DNA from: Kordia antarctica
Lineage (GTDB): Bacteria > Bacteroidota > Bacteroidia > Flavobacteriales > Flavobacteriaceae
Direction: 5' to 3'
Assembly (NCBI RefSeq): GCF_009901525.1
Contig: NZ_CP019288.1
Span: forward strand, 3,563,501 to 3,627,500
DNA: 64,000 bases
Part shown: positions 1 through 64,000 of the stretch, in pieces
Numbering within the stretch: position 1 is the stretch's first letter
Layout: every line of letters begins with the position of its first letter
Made by a program: the position numbers and the translations under genes
Notes under the pieces: generated by a model
The model's input: only the letters and a program-made list of their open reading frames with translations
Databases searched by the model: none
What the model was told of the DNA's origin: nothing

Positions 1-873
1 TTCTGGTGCTTCAAAAATCAAATTGCTTTCTAAATTATACATTCCGTTAGGTTGAAATGTAATTGTGACTTTTTCAAGCGGATAATATTTGTATCTGTTT
101 TGTAATCCTAACGGAACATATTCGACAATAGTAAAATCGTCTTCGGTATACGTGATTTCTACTTGATCTAACGTGGAATAAAACAGCTTTACTTGTTCAT
201 TAACTAACTCAATATCAACTCTGGAATAAAAAATTTTGTCTTTATTTTTCTGTTTAATTCCTGCCCAACAAACTATAAATTGTTCCTTAAAAACTTGGTA
301 ATATGAGTCTAAATTTTTGTGCTCGTTGTTGATGAAATTAATTACGCTATCAAGTGTTAATTTAATATTATTTTGCGCACTTTTTTCAATCTGAGCAACG
401 ATTCCAGAATTCACATCTTTAATCTCAATATCAAACACTTTTGGCATGGAAATGCTTCCATCACGCAGAAAAACAGAACCGCCATAATATTTCCAAATAT
501 TTTTTCGAAGTGACGTAATCTTGTCAATTGGTCTAATCGTAACCAAACCCACTACTTTTCCTTTTGGTAAATGTGGAAAGTAAATATTTTCATATTGCAC
601 AATCGGTGGATTTGCCAAATAAGCATTTATTAAATTCTGAATCTTGCTATCGTCAAAAAAATCTACGCCAACAATTTGATTATCTTCATCTTCCACACCA
701 ATTACGATGAACGAATTGTTTTTCGGATTGCTGTTAGAAAGCGCACAAATATGTTTCAAAAACTTTGCTTTTCCTTCTTTTTCATCAATATTCAACTTTC
801 GCTTTTTGTCATAAAAACTATTCTCGTCGTTGTGCGCGAGCAAATTTTTAATCAAAAGACGTTTGTTAATCAT
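1..873 (-). CDS. AlbA_2/Schlafen-like ATP-binding domain protein, partial
   Basis: The frame is open for 291 codons from the ATG at 871-873 to the window edge, so the C-terminus is missing. The N-terminal part contains a SFIVIGVEDEDNQIVG stretch followed by a predicted helix. This is typical of the AlbA_2 (Schlafen AlbA-2, formerly AAA_4) nucleic-acid/ATP-binding domain found in many bacterial transcriptional-regulator-like or defence-linked proteins. Its start overlaps the stop of the upstream HD-domain gene by 4 nt (ATGA), so the two are probably translationally coupled. The exact function is unknown; the domain call is by eye. Confidence 0.7.
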   Translation of the reverse strand, partial: MINKRLLIKNLLAHNDENSFYDKKRKLNIDEKEGKAKFLKHICALSNSNPKNNSFIVIGVEDEDNQIVGVDFFDDSKIQNLINAYLANPPIVQYENIYFPHLPKGKVVGLVTIRPIDKITSLRKNIWKYYGGSVFLRDGSISMPKVFDIEIKDVNSGIVAQIEKSAQNNIKLTLDSVINFINNEHKNLDSYYQVFKEQFIVCWAGIKQKNKDKIFYSRVDIELVNEQVKLFYSTLDQVEITYTEDDFTIVEYVPLGLQNRYKYYPLEKVTITFQPNGMYNLESNLIFEAPE

Positions 874-1502
874 AATAGCGAAGTAAGTTCTTTTTGAATG
901 TTTTTTCTAGCGAAAGCTTCCCATAAATCATGGTATTTCTCCGTGTAATAAATTCGTGGACGTTCTAGAAAATGCTGCAATACTTTTTTTCTTCCTTTAG
1001 TATACATAAAATCTGGAAACATGGAATATTCTGCTCTAATTTTTTGAGTGTACTTTTCATACGTTTCCCAAGTTGTTCCTAAAATTGCCAAATCCCAGTC
1101 CAAAAGATAGGCATTATCTTGATTTTGAGCATTTATGACTTCGTGTTTTTTTGTAGAAATGATCAAATTTGCACAGTTTTCTATCCTTTTTGGATCAAAC
1201 TGAAGTTTTATTAATCGCTTTCGCGCGAATGTTGCACTTTTCAATTCATTAGTACTTTTCACTGAATTATAAATAACATCGTGATACCAAATGGCGAATT
1301 GTACTGTGTCATAATCTTCCAAATCAGCTTGATCGTTTGTTGCTAATTGAAACATATAATCAAGATGATTCAAGTTGTGATAGTGACGTTTTTTAGAAGT
1401 ATATTTTTCATGTATTTCAATCCAAAGTTCATTCAATAATAAATCATCATCGGTATATTTCGATGATAAATTCAACCACGATTGATGCAACTCATTTTTC
1501 AT
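870..1502 (-). CDS. HD-domain metal-dependent phosphohydrolase-like protein
   Basis: The 210-residue protein resembles the predicted metal-dependent HD superfamily group (COG4339-like). It has a YHNLNH segment (His42, His46) followed by the HD pair in AIWYHDVIY (His74-Asp75), which would bind a divalent metal. No signal peptide is seen, so it is probably cytoplasmic. It overlaps the SWIM gene upstream by 4 nt and the AlbA_2 gene downstream by 4 nt, so the three form one translationally coupled unit. The substrate is unknown; HD proteins of this group are often annotated only as hypothetical. Confidence 0.75.
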   Translation of the reverse strand: MKNELHQSWLNLSSKYTDDDLLLNELWIEIHEKYTSKKRHYHNLNHLDYMFQLATNDQADLEDYDTVQFAIWYHDVIYNSVKSTNELKSATFARKRLIKLQFDPKRIENCANLIISTKKHEVINAQNQDNAYLLDWDLAILGTTWETYEKYTQKIRAEYSMFPDFMYTKGRKKVLQHFLERPRIYYTEKYHDLWEAFARKNIQKELTSLL

Positions 1503-3199
1503 AAATATATTTTAGATAACTCATCTAATAAGGCAGGTTTTCTTTTATGCAAATCTCTCAGGTTTGCTGCAATAGTTTTGACATCACCTTTAAGGTTTTT
1601 GATTTTCAAGATCATTTTACAAGCGTCTTTGTAATGAGTTCTACCAGTATTACGTTGCAAATTATCATATACATGTTCGGTATATTCATGTATTATTTCT
1701 GCGCTATATTCTTCTTTTAAAGATGATTCAAAAGATTGAAGTAAGTTAATATGTGTATGAAAATAAAAATTAGATGTTTTTTGGAATATGATGTATTTAT
1801 ACAAGTCATCTATTCTATTTTCTATATTTAAAACTCTACAAATTTCTGAGGAAGAATTACGAGATTCTTTTTCTAATGCTACAATTAACGCATTTACTTC
1901 AACTTGCCAATCTTCTGAAGCATATTGTGATTTTAGCACAGAATACTGTTTTTTATGATCAGAGTGTTTTATATATAATTCTCTTGCCCATTTTAGAATA
2001 TCACTTCTATTATTTTCTGTTTGTGCAATAACTACTAATTGTTCTTTCCAATTATGAACAATTCTTCTTTGTTCTTTATTGATTTGAATTCCTTCTAATA
2101 AAATAGATTTTGCTTTTTTATACTCTTTTTGAACAATTAAATCTTTTACAATAATTTCTCTAAATTCAGGAAGCAAAATGTGCTCTTGTAAATAGTTATT
2201 TCCTGCTGCTTCTCCATCTATTTTTTTAATAATTTTATACAATACCATCGTATATCTTTCAATATCGTATTGATCTTTCATATTGTATTTTATGGCAGCT
2301 TCTAGTATTTTTCTTTCGTCATTAGTTTTAATTAATTCCACAGCAATGTCAATGAAAATCTCTTCATATCCCCAACCATAAAAAGCTTCTTTTTTAGAAG
2401 CTTGTGTTAAGTATTTGAAAAGTGTAGTTCTAAATTTTTCATCTATTTTCTTTACATTTATTTGAGACAGCAATTCCAAAGCATCATCTATTCGAGAATG
2501 AAATACTCCTGACGAATCATCAACTTCATGCAACCCTGGAATCATTACATTTATAATTGCTTGACAAATAATACTGGTGTTTTCATATTTTTCTTCCTCA
2601 AGAAATTGCGCAGCTTGCTCTATAAACTTATAAACTTCATTTCCGATTTTTGTAGCACTTCTGTATTCAATATATCCATATCTGCCTTTATGAGTTCGGA
2701 TTAAATCTTTTATAATTCTTTCGTATGTACTTAGATCAACAGTATCATTTTTTAATGCATGTTTAGAAATAATACTATTGCGAAACTCTTTGTTTTCTTT
2801 TGCTGTTTCTAGTACTAAATCATACAATTCTTTTTCAGTAAGCGCATTGAGAATCTCTTTAATTTGAGTAACTATGTTTTTACCTCTTTTTTTTCTTTCC
2901 TTTTTTGGCTTTTCTTTAGTAAGATTCATAGCGTCAGATTGCAATTCAAGTAAAGATGCCACAATATGTTTGCAAAAAACGCCTTGATCGTAAGGGCAAT
3001 CGCAAAAAACATCTTTTATAATCTCTTTTTCAAGATGTAGCTTTACATTATAATCTTCAGAACCATTTACAATAGTTTCTATAGTGTGATTATCTATAAA
3101 TTCCAGCGGTTGCACATGTCCGTTAACATAATAGTTGTAACCTCTTTTTAGTATTGTTTCACTAATATGTTGTTCAAATTCGTTTAACGGGATATTCAT
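1499..3199 (-). CDS. SWIM zinc finger domain protein
   Basis: A 566-residue protein with an N-terminal SWIM zinc finger, CxC-x7-CxH, formed by Cys66, Cys68, Cys76 and His78. A lysine-rich linker follows, then a long, mostly helical region without a recognised enzymatic motif, possibly made of helical repeats. SWIM fingers generally bind nucleic acid or protein partners. The gene looks richer in AT than the SDR gene just upstream (4-nt gap). It overlaps the HD gene downstream by 4 nt. No helicase domain is fused here, unlike the SWI2/SNF2-SWIM proteins. The role is unknown. Confidence 0.75.
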   Translation of the reverse strand: MNIPLNEFEQHISETILKRGYNYYVNGHVQPLEFIDNHTIETIVNGSEDYNVKLHLEKEIIKDVFCDCPYDQGVFCKHIVASLLELQSDAMNLTKEKPKKERKKRGKNIVTQIKEILNALTEKELYDLVLETAKENKEFRNSIISKHALKNDTVDLSTYERIIKDLIRTHKGRYGYIEYRSATKIGNEVYKFIEQAAQFLEEEKYENTSIICQAIINVMIPGLHEVDDSSGVFHSRIDDALELLSQINVKKIDEKFRTTLFKYLTQASKKEAFYGWGYEEIFIDIAVELIKTNDERKILEAAIKYNMKDQYDIERYTMVLYKIIKKIDGEAAGNNYLQEHILLPEFREIIVKDLIVQKEYKKAKSILLEGIQINKEQRRIVHNWKEQLVVIAQTENNRSDILKWARELYIKHSDHKKQYSVLKSQYASEDWQVEVNALIVALEKESRNSSSEICRVLNIENRIDDLYKYIIFQKTSNFYFHTHINLLQSFESSLKEEYSAEIIHEYTEHVYDNLQRNTGRTHYKDACKMILKIKNLKGDVKTIAANLRDLHKRKPALLDELSKIYL

Positions 3200-3203
3200 A
3201 ATT

Positions 3204-3962
3204 CTAATTTTTATTCAAAATCGTATTCGAAGCTTGTGCTGTACACATCACAATTAAATCGGCAATATTTACATGCGCAGGACGCGACACAACAAAATAC
3301 GCAATCTCAGCAACATCTTGTGGTGTTAACGGTTGGTAACCTTGATAGGCTTTCTCAGCACGCGCCGAATCACCTTTAAAACGCACATCACTAAACTCAG
3401 TTTCTACCAATCCTGGATTAATAGCGCCAACGCGAATTCCGTGTGCATGTAAGTCCATTCGCATTCCTTGATTCAGTGCGTCAACTGCGTGTTTACTGGC
3501 GCAATACACATTTCCATTCGGATACACTTCTTTTCCAGCCGTAGAACCAATATTCAAAATATGACCAGATTCTCGTGCAACCATTTGCGGAATAATTGCT
3601 TTGCTCACATATAACAATCCTTTCACATTAATATCCAACATTGCGTCCCAATCGTCCAAATTTCCTGTCTGAATCGGATCTAAACCATGTGCATTTCCAG
3701 CATTATTGATCAAAATATCAATCTTTTTGAAGTTTTCTGGTAAAGAAGCTACTGCTTTTAAAACATTTTCTTTATCGCGCACATCAAAATTTAGTGTGTG
3801 AACTTCTGTTTTTGAACTCAATTCTTTTTGCAATTCGTCCAAACGATCTTGTCTGCGTCCGCAAAGAATCAAACGTATGTTATGTTTTGCGAATTCGCGT
3901 GCAATCTCACGCCCAATTCCACTTGTCGCACCTGTAATAAAAGCTGTTTTTTTCATATTCAT
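3204..3962 (-). CDS. SDR family NAD(P)-dependent oxidoreductase
   Basis: A classical short-chain dehydrogenase/reductase of 252 residues, a normal length for the family. It shows the nucleotide-binding motif TGATSGIG (residues 10-17), the structural NNAG (86-89), and a catalytic Ser140-Tyr153-Lys157 triad in GS...YCASK. It most resembles the YdfG group (serine/3-hydroxy acid dehydrogenases), but the substrate cannot be read from sequence. It is cytoplasmic. It follows the aldo/keto reductase after 65 nt that contain a short hairpin, and precedes the SWIM gene by 4 nt, suggesting one leftward operon. Confidence 0.88.
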   Translation of the reverse strand: MNMKKTAFITGATSGIGREIAREFAKHNIRLILCGRRQDRLDELQKELSSKTEVHTLNFDVRDKENVLKAVASLPENFKKIDILINNAGNAHGLDPIQTGNLDDWDAMLDINVKGLLYVSKAIIPQMVARESGHILNIGSTAGKEVYPNGNVYCASKHAVDALNQGMRMDLHAHGIRVGAINPGLVETEFSDVRFKGDSARAEKAYQGYQPLTPQDVAEIAYFVVSRPAHVNIADLIVMCTAQASNTILNKN

Positions 3963-3981
3963 TTCCCACGAAAGTGGGAAT
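3963..3981. repeat. Short GNRA-like hairpin repeat
   Basis: TTCCCAC-GAAA-GTGGGAA forms a perfect 7-bp stem with a GAAA loop just upstream of the SDR start. Similar hairpins with different stem sequence occur at 8483-8503, 26060-26080, 46634-46651 and 55718-55737. There is no T-run, so it is not an obvious terminator. It belongs to a dispersed family of short palindromes. Confidence 0.6.
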
Positions 3982-4027
3982 CTATTTTAATTAAACTCAA
4001 TACTAATATCTAAAATCTCACTACTTT

Positions 4028-4897
4028 TCAAGGGACTTCATGCCCTTGACTTTCAGTCAACAATAAAAACCAATCTTCTAGCGACAGCTCAATTTCCAAC
4101 GCTTTCACTGCATTCGTAATTCGCTCAGGCGTTGTAGTTCCAATCACAGGATGAATTCCAGACGGATGTTTTAAAATCCAAGCCAACACCAATTGGTCTT
4201 TAGTAGCATTATATTTTCCAGTTAATGTTTCCAATGCTTTGTGAATTCGGATAGTTTGCTCATTTTTTTCTCGGAAAATAGTTCCTAAAGGTTGCCAAGC
4301 CATTGGAAGAATAGCATTTGTAATCATATCATCGAGTGTTCCGTTGTGCATGGCGTCAAAATCGGTCAATGAAAACTGAATTTGATTTGCTTTAATGACA
4401 CTTTTTGCACCAATCATTGTCAATTGCGAAGGCGTAAAATTAGAAACTCCAAAATTCTTAATCTTTCCTTGGAGTTGTAACTGATCAATCGCTTTGGCAA
4501 TTTCGTTAGGACGCATCAACGGACTTGGTCTGTGCAATAACAACAAATCCAAATAATCGGTTTGTAAATATTTTAAGGAAGTTTCCACCGACGAAATAAT
4601 ATAATCCGATGAATATTCATAATGTTTGATTGTATTTTGACGCGTTTCAGCTTGCAATTGAATTCCACATTTAGAAATCATTTGTATGCTTTCGCGATCA
4701 ATTCCGCTTTGCGCGAATGCTTTTCCAAAGTCAGCTTCCGTAGTATAACCGCCATAAATATCTGCGTGATCAAACGTTGTAACTCCTGAAGTGATACAAT
4801 GTTGAACAAGGTCAATCATTTGAGAAGTAGAAAGTTTTTTTCCCCAACTTCCCCAAGTCATGGTTCCGGCAATAATTCTAGAATAATTTGAATTCAA
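4028..4897 (-). CDS. Aldo/keto reductase (YdhF-like)
   Basis: A 289-residue NADPH-dependent aldo/keto reductase with a TIM-barrel fold. The catalytic tetrad is visible: Asp43 and Tyr48 in TFDHADIYGG, Lys76 in ISKCG and His122 in LLLHRPSP. The family also shows a GVSNF motif and a C-terminal WILKHPSGIHPVIGTT coenzyme-binding segment, both present here. The best start is a TTG at 4895-4897, giving an N-terminus (SRIIAGTMTWG) that matches the family; no upstream ATG in frame fits. It is probably the first gene of the leftward cluster. The substrate is unknown. Confidence 0.85.
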   Translation of the reverse strand: MNSNYSRIIAGTMTWGSWGKKLSTSQMIDLVQHCITSGVTTFDHADIYGGYTTEADFGKAFAQSGIDRESIQMISKCGIQLQAETRQNTIKHYEYSSDYIISSVETSLKYLQTDYLDLLLLHRPSPLMRPNEIAKAIDQLQLQGKIKNFGVSNFTPSQLTMIGAKSVIKANQIQFSLTDFDAMHNGTLDDMITNAILPMAWQPLGTIFREKNEQTIRIHKALETLTGKYNATKDQLVLAWILKHPSGIHPVIGTTTPERITNAVKALEIELSLEDWFLLLTESQGHEVP

Positions 4898-5328
4898 AGT
4901 CTATTAATTTTATGGTAAAAATACGAAATTGTTCAATTAGACTAGCTTAGACTGTTTGGATTTTTAGACATGTTAGATTCCTGGACTTGTTGGAAAGTTA
5001 GAAGTGTTAGACTTTTTGGATTAGTATAAATTATAAAATCAATCCATAGATGTATATAAAATTACGTCATTGCGAGGCACGAAGCAATCTACTTCTCGAT
5101 TAACAGATTGCTTCAGTCATACTTCTTTCGCAATTACGTTTCAAGAAAAATTCTATCGAGATTTTTTTAGCTTGTTTATCGGCACAAATTAAAAACTTGG
5201 TCTAGCATCAAGTATAGAATGACGAACTTTTCAAAAATCTAAAAAACGAAGCGATCCAACAGCAAAGCGTTTCCAAGAGCGCTAGCAATACTAAAGGCAA
5301 AGCCGTTTCCAAAAGCGAAGCGCGTCTC
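4898..5328. other. Repeat-rich intergenic region
   Basis: No gene is supported in these 431 bases. They hold TTAGAC-type simple repeats (4930-5030), a GTCATTGCGA/GAAGCAATCT palindromic element (5067-5140), and a stretch with repeated GCAAAGC(G/C)GTTTCCAA-like units (5260-5325) just beyond the end of the symporter gene. Confidence 0.7.
5067..5140. repeat. GTCATTGCGA palindromic repeat, short form
   Basis: The left arm GTCATTGCGAGGC...GAAGCAATCT is answered by a right arm AGATTGCTTC...GCAATTAC, making an imperfect inverted repeat. The same core recurs at 22676-22756, 23376-23465, 32773-32911, 43597-43757 and 44810-44971. This copy lacks the terminal inverted repeats of the longer forms. Confidence 0.7.
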
Positions 5329-7161
5329 CTAAAAAACATTCGCTTTTATCTTCTTCCAAAGTCGTATTAGAATAAATCCTGAAGTAATCACAACAATTGT
5401 CAATGAAATTGCATAGTTATAATCACCATAAATCCAATATCCTGTGGCAAACATAATACTGTAAATAAAGATCATTGCGACAAGCATTGCTAAAATTCCA
5501 GAAGGAACATTCCAAGGTTGTTTGTCGGTTACAATTTCAACATTTGCTTCTTCCGCATCAGCAAGTGTTTTTTTCCAGCCAGGTCCGCCAGGTTGTATTT
5601 TTTTATAAAAGTTGAATAAAGTTTCTTCTGTTTCAGGTTGTGTCAAAAAGGTAACTGCAACCCAAATAATCGTTGTAATCAATACTACAAGTGGAAATTG
5701 TGCATAACTCGGCATCAAACCTTCAATCGTAGTTCCATCTAAATCTTTATGTGTGAATAAAATGTCTCCGACAACAGTCAATTTAAACAAAAAAGAAATT
5801 ACGCCAGAAGCTACCATTGCTGAAATTTCGCTCCAAGCATTGATTCGCCACCAAAACCATCTTAAAATAAAAATCAATCCAGTTCCTGCGCCAAACATAA
5901 TAATGATGTTAAAAAGTTGACTTGCATTTTGTAGAAATAGCGCAAAAATTGCACTTAAAACCATTAATACAACTGTGGAAATTCGTCCAACATTTACCAA
6001 TTCTCTTTCAGAAGCATCTTTATTAATAGTTTGTTTGTAAAAATCATTCACAATATAGGATGATCCCCAATTTAAGTGTGTCGAAATTGTTGACATATAC
6101 GCCGCAACTAACGAAGCGAGTACCAAACCTAACAATCCGCTTGGTAACTTTGTTAACATTGCAGAATATGCTAAATCGTGTCCTAACTTATCCGCAGGAA
6201 TATTTGGAAATGCTTGTTGAATGCTTGCAATATCTGGAAAAACGACCAACGAAGCCAATGCAACTAAAATCCAAGGCCACGGACGTAATGCATAATGCAT
6301 AATATTGAAGAAAAATGTTGCGCCAATCGCATGATTTTCATCTTTTGCGGCTAACATTCGTTGCGCAATATATCCGCCGCCGCCAGGTTCTGCACCCGGA
6401 AACCAAGAACTCCACCATTGTACAGCAAGCGGAATAACAATCAGTGTAATCAATATTTCTTTATTACTAAAATCTGGAAAAATATTAATCTTATCGGCTA
6501 CATTTTCATGTGAAATTAAATTTTGAATTCCGCCAACTTCTGGAAGGTTCACGCAATAATATGCTGCACCAATTGCACCAGCCATTGCGACAAAAAACAA
6601 TAGAAAATCTGTATATACAACACCTTTAAATCCACCAATTGCGCTGAATATTACGGTAATAGTTCCTGCATATAATATAGTTTCTATTGGTTGCAATCCG
6701 AGCATAACTCCACCAATTTTTATCGCGGCAAGCGTAACTCCAGCCATTGCAAATACATTAAATACAACACCTAAATATACAGCTCTAAATCCTCTGAGAA
6801 ACTTTGCGGGTTTTCCGCCGTAGCGTAATTCATAAAATTCAATATCTGTAGAAACATTCGATTTTCGCCAGAGTTTTGCATACACAAAAACCGTCAATAA
6901 ACCTGTAATTAAAAAAGCCCACCACATCCAATTGGACGAAACTCCATCTTTTCGGACAATATCGGTTACAAAGTTTGGTGTATCGGTTGAAAAAGTAGTC
7001 GCAACCATAGAAACACCTAAAATCCACCACGGCATATTTCTTCCTGATAAAAAATATTCGGTTGTGTTTTTTCCTGACGTTTTGGATACGTATATTCCAA
7101 TCCCTAAAACAATGACGAAAAATCCAATAATAAGGCTATAATCTAGTACTGATAATTCCAT
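5329..7161 (-). CDS. Sodium:solute symporter family transporter
   Basis: A large inner-membrane protein of the SSS family (about 610 residues and more than a dozen hydrophobic segments) that couples Na+ entry to uptake of an organic solute. Family features are the N-terminal LDYSLIIGFFVIVLGIG helix, the TTEYFLSGRNMPWWI motif and the ATTFSTDTPNF segment lining the Na+ site. I chose the ATG at 7159-7161 (MELSVLDY) because family members usually begin there; an ATG eight codons upstream (7185) is also possible. It is transcribed away from moxR. The transported substrate (sugar, nucleoside or other) cannot be inferred. Confidence 0.85.
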   Translation of the reverse strand: MELSVLDYSLIIGFFVIVLGIGIYVSKTSGKNTTEYFLSGRNMPWWILGVSMVATTFSTDTPNFVTDIVRKDGVSSNWMWWAFLITGLLTVFVYAKLWRKSNVSTDIEFYELRYGGKPAKFLRGFRAVYLGVVFNVFAMAGVTLAAIKIGGVMLGLQPIETILYAGTITVIFSAIGGFKGVVYTDFLLFFVAMAGAIGAAYYCVNLPEVGGIQNLISHENVADKINIFPDFSNKEILITLIVIPLAVQWWSSWFPGAEPGGGGYIAQRMLAAKDENHAIGATFFFNIMHYALRPWPWILVALASLVVFPDIASIQQAFPNIPADKLGHDLAYSAMLTKLPSGLLGLVLASLVAAYMSTISTHLNWGSSYIVNDFYKQTINKDASERELVNVGRISTVVLMVLSAIFALFLQNASQLFNIIIMFGAGTGLIFILRWFWWRINAWSEISAMVASGVISFLFKLTVVGDILFTHKDLDGTTIEGLMPSYAQFPLVVLITTIIWVAVTFLTQPETEETLFNFYKKIQPGGPGWKKTLADAEEANVEIVTDKQPWNVPSGILAMLVAMIFIYSIMFATGYWIYGDYNYAISLTIVVITSGFILIRLWKKIKANVF

Positions 7162-7397
7162 AAAATAATATTCAAAAAAAGGCAATACAATCTGTAAAAC
7201 CAGAAAGTGTATCTGCTTGAGTTATCAACAAAAAAATGAGATCGTTAGATTTCAACTGTTGTTTTGGGTTTTAAAGGCTTCAATATATAAATATCCTTAA
7301 TATTTTAACCAATTATTAACAGCAATAAACGAATAATTTTAACAATTTGCATCGTTTAAAAGTGATAAGTAAATTCACGCCACAAAAAAGTACCCAA

Positions 7398-8393
7398 ATG
7401 GAAGAAACAATAGACATTAAAGCTATTAACGAAAAGATAGAAAGAGAAAGTGCATTTATCGATTTGCTAACGATGGAAATCAACAAAGTAATCGTAGGTC
7501 AAAAGCACATGGTAGAACGTTTATTAATTGGTTTGCTCGGAAAAGGACACATTCTTTTAGAAGGAGTTCCTGGATTGGCAAAAACATTAGTGATTAACAC
7601 GTTGAGTCAAGCTGTACAAGGAAGTTTTAGCAGAATTCAATTTACGCCCGATTTATTACCAGCCGATGTTGTCGGAACTATGATTTACAACATGAAAGAG
7701 AATGATTTCTCTATCCGAAAAGGACCGATTTTTGCAAACTTTGTCTTGGCAGATGAAATAAACCGTGCGCCAGCTAAAGTGCAATCGGCATTATTAGAAG
7801 CAATGCAAGAAAAGCAAGTTACTATTGGTGATACCACTTTTATTTTGGACAAACCTTTCTTAGTAATGGCAACACAAAATCCTGTGGAGCAAGAAGGAAC
7901 GTATCCATTACCAGAAGCGCAAGTGGATAGATTCATGCTAAAAACCGTGATCAGTTATCCAAAAATGGATGAAGAACAATTGATTATGCGTGCAAATCTA
8001 AAAGGAGATTTTGAAAAAGTAAATCCAGTCATTTCTGTAGAACAAATTTTGAGAGCGCAAGAAGCTGTAAAAGATGTGTACATGGACGAAAAGATTGAAA
8101 AATATATTTTGGACATCATTTTTGCAACTCGCTATCCAGAAAAATACAAACTAGCAGACTTAACACCATTAATCAGTTTTGGAGCGTCGCCTCGTGGAAG
8201 TATCAACTTAGCAAACGCGGCAAAATGTTATGCATTCATCAAACGAAGAGGTTATGTAGTTCCTGAAGATGTGCGCGCCGTTGTACACGATGTATTGCGT
8301 CACAGAATCGGAATTACGTATGAAGCTGAAGCAGAAAATATTACTTCCGAAGATATTATCAATAAGATTGTAAACGAAATTGAAGTACCGTAA
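7398..8393 (+). CDS. moxR: MoxR family AAA+ ATPase
   Basis: A 331-residue AAA+ ATPase of the MoxR/RavA type. It has Walker A GVPGLAKT (about residues 56-63), Walker B with the VLADEINRAPAKVQSALLEAMQE signature, the sensor segment FLVMATQNPVEQEGTYPLPEAQVDRF, and a C-terminal helical lid. MoxR proteins act as chaperones for VWA-domain partners, and the two VWA proteins BatA and BatB are encoded just downstream. I prefer the ATG at 7398 (MEETIDIKAINEKI) over the in-frame ATG at 7347, because family members start near this point. It is the first gene of the Bat operon. Confidence 0.9.
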   Translation: MEETIDIKAINEKIERESAFIDLLTMEINKVIVGQKHMVERLLIGLLGKGHILLEGVPGLAKTLVINTLSQAVQGSFSRIQFTPDLLPADVVGTMIYNMKENDFSIRKGPIFANFVLADEINRAPAKVQSALLEAMQEKQVTIGDTTFILDKPFLVMATQNPVEQEGTYPLPEAQVDRFMLKTVISYPKMDEEQLIMRANLKGDFEKVNPVISVEQILRAQEAVKDVYMDEKIEKYILDIIFATRYPEKYKLADLTPLISFGASPRGSINLANAAKCYAFIKRRGYVVPEDVRAVVHDVLRHRIGITYEAEAENITSEDIINKIVNEIEVP

Positions 8394-8482
8394 ATGAGTT
8401 ATGAGTTGTTAGTAGTGAGTTATGAGTTTTTTTACTCTAATTAATCATTGAACACACAAACTAAATTTAATATTTCAAATAG

Positions 8483-8503
8483 ATTCCGCATCAAGTGCGG
8501 AAT
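8483..8503. repeat. Short hairpin repeat
   Basis: ATTCCGCA-TCAAG-TGCGGAAT is a perfect 8-bp stem in the 127-nt spacer between moxR and the DUF58 gene. It is a member of the dispersed short-palindrome family. The spacer also carries ATGAGTTATGAGTT-like simple repeats (8394-8430). With no T-run, it could be an mRNA processing or stabilising structure, or an inserted repeat. Confidence 0.55.
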
Positions 8504-8520
8504 GTCCAGCAAGCTGAACA

Positions 8521-9387
8521 ATGGATACGAAAGAGTTACTTAAAAAAGTACGAAAAATAGAAATCAAAACGCGCCGATTGAGCGATCATATTTTTGGAGG
8601 AGAATATCATTCTACCTTCAAAGGAAGAGGTATGACGTTTAGCGAAGTGCGTCAGTATCAATTTGGTGACGATGTACGAAATATTGATTGGAATGTAACC
8701 GCGCGTTATAACGAACCGTTTATAAAAGTTTTTGAAGAAGAACGCGAATTGACAATGATGTTAATGGTTGATGTTTCTGGTTCAGAATTATTTGGAACGA
8801 ATACGCAATTTAAAAACGAAACAATCACAGAAATTTCGGCAACGTTGGCGTTTTCAGCAATGCAAAACAATGATAAAGTCGGACTGATTCTATTTTCAGA
8901 CGAAATTGAATTATACATTCCGCCGAAAAAAGGAAAATCACATGTATTGCGCATTATTCGTGAACTGTTAGAATTTACACCGAAAAGTACCAAAACAGAC
9001 ATTTCGCAAGCACTAAAATTCTTGTCGAGCGTAATGAAGAAAAAAGCAATCGTATTTATGCTTTCAGATTTTATTGCAGATGAATACGAACAAACTTTAA
9101 AAATTTCGGCAAAACGACATGATCTTACGGGAATCAGAATCTATGACAAACGCGAAGAGGAAATTCCAAACTTAGGAATGGTGCAAATGGAAGATTCCGA
9201 AACAGGCGAAACCATGTTAGTCAATACAAGTTCAAAAACGGTACGAACCAACTATACAAAATTCTATCAAAGCAAAGTAAACTACTTTCAAGAATTATTT
9301 TCAAGAAGTGGCGCAGGCGCATTAAGTACACGAGTTGACGAAAGTTACGTGAAAAAACTATTAGGCTATTTTAAAAGAAGAGGCTAA
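8521..9387 (+). CDS. DUF58 domain-containing protein
   Basis: A 288-residue cytoplasmic protein with the DUF58 hallmark FGDDVRNIDWNVTARYNEPFIKVFEEERE, directly followed by a VWA-like fold start, LMVDVSGSELFG (a DxSxS metal site). DUF58 genes nearly always follow moxR in Bat/aerotolerance operons. The protein is thought to be a MoxR partner, but its biochemical role is not established. It is followed by the next gene after 4 nt, indicating co-transcription. The length is normal for the family. Confidence 0.88.
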   Translation: MDTKELLKKVRKIEIKTRRLSDHIFGGEYHSTFKGRGMTFSEVRQYQFGDDVRNIDWNVTARYNEPFIKVFEEERELTMMLMVDVSGSELFGTNTQFKNETITEISATLAFSAMQNNDKVGLILFSDEIELYIPPKKGKSHVLRIIRELLEFTPKSTKTDISQALKFLSSVMKKKAIVFMLSDFIADEYEQTLKISAKRHDLTGIRIYDKREEEIPNLGMVQMEDSETGETMLVNTSSKTVRTNYTKFYQSKVNYFQELFSRSGAGALSTRVDESYVKKLLGYFKRRG

Positions 9388-9391
9388 ACGA

Positions 9392-11080
9392 ATGATGAAT
9401 AACGAATTAAAAATCATGAATACAAAAGCACAAGCTAGCACAAAAAATTCATTCCTACGAATGAGCAGCTTTTTGATGGTTTGCTTTTTTCTAGTAACTA
9501 GCTATTCATTTGCGCAAAAAACCAATGCAAGTGTTGATTTAACTAAAATAAAAATTGGAGAAGAAATAAAACTTTCCATTTCAGTTGAAGCAGATTCTAC
9601 GGCAAGCATTATTTTTCCTGAAGGAAACACGCTTTTTTCACCGTTGGAATTGTTGGAATCATACAAAGTTGACACGATAAAAAAAGACGGGAAGTACAAT
9701 TTGATAAAGCAATATGGATTAACGCAATTTGATTCAGGCGTGTATTTCATTCCGAAGCAAAAAATACTCATTAACGAGAAACCTTTCTTTACAGATTCTA
9801 TTCGGATCGCTGTGGCGGATGTTGCTGTCGATACGTTGAAGCAGAAAATGTATAAAATAAAATCAATCGTTTCTGTTGAAAAAGGGAATAGCAATTGGTG
9901 GGTTTATCTATTACTTGTTTTAGGATTATTGCTAGCATTCGGGTTGTATTTCTACTACTTTGTATTTCAGCTAAAAGCGAAAAAAGAAAAGAAGAAAAAA
10001 GCGGAAATTCCAGCATATGATAGAGCTTTATTACAATTGAATGAGCTTGACAATTCTACCTTATTACTAAAATCAGAATATAAAGATTACTATTCAGAAT
10101 TGACAAATATTGTACGTCAATACATTGAAGAAGAAGTTCGGATTGATGCTTTAGAAAGTACAACGGAAGAACTCATCCGAAAAATAGAAGCACAGAAAAA
10201 AGCAGGATATTTAGACTTAAAAGAAGAAACGATAAAAAGTCTAAAAAACGTATTGCAAACTGCCGATTTGGTAAAGTTTGCAAAATCAAAACCTGATGAT
10301 TCGGTGGTGCAAGCCGATCGTAATTTGGTCGAACATATTGTAGTAGAAACCAAAGAGGCGATTCCAGAAATCTCGCAAGAAGAATTACGAAAAGATGAAG
10401 AATATAAATTGCGATTGCTTGAAGAACAACGTAAAAAACGTCGTTTCAGAAATGCACTGATCGGAATTGGTGCCATGATTATTGTTTTTGGCGGACTCAT
10501 CGGTTATGCAACCTTAACATACGTAAAAGAAAACACGTACATCGGTCATTCTATGGACGATTTACAGGAAGCAGAATGGGTAACAAGTGAATATGGAGCT
10601 TCTGGTTTTACCATTGCTACACCAAAAGTATTGAAACGGATTTCGCCAATACAAATGCCTGACAGTATTAAAACAGAATTCGATTCGCAAATGTTTCAGT
10701 ACAACAGTTACTTAGCACCATTTATGATCAATCTGGAAACAGTAACATTTACAAAAAAAACAGACATTACAGCAGATAAAATATCTGAAAAAGTATTAAG
10801 ACAAATGCAAGAAGCTGGCGCACAAGATATCATTGTAAAATTTGATGAGTACGAATCGCCACGTGGAATCAAAGGACTCAAAATGTACGGAAGTGCAACG
10901 TTTAACGATGTGGAAAATCCGTTAGGAACATCACAAAAAAGAGCGTACGCAGTTTACATATTTGAAGAAGGCGTTGGCATACAAATTCTGCGTTTTTCAT
11001 ATGCAGATAAAGACGAAGAAGCGAAAAAAGTATTGGATAGAGTTATGAACTCATTAGCGCAAATAGAAGAACAAAAATGA
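9392..11080 (+). CDS. BatD-like membrane protein between DUF58 and batA
   Basis: A 562-residue protein with an N-terminal hydrophobic export signal ending near SYSFAQ, an extracytoplasmic beta-rich region resembling BatD/oxygen-tolerance domains (about 45-155), a transmembrane helix (WWVYLLLVLGLLLAFGLYF), a cytoplasmic charged helical region, a second transmembrane helix (near residue 355) and a C-terminal extracytoplasmic domain. Flavobacterial Bat operons commonly carry such a gene at this position. Several in-frame ATGs exist (9392, 9416, 9461); the first is given, but the signal sequence would still be complete from the third. It overlaps batA by 4 nt (ATGA). The function is inferred from position only. 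Confidence 0.7.
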   Translation: MMNNELKIMNTKAQASTKNSFLRMSSFLMVCFFLVTSYSFAQKTNASVDLTKIKIGEEIKLSISVEADSTASIIFPEGNTLFSPLELLESYKVDTIKKDGKYNLIKQYGLTQFDSGVYFIPKQKILINEKPFFTDSIRIAVADVAVDTLKQKMYKIKSIVSVEKGNSNWWVYLLLVLGLLLAFGLYFYYFVFQLKAKKEKKKKAEIPAYDRALLQLNELDNSTLLLKSEYKDYYSELTNIVRQYIEEEVRIDALESTTEELIRKIEAQKKAGYLDLKEETIKSLKNVLQTADLVKFAKSKPDDSVVQADRNLVEHIVVETKEAIPEISQEELRKDEEYKLRLLEEQRKKRRFRNALIGIGAMIIVFGGLIGYATLTYVKENTYIGHSMDDLQEAEWVTSEYGASGFTIATPKVLKRISPIQMPDSIKTEFDSQMFQYNSYLAPFMINLETVTFTKKTDITADKISEKVLRQMQEAGAQDIIVKFDEYESPRGIKGLKMYGSATFNDVENPLGTSQKRAYAVYIFEEGVGIQILRFSYADKDEEAKKVLDRVMNSLAQIEEQK

Positions 11081-12087
11081 TGTTAGAAAATTATAGTTTT
11101 GCCCATCCACAATTTTTCTGGTTGCTAGTGTTCATTCCATTAGCAATTGCTTGGTATGTTTGGAAAAAACCGAAACAATTGGCGTCTGTAAAAATGTCAA
11201 GCTTGCAAGGTTTTAAAGCAACATCAAGTATTTTACCAAAATTAAAGCCAATATTATTTGTGTTGCGAATGTTGGCAATTGCGGCGATCATTACAGCAAT
11301 TGCGCGTCCGCAAATCAAAGAAGTTTCTTCGCGAATCAAAACCAACAACGGAATTGATATCGTAATGGCAATAGATGTTTCGGCAAGTATGTTATCGAGA
11401 GATTTAAAACCAAACCGATTGAGCGCGCTGAAAAGAGTCGCTGCCGAATTTATAGAAGGAAGACCAAGTGACCGAATAGGATTGGTAGTGTATGCAGGAG
11501 AAAGTTTTACCAAAACACCAATTACAACGGATAAAAATATCATTCAAAATGCATTAAAAGACATCAAATATAAGCATGGCGAATTGGAAGGCGGAACCGC
11601 AATCGGAATGGGATTAGCAACAGCCGTAAATCGTTTAAAAGATAGCAAAGCCAAAAGTAAAGTCATTATATTATTGACGGATGGAGTGAACAATACAGGA
11701 TTCATTGAGCCGCAAACTGCTTCGGAATTGGCTGTAGAATATGGTATCAAAACGTACACAATTGGTATTGGAACCAACGGAATGGCTTCTACACCTGTGG
11801 CGTTAAATCCGGATGGAACCATTTTGTTTAGAAACATGCAAGTCACGATTGATGAAGAATTACTAAAGAATATTGCAACCACAACAGGCGGAAAATACTT
11901 TAGAGCGACCAACAGCGAAAAGCTGGCGGAAATCTATGAAGAAATCAACAAATTAGAAAAGACAGAAATAGAAGAATTTCGGTATACAAACTATGAAGAG
12001 AAATTCAGATTATTTGTATTATTTGCTGGAATTTTATTATTGATAGAAATACTATTGCGTAAAACACTATTTAGAAGTTTCATCTAA
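11077..12087 (+). CDS. batA: BatA, VWA domain membrane protein
   Basis: A 336-residue inner-membrane protein with two N-terminal hydrophobic helices (about 12-29 and 57-76), a periplasmic von Willebrand factor A domain carrying the MIDAS motif DVSAS (Asp100-Ser104) and the later TDG motif, and a C-terminal membrane helix. This is the typical BatA layout (membrane-VWA-membrane) of the Bacteroides aerotolerance operon. Its start overlaps the stop of the preceding gene, and batB follows after 8 nt. BatA is proposed to form a complex with BatB and the TPR protein BatC in the cell envelope. Aerotolerance is the classical phenotype, but the molecular function is unsettled. Confidence 0.88.
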   Translation: MMLENYSFAHPQFFWLLVFIPLAIAWYVWKKPKQLASVKMSSLQGFKATSSILPKLKPILFVLRMLAIAAIITAIARPQIKEVSSRIKTNNGIDIVMAIDVSASMLSRDLKPNRLSALKRVAAEFIEGRPSDRIGLVVYAGESFTKTPITTDKNIIQNALKDIKYKHGELEGGTAIGMGLATAVNRLKDSKAKSKVIILLTDGVNNTGFIEPQTASELAVEYGIKTYTIGIGTNGMASTPVALNPDGTILFRNMQVTIDEELLKNIATTTGGKYFRATNSEKLAEIYEEINKLEKTEIEEFRYTNYEEKFRLFVLFAGILLLIEILLRKTLFRSFI

Positions 12088-12095
12088 AACGAATT

Positions 12096-13130
12096 ATGTT
12101 AGAAGAAAAAAAATATTTTTACTTACTAATTATCATCCCAATTGTGGTGTTGGTATTTGTATTATTGCAACTTTGGAAACGAAGCGCGCAACGCAAATTT
12201 GCCGACAAAAAATTGCTAGAACGGTTAAGTCCAGAAAAATCAATTTTCAAGCCAATTTTGAAGTTGACTATTTGGTGTTTGGCAATTGCTTCCTTAGTTG
12301 TTGCATTGGTAAATCCGAAAATTGGAACAAAACTTGAAACGGTAAAACGTGAAGGCGTTGACATTGTTTTTGCAGTAGATGTATCTAAAAGTATGTTGGC
12401 AGAAGACATTTCGCCAAGCCGATTGGACAAAGCAAAACGGATTGTTTCTGAAATTATCAATAATTTGGGAAGTGACCGAATCGGAATCATCGCGTATGCG
12501 GGAAGAGCTGTGCCACAATTGCCAATTACCACCGATTTTTCAGCGGCAAAAATGTTTTTAGCAAACCTAAATACAGATATGTTGTCTTCGCAAGGAACAG
12601 CGATTGATGATGCAATTCGTTTGGCAAAAACCTATTATGACGATGTAGAACAAACCAATAGAGTTTTGGTCATTATTTCTGATGGAGAAGATCATACAGG
12701 CGGCGCAGGAAAACTAGCGGAAGAAGCAACGAAAGAAGGCATAAAAACCTATACAATTGGCGTTGGAACGGCAAAAGGTGGACCAATTCCAATCAAAAGA
12801 AGAGGAATTACAGAATCGTTCAAACGAGATTTACAAGGCGAAGTTGTCATTACAAAATTGAACGAAAAAACGTTGAAAGACATTGCTTCGGAAGGAAATG
12901 GCGAATATGTTGACGGAACTGTAACGGAAGAAGCAGTAGAATTCATCAAAAACCGATTGGGAACGATGAACAAAACAGAATTTGAAGCAAAACAATTCTC
13001 GGAATATCAAGATCAATTTCAATGGTTTCTTGGTTTGGGAATCTTCTTATTACTGTTAGATGTTTTCTTGTTAGAACGAAAAACTGCTTGGTTGCAAAAG
13101 TTGAACTTATTTAATGAAAAAGAATCATGA
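12096..13130 (+). CDS. batB: BatB, VWA domain membrane protein
   Basis: A 344-residue paralogue of BatA with the same layout: N-terminal helices (about 8-26 and 54-72), a VWA domain with MIDAS DVSKS (Asp95-Ser99), ISDGEDHTGG in the later metal-site loop, and a C-terminal helix (about 308-327). A basic loop, IPIKRRGITESFKRD, lies after the VWA core, as in other BatB proteins. It overlaps batC by 4 nt, so translation is coupled. BatA and BatB being adjacent strongly supports both assignments. Confidence 0.88.
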   Translation: MLEEKKYFYLLIIIPIVVLVFVLLQLWKRSAQRKFADKKLLERLSPEKSIFKPILKLTIWCLAIASLVVALVNPKIGTKLETVKREGVDIVFAVDVSKSMLAEDISPSRLDKAKRIVSEIINNLGSDRIGIIAYAGRAVPQLPITTDFSAAKMFLANLNTDMLSSQGTAIDDAIRLAKTYYDDVEQTNRVLVIISDGEDHTGGAGKLAEEATKEGIKTYTIGVGTAKGGPIPIKRRGITESFKRDLQGEVVITKLNEKTLKDIASEGNGEYVDGTVTEEAVEFIKNRLGTMNKTEFEAKQFSEYQDQFQWFLGLGIFLLLLDVFLLERKTAWLQKLNLFNEKES

Positions 13131-13981
13131 AGCACTTACAAAACATATTGATTTTACTGTGTACAATTTCTATCGCGCAAGCGCAAAATAAAGAAGCGGA
13201 ACAAATCAAACAAGAATCAAATAATTACACATACAAAGCAAATGAAGCTTTGAAAGAAAATAGTTTTGCTGATGCAGAAGCTGAATACCGAAAAGCAATT
13301 TCCAAAGATGGAGAAAACGCAACGGCAAAGTATAACTTAGGAAACGCGTATTACGAAAATGAAAGTTACCAAGCTGCATTTGACCGATACAAACAAGCTT
13401 CAGAAGTTGCACTCACAAAACCAGAAAAACACAGCGCATATCATAACATGGGAAATATTTTCATGAAAAAACAAGAATATGCAAAAGCTGTAGAAGCTTA
13501 TAAAATGGCACTTCGCAACAATCCAACAGACGATGAAACTCGCTACAATCTGGCATTAGCCAAAGACATGTTGGAGAAAAATCCTCCGAAAGAGGACGAC
13601 AAAGACAAAAAAGACAAGGACAAAAAGGAAGAAGATAAAGAGCAGGATAAAAAAGATCAAGACGACAAAGACAAGAAAGATAAAAACGAAGATAAAGGCG
13701 ATAAGGAGAAAGACGAAGGCGGAAAGGACGACAAAAATAAAGACGGAGAAGGCGATAAAGAGAAAGAAAAGAATAAGCAAGACGATAAAAAAGATCAAAA
13801 CAAATCGGATCAAAAAGACGATCAAGATAAGCAACAACAACAGCCAAAACCAAATCAGTTGTCGCCTGAACAAGTGAAAAGTTTGTTACAAGCAATGAAC
13901 AATGCGGAAAAGAAAACCCAAGACAAACTGAATGAGAAAAAAGGAAAAGCCATCAAAATAAAAGCTGAAAAAGACTGGTAA
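13127..13981 (+). CDS. batC: BatC, TPR protein with Lys/Asp-rich tail
   Basis: A 284-residue protein with an N-terminal signal peptide (cleavage probably after AQAQ), about three tetratricopeptide repeats (residues 30-145; AEAEYRKAISKDGENATAKYNLGN is the clearest), then an extreme low-complexity Lys/Asp/Glu stretch of about 90 residues, a Gln/Pro patch, and a conserved-looking terminal helix (SPEQVKSLLQAMNNAEKKTQ). BatC proteins are periplasmic and interact with BatA/BatB. The charged stretch explains long antisense frames that are not genes. The 230 nt that follow before batD contain an inserted repeat. Confidence 0.85.
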   Translation: MKHLQNILILLCTISIAQAQNKEAEQIKQESNNYTYKANEALKENSFADAEAEYRKAISKDGENATAKYNLGNAYYENESYQAAFDRYKQASEVALTKPEKHSAYHNMGNIFMKKQEYAKAVEAYKMALRNNPTDDETRYNLALAKDMLEKNPPKEDDKDKKDKDKKEEDKEQDKKDQDDKDKKDKNEDKGDKEKDEGGKDDKNKDGEGDKEKEKNKQDDKKDQNKSDQKDDQDKQQQQPKPNQLSPEQVKSLLQAMNNAEKKTQDKLNEKKGKAIKIKAEKDW

Positions 13982-13992
13982 TTATATCAATA

Positions 13993-14168
13993 TTGTTCGA
14001 TAAAAGATACAAGATCGCTACGCTTTTAGAATCAAGAACAAAGACCTTGTAATAACTATCTGATAACCAATTGTAATTTTAAAAGCACGGTATTTGTATA
14101 GTAGAATACTGAAACTTCAATTACAAATGGACTTTGAGATATTTTAAATAATTATAATCGGACACTAA
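13993..14168. repeat. GTCCGAT-ended repeat element, copy A
   Basis: This segment inside the bat operon matches 44560-44777 along most of its length. Matching landmarks are TTGTTCGATAAAAGATA at the left, a GCT(A)CGC...AAAGACTT segment, ATAACTAT(C/T)TGA in the middle, ACTTCAATTA, and AATCGGACACTAA at the right. The right end reversed (TTAGTGTCCGATTA) resembles the left end of copy B (TTGTCCGATAA), so the ends form a rough terminal inverted repeat. It has no ORF and is probably a non-autonomous, MITE-like element. Confidence 0.65.
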
Positions 14169-14211
14169 TAGTATTATATATAAAAAAACGAAGAAAAGTT
14201 CGTTACAATAC

Positions 14212-15978
14212 ATGAAAATAAAAGTATACATATCCACTATTATTTTATTGCTATTCGCAGGTTTCGTATCTGCGCAGGTTACGTTTGTAACTAAAGTAAG
14301 TAAAAAGAAATTGGGCGTAAATGAGCGTTTGCGTGTAGATTTTGAAATGAACGAAGATGGCGACAATTTTACGCGACCAGCATTTACAGGTTTCCGAATT
14401 GCTGCAGGTCCAGTACAATCTATGAATCACGTTTGGAACAACGGACAACGCTCGTTTTCAAAAACGTACACATATTTTTTGCAGCCAACGAAGGAAGGAA
14501 AATTTACCATAAAGCAAGCAAAGGTTGAAATTGAAGGAAAAGTTTATAAAACCTTGCCTGTTACGGTTCAAGTTGTCAAAGCAGTTGCCAAACCAAAAGA
14601 TGGAAATAATGCAGAATATGCAGTTTCTGAAGGAATTCATATGGTGACAGAAGTTTCAAACGGAAATCCGTATTTGAACGAACCTGTCACAATTTCCTAT
14701 AAATTATATGTAAAATCGGGCATTATTATTAATGATTATAGTGAACTTGGAAAGCCAAAATTTAATAATTTTTGGAGTCAAAATATACAAACACAACTCA
14801 AAGCGCAAAACGGAACTTATAAAGGCGAACCGTATCCGTATGTAATATTAAAACGATTTGTGTTATATCCACAGAAAAGCGGAAAACAAGTGATTGAGCC
14901 ATTTTCTATTGATGTGCAAGTTTCTGTACCAACACAACGTAGAGATGTTTTTGGAAGACGTTACGAAACGGTTCATAAAACGATATCATCGCCACAAAGA
15001 ACAATTAATGTAAAAACATTGCCAGAAGCTGGAAAACCCACAGATTTTTCGGGCGCAGTTGGTGATTTTGATTTTGAAGTAACCACAAGCAAAACTTCAT
15101 TGGATGCGAATGAGTCGCTTCAGGCAAAAGTAGAAGTGACAGGAAAAGGAAACTTAAAATTATTTCAATTACCAAAACTCAATTTGCCAAGCTCATTAGA
15201 AGTGTATGAACCTGAATTCACCGAAAGTGTGACAACTCGCTTGAGCGGAATGCAAGGGAAAATTTCAGATAGTTATACAGTTGTGCCGCGATACAAAGGG
15301 AAATATCCAATTCCGAGTATTTCATTTTCGTATTTTGATCCGAAAGACAAAACATATAAAACAATAGCTTCTGACGAAATTATTATTAATGTGATTAATG
15401 GTCCAGCAAATACAATAGTTGCCGAAAACACTAATGAAACAAATCAAAAACAAGCAATTGCAACTACTGGTTCACAATTCAAGTTTTTAAAAACAGACGC
15501 AAATTTAACGCCGATTGCCACCGAAGATTTCTTTAAATCGAATCTATTTTACGGATTGTTAGTTGCTCCTTTCTTTTTTATTCCAATTATATTATTAGTT
15601 AGAAGAAAAAAGAGAGCGTTTGATAATGATATTCAAGGAAGTAAAACACGGATGGCAAATCGTTTGGCGAAGAAATACTTATCGGAAGCGAAGAAGAAAC
15701 TTGGCGATAAAGAAGCATTTTATGAAGTGTTAGAACCAGCTTTGCACAATTACTTGCGAGCAAAAATTAGCATAGAAACATCTGAATTTAGCAAAGAAAA
15801 AATAAGTCAATTATTGACAGAACGTAATGTGAAAGATGAAACAGTTCGTGATTTTATAACATTGTTAGAAAGTTGCGAATTTGCACGTTTTACGCCTGCA
15901 TCTAATGTGACGATTACGAAAGATTACGAAAAATCGGTGGAAACTATTTCGCAAATTGACAAACAAATAAATCGATAA
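14212..15978 (+). CDS. batD: BatD family protein
   Basis: A 588-residue protein with a signal peptide (ending near GFVSAQ), a long extracytoplasmic region of Ig-like beta domains (about 20-420), one transmembrane helix (NLFYGLLVAPFFFIPIILL, about 445-463) and a cytoplasmic helical tail of about 125 residues. This is the normal BatD (oxygen tolerance, DUF11/BatD-like) organisation. It is separated from batC by a repeat insertion but stays in operon order, and is followed by batE after 6 nt. It probably works with the BatA-BatB-BatC complex in the envelope. Confidence 0.85.
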   Translation: MKIKVYISTIILLLFAGFVSAQVTFVTKVSKKKLGVNERLRVDFEMNEDGDNFTRPAFTGFRIAAGPVQSMNHVWNNGQRSFSKTYTYFLQPTKEGKFTIKQAKVEIEGKVYKTLPVTVQVVKAVAKPKDGNNAEYAVSEGIHMVTEVSNGNPYLNEPVTISYKLYVKSGIIINDYSELGKPKFNNFWSQNIQTQLKAQNGTYKGEPYPYVILKRFVLYPQKSGKQVIEPFSIDVQVSVPTQRRDVFGRRYETVHKTISSPQRTINVKTLPEAGKPTDFSGAVGDFDFEVTTSKTSLDANESLQAKVEVTGKGNLKLFQLPKLNLPSSLEVYEPEFTESVTTRLSGMQGKISDSYTVVPRYKGKYPIPSISFSYFDPKDKTYKTIASDEIIINVINGPANTIVAENTNETNQKQAIATTGSQFKFLKTDANLTPIATEDFFKSNLFYGLLVAPFFFIPIILLVRRKKRAFDNDIQGSKTRMANRLAKKYLSEAKKKLGDKEAFYEVLEPALHNYLRAKISIETSEFSKEKISQLLTERNVKDETVRDFITLLESCEFARFTPASNVTITKDYEKSVETISQIDKQINR

Positions 15979-15984
15979 AAAGAA

Positions 15985-16746
15985 ATGAAAATCAAGATCA
16001 CATATATGTTTCTCGTGTTCATTTCTAGTTTTGCACTAGCTTTTGGACAAGATAATACAGCATTATTCGACGCGGCAAATAAAGCGTATAATGATGGAAA
16101 TTATGCAGAAGCGATTGTAAATTATAAGTCAATTCTGGAAACAGAAAACCATTCAGCAGCTATTTATTACAATCTTGGAAACGCATATTACAAAAGAAAT
16201 GAAATTGGTCCAAGTGTGTATTATTTTGAAAAAGCGTTACAGCTTTCGCCGAATGATACAGATATTTTGAACAATCTGGCGTATGCCAAAAACATGACAA
16301 TTGACGCGATTGAAGCGTTGCCAAAAACACAACTTTCTAAATTTGTTGGAAACATTACAGGAACATTTACGTACAATCAATGGGCTTGGATTGCTGTGAT
16401 TTGTGGGTTTTTATGTGTGATTTCATTCTTATTGTATCAATTTGCATATCAAACCTTGAAAAAAAGAATCTATTTTATTGTGAGTTTTATCACTTTCCTT
16501 TTTATCTTGGGAACTGTTGCAATTGCATATCAACAATATGGGAAGGTTCAAAAAGATAGACCTGCCATTATATTTGCAACGGAAACAACTGTAAAGGCTG
16601 AACCAAACTTGCGAAGTGATGCAGTTTTTGTATTGCATGAAGGAACAAAAGTTCAGGTGTTAGATACCATTGATAGTTGGAAAAAAATTCAACTCATTGA
16701 TGGAAAAACAGGTTGGATTGTCGCAGAAGACGTAAACGAATTATAA
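15985..16746 (+). CDS. batE: BatE, TPR and SH3b domain protein
   Basis: A 253-residue protein with a signal peptide (ending near LAFGQ), two or three TPRs (about 25-110, with the AIYYNLGNAYYKRNEIGPSVYYFEKAL pattern), two transmembrane helices (about 132-150 and 160-178) and a C-terminal bacterial SH3 domain (about 190-250, ending in WIVAEDVNEL). This combination is typical of BatE at the end of the aerotolerance operon. SH3b domains often bind peptidoglycan or proteins, which would place the tail outside the cytoplasm. It is spaced 6 nt from batD and 9 nt from the next small gene. Confidence 0.85.
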   Translation: MKIKITYMFLVFISSFALAFGQDNTALFDAANKAYNDGNYAEAIVNYKSILETENHSAAIYYNLGNAYYKRNEIGPSVYYFEKALQLSPNDTDILNNLAYAKNMTIDAIEALPKTQLSKFVGNITGTFTYNQWAWIAVICGFLCVISFLLYQFAYQTLKKRIYFIVSFITFLFILGTVAIAYQQYGKVQKDRPAIIFATETTVKAEPNLRSDAVFVLHEGTKVQVLDTIDSWKKIQLIDGKTGWIVAEDVNEL

Positions 16747-16755
16747 TATATTATT

Positions 16756-17079
16756 TTGAATAAAACAAAAACACATACACTACTTAGATTTTCACTTTTG
16801 GTGGGAATGTGTGCGTATGTAACTTTTTTAGTTTATAATAAAATTCAATCTTCGTTTGATATAGATGCTATCGTACTTACAGAACAAATAGAGATTGACA
16901 CAGAAGAAAATACGGAAAAAGAAATTGATTTTGAAGATGAAATTAAATTGCAAACAACACATTCTGTAGAAGTATTTATAAGTACAGATCAAGAATACAA
17001 ATACTATAAAAATACGCATCAATTTCCGCTATCTTCTTATGTGGAACATTTGACGCCACCTCCGAAATTGTCTTGTTAA
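16756..17079 (+). CDS. Small single-pass membrane protein of unknown function
   Basis: A 107-residue protein with an N-terminal helix (LLRFSLLVGMCAYVTFLVY), then an acidic segment and a Pro-rich end, PPPKLSC. The best start is TTG at 16756, which keeps the whole hydrophobic helix; the first ATG would cut into it. It lies 9 nt after batE in the same direction and 83 nt before the SulP gene, so it probably ends the Bat transcript. I do not recognise a family. Confidence 0.55.
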   Translation: MNKTKTHTLLRFSLLVGMCAYVTFLVYNKIQSSFDIDAIVLTEQIEIDTEENTEKEIDFEDEIKLQTTHSVEVFISTDQEYKYYKNTHQFPLSSYVEHLTPPPKLSC

Positions 17080-17162
17080 ATATTCCAATAAGAATATAAA
17101 ATTTCAACATACATTAAATGGTGTGCAAATCGTATACTACTCAACAAACACAACCCAAACGA

Positions 17163-19034
17163 ATGAAAAAATTATTTTCAAATTTCAAAGGCGATGCTTT
17201 TGGAGGAATTACCGCAGGAATTGTTGCCTTACCATTAGCATTAGCTTTCGGAGTTTCTTCAGGATTAGGCCCAAGCGCAGGATTATATGGCGCTATTTTT
17301 ATAGGATTCTTTGCCGCTTTATTTGGAGGAACCAACACACAAATTTCTGGACCAACCGCGCCAATGACTGCTGTAAGTATGTTAGTTATTGCCGGAATTG
17401 TTGCTACTAAAGGAAGTGTAGAAAGTGCAATGCCCGCAATTTTAACCGTTTTCCTTTTGGCAGGGATATTCCAAATAGGTTTAGGTGCAATAGGATTAGG
17501 GAAATATATAAAATACATTCCGTATCCTGTAGTTTCAGGATTTATGACGGCTATTGGTGTGATTATTTTGATTACACAAATTTTACCTTCTATCGGATAT
17601 TACCCAAAAGCAGATGTGGAATATGTAAGTCAGTTTAAGCCAAAAGCAGAAGAGGTTATCTTAAAGGACATATTAAAAAAAGAACAGGAAGAAGGAATTC
17701 TTGTATTAGAAGATTTCAGAAAAACGATTGAAAGCGCAAAACAAATATCACAAGAAGATATTTTAGAAAAATCGCAAACCTTAGCTAATAATAACGCTTC
17801 TGGTGTTATTGGAGCTTTAAGAGTATTGCCACGTGCGCTAAAAAATATCAATTGGCTAGAACTCATGTTGGCGCTCGGAACTATTTTTATTATTTACGGC
17901 TTTAAACGGATTACCAAAGCTGTTCCGAGTACGCTGGTGGCACTCGTCGTCATGTCGGGAATAGCGTATCTTTTCAAATTAAAATACCAACCTATTGAAG
18001 CAATTACAGGAGATTTCCCAATGCCAAATATGGAAATATTTACTGGTTTTAGTCTCGGGAGCATTACGCCATACATATTTACTGCATTGACTTTAGCATT
18101 GTTAGGAGCTATTGATTCACTATTAACAAGTGTTGTAGCGGATAATATGACCAAAACAAAACACCAACCAAACAAGGAATTAGTTGGACAAGGAATTGGA
18201 AATTCTATTGCGGCAATATTTGGAGGAATTCCAGGTGCAGGAGCAACAATCAGAACTGTTGTAAATATCAATTCTGGAGGAAAAACACGCTTATCAGGAA
18301 TGATTGCAGGTGTATTACTGTTAGTTATTCTATTGGCTTTAGGACCAATTGCTTCACAAATTCCGGCAGCCGTATTAGCAGGAATTTTAATTACAGTTGG
18401 AATTGGTGTTATGGATTATAAAGGCTTAAAAGCGATTCCGAGTTTGCCAAAAGACATGAAAATAGGACCTTTAAAACTAAGTTCAGAAGTATTAATTATG
18501 TTAATAGTTCTTGGATTGTCAACCTTTTGGGATTTAATTTACGCTGTAGGAATTGGGTTGATAATTGCTTCGTTAATGTTTATGAAGAAAATTGGAGACA
18601 TTACCGCAAGAAGATCTGATGTAAAAGCATTAAAAGAAGAAGCTTGGGATGATGAAATTGACTTCCCTGAAAATTTAAAAGAAGAGGTTTTCATTAAACA
18701 CATTAAAGGACCATTATTCTTTGGTTCTACGAGTGAAATTCAAGCGTTGGCAAAACAATTGCCCGATACGGCTCGTACAGTGATTATTCGTATGGGAAGA
18801 ATGCAATATATAGATCAATCTGGATTGTATGCATTGGAAGATATTTTAGTCGATTTAAAAAGTGCAGGACGAAAAGTATTGTTTGTCAACATTCCAAAAC
18901 AGCCAAAATACATGATGGAACGAATTGATATTATTCCAGATTTAATTCCAATAGAAGATTGTTTCAAATCGTTTCAGGAATGTCTAAAATGGATTAAAGA
19001 GAATGTAAAAGATACCATTCCACATAAAAAATAA
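17163..19034 (+). CDS. SulP family inorganic anion transporter with STAS domain
   Basis: A 623-residue inner-membrane transporter of the SLC26/SulP family. The N-terminal GDAFGGITAGIVALPLALAFG and the GLYGAIFIGFFAALFGGTNTQISGPTAPM segment are family signatures. A cytoplasmic STAS domain occupies roughly the last 110 residues (HIKGPLFFGSTSEI ... MGRMQYIDQSGLYALEDIL). SulP proteins move sulfate, bicarbonate or other anions. A long insert between transmembrane helices (about residues 140-220) carries acidic and Lys-rich sequence. I chose the ATG at 17163 (MKKLFSNFKGDAF) over an in-frame ATG at 17118, whose extension has no family similarity. The substrate is unresolved. Confidence 0.88.
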   Translation: MKKLFSNFKGDAFGGITAGIVALPLALAFGVSSGLGPSAGLYGAIFIGFFAALFGGTNTQISGPTAPMTAVSMLVIAGIVATKGSVESAMPAILTVFLLAGIFQIGLGAIGLGKYIKYIPYPVVSGFMTAIGVIILITQILPSIGYYPKADVEYVSQFKPKAEEVILKDILKKEQEEGILVLEDFRKTIESAKQISQEDILEKSQTLANNNASGVIGALRVLPRALKNINWLELMLALGTIFIIYGFKRITKAVPSTLVALVVMSGIAYLFKLKYQPIEAITGDFPMPNMEIFTGFSLGSITPYIFTALTLALLGAIDSLLTSVVADNMTKTKHQPNKELVGQGIGNSIAAIFGGIPGAGATIRTVVNINSGGKTRLSGMIAGVLLLVILLALGPIASQIPAAVLAGILITVGIGVMDYKGLKAIPSLPKDMKIGPLKLSSEVLIMLIVLGLSTFWDLIYAVGIGLIIASLMFMKKIGDITARRSDVKALKEEAWDDEIDFPENLKEEVFIKHIKGPLFFGSTSEIQALAKQLPDTARTVIIRMGRMQYIDQSGLYALEDILVDLKSAGRKVLFVNIPKQPKYMMERIDIIPDLIPIEDCFKSFQECLKWIKENVKDTIPHKK

Positions 19035-19050
19035 ATATATTGAAATCACA

Positions 19051-19088
19051 AAACCCGCTTAACTTTTAATGTTTGGCGGGTTTTTTTA
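19051..19088 (+). terminator. Rho-independent terminator after sulP
   Basis: AAACCCGC and GCGGGTTT form an 8-bp stem around a 17-nt loop, followed directly by seven or more T. It lies 16 nt after the SulP stop codon and faces the convergent TPR gene, which it may also serve from the other side. Confidence 0.85.
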
Positions 19089-19100
19089 TGGATTGAAATT

Positions 19101-19874
19101 TTATTTATTATCACAATACACAAAAACTAAATCTTCAATAACTTTGTCACCTAGTTCATATGCTTTTTTCAAATCTATGCAAGCATCTTTGGTTTGCTCT
19201 TTGCTTGGCGTAATTGTTCCGCGTGTAGTAAGTATATTTATTTTTGCAGTTCCTCTATTTGCGTAAGCTTCCTTAATATTGGGTTTTAGTTCGATCACTT
19301 TTGTGTAATCTTTTATAGATTCTTCAAAAGCACCCAACATATCATTTGCCGTTCCACGAATAAAATGCACTTCGTAATCTTTCGGATTAATTTTTAAATA
19401 TTGATCACAATTTTTTACAACTTCTTCGTAATTTCCTTCTGAACTGTGAATTCTGGCAAGCCAATACAAAGCAGCTTCCATCATAGAATGATTGTTGTTT
19501 TGAGTAACAACGTATTGATAATCTTCTTTAGCTTTCTCTAAATAACCTGCGTGCATTTTTGAAAGTCCACGATCAATAAAAGAAGCCAAATCTGCACTAT
19601 CACGTTTAATTGCTTCTGTAAAATCAGTAATTGCCAAATCGTACTTTCTTAAACGATCATAGGAAAGTCCACGATTAATATAACAGGTTTTTTGAAGCGA
19701 CGAATCATCAACAATTTTTAGTAATTCTGTATAATTTTTAATGGCTTTTTCAAACTTTCCAGTGCTAAAATTAGCAGTTCCTGTTTGGTATAATTCGACT
19801 AATTTATTTTGAGAAAAAGTCACTGTTGTAAGGAACATTCCAACAAACGTGATGATGATTTTTATGTAATTCAT
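19101..19874 (-). CDS. Secreted tetratricopeptide repeat protein
   Basis: A 257-residue protein with an N-terminal signal sequence (IIITFVGMFLTTVTFSQ) and about five TPR units through the mature part, for example FEKAIKNYTELLKIV, YDLAITDFTEAIKRDSAD and FEESIKDYTKVIELKPNIKEAYANRGTA. Such proteins are periplasmic or surface scaffolds for protein-protein contacts; no catalytic domain is seen. It is convergent with the SulP gene. It is probably monocistronic or trails the two small MCExCTP genes upstream by 41 nt. The specific partner is unknown. Confidence 0.8.
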   Translation of the reverse strand: MNYIKIIITFVGMFLTTVTFSQNKLVELYQTGTANFSTGKFEKAIKNYTELLKIVDDSSLQKTCYINRGLSYDRLRKYDLAITDFTEAIKRDSADLASFIDRGLSKMHAGYLEKAKEDYQYVVTQNNNHSMMEAALYWLARIHSSEGNYEEVVKNCDQYLKINPKDYEVHFIRGTANDMLGAFEESIKDYTKVIELKPNIKEAYANRGTAKINILTTRGTITPSKEQTKDACIDLKKAYELGDKVIEDLVFVYCDNK

Positions 19875-19915
19875 GAGTTAATGTAATTTAAAAAGTTGAT
19901 TCACCAAAAATAAAA

Positions 19916-20329
19916 TCAAACAAAAAGATCAATTACAAACGAAGCAAAACTATAAATAAGGTACAAAATGAGCGCAATAAACAAGAAGATCATTCCTAAG
20001 CAACATCCACAATTTTTGCTTCTTTTCCCTTGAAACGTTTCAAATCTGCTATTTGTTTCATTGGTTTGATGATCCTCAAATACTGTAACTCCTTCTACTG
20101 GCAAAAAATAACCACGCCAAGAACCTTCATCAATTGATAAAACCCAATCCGTTCCGCAAAACGTACATTGATAATTGTCTTCAAGCGACTTATTTTCAGT
20201 TTCGTTTGCATTTACGACGCGAACAAAAGTTCCTTCAACACATTTGGTTTCCAGTACTTTTTCGAAAGTTTTAAAATCTTTTTGTGAAGAAAAATTTTTT
20301 GCGGTAAGTGGCGTACAATGTTCGCACAT
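19916..20329 (-). CDS. Zinc-ribbon-like small membrane protein (MCExCTP family)
   Basis: A 137-residue protein that starts MCEHCTP, carries a second cysteine pair CTFC in NYQCTFCGTDWVLSIDEGSWRGYF, and ends in a hydrophobic helix (GMIFLFIALILYLIYSFASFVIDLF) preceded by a CGCC motif. Paired CxxC motifs suggest a zinc ribbon tethered to the membrane by its C-terminus. The N-terminal 40 residues align with the 41-residue protein encoded just upstream, so the two look like tandem paralogues. I do not recognise a named family. Confidence 0.6.
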   Translation of the reverse strand: MCEHCTPLTAKNFSSQKDFKTFEKVLETKCVEGTFVRVVNANETENKSLEDNYQCTFCGTDWVLSIDEGSWRGYFLPVEGVTVFEDHQTNETNSRFETFQGKRSKNCGCCLGMIFLFIALILYLIYSFASFVIDLFV

Positions 20330-20360
20330 GAGTTATAAATATAAAGTTGAAAAGTTATGC

Positions 20361-20486
20361 TTAATTCGTTTTTACTTTTTTAGATTTTCCTTTCAAAGAA
20401 TCTATATTCAATTTTTTTTGAAACGGTTTTAGGTCTTTGGCAAGATGCGTTTCATGAATTTTAGATGGCGTACATTTTTCACACAT
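20361..20486 (-). CDS. 41-residue MCExCTP small protein
   Basis: A short reading frame beginning MCEKCTPSKIH and ending in a Lys-rich tail. It is supported by two things: the start codon overlaps the stop codon of cvpA by one base (TAATG), and the N-terminus matches the adjacent 137-residue protein (MCExCTP, then KDxKxFxKxL at the same spacing). It lacks the zinc-ribbon core and membrane helix of that paralogue. It may be a truncated duplicate or a genuine small protein. Confidence 0.6.
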   Translation of the reverse strand: MCEKCTPSKIHETHLAKDLKPFQKKLNIDSLKGKSKKVKTN

Positions 20487-21064
20487 TATTCTTCGTTTTC
20501 AAGTTCTTCTATCTGTTTTAAATCTTCTTCCAGCTCTCGTTGTACTTCTTCGTCTTCATCATCATCCTGAAATTGTGGTGTTTCTTCCAAAACATACGCA
20601 AACACAAAGCCGCCAACTTCTCTTACAGGTTCGTATAATACAGATTCTTCAATCTTCTCACCTTCTACAAACTCCATTGTATTGTTGGTTTTATCAAAAA
20701 AGACCAACACAGCGCCAGCAATGATTGCTATTTTCAATCCGCCAAAAGCGCCACCAAGCAATTTATTTAAAATTCCTAACGCGGCAAAATCTGCAATCTT
20801 TGTCAAAAGCTTTCCTGCAATTGTTATCAAAACTAAAATTACGACGAACGTAATCGCGAAAGCGGTCAAATTAATATATTTCTCGTCCCAACTTTCAAAC
20901 TGTTCACTCAAAAAATCACCAGCGAAGTACGAAAAGTGAATCGCGCCGTAAATTCCAGCAATCAAAGCAACCAACGAAGCAACTTCAACAAAAAGTCCTT
21001 TCATGAGTCCGCGCACAAATCCAAACAAGATCAATCCGCCCAAAATAATGTCAATAAAGTTCAT
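20486..21064 (-). CDS. cvpA: CvpA family membrane protein
   Basis: A 192-residue inner-membrane protein with four hydrophobic helices in the first 135 residues, beginning MNFIDIILGGLILFGFVRGLMKGLFVEVASLVALI, the usual CvpA N-terminus with the conserved G-x2-GxxxE region. The C-terminal 50 residues are strongly acidic. CvpA proteins were named for colicin V production; in many bacteria they matter for envelope stress or growth, but the biochemical role is uncertain. A candidate -7 box lies at 21081-21088. It is translationally coupled to the 41-residue gene. Confidence 0.85.
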   Translation of the reverse strand: MNFIDIILGGLILFGFVRGLMKGLFVEVASLVALIAGIYGAIHFSYFAGDFLSEQFESWDEKYINLTAFAITFVVILVLITIAGKLLTKIADFAALGILNKLLGGAFGGLKIAIIAGAVLVFFDKTNNTMEFVEGEKIEESVLYEPVREVGGFVFAYVLEETPQFQDDDEDEEVQRELEEDLKQIEELENEE

Positions 21065-21080
21065 GAGAATCGAGTTTTAA

Positions 21081-21088
21081 CAAATATA
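21081..21088 (-). promoter_or_regulatory. Candidate -7 box for cvpA
   Basis: Read on the minus strand the bases are TATATTTG, an exact TAnnTTTG match to the Bacteroidetes housekeeping -7 element, 17 nt upstream of the cvpA start. No well-spaced -33 TTG is present (the nearest is only 11 nt away), so support rests on the -7 box and its position. Confidence 0.4.
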
Positions 21089-21211
21089 GAACTTTTATTC
21101 AAAGTGTTTTATTGTTGTACGAATTGTAAAATTCGTGCAACATTGAGCGAAGTCGTAATGCTGACTCCCAAAAACTAACTAATATTTGTATACGATTCTT
21201 TCTAAACTACC

Positions 21212-21219
21212 TACCTTTG
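21212..21219 (+). promoter_or_regulatory. Candidate -7 box for the 21241 gene
   Basis: TACCTTTG fits the Bacteroidetes TAnnTTTG element and sits 21 nt before the ATG at 21241. A TTTG lies upstream at a longer than ideal spacing (about 23 nt). Confidence 0.45.
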
Positions 21220-21240
21220 CAGTCGAAAAAGAAGGGAATT

Positions 21241-21597
21241 ATGGCAAGAGACGAACAATTAAAGGTACGATGGACGCTATTAGTGGAAAAATTGACGCTT
21301 CAATTTGCAGAAGGAGATACGCTAGATTTGGACGCAATTATCTATTTAATTGGCGTTCAAGAATTGGGTCAAATACATAAAACATTCAAAAAAGACGAAA
21401 AAGTAAACCTCATGCACATTGCAATTTGTCGTTTGTTGGAGCCTTATGGATATTACGAATTTGACTATTTTGATGATGATAGTTGGCCACATTACAAGTT
21501 TAAAGAAGAACTACCAACATTAAAAGCTGGCGAACAAACCGTTTTAATGAAAGAAGCCATTGTCAACTACTTTTTAGAAAAGGAATACATTCAATAA
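21241..21597 (+). CDS. Conserved hypothetical protein upstream of pheS
   Basis: A 118-residue, probably cytoplasmic, mixed-charge protein (MARDEQLKVRWTLLVEKL...) without cysteine pairs, signal peptide or membrane helix. A good -7 box at 21212-21219 supports the ATG at 21241 rather than the in-frame ATG at 21217, which would overlap the likely transcription start. From memory, similar short proteins are common in Flavobacteriia, but I know no function. It is divergent from cvpA and 52 nt upstream of pheS, which seems to have its own promoter. Confidence 0.65.
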   Translation: MARDEQLKVRWTLLVEKLTLQFAEGDTLDLDAIIYLIGVQELGQIHKTFKKDEKVNLMHIAICRLLEPYGYYEFDYFDDDSWPHYKFKEELPTLKAGEQTVLMKEAIVNYFLEKEYIQ

Positions 21598-21626
21598 TTG
21601 ATATAAGTTAGTTTTGCTTAAATTTG
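21598..21626 (+). promoter_or_regulatory. Candidate pheS promoter
   Basis: TTG at 21598-21600, an 18-nt spacer, and TAAATTTG at 21619-21626 match the Bacteroidetes -33/-7 arrangement. The -7 box ends 23 nt before the pheS ATG. The TTG overlaps the end of the upstream gene. Confidence 0.6.
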
Positions 21627-21649
21627 CATGCTAAATTAAGAAGATCGTC

Positions 21650-22669
21650 ATGATAGATAAGATCAAGGAACATATTGCTGAGGTAGAAAAGTTTACTACA
21701 CAAGCAAAAGAAGACATTGAAAACTTCAGAATTAAATACTTAGGTAAAAAAGGATTGTTAAATGATTTTTTTGCTGAGTTTAAGAATGTTCCGAATGAAC
21801 AAAAGAAAGAATTTGGGCAAACGATCAATAAGCTAAAAGAAGTTGCTCAAGATAAAGTAAACGCTTTAAAAGAAGCTTTAGAAAACAAGGCGGAAGAAAA
21901 AGGTGTTTATGGCGATTTAACACGTCCTGCGCAACCAATTGAAATTGGCGCGCGTCATCCGATATCATTAGTGAAAAATCAAATTATAGATATTTTTTCT
22001 CGCATTGGATTTGATGTGTCAGAAGGACCAGAAATTGAAGACGATTGGCACAACTTTACGGCGTTGAATCTTCCTGAATATCATCCAGCGCGTGACATGC
22101 AGGATACATTTTTCATTCAAACAAATCCAGATATTTTATTACGAACGCACACAAGTTCTGTGCAAGTTCGATACATGGAAAATAACAAACCTCCAATTCG
22201 TACAATATCTCCTGGAAGAGTATATCGTAATGAAGCGATTTCGGCACGTTCTCACTGCTTTTTCCATCAAGTGGAAGGTTTATATATAGATAAAGACGTA
22301 AGTTTTGCAGACTTAAAACAAACCTTGCAACACTTCACAAAAGAGATGTTTGGAAAGTCGAAAATTAGGTTGCGCCCTTCATATTTCCCGTTTACAGAAC
22401 CAAGCGCGGAAGTAGATGTATATTGGGGATTGGAAACGGAAACTGATTATAAAATCACCAAAGGAACAGGTTGGTTGGAAATTATGGGCTGTGGAATGGT
22501 AGACCCGAATGTGTTGGAAAATTGCGGGATTGATTCAAAAGAATATTCCGGATTTGCCTTCGGAATGGGAATCGATCGTATTGCGATGTTAGTTCATCAA
22601 ATTAGCGACATTCGTTTATTAAGCGAAAATGATGTGCGTTTCTTAGCGCAATTCAAATCTGCATTGTAA
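21650..22669 (+). CDS. pheS: Phenylalanine--tRNA ligase alpha subunit
   Basis: A 339-residue class IIc aminoacyl-tRNA synthetase subunit that charges tRNA-Phe together with PheT (not in this window). It has the N-terminal coiled-coil arm (residues 1-90), motif 2 GRVYRNEAISARSHCFFHQVEGLYID, and motif 3 GFAFGMGIDRIAMLVHQISDIR near the C-terminus. Length and start (MIDKIKEHIAEVEKF) are normal. It is followed by a GTCATTGCGA palindrome that separates it from the next gene. Confidence 0.96.
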   Translation: MIDKIKEHIAEVEKFTTQAKEDIENFRIKYLGKKGLLNDFFAEFKNVPNEQKKEFGQTINKLKEVAQDKVNALKEALENKAEEKGVYGDLTRPAQPIEIGARHPISLVKNQIIDIFSRIGFDVSEGPEIEDDWHNFTALNLPEYHPARDMQDTFFIQTNPDILLRTHTSSVQVRYMENNKPPIRTISPGRVYRNEAISARSHCFFHQVEGLYIDKDVSFADLKQTLQHFTKEMFGKSKIRLRPSYFPFTEPSAEVDVYWGLETETDYKITKGTGWLEIMGCGMVDPNVLENCGIDSKEYSGFAFGMGIDRIAMLVHQISDIRLLSENDVRFLAQFKSAL

Positions 22670-22675
22670 CATAAC

Positions 22676-22756
22676 GTCATTACGAGCGATAGCGAAGTAA
22701 TCTGTTTGTTTAATAAACAGATTGCCACAACTTTTTCAAAGTCTCGCAATGACTGA
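22676..22756. repeat. GTCATTGCGA palindromic repeat, short form
   Basis: CGTCATTACGAGCGATAGCG...AATCTGTTTG at the left and CAGATTGC...TCTCGCAATGAC at the right form an imperfect inverted repeat with a central AAACAGATT-type stem. It lies 7 nt after pheS. Confidence 0.7.
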
Positions 22757-22819
22757 GTTTAAAACTTTTTTTGAAAGTAATTAGAAATAAATTCCTGCTT
22801 TACCACAATAGTATACGAA

Positions 22820-23215
22820 ATGAAAAAAGACATTGAAATTCTTGAAATAAAAGATGTATACGTTGCCATTGTGCGCCAATGGAATACAGAATACGAGTTT
22901 CACGATTGGAACGCTTTTATCATTAATGACAAAGACGTTGATTTGGAAATGGTATTAATTGTTTCCAAAGGATCTGACGAAACGCGCAAAACGCCAATAA
23001 TGCGTCACAAACTGGAAAAATTACCTGCAAAATCATGTGCAAAAATTGAATTTATGCCTGAGAATTTATTGGAATTGAGCAATGAGTTTTTGGTAACTTT
23101 CTTTGAGAACAATCGCATGTTTGATAAAAAGTTTGTCTTTGAGAAAAACACGATCAACGAAAATGTGATTGCCGAAGTTCCGCTGATGACAGACAAAGGT
23201 GTTTTGGGGAAATAG
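22820..23215 (+). CDS. Conserved hypothetical protein downstream of pheS
   Basis: A 131-residue cytoplasmic protein, MKKDIEILEIKDVYVAIVRQWN..., beta-rich by appearance, with no cysteine motif, signal peptide or catalytic signature. The ATG at 22820 is preceded by an A-rich leader. It is separated from pheS by a palindromic repeat. From memory a protein of this type often sits near pheS in flavobacteria, but no function is known to me. Confidence 0.65.
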   Translation: MKKDIEILEIKDVYVAIVRQWNTEYEFHDWNAFIINDKDVDLEMVLIVSKGSDETRKTPIMRHKLEKLPAKSCAKIEFMPENLLELSNEFLVTFFENNRMFDKKFVFEKNTINENVIAEVPLMTDKGVLGK

Positions 23216-23328
23216 TCTTCGAGAACCTCAGACTACGATTGTAGAACACTGAGCAGAGTCGAAGTGTAGATCGCTACGCTTTTAGGCTTTTCAATCATTA
23301 AATCTTTTAATTTTTAAATCTAAATAAT

Positions 23329-23505
23329 GGCGTGCCCGAAAACGGTCAGGCTTTCGGCTATATCTTTTTTAAAATGCAGTCATTGCGAGACAAATTTGTA
23401 ATTTATTGTAACAATCTGTTTATCGACAAGCAGATTACTTCGTCATACTTCCTCGTAATGACGAGTTCAAAAATAAAAAAAGGATGCCGCTTCAATCTTT
23501 CACGC
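23329..23505 (+). repeat. Nested structured repeat with GGCGTG/CACGC ends
   Basis: The left part carries GGCGTGCCCG, GGTCAGGCTTTCGGC and TATCTTTTTT. The right part carries AAAAAAAGGATGCCGC and TTTCACGC. The outer GCGTG/CACGC and the ATC-TTTTTT/AAAAAA-GGAT pairs can close a large stem. Inside its loop lies a separate GTCATTGCGAG...CTCGTAATGAC palindrome (23376-23465). From memory, elements with these two halves and variable loop contents are frequent in Flavobacteriia. The reading frame at 23332-23535 that crosses it is not a gene. Confidence 0.6.
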
Positions 23506-23608
23506 AATATGTGCTTCAATTTGCATATTAAGTAAATTTTCAAATAAAAATATAAAGGGTTTTGTAAAGTTCTAGAGTTTGCTTTTATGCAGAATAGAAA
23601 TGAAAACA

Positions 23609-23752
23609 CGTTAAGAATTTTTGAAGCCTTGGAAAAAATTAAGTGTTTTCATTTCGGTTTTAGTTCTTTCAGAAAAGAACTAAAAATTCCTCATAAAAGT
23701 GCCCTTTCTTTTGGTTCATTTTCTTTGGGCAAGCAAAGAAAAGAACGAAGAA
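23609..23752 (+). repeat. Hairpin-rich 140-bp repeat, copy 1
   Basis: It begins CGTTAAGAATTTTTGAAGCC and includes two hairpins: TTTTAGTTCTTT/AAAGAACTAAAA and TTTTCTTT-GGGCAAGC-AAAGAAAA. The same sequence in inverted orientation is at 28761-28897. There is no protein-coding signal. Confidence 0.7.
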
Positions 23753-23855
23753 TACTAAAAATTCAATTTAAATTCAATAAGTAAATATGTTATAGAGAGG
23801 TTTCTCAAAGAACAACATTTATAAACGAACTTTTCAAATTGACACATTAAAAAAA

Positions 23856-24857
23856 TCAATCCAACTTATCAGTCAATTTTTCAAATACTTTCTTCGGATC
23901 TTTATTCTCATACAAAATAGCGTAGACTGCATCAACAATTGGCATATTTGTTTTCTTATCGTTTGTCTGATTCAACAAATAAGCACTATTTGTTGCGTAA
24001 TAACCTTCAGCAACCATATTCATTTCCAACTGCGCAGAACGAACTGTGTAGCCTTTTCCAATCATGTTTCCGAACATGCGGTTTCTGGAGAATACCGAAT
24101 ATCCAGTTACTAACAAATCGCCCAAATAAGCAGAATCATTGATGTTACGTTTCATCTTATGTCGTTTCTTAATAAAGCGTTTCATCTCGCGAATAGCGTT
24201 GCTCATTAATACACTTTGAAAATTATCGCCATACCCAAGTCCGTGTGCAATTCCGGCAGCAATAGCGTAAATATTTTTCAACATTACAGCATATTCTGTC
24301 CCAATGACGTCGTCACTAATTTTTGTTTTGATATAACTACTTGATAATTGATCGGCAATATGCTGTGCTTTTTCTGCATCGACACAAGAAATCGTTAAAT
24401 AGGACAAACGTTCCAACGCAACTTCTTCTGCATGACAAGGTCCGGCAATAACGGCAATATTCTCAAAAGGAATTTTATACACATCATGAAAATGCTCGCC
24501 AACCAACAATCCAGACTCTGGAATAATACCTTTTACAGCAGAAACAATAGTTTTACCTTCAATAGTAGCTGACAGTTTTTGCAATTCGCCATAAATAAAA
24601 GCAGACGGAATTACAAAAATTAACACATCTGCATAATTTGCCATTTCGTTAATATCGTTGCTTAGTTTTAGCTTATCAATATTAAACTCTACCGAACTTA
24701 AATAACTCGGATTGTGTTGTTCTTTTAATAAATGTTCTTTTGTGTATACACTTCGCATGTACCAACCAACTTCATCTAGGTTTTCACAAAGCATTTTCAC
24801 AATTGCGGTTGCCCAACTTCCAGCGCCAAAAACAGCATATTTCAATTTCGTGTCCAT
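23856..24857 (-). CDS. gpsA: Glycerol-3-phosphate dehydrogenase [NAD(P)+]
   Basis: A 333-residue cytoplasmic dehydrogenase making sn-glycerol 3-phosphate from dihydroxyacetone phosphate for phospholipid synthesis. It has the Rossmann motif GAGSWATAIVKML at residues 11-23, the FVIPSAF segment, AGPCHAEEVALER, and the substrate-binding helix LKNIYAIAAGIAHGLGYGDNFQSVLMSNAIREM. Length and start are typical. It is divergent from the lipoprotein gene at 24984. Confidence 0.95.
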   Translation of the reverse strand: MDTKLKYAVFGAGSWATAIVKMLCENLDEVGWYMRSVYTKEHLLKEQHNPSYLSSVEFNIDKLKLSNDINEMANYADVLIFVIPSAFIYGELQKLSATIEGKTIVSAVKGIIPESGLLVGEHFHDVYKIPFENIAVIAGPCHAEEVALERLSYLTISCVDAEKAQHIADQLSSSYIKTKISDDVIGTEYAVMLKNIYAIAAGIAHGLGYGDNFQSVLMSNAIREMKRFIKKRHKMKRNINDSAYLGDLLVTGYSVFSRNRMFGNMIGKGYTVRSAQLEMNMVAEGYYATNSAYLLNQTNDKKTNMPIVDAVYAILYENKDPKKVFEKLTDKLD

Positions 24858-24983
24858 AAACGTTTCATCTATAATTCAAAAATACGCAAAATATTACTCT
24901 TATGTTGCTATTGAAAATCAGCAGTTTACTTTTTTGGCATGTGTTTTGAATGTAGATAAACAAGAACATTAAATGATTGGCTT

Positions 24984-25928
24984 ATGAAAACTATAAAATT
25001 ACTCTTAACAATTACCCTATTTAGCACGCTGTTGACATCATGTTATACAGAAGTTATTGTAGAAGACACAATTATTGACGAGCCAGGAATTACGTTGAAT
25101 CAATTATTAAGCTCGTATGAATTGTGGTATGTAAACATAAATGAAACTACTGGAAACGGTGAAGTTCCATTTTTACAACGCGCATTTACAGTTTCATTCA
25201 GAAACGGAACGTTATATGCAAACAACAATATTTCAGGAATAGGAACCAATGGAAACGGATATGGAATTGATGTTGGAGCCTACGGAACCGATTTTGAATT
25301 TGTAGATATCGATCACGATATTGACGGATATTATCCGTTGCGAGTATATCAAGTAAGCGGAAATAAAATTCGTTTGCACGATAGTTCAAGCAATACGAGT
25401 TATTACTTAACAGGATATCAACGTGCAAATTTTGATTACGACTTTGTATTCTATGACAACATTCACTATTTATTACAAGAATTTACAGCGTGGAAAAAAA
25501 CATATACAAGTCAGGCAGGAATGTTAAATGCTTTTGATGATGAAAATTTCTTAACGTTTTTAGCTGGTGGAAATGATGATACATTTTTATCGTCTACAGA
25601 TGCTGAAAATACGCCAATTGCAGACTTAATATATGACTACGAAGGAATTTACGAAGTATACGATGTAGCTGGCGATCCGTACGCGAAAGTTTTAACATTA
25701 GATTATGATTACTTGGACAATGAATATTTCGAATTGAACGTTATTGATGACGGAACCATAGAGTTGTTTCACCCAGATTCAGGAACAACTTACGAATTTC
25801 AAGGAAGAGGTTACATACAATATTTACGTCCGTCAACAGATGGAAGCTCGACTAAATTGAAGCAGACGGACAAAAAACGAAAAAAGATTATCAATAAGAA
25901 GTTCAACAAGGACGACTTTAAGAAATAA
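24984..25928 (+). CDS. Lipoprotein of unknown function
   Basis: A 314-residue protein with a lipoprotein signal (LLLTITLFSTLLTSC, lipobox LLTSC, Cys20), an acidic mature part rich in Asp, Asn and Tyr, and a strongly basic C-terminus (KQTDKKRKKIINKKFNKDDFKK). Its mature part looks beta-rich, so it may be an outer-membrane-attached surface protein. From memory, related flavobacterial lipoproteins are sometimes mislabelled as nicotinic acid mononucleotide adenylyltransferase. No such motif is present here; the true nadD is at 28090-28671. It is followed by a strong terminator. Confidence 0.75.
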   Translation: MKTIKLLLTITLFSTLLTSCYTEVIVEDTIIDEPGITLNQLLSSYELWYVNINETTGNGEVPFLQRAFTVSFRNGTLYANNNISGIGTNGNGYGIDVGAYGTDFEFVDIDHDIDGYYPLRVYQVSGNKIRLHDSSSNTSYYLTGYQRANFDYDFVFYDNIHYLLQEFTAWKKTYTSQAGMLNAFDDENFLTFLAGGNDDTFLSSTDAENTPIADLIYDYEGIYEVYDVAGDPYAKVLTLDYDYLDNEYFELNVIDDGTIELFHPDSGTTYEFQGRGYIQYLRPSTDGSSTKLKQTDKKRKKIINKKFNKDDFKK

Positions 25929-25960
25929 AAATATAAAGACTTTGGTTGGTTAGTTAGTTT

Positions 25961-26001
25961 AGAAACAGTTTTCACATTCGTGTGGAGACTGTTTCTTTTT
26001 T
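25961..26001 (+). terminator. Rho-independent terminator after the lipoprotein gene
   Basis: GAAACAGT at 25962-25969 and ACTGTTTC at 25988-25995 form an 8-bp stem, with an inner CAC/GTG pairing, followed by six T. A dispersed repeat begins immediately after the T-run. Confidence 0.8.
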
Positions 26002-26112
26002 AGTGAAACTCAGTTTTGAAAAGCCTGTAAAGGCGCATACAAAATTGTAAGTTGAACTAACTCCGTTGAAGAACGGAGTCTGTTGAAAATTATTTCAAAT
26101 TTTCCTTTCTAG
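26001..26112 (+). repeat. Covarying hairpin repeat, copy 1
   Basis: It starts AGTGAAACTCAGTTTTGAAA directly after a terminator T-run and contains AAGCCT/AGGC, then GTAAGTTGAACTAA, then the hairpin ACTCCGTT-GAAG-AACGGAGT (26060-26079), and ends with a TTGAAA/TTTCAA palindrome. Copies are at 26131-26222 and 55654-55742. Confidence 0.75.
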
Positions 26113-26130
26113 TATAATTTATTTATAGAA

Positions 26131-26222
26131 GTCTAAAAGGCAAACTCAATAGTGTAAGTTGAACTAACTCCGTTGAAGAACGGAGTCTGTTGAAATTTAT
26201 TTCAAATTTTCCTTTCTCTTCA
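26131..26222 (+). repeat. Covarying hairpin repeat, copy 2
   Basis: This is a nearly exact direct repeat of the right two thirds of copy 1, including GTAAGTTGAACTAA, the ACTCCGTT/AACGGAGT hairpin and the TTTCAAATTTTCCTTTCT end. The left part is degenerate. Confidence 0.75.
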
Positions 26223-26411
26223 CAAATTATAGCTGACAATAAGTTTCTTGAAAAATCTATAAAAATACATATCAAACTGTAAATAAAAGAGTTTTTTTGC
26301 AGTACATCGTATAGTTACGGAAATGCGATTGAACTTTTGAAGATTGCTCGATTTTTCGTACTTTTACAATTCAATAATAAACAGTTTAATAACAATTAAA
26401 AACAAAGAATC

Positions 26412-26918
26412 ATGGGATTATTTTCATTCATTAAAGATGCTGGAGCTAAATTATTTGGCGGAAAAACATCAGCTGAAAAAGCAGCGGAAGAAGCAGAAGA
26501 AAAAGCAACAGAACACTTAGAAGCAATTGCAGCTAAGAAAGCAAAAGATGAAGCTTCTATTAAAGAAACGATCAACGATTTAGACTTACACGTGGAAAAT
26601 TTACACGTTTCTCTTGAAGGCGATACGGCAATTATTAGTGGTAAAGCACACGACCAAGCAACCAAAGAAAAAGTAGTTTTATTGGTAGGAAATACACATG
26701 GAATTGCAATGGTTGATGACAGAATGGAAGTGGAACATAAAGAACCAGAAGCACAATTTCACACGGTAGCAAAAGGAGATACACTTGGTAAGATTGCGAA
26801 AAAATATTATGGAAATGCGATGAAATATCCAACCATATTTGAAGCAAACAAGCCTATGTTGAAAGATCCAAACCTAATATATCCAGGACAAGTATTACGA
26901 ATTCCAGCATTAAAATAA
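26412..26918 (+). CDS. lysM: BON and LysM domain protein (Kbp/YgaU-like)
   Basis: A 168-residue protein with an Ala/Lys/Glu-rich helical N-terminus (about 1-45), a BON domain (about 48-105, including LHVENLHVSLEGDTAIISGKAHDQATKEKVVLLVG) and a C-terminal LysM domain (about 116-167, FHTVAKGDTLGKIAKKYYGNAMKYPTIFEANK). This order and length match E. coli YgaU/Kbp, a small K+-binding stress protein. There is no signal peptide, as in Kbp. A clear terminator follows. Confidence 0.88.
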   Translation: MGLFSFIKDAGAKLFGGKTSAEKAAEEAEEKATEHLEAIAAKKAKDEASIKETINDLDLHVENLHVSLEGDTAIISGKAHDQATKEKVVLLVGNTHGIAMVDDRMEVEHKEPEAQFHTVAKGDTLGKIAKKYYGNAMKYPTIFEANKPMLKDPNLIYPGQVLRIPALK

Positions 26919-26930
26919 TATAGAAACATG

Positions 26931-26959
26931 AAAAACTCCTCAACTTTGAGGAGTTTTTA
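26931..26959 (+). terminator. Rho-independent terminator after lysM
   Basis: AAAACTCCTCAA-CTT-TGAGGAGTTTTT forms a strong stem with a T-run, 13 nt past the stop codon. Confidence 0.88.
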
Positions 26960-27054
26960 TTGAATTTAAGTTAAAAACCTACAAAAAAGGGGAAAAGTAC
27001 CCTTGTTTCATACCTCGAAAATCTTCTAATATTGCGTTATAAACAAACCAATAC

Positions 27055-27444
27055 ATGAGAAGCTACCGACCGTTAATCATTATCCCGCTTTCAATACTCT
27101 TATTGATCCTATTAGGAATTACATCTTTTGTGACACCTAAAAAGGACATCATTGGCGCTTGGGTTTCTCAAGAAAATCCAGAATATAAACTAGAATTTCT
27201 TCAAAACGGAATCTGCAAAGATTATTACGCAAATAAAGAACACAAACAATATCACTATACAATTTCTACGGAATGTGATGAAAATAGCGCGTATCGTTCG
27301 TTATTCGTTAAAATAGAAGACGATGAAGGTTTCTTTTCAAAATGCTATGAACTAAAAGGCGGCAACGAAAGCGACGATGGAATTTTGGTATTAGCCGACA
27401 CAGAGAAAGATGAAGAGTATTTGTATACGAAGATTGATAATTGA
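27055..27444 (+). CDS. Small membrane-anchored hypothetical protein
   Basis: A 129-residue protein with an N-terminal membrane anchor (PLIIIPLSILLLILLGITSF), then an extracytoplasmic acidic domain with the pattern DIIGAWVSQENPEYKLEFLQNGICKDYY. That pattern resembles lipocalin-like or DUF4488-type domains with an I-x-G-x-W start. Two cysteines in the mature part could form a disulfide. It has its own 95-nt leader after the lysM terminator. No named family is recognised. Confidence 0.65.
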   Translation: MRSYRPLIIIPLSILLLILLGITSFVTPKKDIIGAWVSQENPEYKLEFLQNGICKDYYANKEHKQYHYTISTECDENSAYRSLFVKIEDDEGFFSKCYELKGGNESDDGILVLADTEKDEEYLYTKIDN

Positions 27445-28089
27445 AAAATTAGATTTTAGACCGCTTTGCTTTTAGAATATAGAATATAGACTTGGTCTTG
27501 ACTATTTGAGAACTTTTTCTAGGAACACAAGTCACATTTTCAAATTAACGAATCATCAAACGTCATTTCGAGTAAAATTCTACAAGAATTTTGTATCGAG
27601 AAATGCTTTAGAAACACAAACTACATTTTCAAATTGACTAATCATCAAATCATCAAATTAAAAGAATAAAGATCGCTTTGCTTTTAAAATCAAGAATATA
27701 GATTTGTTCGAAACGCAGAAACATTTCAAATCACCAAACGTCATTTCGAGTAAAATTCTGCAAGAATTTTGTATCGAGAAATGCTTTAGAAACACAAACT
27801 ACATTTTCAAATTGACTAATTTTCAAATCATCAAATTTAATAAAGATCGCTTCGCTTATAGAATAAAGAATATAGACTTGTTTGTGACTATTTGAGAACC
27901 TTTTTAGAAGCACAAACTCCATTTCAAATCAACCAATCAACAAACTTTCAAATCACCAAACGTCATTTCGAGTAAAATTCTACAAGAATTTTGTATCGAG
28001 AAATGCTTTGAAGCACAAACTCCATTTTCAAATTGATTCATCTTCAAATTTTCAAATTGACTAATTTTCAAATCATCAAATTGAAAAAT
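27445..28089. repeat. Tandem repeat array of three units, about 200 bp each
   Basis: Three units start near 27460, 27669 and 27842. Each has a GA(C/T)CGCTT(T/C)GCTT head, an AGAATATAGACTTG segment, a 45-bp palindrome starting CGTCATTTCGAG (27561-27605, 27739-27783, 27961-28005) and a CACAAACTACATTTTCAAATTGA-like tail. The palindrome arms are CATTTCGA...TAAAATTCT and AGAATTTTGTA...TCGAGAAATG. Spacing (178 and 222 nt) and unit length exclude a CRISPR array. No gene is supported here. Confidence 0.8.
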
Positions 28090-28671
28090 TCACTTTCTAT
28101 AAAAATTCATCTCATCAATATATTCCCAAACATGTTGGGGCAATAACGGTTTAATGTTTTTCTGATCTTTAATTGCTTTCCGAATAAACGTAGAAGAAAT
28201 CTCCATAATTGGCGCGTTGACACGATGAATCTTTGGATGATCTGTAAATTGATGTTCCGCAATTCCTTCTGAAATTCTCGGATACACATACACATCGTGG
28301 TTTTTTAGAATCACTTCGTAATTTTTCCACTTGTGTAAACTTTTCAAATTATCTTCGCCCATAATAAGGCAAAATTCATGTGTTGGATATTTTTCTTGAA
28401 GATGCGCTAAGGTATTTGTAGTGTAATTTGGTTGCGGTAAATCGAATTCTATCTTGCTCGGCTTAATTTTCGGATATTCTTCCGTAGCAATCATCACCAT
28501 TTGATATCGATGATGATTATCAAGCAATGTACTTTTCTTCTTAAATGGATTGTGTGGCGTTACAACCATCCAAATGGCGTCTAAATCGCTGTATTCTGCC
28601 ATGTGATTGGCAATTGCCAAATGTCCGATGTGAATAGGATTAAATGTGCCAAAATACAAACCAATTTTCAT
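28090..28671 (-). CDS. nadD: Nicotinate-nucleotide adenylyltransferase
   Basis: A 193-residue nucleotidyltransferase that adenylates nicotinate mononucleotide in NAD synthesis. It has the GTFNPIHIGH motif (residues 8-17; family GxFxPxHxGH) and the C-terminal ISSTFIRKAI motif (ISSTxIR). Length and start are standard. It follows gmk in the same direction after 292 nt filled by a repeat; the yicC-gmk-nadD order is common in flavobacteria. Confidence 0.95.
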   Translation of the reverse strand: MKIGLYFGTFNPIHIGHLAIANHMAEYSDLDAIWMVVTPHNPFKKKSTLLDNHHRYQMVMIATEEYPKIKPSKIEFDLPQPNYTTNTLAHLQEKYPTHEFCLIMGEDNLKSLHKWKNYEVILKNHDVYVYPRISEGIAEHQFTDHPKIHRVNAPIMEISSTFIRKAIKDQKNIKPLLPQHVWEYIDEMNFYRK

Positions 28672-28760
28672 CTGTATATTTTTATTTGATTAATGCGAAT
28701 TAGATATAAGTTTTTAAAAATTCCTGTAAAGTATCTTAAGGGAACACATTGTTTCTATTT

Positions 28761-28897
28761 TCGTTTTCTTTGTTCGCACAAAGAAAAGAAACAAAAGAAA
28801 GTGCGTTTTTCCAGAGGTGTTTTTAGTTTTTTCTCTGAAAAACTAAAACCGCATTCATTTTTCTAAATTTTTTCCAAGGCTTCAAAAATTCTTAACG
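28761..28897 (-). repeat. Hairpin-rich 140-bp repeat, copy 2 (inverted)
   Basis: Read on the minus strand it begins CGTTAAGAATTTTTGAAGCC, as in 23609-23752, and has the same two hairpins with changed stem sequence (TTTTAGTTTTTC/GAAAAACTAAAA-like and TTTTCTTTG/CAAAGAAAA). It fills the spacer between gmk and nadD. Confidence 0.7.
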
Positions 28898-28963
28898 AAA
28901 AATGCCTGCTACACTTCGGAAAAAGAGTGTAATGGGAAAAATGAGTAACCAATTTTCATCTGT

Positions 28964-29545
28964 CTACTTTTTTTCGAGTCCGATAAATTTAGCAACTACT
29001 TTTTCCGCTTCGGCTTTCGCTCTGTCTAAATCGTCATTCAAAATAATAACATCAAACAAAGGAGCAGTTGCCATTTCTGCGGCAGCTTTTGCGACGCGCA
29101 TATTAATTTTATCTTCGTTTTCTGTATTTCTATTTTTCAGTCTAATAATCAAATCATTGATACTTGGCGGTTCCACAAAAATGGTTAGTGTATCTTCTGG
29201 AAACTTTCGTTTAATTCGCAATCCGCCAGAAACATCAATATCAAAAATGACGTTTTTTCCAGCATCGCAAATACGATCAATTTCGGTTTTCAATGTTCCG
29301 TAAAAATTGTCGCGATATACTTCTTCCCATTCTACAAATTCCTTATTTCGAATTTTATCCATAAACTGTTCTATAGACAAAAAATAATAATCTTTTCCTT
29401 CAACTTCAATAGCGCGTTTTTCACGAGAAGCTGCCGAAATAGAAAACTGTAAATTCAGTTCAGGAATTTTTAATAAATGTTGAACAATAGTCGTTTTTCC
29501 TGCGCCAGAAGGAGCTGCAAATACAATTAACTTACCTCTTTTCAT
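28964..29545 (-). CDS. gmk: Guanylate kinase
   Basis: A 193-residue P-loop kinase phosphorylating GMP to GDP. Walker A is APSGAGKT (residues 11-18). The GMP-binding region SAASREKRAIEVEGKDYYFLSIEQF and the VIFDIDVSGGLRIKR segment are characteristic. Length is normal. The stop codon of yicC directly abuts the start, so the two are co-translated. Confidence 0.95.
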   Translation of the reverse strand: MKRGKLIVFAAPSGAGKTTIVQHLLKIPELNLQFSISAASREKRAIEVEGKDYYFLSIEQFMDKIRNKEFVEWEEVYRDNFYGTLKTEIDRICDAGKNVIFDIDVSGGLRIKRKFPEDTLTIFVEPPSINDLIIRLKNRNTENEDKINMRVAKAAAEMATAPLFDVIILNDDLDRAKAEAEKVVAKFIGLEKK

Positions 29546-30406
29546 TTACAACACATTTAAAAGTTGCTCTTTAATTTTTTCCAATTCGTCTTTCATCTGA
29601 ACCACCAATTGTTGCATTGGCGCGTAATTAGATTTAGAACCAATCGTATTAATTTCACGACCAATTTCTTGTGTAATAAAACCTAATTTTTTTCCGTTTG
29701 AATCTTCAGAATGTAACGATTTTGAAAAATAATCCAAGTGATTTGCCAAGCGAACTTTTTCTTCCGTAATGTCAAATTTCTCTAAATAATAAATCAATTC
29801 TTGTTCAAAACGATTTTCGTCAACCTTTTCTTTTAAAGTATCTAATGCTGTACGAAGTCGCTCTTTTACAGAAGCCATACGTTCGTCATCAATCTCAATA
29901 ATGCTATTCAATATGTTTGAAATATTTTGCACGCGTAATAAAAAGTCTTGTTCTAACACTTTTCCTTCTTCCAAACGATATTCGTTGAGCTCTTTAATAG
30001 CATGTAGCAATGCTTTTTCAATCACTTCAAATTCCTTTTCGTCTATTTCTTCGCGTTCTGTTTTCAATGCATCTGGCATACGAATTACCATTTTCAACAA
30101 CTCTACATCTTTAGCTTCTGGTTCAATATCGCGAAGTTGACGCATATATTGTTTTACAACCGCTTTGTTGATTACAGTAGAAGTTTCTTCCGCAGTTGCT
30201 TCTATATACAACGAAAAATCAACTTTTCCTCTCACTAAAGCACTCGCAATTGTTTTACGCATTCCCAATTCTTTTTCTCGATATGAAGAAGGAATTCGAG
30301 CGTTTAAATCCAAACTCTTACTGTTCAGTGATTTTAATTCGATGGTAATTTTTTTAGACGGAAGTTGTTCTACAGACTTTCCGAATCCGGTCATAGACTT
30401 TATCAT
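29546..30406 (-). CDS. yicC: YicC family endoribonuclease
   Basis: A 286-residue protein starting MIKSMTGFGKSV, the invariant YicC N-terminus, and ending with the DUF1732-type QEIGREINTIGSKSNYAPMQQLVVQMKDELEKIKEQL signature. YicC proteins are endoribonucleases linked to stationary phase and sRNA turnover. It is the first gene of the yicC-gmk unit. Confidence 0.92.
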   Translation of the reverse strand: MIKSMTGFGKSVEQLPSKKITIELKSLNSKSLDLNARIPSSYREKELGMRKTIASALVRGKVDFSLYIEATAEETSTVINKAVVKQYMRQLRDIEPEAKDVELLKMVIRMPDALKTEREEIDEKEFEVIEKALLHAIKELNEYRLEEGKVLEQDFLLRVQNISNILNSIIEIDDERMASVKERLRTALDTLKEKVDENRFEQELIYYLEKFDITEEKVRLANHLDYFSKSLHSEDSNGKKLGFITQEIGREINTIGSKSNYAPMQQLVVQMKDELEKIKEQLLNVL

Positions 30407-30571
30407 AGCGACAAAAATACTAAAAATAGCGATAAAGCTTCGGATTATCAGTAGCTATTCTATACGTTTTGAAGACTTTTATAAAAACTGTTTTTTGGCT
30501 TTCGCCGAAATTTTAACGCATTGCACTGATGATAAACTGAGAGAAACACCTCATTTTCCTCTATGTTTTTA

Positions 30572-30579
30572 TATTTTTG
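30572..30579 (+). promoter_or_regulatory. Candidate -7 box for prsW
   Basis: TATTTTTG matches TAnnTTTG and ends 13 nt before the PrsW ATG, implying a very short 5' leader. I found no convincing -33 TTG. Confidence 0.35.
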
Positions 30580-30592
30580 ACAAAACGCACCA

Positions 30593-31270
30593 ATGGAATT
30601 AGTATTATTATCAATAGCGCCTGCGTTACTGGTTATGATTTACATTTATTATAGTGACAAATATGACAAGGAACCGCGTCATCTGTTATTTATATGTTTC
30701 TTATTTGGTGCCGTTGGAAGCATTTTTTTAGCTGCAATTTCACACTTTTTCGTTTCAAAATATTATCCCGAATTTGAAGAACAAATTATTTGGATTCAGT
30801 TCTGCAAAGCTTTCGTTGTAGTAGCTTTAGTAGAAGAATTTAGCAAATATATTTTTGTTCGCTATTTTGCACAAACACGCAAAGCCTTTGACGAACCTTT
30901 TGACGGAATTGTCTACGCAGTAATGGTTTCTATGGGTTTTGCGGTCACAGAAAACTTGGCGTATGCATTTCAAGGCGGAATAGAAGTTGCGTTATATAGA
31001 GCGTTTACAGCAGTTCCTGCACATGCAACTTTTGGTATTATTATGGGTTATTATATGGGAAAAGCTAAATTTTCAAGATATCGCGTTCGATACAACCTCA
31101 TGGGATTGGCGTTGGCAGTTTTCTTTCATGGAATCTATGATTTCTTCTTATTCATCAATTACATTCCAGGAATTTCGGTTGGCGCGTTTATGTCGTTAGC
31201 TATTGGAATATTATTATCACAAAAAGCCATTCGAATTCATCAAGAAAATTCACACTTTAAACCGAAGTAG
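30593..31270 (+). CDS. prsW: PrsW family intramembrane metalloprotease
   Basis: A 225-residue polytopic inner-membrane protein with about seven hydrophobic helices. The PrsW family motifs are present: EEFSKY (the EExxK box, about residue 81), FDGIVYAVMVSMGFAVTEN, PAHATFGIIMGYYMG and HGIYDF, whose Glu and His residues are proposed to bind zinc. Relatives cleave anti-sigma factors such as RsiW in Bacillus; the substrate here is unknown. Its last 14 bases overlap the end of the convergent YheT gene. Confidence 0.88.
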   Translation: MELVLLSIAPALLVMIYIYYSDKYDKEPRHLLFICFLFGAVGSIFLAAISHFFVSKYYPEFEEQIIWIQFCKAFVVVALVEEFSKYIFVRYFAQTRKAFDEPFDGIVYAVMVSMGFAVTENLAYAFQGGIEVALYRAFTAVPAHATFGIIMGYYMGKAKFSRYRVRYNLMGLALAVFFHGIYDFFLFINYIPGISVGAFMSLAIGILLSQKAIRIHQENSHFKPK

Positions 31271-32219
31271 CAAAACTCAAAGCTTGTGATTCTGTGTGGT
31301 AAATTTTACCAAATTCAAAAAAACCAACATGTCCGCCATATTTTGGCATTTCTAAATACAAATCATTATTTGCTTCCGCTTCTTTAATTGGGTAACAATC
31401 TTCAGACAAAAAAGAATCATTTAAGGCATTAATAATTAATGTTGGCGTTTTAATGTAGCGTAAATACTGTAAGGAAGAACACTTTTTATAATAATCCAAC
31501 GCGTCTTTATAGCCATGTGCTTTGGAAGAATATAAATCGTCTATTTTAAATAAAGTATCAGCTTTTTTAATGTTTTCTATATTCAGTAATTGCGGAAATG
31601 AACGATTTTTTTCCATGAGTTTTCCATGCAAATGCTTTACAAAACGATTTGTGTACAACCGATTTTCCAACCGATCCATTTGTTGTAATGAACCATGTAA
31701 AGAGCATGGAACCGAAATAGCAATACCAGCTTTTACTTCTTTTGGAACACGAATTGGTTCGCCCAAATACTTCAACAACATGTTTCCGCCTAAACTAAAT
31801 CCTTTTATAATAATATGATCGTATTGCGGATGATTGGTAAGTACATGCGTAACAACTTCTCTTAAATCTTCGGTTGCGCCAGCGTTGTAAGATCGATATA
31901 AACGATTGGATTCGCCACTACAACCTCTAAAGTTCATCGCAATAGCATCGTATTCATTATCATTAAATAATTTTGCGGATCGAGTTATGTAAGCGCGTTG
32001 CGCATTTCCTTCCAAACCGTGTAACAAAATGATGACTTTGTTGGTTTTCTTCTTGGCGAAACTCCAATCTAAATCTATAAAATCACTATCGCTCAAGATA
32101 ATGCGTTCTCTTTTCTGTTCAATTTTTGCACCTTTTCGAAACAAGCCTGAATAAACTGTTGAAAAATGACCATTTTTAAAAACAAATGGTGGATCGTAAT
32201 ATGTATTTAATATTGGCAA
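31257..32219 (-). CDS. YheT family alpha/beta hydrolase
   Basis: A 320-residue alpha/beta-hydrolase with the oxyanion/lid segment LLHGLEGNAQRAYI, the MNFRGCSGESNRLYRSYNAGATEDL signature of the YheT/ABHD family, and a nucleophile elbow GFSLGGN. A late NDSFL (Asp) and GGHVGF (His) complete the catalytic triad. The start appears to be a TTG at 32217-32219 (MPILNTYYDPPFVFKNGHF), which matches the family N-terminus. It is convergent with and overlaps prsW by 14 nt. The substrate is probably an ester but is unknown. Confidence 0.87.
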   Translation of the reverse strand: MPILNTYYDPPFVFKNGHFSTVYSGLFRKGAKIEQKRERIILSDSDFIDLDWSFAKKKTNKVIILLHGLEGNAQRAYITRSAKLFNDNEYDAIAMNFRGCSGESNRLYRSYNAGATEDLREVVTHVLTNHPQYDHIIIKGFSLGGNMLLKYLGEPIRVPKEVKAGIAISVPCSLHGSLQQMDRLENRLYTNRFVKHLHGKLMEKNRSFPQLLNIENIKKADTLFKIDDLYSSKAHGYKDALDYYKKCSSLQYLRYIKTPTLIINALNDSFLSEDCYPIKEAEANNDLYLEMPKYGGHVGFFEFGKIYHTESQALSFATSV

Positions 32220-32244
32220 ATTAAAAAAGTTTAAACGAGTTCAT

Positions 32245-32252
32245 TACTTTTG
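32245..32252 (+). promoter_or_regulatory. Candidate -7 box for the thioesterase gene
   Basis: TACTTTTG matches TAnnTTTG and ends 19 nt before the ATG at 32272. No -33 TTG is at ideal spacing. Confidence 0.4.
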
Positions 32253-32271
32253 ATAAAAAAATAAATATACA

Positions 32272-32748
32272 ATGTATTTTAAAGAATTTGAAATTCGATG
32301 GAGTGATTTAGACGCAAATCGTCATTTAGCCAACTCCGCTTACATAAATTTTATGAGTCATACGCGTATGGGTTTCCTTATTGAAAGTGGATTTACGCAA
32401 CGTGAATTAGCCAAACAAAATATTGGTCCTGTGGTGTTTTATGAACATATCTATTATTTTAAAGAAGCATTTTTGGGAAAACCAGTCAAGGTTTCGTTAG
32501 AAGTTGCAGGTTTAAGCGAAGACGGAATGTTCTTTGAGTTTCTTCATAATTTTTATGATGCAAACGGAAAAAACTTTGCAAGTTGCGAAATTATGGGCGC
32601 ATGGATTGATTTAAAATCTCGCCAATTGATTGGATTACCAACAGAATTTAACAAAGCTTTGCGCGATGTGCCACGTGCAAAAACATTCAAAATATTGACA
32701 AAAGAAGATACACGGAAATTTGGCAAGAAGCCTGAGAATTTGGAGTAG
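32272..32748 (+). CDS. Acyl-CoA thioesterase, hotdog fold
   Basis: A 158-residue protein with the 4-hydroxybenzoyl-CoA thioesterase-type hotdog motif RWSDLDANRHLANSAYINFMSHTR. The Asp and the DANRH segment correspond to the active site of YbgC/FadM-like enzymes. Length is normal and there is no signal peptide. It probably hydrolyses acyl-CoA; chain specificity is unknown. It is monocistronic and is followed by a palindromic, terminator-like repeat. Confidence 0.85.
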   Translation: MYFKEFEIRWSDLDANRHLANSAYINFMSHTRMGFLIESGFTQRELAKQNIGPVVFYEHIYYFKEAFLGKPVKVSLEVAGLSEDGMFFEFLHNFYDANGKNFASCEIMGAWIDLKSRQLIGLPTEFNKALRDVPRAKTFKILTKEDTRKFGKKPENLE

Positions 32749-32772
32749 GTTTTATCAAAATCATGAAATAAA

Positions 32773-32911
32773 AAAAGAGGCTGTCTAAGAAGCTGTCATT
32801 GCGAATGAAATGAAGCAATCTGTCAAATTTAAGTTATCGACTTACAGATTACTTCGAAATGAAAAATTTCTCGTAATGACGTTGTTTAAACCTTTTTAGA
32901 CAATCTCTTTT
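32773..32911. repeat. GTCATTGCGA palindromic element with terminal inverted repeats, copy 1
   Basis: The left end AAAAGAGGCTGTCTAAGAAG and the complement of the right end (AAAAGAGATTGTCTAAAAAG) match at 17 of 20 positions. Inside are GTCATTGCGA...GAAGCAATCTGT and ACAGATTACTTCG...CTCGTAATGAC. With A-run and T-run flanks it could act as a bidirectional terminator between the convergent thioesterase and antiporter genes. Confidence 0.75.
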
Positions 32912-32940
32912 CTATATTAAAAAATAGTAATCTTCAAGAA

Positions 32941-34101
32941 TTACTTCCAAAAACGAAGTGTTTCTACAAAGTCATTAATAGTTTGTAACCACTGACTTAC
33001 TTGTAATGCTGTTTCAGAATCTGCCGATCTACCGAAAATGTATACTGTAAATACTACATAAATTAGCAATAATAAAACTGCGCTTACAATTCCCATTTTT
33101 GGTTTTACAATGTAAATAATGAATGCCAACAATGTAAATATGAATAGTAAAATTCGGAGTTCAGCTACATTTTGAATCGTATCTGGGCTCATTACGATTG
33201 GTCCGTAGATGATTGTAAATAGGAACAATGGAAATCCTAAAGCAAAACATACATCGAATATGTTACTTCCTAATGCATTTGAAACCGCATCATCATAGTT
33301 TCCTTTTTTAGCATCTTTCATAGATAAAATAGTATCCGGCACACTTGTCGCTGCACTTGCTAAAATTACTGCAATAAAGTAAATAGGAATGTTTAGTTCG
33401 TCACCTAACCATTCACACGATTTTACTAATAGTAAACACGCGCCACCAATGACTAACATTGCAAAAATTAACAATGTCCAACCATTTTTTGAATTGATTT
33501 TATCTTTTATAAATACAGGTTCTAAGTTTAGTGTGATTAGATTCATAAAGAAACCAGCATCTGCTTCATCCTCATCCTCGTCTTCATCTTCTTCTTCCTC
33601 GTCATCTTCTTCTGCGCCAGCTTTTTTCATAGAACTAAGCATATAAATTGCGTATACTGCGTATAATCCCATTAAAATTAAACCATGTGTCCAATTTAGA
33701 GACGCATCGCCCAATAAAAATATTAAGACCAATTCACAGATTAAAAGTGAAATTCCATCTCTTAGTAATACTTTTTTAGAGACTTCTACATGTGAAGTCA
33801 CACCTTTGATGACAACTACTAAGATGACAACTGCAGGAATAATCATTCCGTTAAAAATGGCGCTACCTGCTGTAGTTCCAATTCCGCCGGCAAATCCGTC
33901 TTTATCTTTTAAAACAAATAGGAAAAATAATGTGGTAAATAATTCTGGCATCGAGGAGCCAATTGCGTTTATGGTTGCACCACGAACACCTTCGCTAAGG
34001 TTTCTTCCTAAGTATTCCGAAGCTGCTTCAAAGCCGTCACTGGCGCGCCAAATGATAATACAGCAAAGTACAATTAATAGTATTGAAATGAGAATCCACA
34101 T
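32941..34101 (-). CDS. Ca2+/cation antiporter (CaCA family)
   Basis: A 386-residue inner-membrane exchanger with two inverted alpha repeats: NAIGSSMPELFTTLFFL with GTTAGSAIFNGMI in the first half, and ASAATSVPDTILSMKDAKKGNYDDAVSNALGSNIFDV in the second. The central cytoplasmic loop is highly acidic (about 20 consecutive Glu/Asp-rich residues near 165-185), probably sensing or buffering cations. It lies 12 nt after the protein kinase gene at the end of the Ter operon. Since TerD domains bind Ca2+, an antiporter here suggests a Ca2+-linked module. The exchanged ion (Na+ or H+) is not determined. Confidence 0.85.
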   Translation of the reverse strand: MWILISILLIVLCCIIIWRASDGFEAASEYLGRNLSEGVRGATINAIGSSMPELFTTLFFLFVLKDKDGFAGGIGTTAGSAIFNGMIIPAVVILVVVIKGVTSHVEVSKKVLLRDGISLLICELVLIFLLGDASLNWTHGLILMGLYAVYAIYMLSSMKKAGAEEDDEEEEDEDEDEDEADAGFFMNLITLNLEPVFIKDKINSKNGWTLLIFAMLVIGGACLLLVKSCEWLGDELNIPIYFIAVILASAATSVPDTILSMKDAKKGNYDDAVSNALGSNIFDVCFALGFPLFLFTIIYGPIVMSPDTIQNVAELRILLFIFTLLAFIIYIVKPKMGIVSAVLLLLIYVVFTVYIFGRSADSETALQVSQWLQTINDFVETLRFWK

Positions 34102-34113
34102 AGAGTTGTTAGT

Positions 34114-35634
34114 TTATTGGTTAGTTATTGTTATAGTTGCTACTCTGTTTCCTTTATCAGTAGCGAGTAATAATTTGTTTCCGTTTATTAGTTCTACACT
34201 TTGTCCTATTGGAATTTCGGTGTCATTCGTTACATCTTTTAGTGTCATTAAAGCTTCATTAATTAACAACCATTTTCCTTGGTGAAAAGCGAAATAACCC
34301 AATCTCTTTTTATCTTGATTGGTTAGTTTTTCATTTCTGATAATATTTCTGTCTACATGCCATTTGTGCAATGTTGTATTGTGGCAAATGACCAAACGTT
34401 GATTTTCAGGTTTCCAAACATTGGGTTTAAATTCATAGAAAAAATCTAAAACTGGAATGGAATTTCTGTATTGCGTTCCGCAGAAAGGACATTTTGTGAC
34501 TTTAGAATTATCAAATATAAACCATTGCTGATCGCACGCATGATTGCTACATTTTAGCTTTAAATCGTCTGTTTTAATCAACGCTTGTTCCCAGCTTTCT
34601 GCAATTGGACGTTCTCTCGGATTTTGAAGTCCTTTTATAAATGCACGATCGAATAATGCTTTTAAATAAGGTCCTGCAATTGAGTATGGCGTACTTTTAA
34701 GATCTGTCCACGGATGAAAATTTTTCACATTATCACCGTATTCTCGTTTAAAGTTTCTGTTTTTATCGTCGGTTGGATGTTCTATAAATAGTGCTTTCTC
34801 GCCCATTAATAAATCTTCCTCTTCATCAGCTTCCATTTGTCCAAAGTAGTTTCCGCCACGCAATGGATGTCTGTAAAATAAGTACATGTATATTAAAACC
34901 GCAAGCGCGTGCAAATCGGTATGTCGGTTTGGCAAATTACGCTTCGGATCTTTTACATCTAAGTGTTTCGTGGCAATTACTTCTGGCGCAATAAAATCGG
35001 CGGTTCCAATTACTTCTGGCGGATATAATCCTGGGACAACCAATCCGTCAATGTCAATAATGGCGGCAGTTTTCGTTACAGGATCAATCAATACATTTTT
35101 ATATGATAAGTCAGAATGTGCCAATCCTGCGGCGTGCAATCTTTTGACACCACGAGAAATATTTACACATACTTGAAAGTAACTCAGCCAATTGCCAAGT
35201 TCTGATTTTGCCAAGCGCAGTTTTGAAGTTTTCGATCTAAATTTGGCACTTGCATACCATTTTCCTTCTTTTTCAGCACCTTTTAGTAAATCGAGACTTT
35301 CATATCCTTTCGCAAAGAAGAAATTTTTAGAATACGTTGGCACTACGATTCCGATCAAGTCCTTTTCCTTAATTACATCGGTTGGCCACGAGTATAATTC
35401 TTTATAATAATCGCCACCTTCACGTTCAAAAAAGCTTTTGTAATACGTAGTAACAATCTTCTTTAAGCGTTCAATGGAATTGTAATTTTGCTTGTCTCTG
35501 TAAAAAGCAACAACATAATCTTTGTTTGGACTAAAATATACATCTTTCATTCCGCCGCGCATCGGATCACCGTTATCAACATATTGATAACTTTTGGAAG
35601 TGTCTATTATAGATGTTACTGTTTTTGTAGCCAT
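34114..35634 (-). CDS. Ter-associated protein kinase with zinc ribbon
   Basis: A 506-residue protein with a eukaryotic-type kinase-like domain (about 20-300). It has a glycine-containing loop near GGMKDVYF, a catalytic loop HSDLSYKNVLID in which Ser replaces the usual Arg of HRD, a metal-binding IDIDGL in place of DFG, and FIAPEV as the APE equivalent. A CxxxxC...CPFCG zinc ribbon follows (about 365-395). The C-terminal 100 residues resemble an FHA-like beta sandwich, which is less certain. Such kinases are known from Ter stress operons together with PP2C and TerY proteins, as here. Key Asp and Asn residues are present, so it may be active. Confidence 0.82.
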   Translation of the reverse strand: MATKTVTSIIDTSKSYQYVDNGDPMRGGMKDVYFSPNKDYVVAFYRDKQNYNSIERLKKIVTTYYKSFFEREGGDYYKELYSWPTDVIKEKDLIGIVVPTYSKNFFFAKGYESLDLLKGAEKEGKWYASAKFRSKTSKLRLAKSELGNWLSYFQVCVNISRGVKRLHAAGLAHSDLSYKNVLIDPVTKTAAIIDIDGLVVPGLYPPEVIGTADFIAPEVIATKHLDVKDPKRNLPNRHTDLHALAVLIYMYLFYRHPLRGGNYFGQMEADEEEDLLMGEKALFIEHPTDDKNRNFKREYGDNVKNFHPWTDLKSTPYSIAGPYLKALFDRAFIKGLQNPRERPIAESWEQALIKTDDLKLKCSNHACDQQWFIFDNSKVTKCPFCGTQYRNSIPVLDFFYEFKPNVWKPENQRLVICHNTTLHKWHVDRNIIRNEKLTNQDKKRLGYFAFHQGKWLLINEALMTLKDVTNDTEIPIGQSVELINGNKLLLATDKGNRVATITITNQ

Positions 35635-35644
35635 AGTAAAGTTG

Positions 35645-37093
35645 CTAGTAAATGATTGCTAAAGTTCGGTCATCATGATTTCCTTTGCTCCAAAAGTCCA
35701 TCCAATTGTTCAGTTGAGCTTCTGCTTCTGGAAGTTCAGCACTAAAATCAATGCCAATTTTATCTTCGTTTTTTCCTTCTAAATCGTCAATAAATTCTAA
35801 CCATTTTTCGGTTTTCTCCAGATTTGCTTCGACTTCAAACTTCGGATCGTAAATTCCATCCGTCATTAAAAATAGATGAGAAAAATCTTCTTGAATGTGC
35901 ATATTGAAGCGACTCACCATTGGACGTTCTTTAGAATGAAATATTGATGGTTGCGTTATAAAACGTGTGCCGCCACCAAATTCGCCAACGTCTAACCAAT
36001 TGAGCAAGCGCGCTTCCGTTTTGTCTTTGTTTACGATACCAATAGGACAATCGCCAACGCCAAACGTTAGAATTACATATCCTATTTTTGTTTTTTTAAT
36101 TGCTGTGACAATGAGTGTTGCATGAAAATATTCTGCATTGTAGGAAGTATTTTTTCTATTGAATAACGCTTCGTTTTCTTCAAACGTTTGTTGCGCTAAT
36201 TCATTGATTTTGTTGTGTGCATGTAAAACGGCTTTGTACAAAACTTTTTTTGCTTCGTTTTCAGCTTCCGTTAGAATTGTTTCATTTTTAGTTTCAGAAA
36301 ATTCATCGAGTTGTGCTTCAATAGCATCTAATTCTTTACTTGGTAGAATTTCATTTTCAAAGTATGAAATGATTTCGTTACAGGCTACTTTTGAACCTTC
36401 TCGGGAAAAACTTGCACTTCCTGCGCCGTCTGAAACTGCAATAACGCTCCAATCATTTTCGTCGAAGTGTTTGTATGCAAAATCGTCATCTCTAAAAGTT
36501 CCATCATTTTGATGAGATCTTCCTCTTTTGGAAGAAATTATAATTGATTTTTCGCCTAATGTATCTGAAATTGAGCTGTTTTCTTCTTTCCAGAAGATAG
36601 CTTCCGTGTCACTTGGAATGTTTTTCCAAAGCAATTTCGGATCAGGATTGAATACAATATCGATTAGTTTTTCATTTTGTTCAGCACTTTCGCCTTCGCC
36701 TTTTACATTAAAAAGAATTTTAATTTTAAAGTTTCCGCTAGTTTCTGGCATTCCTGCGAGTGTGCCTGTTTCTTTGTCAAAGGTTAATCCGAGTTCGTCT
36801 AATCCATCTAAATCGAAAGAAATGATTTGATGTTTTTGGATTAGAGACGTATCAAACGTATGCGAATATTCAATATTTTGTGTGCCATTAGGAACTCGAA
36901 CACTTTCGTTTTTAAATTCGATAATGCGTGATCTTACTTCCCAATTTGCCATAATTTCGTTTTGGATATCTATGATTGTTTGTACTTTTTCTTGATAAGT
37001 TTCGTCGGAACTAAATTCGTGCAACAACGAATTGTTGATTACTTTTTTTTTAGTTTCGAGCAACTTTTTTATGTAGTCATTGGTTGTGTTCAT
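35645..37093 (-). CDS. PP2C-type protein phosphatase with N-terminal Ig-like domain
   Basis: A 482-residue protein. The C-terminal two thirds show PPM/PP2C metal-site motifs: VIAVSDGAGSASFSREGS, FGVGDCPIGIV and LFLMTDGIYDP. The N-terminal part (about 60-150) contains LGLTFDKETGTLAGMPETSGNFKIKILF, a putative Ig/cadherin-like domain pattern. There is no signal peptide, so it is cytoplasmic. It is encoded between TerY-C and the kinase (gaps 2 and 10 nt). It probably reverses the neighbouring kinase's phosphorylation. Confidence 0.85.
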   Translation of the reverse strand: MNTTNDYIKKLLETKKKVINNSLLHEFSSDETYQEKVQTIIDIQNEIMANWEVRSRIIEFKNESVRVPNGTQNIEYSHTFDTSLIQKHQIISFDLDGLDELGLTFDKETGTLAGMPETSGNFKIKILFNVKGEGESAEQNEKLIDIVFNPDPKLLWKNIPSDTEAIFWKEENSSISDTLGEKSIIISSKRGRSHQNDGTFRDDDFAYKHFDENDWSVIAVSDGAGSASFSREGSKVACNEIISYFENEILPSKELDAIEAQLDEFSETKNETILTEAENEAKKVLYKAVLHAHNKINELAQQTFEENEALFNRKNTSYNAEYFHATLIVTAIKKTKIGYVILTFGVGDCPIGIVNKDKTEARLLNWLDVGEFGGGTRFITQPSIFHSKERPMVSRFNMHIQEDFSHLFLMTDGIYDPKFEVEANLEKTEKWLEFIDDLEGKNEDKIGIDFSAELPEAEAQLNNWMDFWSKGNHDDRTLAIIY

Positions 37094-37095
37094 TG

Positions 37096-38154
37096 TTATC
37101 CGCGCGTACGATTTACGTCAAAACCACCAGTTCCTGCGCCGTATTTTCCTCTGTTTCCACAGCCAGGACACGTTGTTACTTCTTCGTCACCAATACAGTG
37201 AATTTGATTGCATTGACATACCGCAAAGGCAATTTGATTTCCGCAACATGGACACGTTGGCGCACCAATGAGTTCGTCTGTGTTTACGGTTAGTTTTATT
37301 TCTTCGTTGCCTGATAATTCTTTGTACGTATCATCAACTTGGTATGCTCCGTTGAGTCGATAGGATTTTGTACCTAATTCAATTCCTGCGAAGTTTGATT
37401 GTTTGATGACTTTTTTATATTTCATCAAATAGTTTTTACGCGTGTTTTGACACAATGCACTTATAACGACAAAATTGTCATCTACTTTGTGTGTGTTTTC
37501 TCCGCGACTGTCTTTGGTGACATCCATTTCTTCTAAATTGGCAGAAGCTAGATTGGCAAGTTCAAAGCCAGATTTGTTGTTTTCTACACTTTCACTACTT
37601 GTTTTTATGGAATCACTTACCCATTTAAAAAATTCCTTGTATGCGGAATGATCTGTATTTTTTAGATGAATTATATTTTCTGTAAGTTGATTTAAGATAT
37701 GTGCATCTGCGCCATCACCTAAGGAAACTGCGACTAAGTTTGCGGTTTTTTTCCAGTTGCTTTGCCATTCTCGGATTGCTGTACTGCTATCATCTGTTGG
37801 AACACCATCTGTAAATAAGAATACAATTGGTTTCCAATCTCCTTTTTGTTCTGCGGTTGTTTTTACTAAATTTTTTCTGAGTTCAAACATTAAATGTCCC
37901 AATCCTTTTCCTAAAGATGTTCCGCTACCTACGGGAAATTTTGGTGGATAGAAGCTTATAATATCCTGCAAAGGAACTAACGTTTTTGCTTCACCTGCAA
38001 ATACGATAATAGATATAAATACAGTTTCTAATGCTCTAGGATCTGTTTTTAATTCTTGAATTATGTTTGCAATTCCATCTTGAACTTCGCTGATAGGATC
38101 GCCTACCATAGATTCTGAAACATCAATTAAAAAGTATATTGGTAATCTTCTCAT
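37096..38154 (-). CDS. TerY-like VWA protein with C-terminal zinc ribbon
   Basis: A 352-residue protein: VWA domain with MIDAS DVSES (about residues 12-16; family DxSxS) and LFTDGVPTDD, then a region resembling the TerY-C metal-binding domain (about 225-320), then clustered cysteines CPCCG, CQC and CPGCG with an intervening His (a double zinc ribbon). TerY proteins are hub components of the Ter system that bind the kinase, phosphatase and TerD partners. It overlaps the small membrane gene by 4 nt (ATGA). Confidence 0.85.
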   Translation of the reverse strand: MRRLPIYFLIDVSESMVGDPISEVQDGIANIIQELKTDPRALETVFISIIVFAGEAKTLVPLQDIISFYPPKFPVGSGTSLGKGLGHLMFELRKNLVKTTAEQKGDWKPIVFLFTDGVPTDDSSTAIREWQSNWKKTANLVAVSLGDGADAHILNQLTENIIHLKNTDHSAYKEFFKWVSDSIKTSSESVENNKSGFELANLASANLEEMDVTKDSRGENTHKVDDNFVVISALCQNTRKNYLMKYKKVIKQSNFAGIELGTKSYRLNGAYQVDDTYKELSGNEEIKLTVNTDELIGAPTCPCCGNQIAFAVCQCNQIHCIGDEEVTTCPGCGNRGKYGAGTGGFDVNRTRG

Positions 38155-38399
38155 ATCATTAAAATTAGTAATAATAAAATTAGTAAAACGAATTGCGTAG
38201 TGTCTAAAGCCAATCCGTTTCCAACTTTATGAGGTTTAAAAAATTTGCTAAATACATTGAGAATTGGCTTTAAAATGGAAGTCATCATGCCAAAATACGT
38301 TTTGTATTTAGGTGAAATTCGAGTTTCGTATGCTTGTAATTTGCTGAAAATAAATAGTGATACAATCAGAAAACAGGCAAATAGTTTTAGTAGTATCAT
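38151..38399 (-). CDS. Small two-helix membrane protein in the Ter operon
   Basis: An 82-residue protein with hydrophobic segments at both ends (MILLKLFACFLIVSLFIF and FVLLILLLLILMI) around a basic loop. The start overlaps the stop of the upstream TerY gene by one base (TAATG), and the stop overlaps the next start by four, so it is embedded in the translationally coupled chain. I recognise no family. It may tether the VWA proteins to the membrane (inference from position). Confidence 0.65.
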   Translation of the reverse strand: MILLKLFACFLIVSLFIFSKLQAYETRISPKYKTYFGMMTSILKPILNVFSKFFKPHKVGNGLALDTTQFVLLILLLLILMI

Positions 38400-39034
38400 T
38401 AGATTACAATAATGTCTTCACTTGGTGGTGGTGGCAACGATACAGTATCCGTTGTTCCGAGACTTTTATTTCCTTGTTCAATAGTGTCCGAAACCCACAT
38501 GAAAAATTGTTTTAGCGTATTGCTATCGGTTGTTTGTAAATGTACAACCGTATCTGTGAGTTCTTTTAGTTTTTCATCATCTGCCAAATGTCCAGCGGCA
38601 CAACCTACAATAGTACCAAAGTTTATAGCTTTAATCTTTGGTACTGCTTCTCTGTAGAGTTGTACATCGGAAGGTTTTCCATCGGTAAATAAAAATAGTA
38701 ATGGACGCCAATCTCCTTTTTGTTCTGCAGAACCTTTTCGGATATCCGCAGTAACTTTTTGAGCAAGAAATTCCAATGCTTTTCCTGTAAATGTTGGACC
38801 ACTTTGCGGACACGTTATTTCAGGTAACTGAAATGATTGCAAGTCCGTTAGCGGAATTAATTCTTTTACTTCTCGGTCAAATGTAATAATGCTTATCCAT
38901 AACGTTTCCGAAGCTTGCGGATCGGAACGAAGCGTATTTATCATACCAGATAATGCATTGTTTAGCGCTTCAATAGGTTCGCCATACATTGAACCAGAGG
39001 TATCCAATAAGAAATATACTGGAAGTCTTCTCAT
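38399..39034 (-). CDS. terY: TerY-like VWA protein
   Basis: A 211-residue stand-alone VWA protein starting MRRLPVYFLLDTSGSMYGEPIEALNNALSGM, a typical TerY N-terminus with MIDAS DTSGS. Also typical are the EQKGDWRPLLFLFTDGKPSD segment and a Pro-rich tail (LPPPPSEDIIVI). Length is normal for TerY. It lies between the TerB-like gene (4-nt gap) and the small membrane gene (1-nt overlap). Confidence 0.88.
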   Translation of the reverse strand: MRRLPVYFLLDTSGSMYGEPIEALNNALSGMINTLRSDPQASETLWISIITFDREVKELIPLTDLQSFQLPEITCPQSGPTFTGKALEFLAQKVTADIRKGSAEQKGDWRPLLFLFTDGKPSDVQLYREAVPKIKAINFGTIVGCAAGHLADDEKLKELTDTVVHLQTTDSNTLKQFFMWVSDTIEQGNKSLGTTDTVSLPPPPSEDIIVI

Positions 39035-39038
39035 ATGT

Positions 39039-39419
39039 TTATTTTAAAAGTTTTTCTAAGCTTTCTGGAAGTTTATCAACAGCACTTTTTAGGTATACTA
39101 AAAGTGCATGTTCCGTAGCATCTACTTCTCCGTCACCTTCTATTTGCTTTACTAAATATGCTGCTTCGTCAGCGTCAATTTCTCCGTTAGATCCATCATC
39201 ATCTAATACAAAACTAGCAACTGCTTTGATAAATAAATCGGTCCAAGAGCTGTGATTGTCTTTTCCGGTAACGGCATCATTTAATTCAAATAAGAAATCA
39301 GCTTCATCTTGGTCAATTTTCCCATCAGCATAAATTACTTTTTCTATTTCTTGCACTTCATCAGCATCAATTACTCCATCTGCTAATACTGCTTTTTTTA
39401 ATTCTTCTAATGTTTTCAT
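39039..39419 (-). CDS. TerB-like acidic protein with EF-hand-like loops
   Basis: A 126-residue, very acidic helical protein. Four loops, DGVIDADE, DGKIDQDE, DGSNGEIDADE and DGEVDATE, look like Ca2+-binding EF-hand or TerB-type metal sites. Position between two TerY genes supports a TerB-related role. It could instead be a diverged EF-hand protein; the two alternatives cannot be separated by eye. Confidence 0.65.
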   Translation of the reverse strand: MKTLEELKKAVLADGVIDADEVQEIEKVIYADGKIDQDEADFLFELNDAVTGKDNHSSWTDLFIKAVASFVLDDDGSNGEIDADEAAYLVKQIEGDGEVDATEHALLVYLKSAVDKLPESLEKLLK

Positions 39420-39440
39420 TTGTATGTTTTTTTAAATTGT

Positions 39441-40079
39441 TTATAGTACGATATTTAATTCAGATGGCGGCGGCGGCAATTCGTTTAAGCCAGTCGCTTC
39501 TTTCCCTGAATCTTCTACTTTTGATGAGGTTACGCCAATTGAGGCTGTTACCCATGCGAAAAATTTGGAAATGCTCTGACTGTCAGCAGTATCCAAACTT
39601 ACCACGTTTTCCGTAATTTGTTTTAGAAACGACGTATCTGCGCCACTTCCTGCGGCACACGCAACAATAATTGCGGTGTGTCGTTTTTTTAATTCTGTTA
39701 AACCTCTTTGAATGTTATCCGTTGGAATTCCGTCTGTCATAATAAATATTAACGGTTTCCAATCTCCTTTACTTTCGGCAGTCGTAGAAGCAACTTCATT
39801 ATCTATACACGTACTTACCAATTCTAAAGCGCCGCCCAAAGCTGTTGTTCCACTTGCCTGAATATCGGGCGTTTGAAACGAACTTAAATCTGTCAACGGA
39901 ACTACTTGTTGTGCAGTACTGTTGAACGTAATGATGCTTAAAAAGGCAGTTTCAATTGCTTGCGGATTTTGACGTAAGGAACTAATCATAACCTGCACAC
40001 CATTTTTTACAGCTTCTATTGGTTCTCCCATCATGGAGCCAGACGTGTCTAGTAATACGTAAACGGGCAATTTTCTCAT
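39441..40079 (-). CDS. terY: TerY-like VWA protein
   Basis: A 212-residue VWA protein with MIDAS DTSGS in MRKLPVYVLLDTSGSMMGEPIEAVKNGVQVM and FIMTDGIPTD. It is close to the protein at 38399-39034, sharing ESKGDWKPL(I/L)F and a Pro-rich tail (LPPPPSELNIVL), so they are paralogues from a local duplication. Its start lies 1 nt from the TerD gene upstream. Confidence 0.88.
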   Translation of the reverse strand: MRKLPVYVLLDTSGSMMGEPIEAVKNGVQVMISSLRQNPQAIETAFLSIITFNSTAQQVVPLTDLSSFQTPDIQASGTTALGGALELVSTCIDNEVASTTAESKGDWKPLIFIMTDGIPTDNIQRGLTELKKRHTAIIVACAAGSGADTSFLKQITENVVSLDTADSQSISKFFAWVTASIGVTSSKVEDSGKEATGLNELPPPPSELNIVL

Positions 40080-40080
40080 A

Positions 40081-40758
40081 TTACTTTGCGTAATTGGTTA
40101 ATATTTTTTGAATTGTTTGAAGGAATATTTTGTCATCAGATGGTTCTCCAATGGCATCAAATTTCCACTCTCCGTTTCTGCGGTATAATTTCCCCATGAT
40201 TAAAGCTCCTTTTCCAGCATACGAATTATCTGTTACAATGTCGTAGTTAGAGTGTACATTGTTTACGCGTGATGGCGTTCCTTCGTACATTCTAATTTTT
40301 GCAAATGGAATGCTAGCAAAGTCAAAGTTTTGTCCTTTGTTTAAGTAGATATTTAAAAAGAAGAATATTTTATCAATGCTAGGGTCTACTTTGTTTAAGT
40401 CTACACTAATAATTTCATTGTCAAGTCCGTCATCGCCTCCAACATCACCTTGTCTGTCATCACCACTGTGACGCAATGCACCATCTTTAGAAATAAGTTT
40501 TCCTAGTGGCTGGTTGTTTTGTTGTAAGAAGCCGTTGTATTCTGGAGAATAGATCCAATCGAAAATTTCTCCGTTTGCATCAGTCATAATACAACTTAAG
40601 TCTAAATCAACATCTTCAATAACTTTTTTACTTCCAAAGAAGCCTTTTTTTATTGTTTCTATTGCTCCCCAGTTTACACCTACACAAAAGTTGGTAAGTT
40701 GTTCTCCAGACGATTTTCTTAAGTCAATTTTTTGTCCTTTGGATAAATTTATAGCCAT
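40081..40758 (-). CDS. TerD family protein
   Basis: A 225-residue TerD-domain protein starting MAINLSKGQKIDLRKSSG. It has the DLDLSCIMTDANGEI strand and the acidic HSGDDRQGDVGGDDGLDNEIISVDL loop that binds Ca2+ in this family. It is longer than the canonical 190 residues because of an insert around residues 30-50 (FFGSKKVIED). It is the last of four TerD paralogues. It is likely cytoplasmic. Confidence 0.88.
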   Translation of the reverse strand: MAINLSKGQKIDLRKSSGEQLTNFCVGVNWGAIETIKKGFFGSKKVIEDVDLDLSCIMTDANGEIFDWIYSPEYNGFLQQNNQPLGKLISKDGALRHSGDDRQGDVGGDDGLDNEIISVDLNKVDPSIDKIFFFLNIYLNKGQNFDFASIPFAKIRMYEGTPSRVNNVHSNYDIVTDNSYAGKGALIMGKLYRRNGEWKFDAIGEPSDDKIFLQTIQKILTNYAK

Positions 40759-40827
40759 ATTGATATTAATTTTAGAGTATGAATTTAGTTTAAATTGTTT
40801 TATAGTTGGTTGTAAAATTTTCTGTTT

Positions 40828-41502
40828 CTACGCGTATTTTTGAGTAATTACAGTAATTGTTTCTTGTAAATCAACTGCTGTTGATGGATCTCCGATGGCG
40901 TTAAATTTCCACTCACCGTTATTTTTGTATAATGCGCCCATAACCATTGAAACATATCCTTTAAAGGAAGGATCTGATGAAACGTCATAGGTTGCAAAAA
41001 TTTGGGTTACTTTATCAGGTGTTCCTTCATATAAACGAATGGAGGCGAAAGGAACTGTTGCAAAATCTTGTTTTTTGTAACTGTTTAAGAAGAATACAAC
41101 TTTTTCTATGGATGGATTTATTCGAGTTAAATCGACAGAAATAATTTCGTTGTCCAAACCGTCATCGCCATCTGTGTCGCCTTCACGATCATCGCCACTA
41201 TGAATTATAGCACCATCTTTTGAAGTTAATTGCTTAAAAGAAACCACATCGACTACGTTTTTGTTAGCATCAAACATGCAACAACTTGCGTCTAAATCTA
41301 CAGCTTCTACAAAGTTTTTTTGTACTTTTTCAATCGTACCACCAAAACCAAGGAAACCACCTTTTTTTTCTTCCATCATGTACGAGCGTTGAATTGCGCC
41401 CCAATTTACACCAACACAAAATTTTAATAAATTAGTGGAAGTACCTGATGCTGTATTTTTTCTGAGGTCAATTTTTTGCCCTTTAGATAAATTTATAGCC
41501 AT
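40828..41502 (-). CDS. TerD family protein
   Basis: A 224-residue TerD-domain protein (MAINLSKGQKIDLRKNTASG). The acidic loop HSGDDREGDTDGDDGLDNEIISVDL is nearly identical to that of the 40081 gene, as are ASIRLYEGTP and NNGEWKFNAIGDPS. It carries a Gly/Lys-rich insert MEEKKGGFLGFGG. The two form a recent pair, distinct from the shorter pair at 41509-42699. Confidence 0.88.
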   Translation of the reverse strand: MAINLSKGQKIDLRKNTASGTSTNLLKFCVGVNWGAIQRSYMMEEKKGGFLGFGGTIEKVQKNFVEAVDLDASCCMFDANKNVVDVVSFKQLTSKDGAIIHSGDDREGDTDGDDGLDNEIISVDLTRINPSIEKVVFFLNSYKKQDFATVPFASIRLYEGTPDKVTQIFATYDVSSDPSFKGYVSMVMGALYKNNGEWKFNAIGDPSTAVDLQETITVITQKYA

Positions 41503-41508
41503 GATCTC

Positions 41509-42064
41509 TTAGTTGTATTTGCTTAAGAAATCGTTAAGACCGCCATTCATTCCGGTACCAATTGCTTCAAACTTCCATTCGCCGTTGCGTTTGTAAATTC
41601 TTCCAAATTCAACAGCAGTTTCAACTGAAAAATCTTCATCCAATTCAAATTTCATAATTTCGGTATTGTTTGTATTGTCAACAATTCGAACAAAAGAATT
41701 TCGGACTTGTCCAAAATTTTGTTTTCTAGCTTCGCATTCGTCAATCGTAACTACAATACAAATTTCCACGGCTCTATCATCAATTTTAGATAAATCGATA
41801 ATGATAGCTTCGTCGTCTCCATCTCCTTCACCAGTTTCTATTGTCGCCTGTATGTTCAATGGCTCCATCTGGAGATTTTAAATTATTGTAGAATATAAAG
41901 TGTTGATCAGATAACATTTTTTTGTTTTCGCCCAAAATAAAGATGGATGCATCTAAATCGAAATCGACACCTGTAGCAGTTTGGTTCGTATCCCAACCTA
42001 AACCGACAGTAAAATTAGCTGTTGTCAACTTTTCTCTTTGCCCTTTTTGTAAATTTATAGCCAT
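41509..42064 (-). pseudogene. TerD family gene with a +1 frameshift
   Basis: The ATG at 42062-42064 begins [13 protein letters not shown] and the frame reads a good TerD domain up to AIEHTGDN, then hits a stop after RNW. A second frame continues with [15 protein letters not shown] to the end at 41509. Removing one T from TTT at 41835-41837 (one A in AGAAACTGG on the coding strand) restores [15 protein letters not shown], the family consensus, giving 184 residues. All else is intact. It is therefore a sequencing or assembly error, a recent inactivation, or less likely programmed frameshifting. Confidence 0.85.
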
Positions 42065-42075
42065 TTGTTGTTTTA

Positions 42076-42699
42076 TTATTTAATTACTTCTCCTGAGTAA
42101 TGTTTGTTAACGAAATATCCTAAATCTTCTTTGTAACCTACGCCAGAAGCTTCAAACTTCCATTCGTTATTTCGTTTGTATAAACGACCAAATTCTACGG
42201 CAGTTTCAATAGAGAAATCTTCGTCTAGTTCGTACTTTGCAACGACTTCGTTTTTAGTTTCGTCAACAATTCTGATGTACGAGTTTCGCACTTGTCCAAA
42301 ATTTTGTTTTCGCGCTTCGTAATCTTCAATCGTTACAACTATAAGAATTTCTTCAATTTCTGCAGGAAGTAATGCTAAATCTACCATTACAGCTTCGTCA
42401 TCATCACCGTCGCTCGAGTTTCCATCAGGATCATCACCTGTGTGTCTCACGCCAAATACGCCGCTTGTACATCCGTTTTTCTCACAAGGATTATTCTCAT
42501 TGTGACCAAGTCCACATAAGTTGTTATAAAAGATAAAATGCGATTCTTTAACGAGTCTTCTATCCTTATTTAAGAGAAACGCAGAAGCGTCAAGGTCAAA
42601 ATCAAATCCAGTTCCTTCATTAGGATCCCATCCTAAACCAATTGTTAATTTGGACAATCCTATTTCAATTTTTTGCCCTTTTTGTAAATTTATAGCCAT
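42076..42699 (-). CDS. TerD family protein, first of the Ter operon
   Basis: A 207-residue TerD-domain protein. I chose the ATG at 42697-42699 ([13 protein letters not shown]) because all four paralogues begin this way and the in-frame extension to 42807 would pass through the likely promoter. The Ca2+-binding acidic loop is [24 protein letters not shown] loop with two or three cysteines ([12 protein letters not shown]) is an unusual insertion for TerD and may bind metal or form a disulfide. The C-terminal half shares [11 protein letters not shown](Y/F)(I/V)RIVD with the frameshifted neighbour. Confidence 0.88.
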
Positions 42700-43042
42700 T
42701 TGAAAAATATTAGTGGTAAGTCTCAAATATAAAAAAATGTGATTACAATTTTGGTAGATATTCAAAAAATATATGTCAACACTCGCTTGAAGTGCAAATT
42801 TTAACAAACTTTTATGTATAAATTCCTCTTAAAGAAATCTCAAGATACTTCACGCAACAGCGAAAATTAAAAAATAATTGTGTCAATTTTTAGATTGAAA
42901 GGAGAATTATAACTTCTAAAATAGCTCTCATAAAAGATGTTATTTGTTTTGTATCGTTTTCTAATTAGCGTGTAACTATTTGATTTTTAGTTAAAAAAGT
43001 GTACATTTAAAATACGAACCTTTAGTAACTAACAACAAAATT
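42700..43042. other. Divergent spacer between the Ter operon and the DUF1761 gene
   Basis: These 343 AT-rich bases hold no gene. On the minus strand TATATTTG (42724-42731) is a TAnnTTTG match 25 nt upstream of the first TerD start. An A-rich leader precedes the DUF1761 ATG. I see no repeat of the families found elsewhere. Confidence 0.55.
42724..42731 (-). promoter_or_regulatory. Candidate -7 box for the Ter operon
   Basis: On the minus strand the bases read TATATTTG. A TTG lies 14 nt further upstream, which is shorter than the usual spacing of about 19 nt, so only the -7 box and its position count. Confidence 0.4.
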
Positions 43043-43486
43043 ATGGAAAATGTAAATTGGATTGCACTCGTAGTAGCTGCATTATCTACACTTGTGATTG
43101 GTTTTTTGTGGTATGGACCTTTATTTGGGAAAGCTTGGATGAAAGAAACAGGCATGACCGAAGAAAAAGCAAAACAAGGAAATATGCCTTTACGACTCGG
43201 ATTGAGTGTTGTTTTAGCATTTGTTGCAGTATTTTTTATCTTTCAGAACTCTGTACTTACCGGCGGAATTCCTCCAGATCAACTGCATGGATTGAATAAT
43301 CCAAGGTACTTAACTTTTGGTCATGGAGTTTTGCATGGAGTTATAATTTCAATGTTTGTTGTAATGCCAGCAATGGTAACAAACGCGATGTACGAGCAAA
43401 AGTCAATTAAATATATGTTGATTAATGTCGGTTATTGGGTTGTTTCTTTTGCCCTTATGGGCGGAATTGTCAATGCATGGACTTAA
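43043..43486 (+). CDS. DUF1761 domain-containing membrane protein
   Basis: A 147-residue protein with four hydrophobic helices (about 6-24, 52-70, 95-115, 125-145), starting NWIALVVAALSTLVIGFLWYGPLFGKAWMKETGMTEEKAK, the DUF1761 signature. Function is unknown for the family. It is monocistronic and convergent with the tectonin-like gene, with a palindromic element in between. Confidence 0.85.
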   Translation: MENVNWIALVVAALSTLVIGFLWYGPLFGKAWMKETGMTEEKAKQGNMPLRLGLSVVLAFVAVFFIFQNSVLTGGIPPDQLHGLNNPRYLTFGHGVLHGVIISMFVVMPAMVTNAMYEQKSIKYMLINVGYWVVSFALMGGIVNAWT

Positions 43487-43564
43487 AAATTAAGTTAAAA
43501 GTTAAAAGTTATTAGTTAAAAGTTGAAAGTGTGTGTCTGACTATTAGACATTTAGTCTTACACC

Positions 43565-43580
43565 TTTTATCGGACATTAA
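43565..43580 (+). repeat. Solo GTCCGAT-element end
   Basis: TTTTATCGGACATTAA matches the right end of the elements at 13993-14168 and 44560-44777 (TAATCGGACACTAA). No left half is visible nearby, so it may be a decayed remnant. Confidence 0.4.
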
Positions 43581-43596
43581 TAATTACATATAATTA

Positions 43597-43757
43597 AAGC
43601 GGCTGTTTGAAAAATTGTCATTGCAAATGAAGTGTTTTACATTGAGTTGAACCGAAATGAAGCAATCTGTTAAATTTGAGTTATCCACTTACAGATTACT
43701 TCGAAATTAAAAATTTCTCGTAATAACGTTTTTTAAAAACTTTTCAGACAGTTTCTT
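43597..43757. repeat. GTCATTGCGA palindromic element with terminal inverted repeats, copy 2
   Basis: The ends are GGCTGTTTGAAAAA at the left and CTTTTCAGACAGTTTC at the right, with the GTCATTGCAAATG...GAAGCAATCTG and CAGATTACTTCG...CTCGTAATAAC core. It contains an extra GTTTTACATTGAGTTGAACC segment shared with 44810-44971 only. It fills the spacer between two convergent genes. Confidence 0.75.
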
Positions 43758-43760
43758 TTT

Positions 43761-44468
43761 TTATCCTTTCCAAATAGAATTTCGAAGTCCAATAAGATAT
43801 GGAACGCCTCTATAAACTGCAATGTCCAATCCTTTTCCGCCACCTGGATATGGATTCCAACGCCCAAATCGATAGGAGAAAACGCCGTTATTAACACCAA
43901 TTATCCAAACAGTTCCGTTACGATCGCAGTATATTTTTTTACCAATTCCATTTCCACGAAGTTGTAGCCAACCCATTCCATTTCCGCGCCAAATACTTCC
44001 GTCTTCGGCTATGATATACGGAATTCCGTTATGTGCTGCAATGTCAATAGCTTTTCCGTACCCTGAATATAAATTCCAGTTTCTGCCATCAAAAGAAAAT
44101 ATATTATTATTAATTCCTATAATCCACAATTGTCCGTTATCACTGTAAATTCGCTTTCCAAGTCCATTGCCAGGCATCGGAATCCAACCTGAACGAGTTC
44201 CTTTCCAGATTCCGTTATTCAACCCAATAATATATGGAATTCCGTCATGAACCGCAACATCTATGGCTTTTCCGCGACCAGGATATTCTTTCCATAAGCG
44301 ACCATTGTATGAAAAAATACTGTTGTCAACTCCAATTACCCAAAGTGTTCCCTTGTCGGTATAGATTTCTTTTCCTTTTCCGCCACCGCGTAATTGTTTC
44401 CACGCTTGTGCATTTGCAGCTGTAAAACAAAAAAGTAGTATTACTAAAACACAGGTAATTTTTTTCAT
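43761..44468 (-). CDS. Secreted tectonin-like beta-propeller protein
   Basis: A 235-residue protein with a signal peptide (ending near FTAANAQ) and a mature part made entirely of six tandem units of about 36 residues. Each has a G-x-G-K...IY or IDIA...G-x-LW/PYIIG-x-N-x-I(W/F) pattern, for example LWVIGVDNSIFSYNGRLW and PYIIGLNNGIWKGTRSGW. This is the tectonin repeat that folds as a six-bladed propeller, often a surface lectin binding glycans or LPS. There is no C-terminal sorting domain. It appears monocistronic. The ligand is unknown. Confidence 0.82.
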   Translation of the reverse strand: MKKITCVLVILLFCFTAANAQAWKQLRGGGKGKEIYTDKGTLWVIGVDNSIFSYNGRLWKEYPGRGKAIDVAVHDGIPYIIGLNNGIWKGTRSGWIPMPGNGLGKRIYSDNGQLWIIGINNNIFSFDGRNWNLYSGYGKAIDIAAHNGIPYIIAEDGSIWRGNGMGWLQLRGNGIGKKIYCDRNGTVWIIGVNNGVFSYRFGRWNPYPGGGKGLDIAVYRGVPYLIGLRNSIWKG

Positions 44469-44559
44469 AAGAAAATCATTAAAAATTAATGAAGTAAAGT
44501 TATGAATTTAATATGATTTGGGAAGAAGGTTTTATGTTTCGTGTGTTAATAAATCATTG

Positions 44560-44777
44560 TTGTCCGATAAAAGATATAAGACCGCTGCACTCATAGAGCA
44601 AAGAATAAAGACTTTATGATAACTATTTGACAACCAGCAGTGATTTAAAAGAGAATATTGTGTTTTCTATCTTTTCAAAAATTGTCTTTAAAAGCAAGGT
44701 GTTATTGCAGTAAAAAACTTAGACTTCAATTATAAATAGGCTTTGAGACATTTTAAATGATTTTAATCGGACACTAA
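44560..44777. repeat. GTCCGAT-ended repeat element, copy B
   Basis: It starts TTGTCCGATAAAAGATATAAG and ends AATCGGACACTAA, matching 13993-14168 along most of its length with an extra central stretch of about 40 nt. The ends are roughly inverted (GTCCGAT...ATCGGAC). There is no ORF, so it is probably a MITE-like element. Confidence 0.65.
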
Positions 44778-44809
44778 TGTTAATAAATAAAATCACAGTT
44801 ATTAAAATG

Positions 44810-44971
44810 TAAGAACTTGTCTGAAAAGCAGTCATTGCGAATGAAATGTTTTACATTGAGTTGAACCGAAATGAAACAATCTGTCAAATTTAAGTTATTG
44901 ATTTACAGATTACTTCGAAATTAAAAATTTCTCGTAATGACGTTATTAAAACCTTTTCAGACAGGCTCTTA
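44810..44971. repeat. GTCATTGCGA palindromic element with terminal inverted repeats, copy 3
   Basis: The left end TAAGAACTTGTCTGAAAAG and the complement of the right end (TAAGAGCCTGTCTGAAAAG) match at 17 of 19 positions. The core is GTCATTGCGAATG...ACAATCTGTC and ACAGATTACTTCG...CTCGTAATGAC. It lies just downstream of amtB and directly right of the GTCCGAT element, so two different repeat families are adjacent (33 nt apart). Confidence 0.75.
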
Positions 44972-45023
44972 GTATTCTTTGTAATGTTAACTAAATAATG
45001 ATTCTCAGCGTATTTGCTGTCTT

Positions 45024-46256
45024 TTAATGTTCATTCAATCTAAAATCTGGATACGCATCCATTCCATGTTCATGTGCATCCAGCCCTTCTAATTCTTCTT
45101 TTTCCGAAACTCGAATACCTATTGTTTTTTTCAAGGCAAATATGATTAAAAAGGAAGAACCTATGCATATTGCGGCATACGATACGACTCCAATTAATTG
45201 GCTTACAAATTGTGCGCCACCTGCTAGATTTCCAAAAAGACCAACAGCCAAAGTTCCCCAGATTCCACAAACTAAATGTACAGCAATAGCTCCTACAGGA
45301 TCATCTAATTTTAATCGATCAATGAGCGATACTGCAAATACAATAATTGCACCAGCTATTGCTCCAATTATGATAGCGTCTGTTGGACTCATTTGATCTG
45401 CACCAGCAGTGATTCCTACTAATCCTCCTAAAATACCATTTAAAAACATGGTTAAGTCTAGGTTTTTATATCTTAAAGTAGATACCAAAGCTGCTACAAC
45501 GCCACCAGCTGCGGCTGCCAAACACGTTGTTGTTAAAGTTAAAGATGTCGCTTCAGGATCTGCGGATAATACAGAACCACCATTAAATCCAAACCAACCT
45601 AACCAAAGAATTAGAACTCCGGCAGTTGCCAACGGAATGTTGTGTCCGGGAATTGCTTGTATTTTTCCTTCTTTAAACTTTCCAATTCTAGCACCTAATA
45701 AGCAAACCGCTACTAAAGCTGCCCAACCACCAACAGAATGTACCAAGGTTGAACCCGCAAAATCATAAAATGGAGTGTCTAAAGTTTGTAAAAATCCGCC
45801 GCCCCATTTCCACGAACCAGCAATTGGATAAATAAATCCTACATATATAATTGTAAAAATCATAAAAGCCCCAATTTTCATTCGTTCCGCAACGGCACCA
45901 GAAACAACAGTAGCTGCTGTGGCTGCAAACATTCCTTGAAATAAAAAGTCAGTCCAATACGTATATCCTTCATTGTATGCTAAGTCTAAAGTGCCTTCGG
46001 TTGTTAGCGGAGCATCTAATCCAAAGCCAGCAAAACCTATAACTCCATTAAATTCTCCCGGATACATTAAGTTAAATCCAACCAGGCAATAAAGTAACAA
46101 TCCAACCGTAATGATAAATATATTTTTGAACAGAATGTTTATTGTATTTTTTTGTCTTGTCAACCCTATTTCTAAAAATGCAAATCCTAAATGCATAAAG
46201 AACACAAGTGCTGTACAGATCATCATCCATACATTATTGATAGTTAATAATTCCAT
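45024..46256 (-). CDS. amtB: Ammonium transporter
   Basis: A 410-residue inner-membrane ammonium channel of the Amt/MEP/Rh family with about 11 helices. It shows the family signature DFAGSTLVHSVGGWAALV with the first pore His, and AVHLVCGIWGTLAVGLFG with the second. The N-terminus is FMHLGFAFLEIGLTRQKN (family AGFxxLExGxxRxKN). It lies 17 nt downstream of the PII gene, the usual pairing, in which PII can plug the channel. The C-terminal tail is acidic. Confidence 0.95.
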   Translation of the reverse strand: MELLTINNVWMMICTALVFFMHLGFAFLEIGLTRQKNTINILFKNIFIITVGLLLYCLVGFNLMYPGEFNGVIGFAGFGLDAPLTTEGTLDLAYNEGYTYWTDFLFQGMFAATAATVVSGAVAERMKIGAFMIFTIIYVGFIYPIAGSWKWGGGFLQTLDTPFYDFAGSTLVHSVGGWAALVAVCLLGARIGKFKEGKIQAIPGHNIPLATAGVLILWLGWFGFNGGSVLSADPEATSLTLTTTCLAAAAGGVVAALVSTLRYKNLDLTMFLNGILGGLVGITAGADQMSPTDAIIIGAIAGAIIVFAVSLIDRLKLDDPVGAIAVHLVCGIWGTLAVGLFGNLAGGAQFVSQLIGVVSYAAICIGSSFLIIFALKKTIGIRVSEKEELEGLDAHEHGMDAYPDFRLNEH

Positions 46257-46273
46257 AATTCTAATTTTGTGAT

Positions 46274-46612
46274 TTATTTTAGTGTGTTTCCGCCCTTTTC
46301 TCCTGTTCGTATTCTGTAAACTTCTTCGATGTGTGAAACAAAAATTTTTCCATCACCAACTTCTCCTGTAGCGGCAGCTTCGAGAATCGCTTTTATGGTA
46401 ACTTCTTCAAAATCTTCATTAACAACTATGGATAAATAGCGTCTTTGAATGTCGCTAGTGCTGTAAGAAACACCTCTGTATACATGACCTTCTTTTTCAT
46501 TTCCAAGTCCTGTAACATCCCAATAGGTAAAGAAATTTACACCTACTTCATGCAATGCTTTTTTAACATTAGAAAATTTAGATTTTCTAATAATTGCTTC
46601 AATTTTTTTCAT
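46274..46612 (-). CDS. glnK: PII family nitrogen regulator
   Basis: A 112-residue PII protein starting MKKIEAIIRKSKFSNVKKALHEVGVNFFTYWDVTG, with the C-terminal signature GEVGDGKIFVSHIEEVYRIRTGEKG. The T-loop reads NEKEGHVYRGVSYSTSDIQRRYL. It retains the central Tyr-Arg-Gly but differs from the proteobacterial KGHTE(L/I)YRG loop, so uridylylation cannot be assumed. It is encoded directly upstream of amtB and downstream of a porin gene. It senses 2-oxoglutarate and ATP/ADP in known relatives. Confidence 0.93.
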   Translation of the reverse strand: MKKIEAIIRKSKFSNVKKALHEVGVNFFTYWDVTGLGNEKEGHVYRGVSYSTSDIQRRYLSIVVNEDFEEVTIKAILEAAATGEVGDGKIFVSHIEEVYRIRTGEKGGNTLK

Positions 46613-46633
46613 ACAAAAAATTATTTTTTTGAT

Positions 46634-46651
46634 TTTCCGTGAAAACGGAAA
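46634..46651. repeat. Short hairpin repeat
   Basis: TTTCCGT-GAAA-ACGGAAA makes a perfect 7-bp stem with a GAAA loop upstream of the PII start, between porin and glnK. It is a member of the short-palindrome family. Confidence 0.6.
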
Positions 46652-46671
46652 TCTTGTTAATGTTTAGTTCG

Positions 46672-47658
46672 TTAAAATTTGTAAATGGCAGCTACTACAA
46701 AAGAGCCTAAACTTTTTGTTGCCATTAAATCGGTATCAATAAAAATGTCTTCAGAACCGCTATCAACCCTAAATTCAGGCTTGATAATTAAATCTTCATC
46801 AATTACATAACTTCCAGTAAGTGTGATTGCAAAAACACTAGGATCATCAGCTATTGCATCGCTTTGCGTTTGAAAAAATTCGCCTCTTAATCCTATGGTT
46901 AAAGATTCGGTTGTTTTATATTGAGGATAGATGTTTGCTCCGTAAAATCCTTCGCCTTTATTATCTGCGTACGCAGCATTGATTCCAATAAAGAAATCTT
47001 CAGTAGCATCAAAACCACCTGTATAATCTATTTCAAAACCCAATCCGGCTTTGTCATATAGTAAGTTTAAGAATTGATCGCTATATCCTACTTGTGCTCC
47101 TATTGCATAACTTCCATCAGGATTAAATTCTGTAACATCGGTTTGATTAAATACGCCGAGCATTAAGCTAAAATCTTCAGAAAGTGTAAAATCAGCTTTC
47201 AATCCAGTATGTGAAAATGGACCGTTAGAGAATAAATAAGAAGTACTGTAATTGAAATTTCCAACAGGAGAAATAACTTCATAGCCTAAAAAAGTGTTGA
47301 ACTTTCCGATAGTCAACTTTGTGTTTTCACTAATGTTATAATAAGCGTATAATTGGTTTAATACTGTTGAACTTGCAGCTTCACCTCTTGGACCGAAAAC
47401 TAAATCGGCAACAGCACCAACTTTCCCTTTTTCATAAGCAGCAATAATATTTGCCATACCTAATGAAAAACCTGCGGTATCTGCAAAAGAAGTTTCCGGC
47501 GCAATTTGATTATCATCATTTGGTGCTGTGAAATTTGTTCTAAAATAAGCGTCTAGACTTCCTTCAAAAGTAAATTTCTTTTTAGGCGCTTCCGTATCTT
47601 CTTGAGCACTCACAAAAAAAGTTGTTAAAAGTAGTGTTAAAGTAAGTACGTGTTTCAT
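46672..47658 (-). CDS. Outer membrane porin of the amt-PII operon
   Basis: A 328-residue protein with a signal peptide (MKHVLTLTLLLTTFFVSAQ) and a beta-barrel-like mature chain of alternating hydrophobic strands. It ends in a terminal Phe (SFVVAAIYKF), typical of outer-membrane barrels. I chose the ATG at 47656-47658 since it starts a clean signal peptide; an in-frame ATG at 47709 adds non-family sequence and enters the operator-like repeats. Similar OmpL/porin-like proteins often accompany amtB in Bacteroidetes. It probably helps nitrogenous solutes cross the outer membrane (inference). Confidence 0.8.
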   Translation of the reverse strand: MKHVLTLTLLLTTFFVSAQEDTEAPKKKFTFEGSLDAYFRTNFTAPNDDNQIAPETSFADTAGFSLGMANIIAAYEKGKVGAVADLVFGPRGEAASSTVLNQLYAYYNISENTKLTIGKFNTFLGYEVISPVGNFNYSTSYLFSNGPFSHTGLKADFTLSEDFSLMLGVFNQTDVTEFNPDGSYAIGAQVGYSDQFLNLLYDKAGLGFEIDYTGGFDATEDFFIGINAAYADNKGEGFYGANIYPQYKTTESLTIGLRGEFFQTQSDAIADDPSVFAITLTGSYVIDEDLIIKPEFRVDSGSEDIFIDTDLMATKSLGSFVVAAIYKF

Positions 47659-48094
47659 AAGGTTGTTTCGTTGGTTAATATCTTTCAAAACTATATAAAT
47701 TTTATTCATACCTCATAAAAAATAGGGTTCAAAACATAATTTTTATCATAAAATAGATTTATACCCTATTTTTTATAGGGTTACTATTTTTTAAGTTATT
47801 TTTTTACGAATTGATAATAGTGGTTTTGCAAAATCATCATCATTTTAATAAAATGGATGCTAATTTTTTAATAAAAGGACTTTTTCGCAAACGTTTTCGC
47901 AATAATTGACACTTAATAGCGATATTGTTTTTGTTGTGTTTTATATAATATATGCGCTGAAAATCACTGATTCTTCATTTAAAATGTCTTTAATTCTCGA
48001 TATGAGAAAAGTGCCGCTCCTTTTTTTATTATAGCGTTCTAGCTTCTATATTAGATGATAAATAAGGCGTAAAAAACCTCCAAATTATTCGACA
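47659..48094. other. Divergent regulatory region of the nitrogen-assimilation locus
   Basis: These 436 bases separate the leftward porin-glnK-amtB operon from the rightward gltBD operon. Apart from the ATAGGGT repeats I see no gene, no known riboswitch and no dispersed repeat. A TATATAATATATG-like AT-rich stretch at 47941-47953 may be part of a promoter. Confidence 0.55.
47715..47782. promoter_or_regulatory. Operator-like inverted repeats between porin-glnK-amtB and gltB
   Basis: ATAAAAAATAGGGT at 47715-47728 is an exact 14-nt inverted match to ACCCTATTTTTTAT at 47763-47776. The right copy is also the left arm of a perfect palindrome ACCCTAT-TTTTT-ATAGGGT (47763-47781). So three ATAGGGT half-sites lie within 68 bp in the divergent region, 57 bp upstream of the porin start. 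They could be a regulator binding site controlling nitrogen genes or a hairpin in the leader. Confidence 0.55.
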
Positions 48095-51000
48095 ATGTTA
48101 AAGAAACAAGGACTCTATTTACCAGAATTTGAACACGATAATTGCGGCGCAGGATTTATATGCAGTTTAACTGGAAAACGGTCTAATGATATCATTCACA
48201 AAGCACTTGAAATTTTAGTAAAACTAGAACATCGTGGAGCAGTGAGTTCCGATGGTGTAACTGGAGATGGCGCAGGTATTTTAATTGATATTCCACACAA
48301 GTTTTTCAAAATATTTTGCGAGTTCGATTTACCTGAAGCTGGAGAATATGCCGTGAGTAATGTATTTCTTCCTAAAAAAGAGAATCAGCGTCAATATTGT
48401 ATAGATGTCTTTGAAAAAGAAATTAAAAATCAAGGTTTAAAACTTATTGGCTGGAGAGATGTTCCAGTAAACAGTAAAGTGTTAGGCGAAATTGCCAAAG
48501 TAACTGAACCTTTTGTAAAGCAGATTTTTATAAGGAAAAATAACGATAAGCAAACAGATAGAGAATTTAATTTAAAATTATTTGCAGCGCGTAAAATTGC
48601 AGAACATACTATATATGGTTCTAAATTATCGGAAGCTCAGTTCTTTTACCTTCCGAGTTTATCAACAAAAATTATAATATTTAAAGGGCTTTTAATGCCT
48701 GAACATATAAATGAGTACTATCTTGATTTATTCAATTCAGCTTTAGATACACGATTAGCATTGGTTCACCAACGTTTTTCTACCAACACATTTCCAACCT
48801 GGGATTTAGCACAACCGTTTAGATACATTTGCCATAATGGCGAAATAAATACGGTAAGAGGTAATGTTTCAAGAATGTTTTCTCGTGAAGAAATTATGGA
48901 AAGCCCATTATTTGGAGACGACATTAAAAAGATAATCCCAACCGTTTTAAAAGGAAAATCAGATTCTGCAACCTTAGATATGGTCGTAGAATTATTATTA
49001 ATGACAGGTCGTTCGCTTCCAGAAGCAATGATGATGTTAGTGCCAGAAGCTTGGGAGAAAAATCCAAACATGTCGGATGCTAAAAAAGCATTCTACGAAT
49101 TTAATTCATGCTTAATGGAACCTTGGGACGGACCAGCTTCTATTCCATTTACAGACGGTAATTTTATCGGAGCTGTTTTAGACAGAAATGGTTTGCGTCC
49201 TTCACGTTACACAGTGACAAAAAAAGGAAACGTGATTATGTCTTCAGAGACTGGAGTTGTAGATATAAAGCCTGAAAACATTGAATATCATGGTCGATTA
49301 GAGCCAGGGAAAATGTTTTTGGTAGACATGAATGAAGGTAGAATTGTAAATGATGAAGAAATAAAAGAAGAAATAGCTTCAAGACATCCGTATCGTAAAT
49401 GGTTAGATGAAAATTTAGTTCACTTGCGTGATCTTAAAGCAAAAAAAGGACATATTGATTATGATGAAATTGCCCTAAAAAAGCGTGAAGTTATTTTTGG
49501 ATATACGGAAGAAGACTTAAACACTATTATTCGCCCTATGGCACAATTGGGTAAAGAACCTATTGGATCTATGGGAAGCGATACGCCAATTGCAGTTTTA
49601 TCTGAGCGTCCACAATTAATTTACAACTACTTCAAACAAATATTTGCGCAAGTTACCAATCCGCCTTTAGATGGAATTCGTGAAGAATTAGTAACAGATA
49701 TCAGTTTAACCTTAGGAAGCGATGTCAATATCTTCGACGTTAATGCAGAACATTGTAAAAAACTAAAAATACAGAATCCAGTAATTTCAAAGCACGATTT
49801 AGATAAAATAAGAGATTACGATACAAATCCTGACTTTAAAATCGAATCTATTTCCATGTTATATGAAGTAAATCGTGGATTAAATCAATTAGAAGTTGCG
49901 CTTGAAGGCTTAGTAACTCAAGCGTCGAAAGCAATTGATGAAGGTGCAAATATCATTATCCTTTCGGATAGATATGTAGATAAAGATCATGCGCCAATTC
50001 CAGCATTATTAGCATGTTCTTATTTAAACCATGCGTTACACAAACTAGAAAAACGCTCAAGAATTAGTTTAATTATAGAATCTGCCGAACCTCGAGAAGT
50101 ACATCATTTCGCCTTACTATTTGGTTATGGAGCAAGTGCTGTGAATCCTTATATAGTAAACGAAATTGTTCAGAAACAAATAGACGATTCAGATCTAACG
50201 GATTTAGAATACTTAGCAGCAATCAAAAATTACAACAAAGCTGTCGGGAAAGGCATCTTAAAAGTGATGAACAAAATTGGGATTTCAACACTAAACTCGT
50301 ATCGTGGTTCGCAACTATTTGAATGTATTGGAATCAACACAAAAACAGTTGAAAAATACTTTCCAAACACACCAACCCGGATTCAAGGTATTGGCTTGCG
50401 CGAGATAGAACAAGAAATTGTAAAGCGTCATAAAAAAGCATTTCAAGCAAATGAGGCAAATATAGACATTGAAATTGGAGGCGAATACAGATGGAGGCGT
50501 GGACAGGAAAAACACATGTTCAATCCGTTAACGGTTGCCAAATTACAAGAATCTGTTCGAACAAACAAAGCATCAACATTTAAAGAATTTTCAGATTTGG
50601 TAAACAACCAATCAGAGCAATTAATGACTATTAGAGGTTTATTCGAATTCGATCAATTTGATCCAATTCCAATAGAAGAAGTAGAACCTTGGACAGAAAT
50701 TGTAAAACGTTTCAAAACTGGAGCGATGTCTTACGGCTCTATTAGTAAAGAAGCGCACGAAAATTTAGCAGTAGCGATGAACAGAATTGGAGGAAAATCT
50801 AATTCTGGCGAAGGTGGAGAAGATCAAGAACGTTTCTATAAAAGTTCGCAAGGCGATTGGAAAAACTCTGCCATCAAACAAGTGGCTTCAGGTCGTTTTG
50901 GTGTAACATCAAACTACTTAACAAGTGCCAGTGAAATTCAAATAAAAATTGCACAAGGCGCAAAACCTGGTGAAGGCGGGCAATTACCTGGACCAAAGGT

Positions 51001-52594
51001 GAATAAAGAAATTGCAAAAACAAGAAACTCTACGCCATATGTAGGTTTAATTTCTCCGCCACCACATCACGATATTTATTCAATTGAAGACTTATCGCAA
51101 CTAATATATGATGTAAAATCGGCAAACAGAACTGCGAGAATCAATGTAAAACTTGTATCAGAAATTGGTGTAGGTACTGTTGCAGCAGGAGTTGCCAAAG
51201 CAAAAGCAGATGTAATTTTAATTGCTGGTTTTGATGGCGGAACAGGCGCAACACCTCTAACATCACAAAAACATGCAGGTTTACCGTGGGAATTAGGAAT
51301 TGCTGAAGCACAACAGACGTTGGTAATGAACGATTTAAGAAATAGAATTGTTTTAGAATGTGATGGACAATTAAAAACTGGTCGAGATGTAGCAATTGCT
51401 TGTTTGCTAGGCGCAGAAGAATTTGGTTTTGCAACGGCTCCATTAGTTGCTTCAGGTTGTATAATGATGCGAGTTTGTCACTTAAATACGTGTCCTGTTG
51501 GAATTGCAACGCAAAATCCTGAATTGCGTAAAAAATTCAAAGGAAAACCAGAACATGTAGTGAACTATATGTATTTCGTAGCACAAGAATTACGCGAAAT
51601 TATGGCGAAACTTGGGTTTAGAACGATCAATGAAATGGTTGGACAATCTCAAAAACTAAACAGAAACAAAGCAATAGATCATTACAAAGCTTCTGGGCTC
51701 GATTTATCACCAATATTACACAAAGTAGAAGTTGCTGACGATGTAAAATTATACAACACATATTGTCAAGATCATAACTTGAATGTGCATTTAGATTTCA
51801 AGATTATTAAACAAGCGCATCAAGCGTTATTTCGAAGACAAAAAACGAATTTAAAAATGCCTATCACCAATATTGATAGAGCAGTTGGAGCTGTAGTAAG
51901 TAACGAAATCTCTAAAATTTACGGAGCTGAAGGTTTGCCAGATGACACCATAAATATTGATTTTACAGGTTCTGCGGGACAAAGTTTTGGAGCATTTGCC
52001 ACCAAAGGATTATCCTTTACAGTTCATGGAAACACAAACGATTACTTAGGAAAAGGTTTATCTGGAGCAAAATTAATCATCAAAGTACCAGAAAAATGTA
52101 CGATTATTCCAGAAGATAACATCATTACTGGAAACGTAACCTTATATGGAGCAACCTCTGGTGAAGTGTACATAAACGGAAAAGCAGGTGAACGTTTTTG
52201 TGTTCGGAACTCTGGTGCAAAAGCAGTTGTAGAAGGAATTGGAGATCATGGTTGCGAATACATGACTGGTGGAATTGCAGTAATTCTTGGCGAAGTTGGA
52301 CGAAACTTTGGCGCAGGAATGAGTGGCGGAATTGCCTATGTTTTAGATAAAGATGGAACCTTCAAACAAAACTGTAATGCAGACGATTTAAACATTGATC
52401 CAATAAGCAATGTTGATGACGAATTGCAGTTAGAACAACTGATAGAAAATCATTTTCAAGCAACTGGAAGTCCATTGGCAAGACGCATTTTAGATAACTG
52501 GAAAACAGTGCTTCCAAAATTTAAAAAAGTAGTACCAGAAGAGTACAGACAAGCTTTAGTGAGATTAGAACAAGAAAAATTAGAAACAGCTTAA
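48095..52594 (+). CDS. gltB: Glutamate synthase large subunit
   Basis: A 1499-residue amidotransferase/synthase that with GltD converts glutamine plus 2-oxoglutarate to two glutamates. A 16-residue propeptide precedes the nucleophile Cys17 (NCGAGFICSL), which becomes the mature N-terminus. The glutaminase domain (17-430) has HQRFSTNTFPTWDLAQPFR. The FMN-binding synthase domain (about 800-1200) has GGEDQERF, GAKPGEGGQLPG and GGTGATPL. The 3Fe-4S cysteines are Cys1122, Cys1128 and Cys1133. A C-terminal beta-helix (GXGXG) domain has the usual Gly-rich repeats. gltD follows after 3 nt. Confidence 0.97.
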   Translation: MLKKQGLYLPEFEHDNCGAGFICSLTGKRSNDIIHKALEILVKLEHRGAVSSDGVTGDGAGILIDIPHKFFKIFCEFDLPEAGEYAVSNVFLPKKENQRQYCIDVFEKEIKNQGLKLIGWRDVPVNSKVLGEIAKVTEPFVKQIFIRKNNDKQTDREFNLKLFAARKIAEHTIYGSKLSEAQFFYLPSLSTKIIIFKGLLMPEHINEYYLDLFNSALDTRLALVHQRFSTNTFPTWDLAQPFRYICHNGEINTVRGNVSRMFSREEIMESPLFGDDIKKIIPTVLKGKSDSATLDMVVELLLMTGRSLPEAMMMLVPEAWEKNPNMSDAKKAFYEFNSCLMEPWDGPASIPFTDGNFIGAVLDRNGLRPSRYTVTKKGNVIMSSETGVVDIKPENIEYHGRLEPGKMFLVDMNEGRIVNDEEIKEEIASRHPYRKWLDENLVHLRDLKAKKGHIDYDEIALKKREVIFGYTEEDLNTIIRPMAQLGKEPIGSMGSDTPIAVLSERPQLIYNYFKQIFAQVTNPPLDGIREELVTDISLTLGSDVNIFDVNAEHCKKLKIQNPVISKHDLDKIRDYDTNPDFKIESISMLYEVNRGLNQLEVALEGLVTQASKAIDEGANIIILSDRYVDKDHAPIPALLACSYLNHALHKLEKRSRISLIIESAEPREVHHFALLFGYGASAVNPYIVNEIVQKQIDDSDLTDLEYLAAIKNYNKAVGKGILKVMNKIGISTLNSYRGSQLFECIGINTKTVEKYFPNTPTRIQGIGLREIEQEIVKRHKKAFQANEANIDIEIGGEYRWRRGQEKHMFNPLTVAKLQESVRTNKASTFKEFSDLVNNQSEQLMTIRGLFEFDQFDPIPIEEVEPWTEIVKRFKTGAMSYGSISKEAHENLAVAMNRIGGKSNSGEGGEDQERFYKSSQGDWKNSAIKQVASGRFGVTSNYLTSASEIQIKIAQGAKPGEGGQLPGPKVNKEIAKTRNSTPYVGLISPPPHHDIYSIEDLSQLIYDVKSANRTARINVKLVSEIGVGTVAAGVAKAKADVILIAGFDGGTGATPLTSQKHAGLPWELGIAEAQQTLVMNDLRNRIVLECDGQLKTGRDVAIACLLGAEEFGFATAPLVASGCIMMRVCHLNTCPVGIATQNPELRKKFKGKPEHVVNYMYFVAQELREIMAKLGFRTINEMVGQSQKLNRNKAIDHYKASGLDLSPILHKVEVADDVKLYNTYCQDHNLNVHLDFKIIKQAHQALFRRQKTNLKMPITNIDRAVGAVVSNEISKIYGAEGLPDDTINIDFTGSAGQSFGAFATKGLSFTVHGNTNDYLGKGLSGAKLIIKVPEKCTIIPEDNIITGNVTLYGATSGEVYINGKAGERFCVRNSGAKAVVEGIGDHGCEYMTGGIAVILGEVGRNFGAGMSGGIAYVLDKDGTFKQNCNADDLNIDPISNVDDELQLEQLIENHFQATGSPLARRILDNWKTVLPKFKKVVPEEYRQALVRLEQEKLETA

Positions 52595-52597
52595 GAC

Positions 52598-54064
52598 ATG
52601 GGAAAGATAACAGGATTTTTAGAGCATAAGCGTCAAGACGAAAGTTACATTGCGCCAGAAAAGCGTATTGAAAACTATAAAGAATTTACAATTCCGTTAG
52701 AAGAACAAAAGCTAAAAGACCAAGGCGCGCGTTGCATGGATTGCGGAATTCCGTTTTGTCATAGCGGTTGTCCGTTGGGTAATTTCATTCCAGATTTTAA
52801 CGATAAAGTATACAAAGGCAAATGGAAAGATGCTGCCGAAATTTTACACAAAACGAATAACTTTCCTGAATTTACGGGTCGTTTATGTCCTGCGCCTTGT
52901 GAAGAAGCGTGTGTATTAGGCATCAATTCAGATCCTGTAACTATTGAAAACATTGAAAAAAATATTGTAGAAACCGCTTTCGCTGAAGGTTGGATAGTTG
53001 CAAACCCACCAAGCGTACGAACTGAAAAATCGGTTGCAGTCATTGGCTCAGGTCCAGCTGGTTTGGCGGCGGCACAACAACTAAATCGTGCAGGTCATTC
53101 AGTCACTGTTTATGAACGCGATGAAAAAGTTGGCGGATTATTACGCTACGGAATTCCAGATTTCAAAATGGAAAAAAGCGTCATTGATCGTCGTGTAAAA
53201 GTATTAGAAGATGAAGGAATCAATTTCAAAACAAACGCGCATGTTGGTGTAAATGTTGATGCAACACAACTAAAAGAAGATTTTGATGCTGTTGTTCTTT
53301 GTGGTGGCGCAACAATTCGACGCACAATTCCAGTTGCTGGAGCAGATGCAAAAGGCGTTTACCAAGCAATGGATTTCTTAAAACAAAACAATCAATATGT
53401 AGATGGTTTGGTTGATTTTGATCAAATAATCTCAGCAAAAGGCAAAAACGTAATTGTCATTGGTGGTGGCGATACAGGTTCGGATTGTATCGGAACGAGC
53501 AATCGTCATGGTGCAACATCGGTTACAAACTTTGAAATATTGAACAAACCAACGGTTGGTCGTCCTGCGCATCAACCTTGGCCGTATTGGCCTATGAAAC
53601 TCAAAGCAACATCATCTCACAAAGAAGGTGTGGAACGGTTTTTTAGTGTTTCCACAAAAGAATTTATAAGTGATGAAAAAGGAAATCTTACAGGTTTAAA
53701 AACGGTACAAGTGGAATGGATTTTCAAAGAAGGCGAACGACCGCAACTAAAAGAAGTTCCGAATACAGAAAAACATTGGGATTGTGATTTAGTACTACTA
53801 GCATTAGGATTTACAGGCGCAGAAAAAACATTGGCAGACGAATTTGGTTTAGAAATGGATTTCAGAAATAATATCAAAGCCACGACAAAAAACTACGCAA
53901 CAAATGTTTCGGGAGTATTCGCGGCTGGCGATATGCGCAGAGGACAATCGTTAATCGTTTGGGCAATTTCGGAAGGTCGCCAAGCGGCACATCATGTGGA
54001 TGCTTTCTTGATGGGAAATTCTAATTTGCCTTTGAAAGATGATAGTGATTTGCCTAGGGTTTAG
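52598..54064 (+). CDS. gltD: Glutamate synthase small subunit
   Basis: A 488-residue NADPH-dependent flavoprotein that feeds electrons to GltB. N-terminal cysteine clusters CMDCGIPFCHSGCPLG and CPAPCEEAC bind two 4Fe-4S centres. The FAD-binding motif is VIGSGPAGLAAAQQLNRAG, and the NADPH-binding motif is VIGGGDTGSDCIGT. The C-terminal GVFAAGDMRRGQSLIVWAI segment is conserved. It is co-transcribed with gltB. Confidence 0.97.
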   Translation: MGKITGFLEHKRQDESYIAPEKRIENYKEFTIPLEEQKLKDQGARCMDCGIPFCHSGCPLGNFIPDFNDKVYKGKWKDAAEILHKTNNFPEFTGRLCPAPCEEACVLGINSDPVTIENIEKNIVETAFAEGWIVANPPSVRTEKSVAVIGSGPAGLAAAQQLNRAGHSVTVYERDEKVGGLLRYGIPDFKMEKSVIDRRVKVLEDEGINFKTNAHVGVNVDATQLKEDFDAVVLCGGATIRRTIPVAGADAKGVYQAMDFLKQNNQYVDGLVDFDQIISAKGKNVIVIGGGDTGSDCIGTSNRHGATSVTNFEILNKPTVGRPAHQPWPYWPMKLKATSSHKEGVERFFSVSTKEFISDEKGNLTGLKTVQVEWIFKEGERPQLKEVPNTEKHWDCDLVLLALGFTGAEKTLADEFGLEMDFRNNIKATTKNYATNVSGVFAAGDMRRGQSLIVWAISEGRQAAHHVDAFLMGNSNLPLKDDSDLPRV

Positions 54065-54185
54065 GTTTTTTTAAGTATTTAGATGAAAAATATGATTTAT
54101 TACAAGTCTCTTAACGTAGTTATTTACTTTCAGATTAATTAAAAATCCGCTAGATTTGTGGAAATATATATTATAATAATCTAAA

Positions 54186-55058
54186 ATGGGAAAGAAAGCA
54201 ACCACCGTAAAAGAACAAATAGACATTCTAAAAGAAAGAGGAATGAATTTTGATTGTGGAATAGATAAAGCTGAAGAAATGCTTTTAGATATAGGTTATT
54301 ATAGACTTGGGTTTTATTGGTACCCATTCGAAATAGACAAAGAACATAATTTCAAAGAAGGAACTATATTTTCAAATGTCATTAACCTTTATTACTTAGA
54401 TGTTGATTTAAGGAATGTTTTACTAAAATATTTAAAACGTATAGAAGTAAATTTTAGAACTAAAATTATTTATTATACTTGTAACAAATATATTGAAGAC
54501 CCAATATGGTATTCTAATCCGAAAATAATGGCTTATTGGTTTATTACTAAATTAGATGTGAATCTATATACAGATAAATTTAAAGAAGAAAATAAACAAA
54601 TAAAACTACATCATGTAAATAACCGAAATGATATATATGCGCCTACTTGGAAAACTTTTGAATTTCTGACTTTTGGAGCAATTGTCACTATTTTTAATGC
54701 ATTAAAAAATGAAGAGTTAAAAAAAGAAATTTCAAAACTTTACGGATTAAATAATCTTAATACATTTATAAATTTCGTCCATACCATAAAATTTATTCGA
54801 AATATTTGTGCACATGCAGGAGTTTTATTTGATTTAAATTTTCCACAAGGAATATACAAAATCCCTAGAGTAAAGTTTAATAACAACAACAACCAATCTT
54901 TGGATGCGGGAATAAAAACAATGTCGTTTATTTTAAAAAATATTTCTGAGGACAGAAATTCTGATATGAATACTGAAATAGACGACTTATTTAAAGAGCA
55001 TACTAATAATGAAATACTCAAAGAAATAATTATCAATAAAATTGGCTACAATATATAA
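54186..55058 (+). CDS. Abi_2 family abortive infection protein (AbiD/AbiF-like, HEPN)
   Basis: A 290-residue protein with the Abi_2 N-terminal pattern ILKERGM...AEEMLLDIGYYRLGFYWYPFE (about 13-48) and a HEPN-type Rx4H motif RNICAH (Arg205-His210) that forms the RNase active site in related proteins. It looks AT-rich compared with the flanking gltD and ilv genes, suggesting horizontal gain. No antitoxin protein is adjacent. Instead a candidate structured RNA with its own promoter and terminator begins at the gene's end. The likely role is phage-triggered abortive infection through RNA cleavage (family knowledge plus inference). Confidence 0.8.
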   Translation: MGKKATTVKEQIDILKERGMNFDCGIDKAEEMLLDIGYYRLGFYWYPFEIDKEHNFKEGTIFSNVINLYYLDVDLRNVLLKYLKRIEVNFRTKIIYYTCNKYIEDPIWYSNPKIMAYWFITKLDVNLYTDKFKEENKQIKLHHVNNRNDIYAPTWKTFEFLTFGAIVTIFNALKNEELKKEISKLYGLNNLNTFINFVHTIKFIRNICAHAGVLFDLNFPQGIYKIPRVKFNNNNNQSLDAGIKTMSFILKNISEDRNSDMNTEIDDLFKEHTNNEILKEIIINKIGYNI

Positions 55059-55072
55059 TATTTGTATATTTG
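55042..55072 (+). promoter_or_regulatory. Promoter overlapping the end of the abi gene
   Basis: TTG at 55042-55044, a 20-nt spacer and TATATTTG at 55065-55072 match the Bacteroidetes TTG/TAnnTTTG promoter. The -33 part lies inside the last codons of the abi gene and the -7 box just after its stop, so it would drive a short RNA from about 55078. Confidence 0.6.
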
Positions 55073-55074
55073 CA

Positions 55075-55162
55075 GTATAAAGTGCCTAGCTATTCATTAC
55101 GCTTTAGTGTTGCACTATAAAAAATTATACAGAACCTAGACATTGTGCTCTAGGTTTTTTTT
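55075..55162 (+). ncRNA. Candidate structured small RNA downstream of abi
   Basis: About 85 nt with a long stem: GTATAA (55075-55080) pairs with TTATAC (55125-55130), AGTGC (55081-55085) with GCACT (55112-55116), and an inner CTAGC/GC(TT)TAG stem closes a TATTCATTAC loop. An intrinsic terminator follows. It has no ORF. Its own promoter, compact fold and position next to a HEPN toxin suggest an RNA partner or guard for the Abi protein. From memory, a conserved RNA motif named after abiF has been reported computationally, but I cannot confirm that this is a member. Confidence 0.55.
55133..55162 (+). terminator. Rho-independent terminator of the abi-linked RNA
   Basis: AACCTAGA (55133-55140) and TCTAGGTT (55149-55156) form an 8-bp stem with an 8-nt loop, followed by a run of eight T starting at 55155. 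Confidence 0.85.
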
Positions 55163-55526
55163 GTTTCCAATGTAAGTAATATACATTCCTGAAAACAAAG
55201 TTTTCAGTATATGAATCAACTTCTGAACAGATTGAGAAATACGTTTGGTGCCACCGTGTATAATTTTTTCTTACTTTTCTCCTACTCACAAAAGCCCTCA
55301 CGAATTTTCTATTCAGTATCTATTCGCTAAATGCGACAAAAAAACCCTCTAATTACAACATATGTACTTTATTTTGTGTTTTTGGTACATATAATACATA
55401 CGTGAGATAAAATGCACCCTATAAAAAACCTTGATAAATTACCTCTAAAAGGACACAAACAGAACCATCTTTCTCAAACAAAAATTTGGAATCTAAAAAA
55501 ACTTTTCTAATATTTGGTCTAACAAA
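55163..55526. other. Spacer between the abi RNA and the ilv leaders
   Basis: No gene is supported here. It holds a perfect hairpin CTGAAAAC-AAA-GTTTTCAG (55189-55207) without a T-run, and an AT-rich stretch (55365-55410) that may contain the ilv promoter, though no clean TAnnTTTG/TTG pair is visible. Confidence 0.5.
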
Positions 55527-55589
55527 ATGAACAAACAAAATATCAATATCATTTCTATCAATATAATTGTGATTCACTCACAACGATAA
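55527..55589 (+). CDS. ilv leader peptide 1 (Ile-rich)
   Basis: A 20-codon ORF starting at ATG 55527 after an A-rich leader (AACAAA). It encodes MNKQNINIISINIIVIHSQR, with eight residues being Ile or Val (seven Ile, one Val), then TAA at 55587-55589. The stop codon forms part of the antiterminator strand. This is the classic layout of a branched-chain amino acid attenuator. The peptide itself needs no function. Confidence 0.75.
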   Translation: MNKQNINIISINIIVIHSQR

Positions 55590-55639
55590 GGAATGCATAT
55601 AAAAATTTAACTATAAATTTACAAAGCCTTCCTTAATCG
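55584..55639 (+). promoter_or_regulatory. Antiterminator of ilv attenuator 1
   Basis: CGATAAGGAA (55584-55593), which spans the leader stop, can pair with TTCCTTAATCG (55629-55639) with one bulged A. That pairing uses TTCC of the terminator's left arm, so the two structures exclude each other. A ribosome finishing the leader would cover the left strand and favour termination; a ribosome stalled at Ile codons would leave it free. Confidence 0.7.
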
Positions 55640-55653
55640 GGAAGGCTTTTTTT
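55623..55653 (+). terminator. Terminator of ilv attenuator 1
   Basis: AAAGCCTTCC (55623-55632) pairs with GGAAGGCTTT (55640-55649) around a 7-nt loop, followed by a T-run to 55653. It lies 33 nt after the stop of leader peptide 1. Confidence 0.85.
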
Positions 55654-55742
55654 AGTGAAACTCAGTTTCGAGAAGCCTGAAGGGCGCACACAAAACTGTA
55701 AGTTGAACTAATCCCGCTGAAAAGCGGGATCTCAAAGTTTAA
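55654..55742 (+). repeat. Covarying hairpin repeat, copy 3, between the two attenuators
   Basis: It starts AGTGAAACTCAGTTTCGAGA directly after the T-run of attenuator 1 and matches 26001-26085. The central hairpin is ATCCCGCT-GAAA-AGCGGGAT, compared with ACTCCGTT-GAAG-AACGGAGT in copies 1 and 2; three base pairs differ by compensatory changes. Confidence 0.75.
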
Positions 55743-55761
55743 AACATTTAGAACAAAAAAC

Positions 55762-55809
55762 ATGAATACTATTATTGTCATCGTCATCATCATTATAAAC
55801 TCATCCTAA
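55762..55809 (+). CDS. ilv leader peptide 2 (Ile/Val-rich)
   Basis: A 15-codon ORF starting at ATG 55762 after AACAAAAAAC. It encodes MNTIIVIVIIIINSS, with nine consecutive Ile/Val codons (55771-55797), and stops with TAA at 55807-55809. The unbroken run of Ile (ATT, ATC, ATA) and Val (GTC) codons is a textbook control region for attenuation by branched-chain aminoacyl-tRNA supply. Confidence 0.88.
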   Translation: MNTIIVIVIIIINSS

Positions 55810-55853
55810 GTTGATACAATTCGCTATATAAAAATAAAAGCCTGTATCAATTA
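55807..55853 (+). promoter_or_regulatory. Antiterminator of ilv attenuator 2
   Basis: TAAGTTGATACA (55807-55818), beginning with the leader stop codon, can pair with TGTATCAATTA (55843-55853) with one bulged G. This uses TGTATC of the terminator's left arm, so antiterminator and terminator cannot coexist. The geometry is the same as in attenuator 1. Confidence 0.78.
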
Positions 55854-55870
55854 CGATACAGGCTTTTATT
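55836..55870 (+). terminator. Terminator of ilv attenuator 2
   Basis: AAAAGCCTGTATC (55836-55848) pairs perfectly over 13 bp with GATACAGGCTTTT (55855-55867) around a 6-nt loop, ending in a T-rich tract. It lies 26 nt after leader peptide 2 and about 220 nt before ilvD. Confidence 0.9.
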
Positions 55871-56091
55871 ATGAAAAAAATCAACCGTTGAACATCGTAT
55901 TTAAGAACAATCAAAACATTGAATATCAAATGATTAGACAGTAAAAACAACAATTGGTTTTAGGGGAATAACTAAAATCAAACACAAAAAAGAAACACAA
56001 AAAACTAATTTAGAGCCTTAGTAGCCACGCACAGACAGTATACAAATAAAAAGTACTATGCAAACGCTCCAAAAAACTATCAAAAAGCAGT

Positions 56092-57771
56092 ATGAATACC
56101 TTAAATAAATACAGTAAAACAGTCACACAAGATCCTACGCAACCTGCCGCGCAAGCTATGTTGCACGCAATCGGGTTGACGAAAGAAGACTTTTTCAAAC
56201 CCATTATCGGAATTGCAAGTACAGGATACGAAGGAAATCCATGTAACATGCACCTAAACGACTTGGCAAAGTTGACAAAACAAGGAACGAAAAATCAAGA
56301 TATCATTGGATTAATATTTAATACAATTGGTGTAAGCGACGGAATCTCTATGGGAACTCCAGGAATGAGGTATTCGTTGCCTTCGCGCGATATCATTGCA
56401 GATTCTATGGAAACGGTTGTGCAAGCAATGAGTTACGACGGACTAATTACGGTTGTTGGTTGTGACAAAAATATGCCTGGCGCATTAATGGCAATGATTC
56501 GTTTAAATCGTCCAAGTATTTTAGTTTACGGCGGAACGATTGATTCTGGTTGTCACAATGGAAAAAAACTCGATGTTGTCTCTGCTTTTGAAGCTTGGGG
56601 AAGCAAAGTTGCGGGTACAATGGACGAAACAGAATATCAAAACATTGTTGAAAAAGCCTGTCCTGGTGCTGGCGCTTGTGGCGGAATGTACACTGCAAAC
56701 ACCATGGCTTCTGCAATAGAAGCGTTAGGAATGACATTACCATTCAACTCGTCAAATCCTGCATTGAGTGATGCAAAAAAGCAAGAATCAATTGCGGCTG
56801 GTGAAGCAATGCGTTTATTACTTGAAAAAGATATCAAACCATCGGACATTATCACACGAAAATCGTTGGAAAATGCAATCCGATTAATCACTATTCTTGG
56901 CGGATCAACCAATGCAGTATTACACTTTTTGGCAATTGCCAGAGCCGCACAAATAGATTTCACACTAAAAGACTTTCAGCAAATAAGCGATACAACTCCA
57001 TTTCTTGCCGATCTAAAACCAAGCGGAAAATATCTCATGGAAGATGTACACGCTATTGGCGGAATTCCTGCAGTATTAAAATATTTACTCAAAAAAGGAT
57101 TACTTCATGGCGATTGTTTAACCGTTACCGGAAAAACCATTGCTGAAAACCTATTAGATGTTGACGATTTAAAAGAAGGTCAAGATGTAATCAGATCGAT
57201 TGAAAACCCAATCAAAATATCTGGACACTTACGCATGTTATATGGAAACCTGGCAACGGAAGGAAGTGTTGCCAAAATCACGGGAAAAGAAGGTCTTTCT
57301 TTTAAAGGAAAAGCAAAAGTATTTGAAAGTGAATACGAAGCAAATGACGGAATCCGTGATGGAAAAGTAGAAAAAGGCGATGTAGTTGTCATTCGGTACG
57401 AAGGCCCAAAAGGTGGTCCAGGAATGCCAGAAATGCTAAAACCAACCGCTGCAATAATGGGCGCAGGTTTAGGAAAAGATGTCGCACTTATTACTGACGG
57501 ACGATTTTCAGGCGGAACACACGGTTTTGTGGTCGGGCATATTACACCAGAAGCACAAGAAGGCGGAACGCTCGCATTAGTAAAAGATAATGATATTATC
57601 ACAATTGACGCAGAAACAAATTCAATTCAACTAGAAGTATTTGAAGAAGAACTGCAAGAACGTAGAAAACAATGGAAAGCACCAGAACTCAAATTTGAAC
57701 GCGGTGTTTTATACAAATATGCAAAAACAGTTTCATCAGCATCAAAAGGATGTGTTACTGACGAGTTTTAA
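56092..57771 (+). CDS. ilvD: Dihydroxy-acid dehydratase
   Basis: A 559-residue iron-sulfur enzyme of valine/isoleucine synthesis that dehydrates 2,3-dihydroxy-3-methyl acids. Key sites are visible: [11 protein letters not shown] (first Cys), [13 protein letters not shown] (second), [26 protein letters not shown] (third) and [16 protein letters not shown] at the C-terminal active site. Length is normal. It is the first structural gene after the tandem attenuators, with a 221-nt unstructured leader following the second terminator. Confidence 0.97.
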
Positions 57772-57857
57772 TTAGAAAAAAGACCAAAGAACAAAGAGCA
57801 TAGAAAACATACGCAGTCTATTATCTATGCTCTCTATTCTATAATCAATAAAAAATC
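57772..57857. repeat. ilvD-ilvB spacer with inverted repeat
   Basis: AGAGCATAGA (57797-57806) and TCTATGCTCT (57825-57834) are perfectly inverted and 18 nt apart, next to a CCAAAGAACAAAGAG purine tract. There is no T-run for termination. It may be an mRNA processing or stability structure. Confidence 0.5.
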
Positions 57858-59591
57858 ATGCAGACAAAAACCATACAAAATACTCAAAAGGCAGTTCAAA
57901 AAACAGAACGCATCTCAGGAAGCGAAGCCGTTGTACGCTGTTTATTAGCAGAAGGCGTAGACATACTTTACGGATATCCAGGCGGCGCAATTATGCCTAT
58001 TTATGATGAATTATACAAATATCAAGACAAAATTCATCACGTGCTTACGCGTCACGAACAAGGTGCAACACATTCCGCACAAGGATATGCGCGAATCTCA
58101 GGAAAAGTTGGAGTCGCTATGGCAACTTCTGGTCCAGGCGCAACCAATCTAATCACAGGAATTGCAGATGCACAAATAGATTCCACGCCAATGGTGTGTA
58201 TTACTGGTCAAGTAGCTTCACACTTATTAGGAAGTGATGCTTTTCAGGAAACTGATATTGTCGGAATCTCAACGCCAGTAACCAAATGGAATCATCAAAT
58301 TACGAAAGCATCTGAAATTCCAGAAGTTTTGGCAAAAGCATTTTACATTGCAAAAAGCGGTCGTCCAGGACCAGTTTTAATCGACATTACGAAAGATGCG
58401 CAATTTGAAGAATTCGATTTCTCATACAAAAAATGTACAGGCGTTCGTAGTTACAAACCTGTTCCGGAAACTGATCCTAATTCATTAAAAGCTGCCGCTG
58501 AATTAATAAATAACGCAAAAAAACCACTCGTAGTTTGGGGACAAGGCATCATTTTAAGCGAAGCAGAAGAAGCGTTTAAAGCATTCATTGAAAAAGCAGG
58601 AATTCCGTCAGCATGGACAATTTTAGGTGTTTCGGCAATTCCAACAGAACATCCGTTAAATGTCGGAATGTTAGGAATGCACGGAAATTATGCGCCAAAT
58701 GTATTAACCAATGAATGCGATGTACTAATTGCAATTGGAATGCGTTTTGACGATCGTGTAACAGGAAATTTAGACAAATATGCGAAGCAAGCTAAAGTGA
58801 TTCACTTTGAAATTGATCCTGCTGAGGTTGATAAAAATGTAAAAACAGATGTTGCAATTTTAGGCGATGCGAAAGCGAGTTTAGAATCAATATTACCATT
58901 AATCAATAAAAATTCACATCCAGATTGGCATCAAAAATTCAAGGATTTATATGCGATTGAATATGAAAAAGTCATCAAACATGATTTGCATCCAACGAAA
59001 GAAGGATTGACAATGGGCGAAGTATTGCATCAAATAAATCTAGAAAGTAAAGGTGAAGCGGCAATTGTTTCTGATGTTGGACAACACCAAATGATTGCGT
59101 GTCGCTATGCAAAATTCAATCAAACAAAAAGTAACATAACTTCTGGCGGATTAGGAACGATGGGATTTGGATTGCCAGCCGCAATTGGCGCAAAAATGGC
59201 AGCTCCGGAACGACAAGTTGTTTCTATTTCTGGAGATGGCGGTTACCAAATGACGATTCAGGAATTAGGAACTATTTTTCAGCAAAAAACGGCGGTTAAA
59301 ATTGTGGTTTTGAATAATGATTTCTTAGGAATGGTACGTCAATGGCAACAACTATTTTTTGACAAACGCTATGCATCAACTGAAATGACGAATCCCGATT
59401 TTGTAGCCATTGCCAAAGGATATTATATAAACGCACGACGCGTAACCAAACGAGAAGAATTAGCGGAAGCGGTAAAAGAAATGATGCAAAGTAAAGAAGC
59501 ATATTTCTTAGAAGTTTGTGTAGAAAAAGAAGGAAATGTATTTCCAATGGTTCCATCAGGAGCATCGGTTTCGGATATACGATTGAGTTAA
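57858..59591 (+). CDS. ilvB: Acetolactate synthase large subunit, biosynthetic
   Basis: A 577-residue ThDP enzyme condensing pyruvate with pyruvate or 2-oxobutyrate. It has the N-terminal PYR domain with GVDILYGYPGGAIMPIYDELY, the catalytic Glu in TRHEQGATHSAQGYAR, a FAD-associated central domain, and the ThDP motif GDGGYQMTIQELGTI...NNDFLGMVRQWQ. It is biosynthetic (AHAS) rather than catabolic, judging from the paired ilvN and the Gly-Met-Val-Arg-Gln-Trp motif. Confidence 0.96.
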   Translation: MQTKTIQNTQKAVQKTERISGSEAVVRCLLAEGVDILYGYPGGAIMPIYDELYKYQDKIHHVLTRHEQGATHSAQGYARISGKVGVAMATSGPGATNLITGIADAQIDSTPMVCITGQVASHLLGSDAFQETDIVGISTPVTKWNHQITKASEIPEVLAKAFYIAKSGRPGPVLIDITKDAQFEEFDFSYKKCTGVRSYKPVPETDPNSLKAAAELINNAKKPLVVWGQGIILSEAEEAFKAFIEKAGIPSAWTILGVSAIPTEHPLNVGMLGMHGNYAPNVLTNECDVLIAIGMRFDDRVTGNLDKYAKQAKVIHFEIDPAEVDKNVKTDVAILGDAKASLESILPLINKNSHPDWHQKFKDLYAIEYEKVIKHDLHPTKEGLTMGEVLHQINLESKGEAAIVSDVGQHQMIACRYAKFNQTKSNITSGGLGTMGFGLPAAIGAKMAAPERQVVSISGDGGYQMTIQELGTIFQQKTAVKIVVLNNDFLGMVRQWQQLFFDKRYASTEMTNPDFVAIAKGYYINARRVTKREELAEAVKEMMQSKEAYFLEVCVEKEGNVFPMVPSGASVSDIRLS

Positions 59592-59822
59592 TTAATTAAA
59601 AAAGAAAATAGAGAATAGAACAAAGAGCAAAGAGAAAAGACGATTCTCGATACGATTTTTTCATTTAAAAAAATATGAAAAAATCACTCGAATTGATGTT
59701 TGAAAAAATAGAATTTAAGAACAAAGAACAAAGAACAAAGAACAAAGAACAAAGATGGTTTTAGATTGCAGAAAACAAGTCTATACTCTTTCATCTATTT
59801 TCTATCATCTACATGTAAACAT
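59592..59822. repeat. ilvB-ilvN spacer with AAAGAAC tandem repeat
   Basis: This 231-nt spacer contains a short tandem array of the 7-mer AAGAACA/AAAGAAC (about 59718-59753, five units) and an earlier AATAGAGAATAGAAC stretch. The same purine-rich motif recurs in the spacers at 57779-57800 and 60354-60385. A TCGATACGATTTTTTCATTT/AAATATGAAAAAAT hairpin lies at 59646-59685. Confidence 0.6.
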
Positions 59823-60353
59823 ATGGAAAAAGAAACAAAACAATTTACGGTTTCGGTGTATACCGAAAATAATATAGGATTGTTGAACAGAATTTCAGCA
59901 ATCTTCCAACGAAGACACATCAATATAGAAAGTATCAATTCGTCTGTTTCAGAAATTGAAAGCGTTTCAAGATGGACATTAGTGGTCAATCTCTCGGAAG
60001 AGCAAATGAAAAAAATCATTGGTCAAATTGATAAGCAAGTTGAAGTCATTAAAGCGTATTATCACACAGAAGAAGAAATTATCTATCAAGAATCTTGCAT
60101 TTTTAAAATGAGGTCAGATTTATTGTTTGATGAACGCCAAATTCAAAACATCATCAAAGATAGCAATGCACGAATTGTCACCGTAAACAGGGACTTTTTT
60201 GTCATTGAAAAATCGGGGAGAAAAGAAGAAATAGAAATGTTACAAAGAGAATTAAGCGTCTTTGGAATCATGCAATTTACACGCTCAGGGCGAATTTCGG
60301 TTTCCAAAGATGAAATGAAAATATCAAAGATGTTGGAAACATTCAATCATTAA
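59823..60353 (+). CDS. ilvN: Acetolactate synthase small (regulatory) subunit
   Basis: A 176-residue protein with an N-terminal ACT domain (FTVSVYTENNIGLLNRISAIFQRRHINIESINSS) that binds valine for feedback control, and a C-terminal ALS_ss_C-type domain. I chose the ATG at 59823 (MEKETKQFTVSVYTENN) since the in-frame extension to 59766 is unrelated spacer sequence. It lies between ilvB and ilvC. Confidence 0.93.
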   Translation: MEKETKQFTVSVYTENNIGLLNRISAIFQRRHINIESINSSVSEIESVSRWTLVVNLSEEQMKKIIGQIDKQVEVIKAYYHTEEEIIYQESCIFKMRSDLLFDERQIQNIIKDSNARIVTVNRDFFVIEKSGRKEEIEMLQRELSVFGIMQFTRSGRISVSKDEMKISKMLETFNH

Positions 60354-60417
60354 AAAAGAGAATAGAGAATAGAATAAAGAGAATAGAGCTTCTATTTTCC
60401 AAATTAAAACAAAAAAC

Positions 60418-61917
60418 ATGTCAAATTACTTCAACACACTATCATTACGAGATCAATTAGCGCAATTAGGAAAATGTAGATTTATGAATGCTTCCGAGTT
60501 TGAAGATGGCGTAAAAGCACTCAACGGAAAAAAAATTGTCATTGTTGGTTGTGGCGCACAAGGTTTGAATCAAGGATTAAATATGCGCGATTCAGGATTG
60601 GATATTTCATACGCATTACGACAAGCCGCTATTGACGAACAACGCGCTTCGTATGAAAACGCAACGTCAAATGGTTTCAAAGTTGGGACCTACAAACAAT
60701 TAATTCCAACTGCAGATTTAGTATTGAATTTGACGCCAGATAAACAACATACTTCGGTTGTAAAAGCGGTGATGCCATTAATGAAAAAAGGAGCAACGTT
60801 GAGTTATTCTCACGGTTTTAATATTGTGGAAGAAGGAACTCAAATTCGTAAAGATATTACGGTAATTATGGTCGCGCCAAAATGTCCTGGAACGGAAGTT
60901 AGAGAAGAATATAAACGTGGTTTTGGAGTGCCAACTTTAATTGCGGTGCATCCTGAAAACGATCCAGAAAACAAAGGTTGGACGCAAGCAAAAGCATATG
61001 CAGTTGCAACTGGCGGACACAAAGCTGGCGTACTTGAATCTTCTTTTATTGCAGAAGTGAAAAGTGATTTAATGGGCGAACAAACTATTCTTTGTGGTTT
61101 ATTACAAACTGGTGCGATTTTATCTTTTGACAAAATGGTTGAAAAAGGAATTGAACCTGGTTATGCCGCAAAACTAATCCAGTTTGGTTGGGAAACGATC
61201 ACGGAAGCGTTGAAACATGGCGGAATTACCAATATGATGGATCGGTTATCGAATCCTGCAAAATTAAAAGCTTTTGAATTATCTGAAGAATTAAAAACGA
61301 TCATGCGTCCATTATTTGAAAAGCATATGGATGATATCGTTTCAGGTCATTTCTCAAAAACAATGATGGAAGATTGGGCAAATGATGATAAAAACTTATT
61401 ACAATGGCGCGCTGCAACTGGCGAAACTGCGTTTGAAAAAACAGGCTTGACAATCGATCATATTACGGAACAAGAATATTTTGATCATGGTGTATTATTG
61501 GTTGCTTTTGTAAAATCGGGTGTGGAATTAGCGTTTGAAACGATGGTAAGTGCTGGAATTATTGAAGATTCTGCGTATTACGAGTCGCTTCATGAGTTAC
61601 CGCTTATCGCGAATACAATTGCTAGAAAGAAGCTTTTTGAAATGAATCGTGTGATTTCTGATACAGCTGAATATGGTTGTTATTTATTCGATCATGCATG
61701 TAAACCATTGTTGGTTGATTTTATGAAAGACGTTTCTACGGAAGTAATAGGAAAATCATTTTCAGATACAAACGGAGTAGACAATTTAGACTTAATTGAA
61801 GTGAATGATGCGATTCGAAATCATCCGATAGAAGCTGTTGGAAAACGATTGAGAGCAGCAATGACGGCGATGAAAACGATTAAAACAACGAATACGAAAA
61901 ACCCTGTAAAAGTTTAG
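60418..61917 (+). CDS. ilvC: Ketol-acid reductoisomerase (class II)
   Basis: A 499-residue NADPH- and Mg2+-dependent enzyme. The Rossmann motif is [18 protein letters not shown] (Gly44, Gly46, Gly49). The length and a duplicated knotted C-terminal domain mark the long, class II form (as in E. coli IlvC), not the 330-residue class I form. Metal ligands are expected in the D-x3-E segment of [14 protein letters not shown] 64-nt purine-rich spacer separates it from ilvN. Confidence 0.96.
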
Positions 61918-62040
61918 ATTTCGATACAAAATTCTTCCAGAATTTCACTCAATCTGACGTGATTCGTTTTCAAAGAACGTCAATTTGAGCGCAGTTGAGA
62001 TAGACAAAAATTGTATCGAGAATAACTTTGTAAATTTAAT
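61918..62040. repeat. CGTCATTTCGAG palindrome copies between ilvC and ilvA
   Basis: The 45-bp palindrome of the 27.5-28.0 kb array appears here in reverse orientation (61918-61959, TCGATACAAAATTCTTCCAG) and as a degenerate forward copy (61979-62027, CGTCAATTTGAG ... TTGTATCGAG). They fill the 135-nt spacer inside the operon. Confidence 0.6.
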
Positions 62041-62052
62041 TAATACTATATT

Positions 62053-63318
62053 TTGCAAACAACAATAAAAACATACACACCAACATTAGCAGCCGTAAAA
62101 TCTGCCGCAAAAACACTCAAAGGAATTGCCTCGGTAACACCTTTGAGTTATAACGAGCATTATTCCAAACAATGGAATTGCAACGTGTTTTTAAAGCGAG
62201 AAGATTTGCAGCAAGTACGATCTTACAAAATTAGAGGTTCGTACAATAAAATTTCTTCGTTGACAGCAACACAAATAGAAAACGAAATTGTGTGTGCAAG
62301 TGCTGGAAATCATGCGCAAGGTGTTGCGTTATCATGTAAGTTATTAAAAATAAAAGGCACAATTTTTATGCCAATGCCAACATCAAGTCAAAAGATTGAA
62401 CAAGTAAAAATGTTTGGTGAAGAATATGTTGAGGTTGTATTAGTAGGCGATACTTTTGACGATGCGTATCATGCGGCAATGCTGGAATGTGAACGACTGA
62501 ACAAAACTTTTATTCATCCGTTTAACGATGAAAAAGTAATTGAAGGTCAAGCCACTATTGGATTGGAGATTTTAAAACAGACAGAAAATCCAATTGATTA
62601 TGTTTTTGTACCTGTTGGCGGCGGCGGATTGTCCGCTGGATTATCTTCCGTGTTTAAAATGCTATCTCCAACTACAAAAATTATTGGCGTAGAACCAAAA
62701 GGCGCGCCTTCTATGTCTACATCGATTCAGAATGATAGAAATACAACGTTAAAAAACATTGAAAATTTTGTAGATGGCGCGGCAGTAAAACGTGTTGGAG
62801 ATTTGAATTTTGCGATCTGTAAAGAAAATTTATACGACATGATTACGGTTGATGAAGGCAATGTATGTCAAACCATTTTAGATTTATATAACAAACAAGC
62901 TATTGTAGTTGAGCCTGCTGGAGCTTTAAGCCTTGCTGCATTATCGCAATATGCCGAAAAAATAAAAGGTAAAAATGTAGTGTGTGTTGTTAGCGGAGGC
63001 AATAACGATATTACACGAACGGCAGAAATTAAAGAACGTGCATTATTGTATGCAAACTTAAAACATTATTTCATTATCAAATTTCCACAACGTGCAGGCG
63101 CATTGCGTGAATTTTTGGCAGAAATTTTAGGTCCAACAGACGATATTACACATTTTGAATATACCAAAAAAACCAATCGCGAAAAAGGTGCGGCAGTCGT
63201 TGGTTTGCAATTAAAAAATGCAGGCGATTTAGAAGCGCTCATCACCAAAATGAAATTGCGTGATTTTTATGGCGATTACTTAAATGACAAACCCGATTTG
63301 TTTCAATTTTTAGTTTAA
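62053..63318 (+). CDS. ilvA: Threonine ammonia-lyase (threonine deaminase)
   Basis: A 421-residue PLP enzyme making 2-oxobutyrate for isoleucine. PLP-binding Lys59 lies in [19 protein letters not shown]. The [15 protein letters not shown] and [13 protein letters not shown] phosphate loops are present. A C-terminal ACT-like regulatory domain (about 330-420, [20 protein letters not shown]) is a single copy, shorter than E. coli IlvA. The start is a TTG at 62053; no ATG in frame fits. It is the last gene of the ilv operon. Confidence 0.94.
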
Positions 63319-63326
63319 AAAAAATT

Positions 63327-64000
63327 ATGAAAATTCCTGAACAGTATCAAATTAAACAAACCATCACTCAAAATACATATTTAGTAGATGGACAATTAAA
63401 ATCTTGGACAGGAGAAACGTCTGAGGTCTATTCTACAATTTCTTCCACAGAAAAGTACAAACCAACATTACTTGGAACAATTCCAACTTTAGGAGAAAAA
63501 GAAGCTTTAGAAGCATTAAATTCGGCTGTTTCTGCTTACAACAAAGGTCAAGGTTTGTGGCCAACAATGAAAGTTGTGGACAGAATTGCCTGTATGGAAA
63601 AGTTTGTAACGCAGATGAAAACCAAGCGTGCCGAAGTTGTGAAACTTTTAATGTGGGAAATTGGTAAAAACTTACCAGATTCAGAAAAGGAATTTGATAG
63701 AACTGTAGAATATATTTACGATACTATCGAAGATTACAAACAAATGGACAGAGATTCCGCTAAGTTTGAAAAAAATGCTGGTGTGAATGCGCATATTCGT
63801 AGAGGTCCACTTGGAGTTGTACTTTGTTTAGGACCTTATAATTATCCTTTAAATGAAACATTTGCCTTGTTGATTCCTGCGTTAATTATGGGGAATTCTG
63901 TCATTTTTAAACCCGCAAAGTTTGGCGTTTTATTATTATCTCCTTTGTTGGAAGCTTTCCAGAATAGTTTTCCAAAAGGTGTTGTGAATATTATTTACGG
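63327..64000 (+). CDS. gapN: NADP-dependent glyceraldehyde-3-phosphate dehydrogenase-like aldehyde dehydrogenase, partial
   Basis: The ATG at 63327-63329 starts a frame that stays open to the window edge (224 codons). The protein is an aldehyde dehydrogenase. The [36 protein letters not shown] segment is the NAD(P)-binding ALDH signature, and the N-terminal half matches the GapN (non-phosphorylating GAPDH) type. The catalytic Cys lies beyond the edge. It starts 8 nt after ilvA, so it is possibly co-transcribed, although it is metabolically unrelated. Confidence 0.8.

Follow-up and report, generated by a model that had tools for sequence, protein, structure and literature searches.

The region in front of ilvD in the flavobacterium Kordia antarctica raises the question whether a single operon can be placed behind two leader-peptide attenuators that respond to the same amino acid. 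Textbook attenuation provides one gate per operon: In the enteric ilv, trp and his systems, a leader ORF rich in codons for the product and four RNA regions (1-4) with mutually exclusive pairings are followed by a terminator located before the first biosynthetic gene. An earlier inspection of a 64-kb stretch of K. antarctica DNA (64,000 nucleotides, hereafter the window), made from the letters alone and referred to below as the sequence-only reading, had proposed two such units in tandem upstream of ilvD. The candidate leader region (55485-56092) is situated between an Abi_2-family gene and ilvD; the assignment of the latter was borne out by the present analysis, with ilvB, ilvN, ilvC and ilvA following downstream in this order (see Table 1 for all coordinates). 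The Abi_2-family (abortive-infection-like) gene itself (54186-55058) separates the ilv leader from the glutamate synthase genes (48095-54064). All 10 genus mates carried the branched-chain aminotransferase gene ilvE in the interval from the second gate to ilvD (recognized by a profile match in one of them and by a motif in all 10); the corresponding interval of the window (55870-56092) contained no ilvE, and in the window's own genome the ilvE_I family gave no match above the cut-off and three weaker ones only.

Table 1. Position of the leader elements, the ilv genes and further detector matches within the window (position 1 is the first nucleotide of the 64-kb stretch).
Feature	Position	Strand	Basis or remark
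Probable promoter P1: TTTG 55485-55488, -7 box AATATTTG 55509-55516 (5/6 consensus letters)	55485-55516	+	alignment and box counts
Leader ORF 1, MNKQNINIISINIIVIHSQR and stop codon	55527-55589	+	counterpart in 10/10 genus mates
Region 1 of attenuator 1, Asn-Ile-Ile-Ser codons (codons 7-10)	55545-55556	+	fold; pairs with region 2
Region 2 of attenuator 1, ATAAGGAATGCATAT	55586-55600	+	overlaps leader stop codon
Terminator 1, regions 3 and 4 with T tract, CCTTCC type	55623-55653	+	
Dispersed-repeat copy between the attenuators, 92 bp, strong hairpin	55654-55745	+	38 matches in the genome, this one included
Leader ORF 2, MNTIIVIVIIIINSS and stop codon	55762-55809	+	
Region 2 of attenuator 2, contains TTGATACA at 55811-55818	55808-55820	+	
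Terminator 2, regions 3 and 4, CCTGTATC type	55833-55870	+	
Conserved element E3: TTGAACATCGTA 55888-55899; imperfect palindrome ~55911-55936; -7-like box TAATTTAG 56006-56013	55888-56013	+	
ilvD	56092-57771	+	
ilvB, acetolactate synthase large subunit	57858-59591	+	three TPP-enzyme domains; gene name inferred
ilvN, acetolactate synthase small subunit	59823-60353	+	
ilvC	60418-61917	+	
ilvA, threonine dehydratase	62053-63318	+	
Other Ile/Val/Leu detector match	2292-2381	+	
Other Ile/Val/Leu detector match	60677-60778	-	
Other Ile/Val/Leu detector match	45878-45973	-	
Other Ile/Val/Leu detector match	9221-9322	-	

Two Ile-rich ORFs, each with a strong T-tailed hairpin behind it, were present before ilvD as the sequence-only reading had stated. 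Both are short leader ORFs with a codon run for the product of the operon (the nine consecutive Ile/Val codons claimed for leader 2 were confirmed by translation), and one intrinsic terminator per leader, predicted from sequence and folding, is placed between leader and first gene. The coordinates given earlier for hairpin 1 were correct (stem 55623-55649, T tract to 55653; -15.4 kcal/mol, z -4.34), whereas hairpin 2 (-22.3 kcal/mol, z -9.39) starts three bases further to the left, at 55833 instead of 55836; its exact stem pattern has a single occurrence in the 5.5-Mb genome. The mutually exclusive structures postulated at the leader stop codons have their counterpart in competing pairings that are far better than those of shuffled strands: TAAGGAA with TTCCTTA in attenuator 1 (-10.8 kcal/mol versus -3.2 when region 2 was shuffled; equalled by 2 of 100 shuffles) and TTGATACA with TGTATCAA in attenuator 2 (-11.7 kcal/mol versus -3.8; 0 of 100). 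In each unit, region 2 is positioned at or just after the stop codon, and its pairing with region 3 (2:3) is exclusive with the terminator stem (3:4).

The same design was recovered beyond the window. For the 2:3 pairing, 109 of the 151 modules from the window and its relatives were within the best 5% of shuffles. Region 2 paired more stably with its own region 3 than with the arms of other loci (-11.03 versus -7.58; Wilcoxon p 6e-21, the rows being related) and, in 54 of 60 comparisons, better within its own gate than across the two gates of a locus. Within types (type 1, CCTTCC stem; type 2, CCTGTATC stem), the own-versus-swapped test was weak for arms without loop (p 0.023 for type 1 and 0.5 for type 2) and yielded p 1.4e-8 and 0.0013, respectively, for arms with loop. 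The duplex between leader and region 2 (1:2) was likewise better than codon shuffles across the relatives of both types (p 2e-13 and 2e-11); in the window, it reached -11.7 kcal/mol for leader 1 (versus -6.1 for shuffles; 0 of 100 as good) and was no better than shuffled for leader 2 (63 of 100 as good).

The comparison comprised 214 regions, i.e. the window, 80 loci of named genomes, 10 genus mates and 123 further genera of the family, each represented by a single genome (169 family genomes were searched; ilvD was found in 129, the window's own included, and five of the other 128 were unusable). A leader detector applied to these ilvD-upstream stretches in trimmed form returned a single module in 94 and at least two in 30, while 90 had none. 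Because Ile codons occur frequently in AT-rich DNA, triplets in AT-rich intergenic sequence next to ordinary terminators might imitate leaders by chance; the reverse strand of the real stretches, a control that is not clean, gave a module in 20 of 214 (17 with one, three with two or more). Such a chance origin is nevertheless refuted by the shuffles, by the residue-set controls and by the conservation across genera, and we accord it next to no probability: Five sets of dinucleotide shuffles contained one module in seven of 1070 stretches and two in none, and 12 other residue triples of similar frequency produced one module in 2-13 of the 214 stretches and never two. Within the 64-kb window, the detector listed four other ATG-started Ile/Val/Leu-rich ORFs before a hairpin, all with weaker hairpins. 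A T-box or another catalogued RNA was rejected as an explanation, as no Rfam family, those for amino-acid leaders included, was matched at gathering score anywhere in the window.

Both gates appear to read the same signal. In the tandem loci, the first leaders consist of 33% Ile, 11% Val and 4.5% Leu, the second ones of 40% Ile, 11% Val and 3.5% Leu. The mixed Asn/Ile codons that the sequence-only reading had noticed in leader 1 are present, but the Asn and Ser codons need not constitute a second signal, because codons 7-10 form region 1, which pairs with region 2; this 1:2 pairing is a likely reason for their presence. Across 11 genomes, the leader 1 codons displayed 132 synonymous and 244 replacement differences (35% synonymous, versus 22% for random single changes), with codons 1, 4, 8, 9, 14, 15, 16 and 18 being invariant: The selection on leader 1 is a mild constraint only. 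Two further leaders of the same design, each with one terminator, were detected in the K. antarctica genome, namely a His leader (HHHH; MSFTQLHHHHFHTGYQAS; L255:1466-1582) before hisG and a Trp leader (WWW; MKLNLVNTWWWNLRTKKS; L258, reverse strand) before a gene whose start matches trpE (trpE-like by profile). These single attenuators support the interpretation of the ilv leaders as attenuators. The detector found no leader-plus-terminator before two thrA-like genes; among the loci examined (his, trp and these two thrA-like genes), the doubling is special to ilv.

Two adjacent modules, defined by ATG-started ORFs in both and a second ATG 0-350 nt past the first hairpin, were observed in 34 of the 214 regions. 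Besides the window, these comprise all 10 genus mates, 14 of the 123 family genera and nine of the 80 named loci, with Gaetbulibacter, Tenacibaculum, Aquimarina, Lutibacter, Chryseobacterium and an Ignavibacteriae genome among the carriers. The sequence-only reading was right about the two gates, and the refutation it had named, relatives without the codon runs or the competing pairings, came out in its favor (all 10 genus mates keep both units); the arrangement it regarded as unusual is not unique to this species. In 26 of the 34 pairs, the CCTTCC-stem module precedes the CCTGTATC-stem module; none has the reversed order, and eight cannot be assigned to both types. The constant order and the common stems point to an ancient pair from which modules were later lost. 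On a tree of 119 ilvD proteins labeled for none, one or two gates (the labels were taken from the trimmed stretches and miss, e.g., two Chryseobacterium pairs), the tandem label needs 11 changes, eight of them forced by starred branches, a distribution too scattered to tell the loss of an old pair from repeated gains. The gain of a second gate by duplication apparently also occurs: Locus L231 carries two near-identical gates in a row (MTTYTNSIIISIIIRSTE, MPTYTNSIIISIIIRSIE), apparently as the result of a recent tandem duplication. Since 90 of the 214 stretches, close relatives such as Lacinutrix among them, hold no module, the system is dispensable.

The behavior of the gates was followed by ribosome-masked folding, in which the nascent transcript was ended before region 4 and 31 nt were masked by the ribosome at each codon. 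Folding with and without masked leaders had been named by the sequence-only reading as a check of its proposal; in both window leaders, the antiterminator remained complete as long as the ribosome had not moved beyond the last Ile codon, and it had disappeared once the stop codon was reached. With the A site at codons up to Ile16, attenuator 1 formed 9-10 antiterminator pairs, followed by approximately 7 at His17, approximately 1 at Ser18 and 0 at stop; for attenuator 2, the values were approximately 8.9 up to Ile12, 6.8 at Asn13, 0.6 at Ser14 and 0 at stop. When a wider region 2 was considered, the second gate of the window kept 2.4 of 12.5 pairs (about a fifth) with the ribosome at the stop codon. 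The shortened transcript likewise favored 2:3 pairing without any ribosome. At equilibrium, both terminators were always preferred in the full transcript, and the switch must therefore be kinetic; the choice between the structures of enteric attenuators is kinetic as well. In the 34 tandem loci, the antiterminator was computed for 66 of 68 modules (the exceptions being the first modules of L038 and L044); in 56 of these 66, less than a quarter of it was left at the stop codon, and in 59 the switch boundary was located -1 to +2 codons from the last Ile/Val codon. The first ORF of L038 is probably no leader, so that the firm tandem count is 33 or 32 rather than 34.

These results also bear on the assumption that one gate works while the other is a relic in the course of being lost. 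Many related genera keep one unit only, either of the first type (Winogradskyella psychrotolerans, Meridianimaribacter) or of the second (Maribacter, Zobellia, Arenibacter), as would be expected from such a decay; the presence of both leaders and hairpins in 10 of 10 genus mates and the switching of both gates in masked folding, however, make a relic unlikely here.

The Bacteroidota -7 box has the consensus TAnnTTTG (PMC6847099, PMC9723704), and in F. johnsoniae transcripts start 4-5 nt past it (PMC6847099). If this spacing is applied to the position of the box in P1, the predicted start at ~55521 would leave leader 1 with a 5' UTR of about 6 nt. A -7 box (5 or 6 of 6 letters) was found 2-16 nt before 85 of 119 first leaders, at a distance of 4-11 nt in 76 of the 85; within tandem loci, 25 of 28 first leaders possessed it versus six of 30 second leaders (background: 355 of 1952 other ATGs). 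The box-to-ATG distance of 3-5 nt in 21 loci predicts about no 5' UTR at all, and leader 1 would be nearly leaderless. A Shine-Dalgarno site was not seen at the leaders, and sigma-70-type promoters did not exceed chance (37 found, 37.0 expected).

In 20 of the 34 tandem loci, the second ATG is positioned 10-34 nt past terminator 1. Given these short gaps and the box before the first but not the second leaders, one transcript must, in general, pass both gates; a separate promoter for each gate was rejected as the general case by the box counts and the gap lengths. It could still be argued that P1 feeds gate 1 and an inter-gate promoter feeds gate 2 alone, the gates being alternative instead of serial. 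The gap of 38-318 nt in the window and its genus mates would offer room for a promoter in most of them, and many type-2-only loci have, as judged by eye, a promoter-like box directly before the type-2 leader. The same counts, a good box at only six of 30 second leaders and the 20 closely spaced pairs, speak against two transcripts, as does the dispersed repeat that fills most of the window's own gap; with its 113 nt, this gap could accommodate a promoter, although the best box in it reaches 4/6. An arrangement with two transcripts is considered quite improbable. As to the repeat itself, three of the four distinct copies with a visible left flank start right after a T run, as if inserted behind terminators, and a copy follows terminator 2 in five of the 10 genus mates.

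Between terminator 2 and the first gene, a further conserved element (E3) was recognized, with the consensus TTGAACATCATA, the palindrome TAAAn4YTGn5CARn4TTTA, TTGRATTTAG and a -7-like box. Its first motif occurs in 66 of the 214 regions versus 1.2 expected from shuffles, namely in 40 of 135 with modules and 26 of 79 without; many Flavobacteriaceae carry the element ahead of their first ilv gene, with or without attenuators. An RNA structure was rejected for E3: RNAalifold gave no consensus fold of the core, the best-kept symmetric positions keep fixed letters, and the positions between them pair in less than half of 41 rows. E3 therefore looks more like a DNA site and represents a putative operator together with a second promoter, P2, the transcripts of which may bypass both gates; the gates need not control all transcription. 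It is conceivable, though we would not favor it, that the gates are real but minor, with P2 and a transcription factor at the palindrome mainly driving the operon and P1 providing a starvation boost, an explanation compatible with serial gates. The abundance of the E3 motif agrees with this idea, as does the finding that 19 of 22 type-2-only loci have a perfect -7 box 39-57 nt ahead of ilvD (null 4%). Against it stands the imperfect box of those E3 loci that are of the same kind as the window (perfect in one of 38, 5/6 in 24 of 38, with a chance of about 40% for 5 or better).

The ORFs, hairpins and alternative pairings, their conservation and order and the promoter placement, as established by sequence and comparison, are in our opinion best explained by two ribosome-mediated attenuators in series on one transcript, both of which would read charged tRNA-Ile and to some extent tRNA-Val (probability roughly 0.84). 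Architecture, codon content and promoter placement point to a pair of complete sensors, each with its own terminator, that serve one signal on one RNA. We infer leader translation, termination, relief on starvation and a multiplication of read-through: RNA polymerase would start at P1, about 6 nt before leader 1. With ample Ile, the ribosome would reach the stop codon and cover region 2, and terminator 1 would form; polymerases past terminator 1 would face the same decision again at leader 2 and terminator 2. With scarce Ile, the ribosome would wait on an Ile codon, regions 2 and 3 would pair before region 4 is made, and the polymerase would pass. Relief would be needed at both leaders for P1 transcription of ilvD-B-N-C-A. 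As read-through would be multiplied, less leakage and a steeper response are expected from two attenuators than from a single one.

In a wider sense, and with somewhat more confidence than doubt, the locus may be regarded as an old, conserved double gate for one amino acid, of fixed order and on one transcript, in which leader 1 is read by a ribosome entering at an almost leaderless 5' end and leader 2 by one that must enter internally, without Shine-Dalgarno site, just behind a terminator; it would act as a steep, low-leak isoleucine switch, the ribosome counterpart of pseudo-cooperative tandem riboswitches, with modules lost separately in many lineages. If true, the classic four-region mechanism works without Shine-Dalgarno site and with hardly any RNA ahead of the first leader, and this in a phylum with few mapped leaderless or near-leaderless transcripts: Their share is given as 5.5% (leaderless) in Flavobacterium psychrophilum (PMC9723704), and in B. 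thetaiotaomicron ~3.7% of the 5' UTRs are reported to be shorter than 10 nt (PMC7366714). Since versions of this operon with one gate and with two gates exist in nature, the gain in steepness would be directly measurable.

The K. antarctica units share with the enteric ilv, trp and his attenuators the leader ORF rich in product codons, the regions with exclusive pairings and the terminator ahead of the first gene; they differ from them in the serial arrangement of two units, the near-leaderless first leader (predicted), the absence of a visible Shine-Dalgarno site, the few Leu codons and the Bacteroidota promoter. Amino-acid attenuators were reportedly the subject of a comparative study by Vitreschak and colleagues in 2004. 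In a literature search with thin coverage of older work, no published pair of adjacent leader-peptide attenuators for the same amino acid was recognized, and nothing was found on a tandem T-box or thrZ precedent. For F. psychrophilum, a member of the same family, strong clues for leader-peptide attenuation before amino-acid biosynthesis operons have been presented (PMC9723704); the main text of that study mentions neither ilv nor isoleucine, and its passages covered here describe no tandem arrangement. The attenuator RNA of Sinorhizobium meliloti trpL is leaderless, beginning at the leader ATG (PMC7298713), but concerns Trp, an alphaproteobacterium and one leader ORF.

Tandem designs have been described for other signals. 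The Salmonella mgtCBR leader contains tandem attenuators for ATP and proline, called a singular example by its authors, who contrast it with a leader having two terminator sites (PMC3641672). It resembles the K. antarctica region in possessing two short ORFs in one leader, each tied to alternative RNA structures; its two signals are different, whereas both units described here are of the Ile/Val kind and each has its own T-tailed terminator. In the mefA/msrD macrolide resistance operon, mefA sits between the two attenuators. The authors interpret this pair as a double lock against basal expression (PMC10314930); its second attenuator regulates msrD exclusively, however, and an antibiotic acts as the signal. 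Riboswitches arranged in tandem for one ligand likewise consist of two complete sensors in series and are expected to give a pseudo-cooperative, steeper and more digital response (PMC9481103), the sensor being an RNA aptamer there and a translating ribosome here. Leader-peptide attenuation is known, including the clues in flavobacteria, and the new part would be the tandem pair for one signal; if this holds true, bacteria sharpen ribosome-sensed decisions by stacking, as described for the tandem riboswitches.
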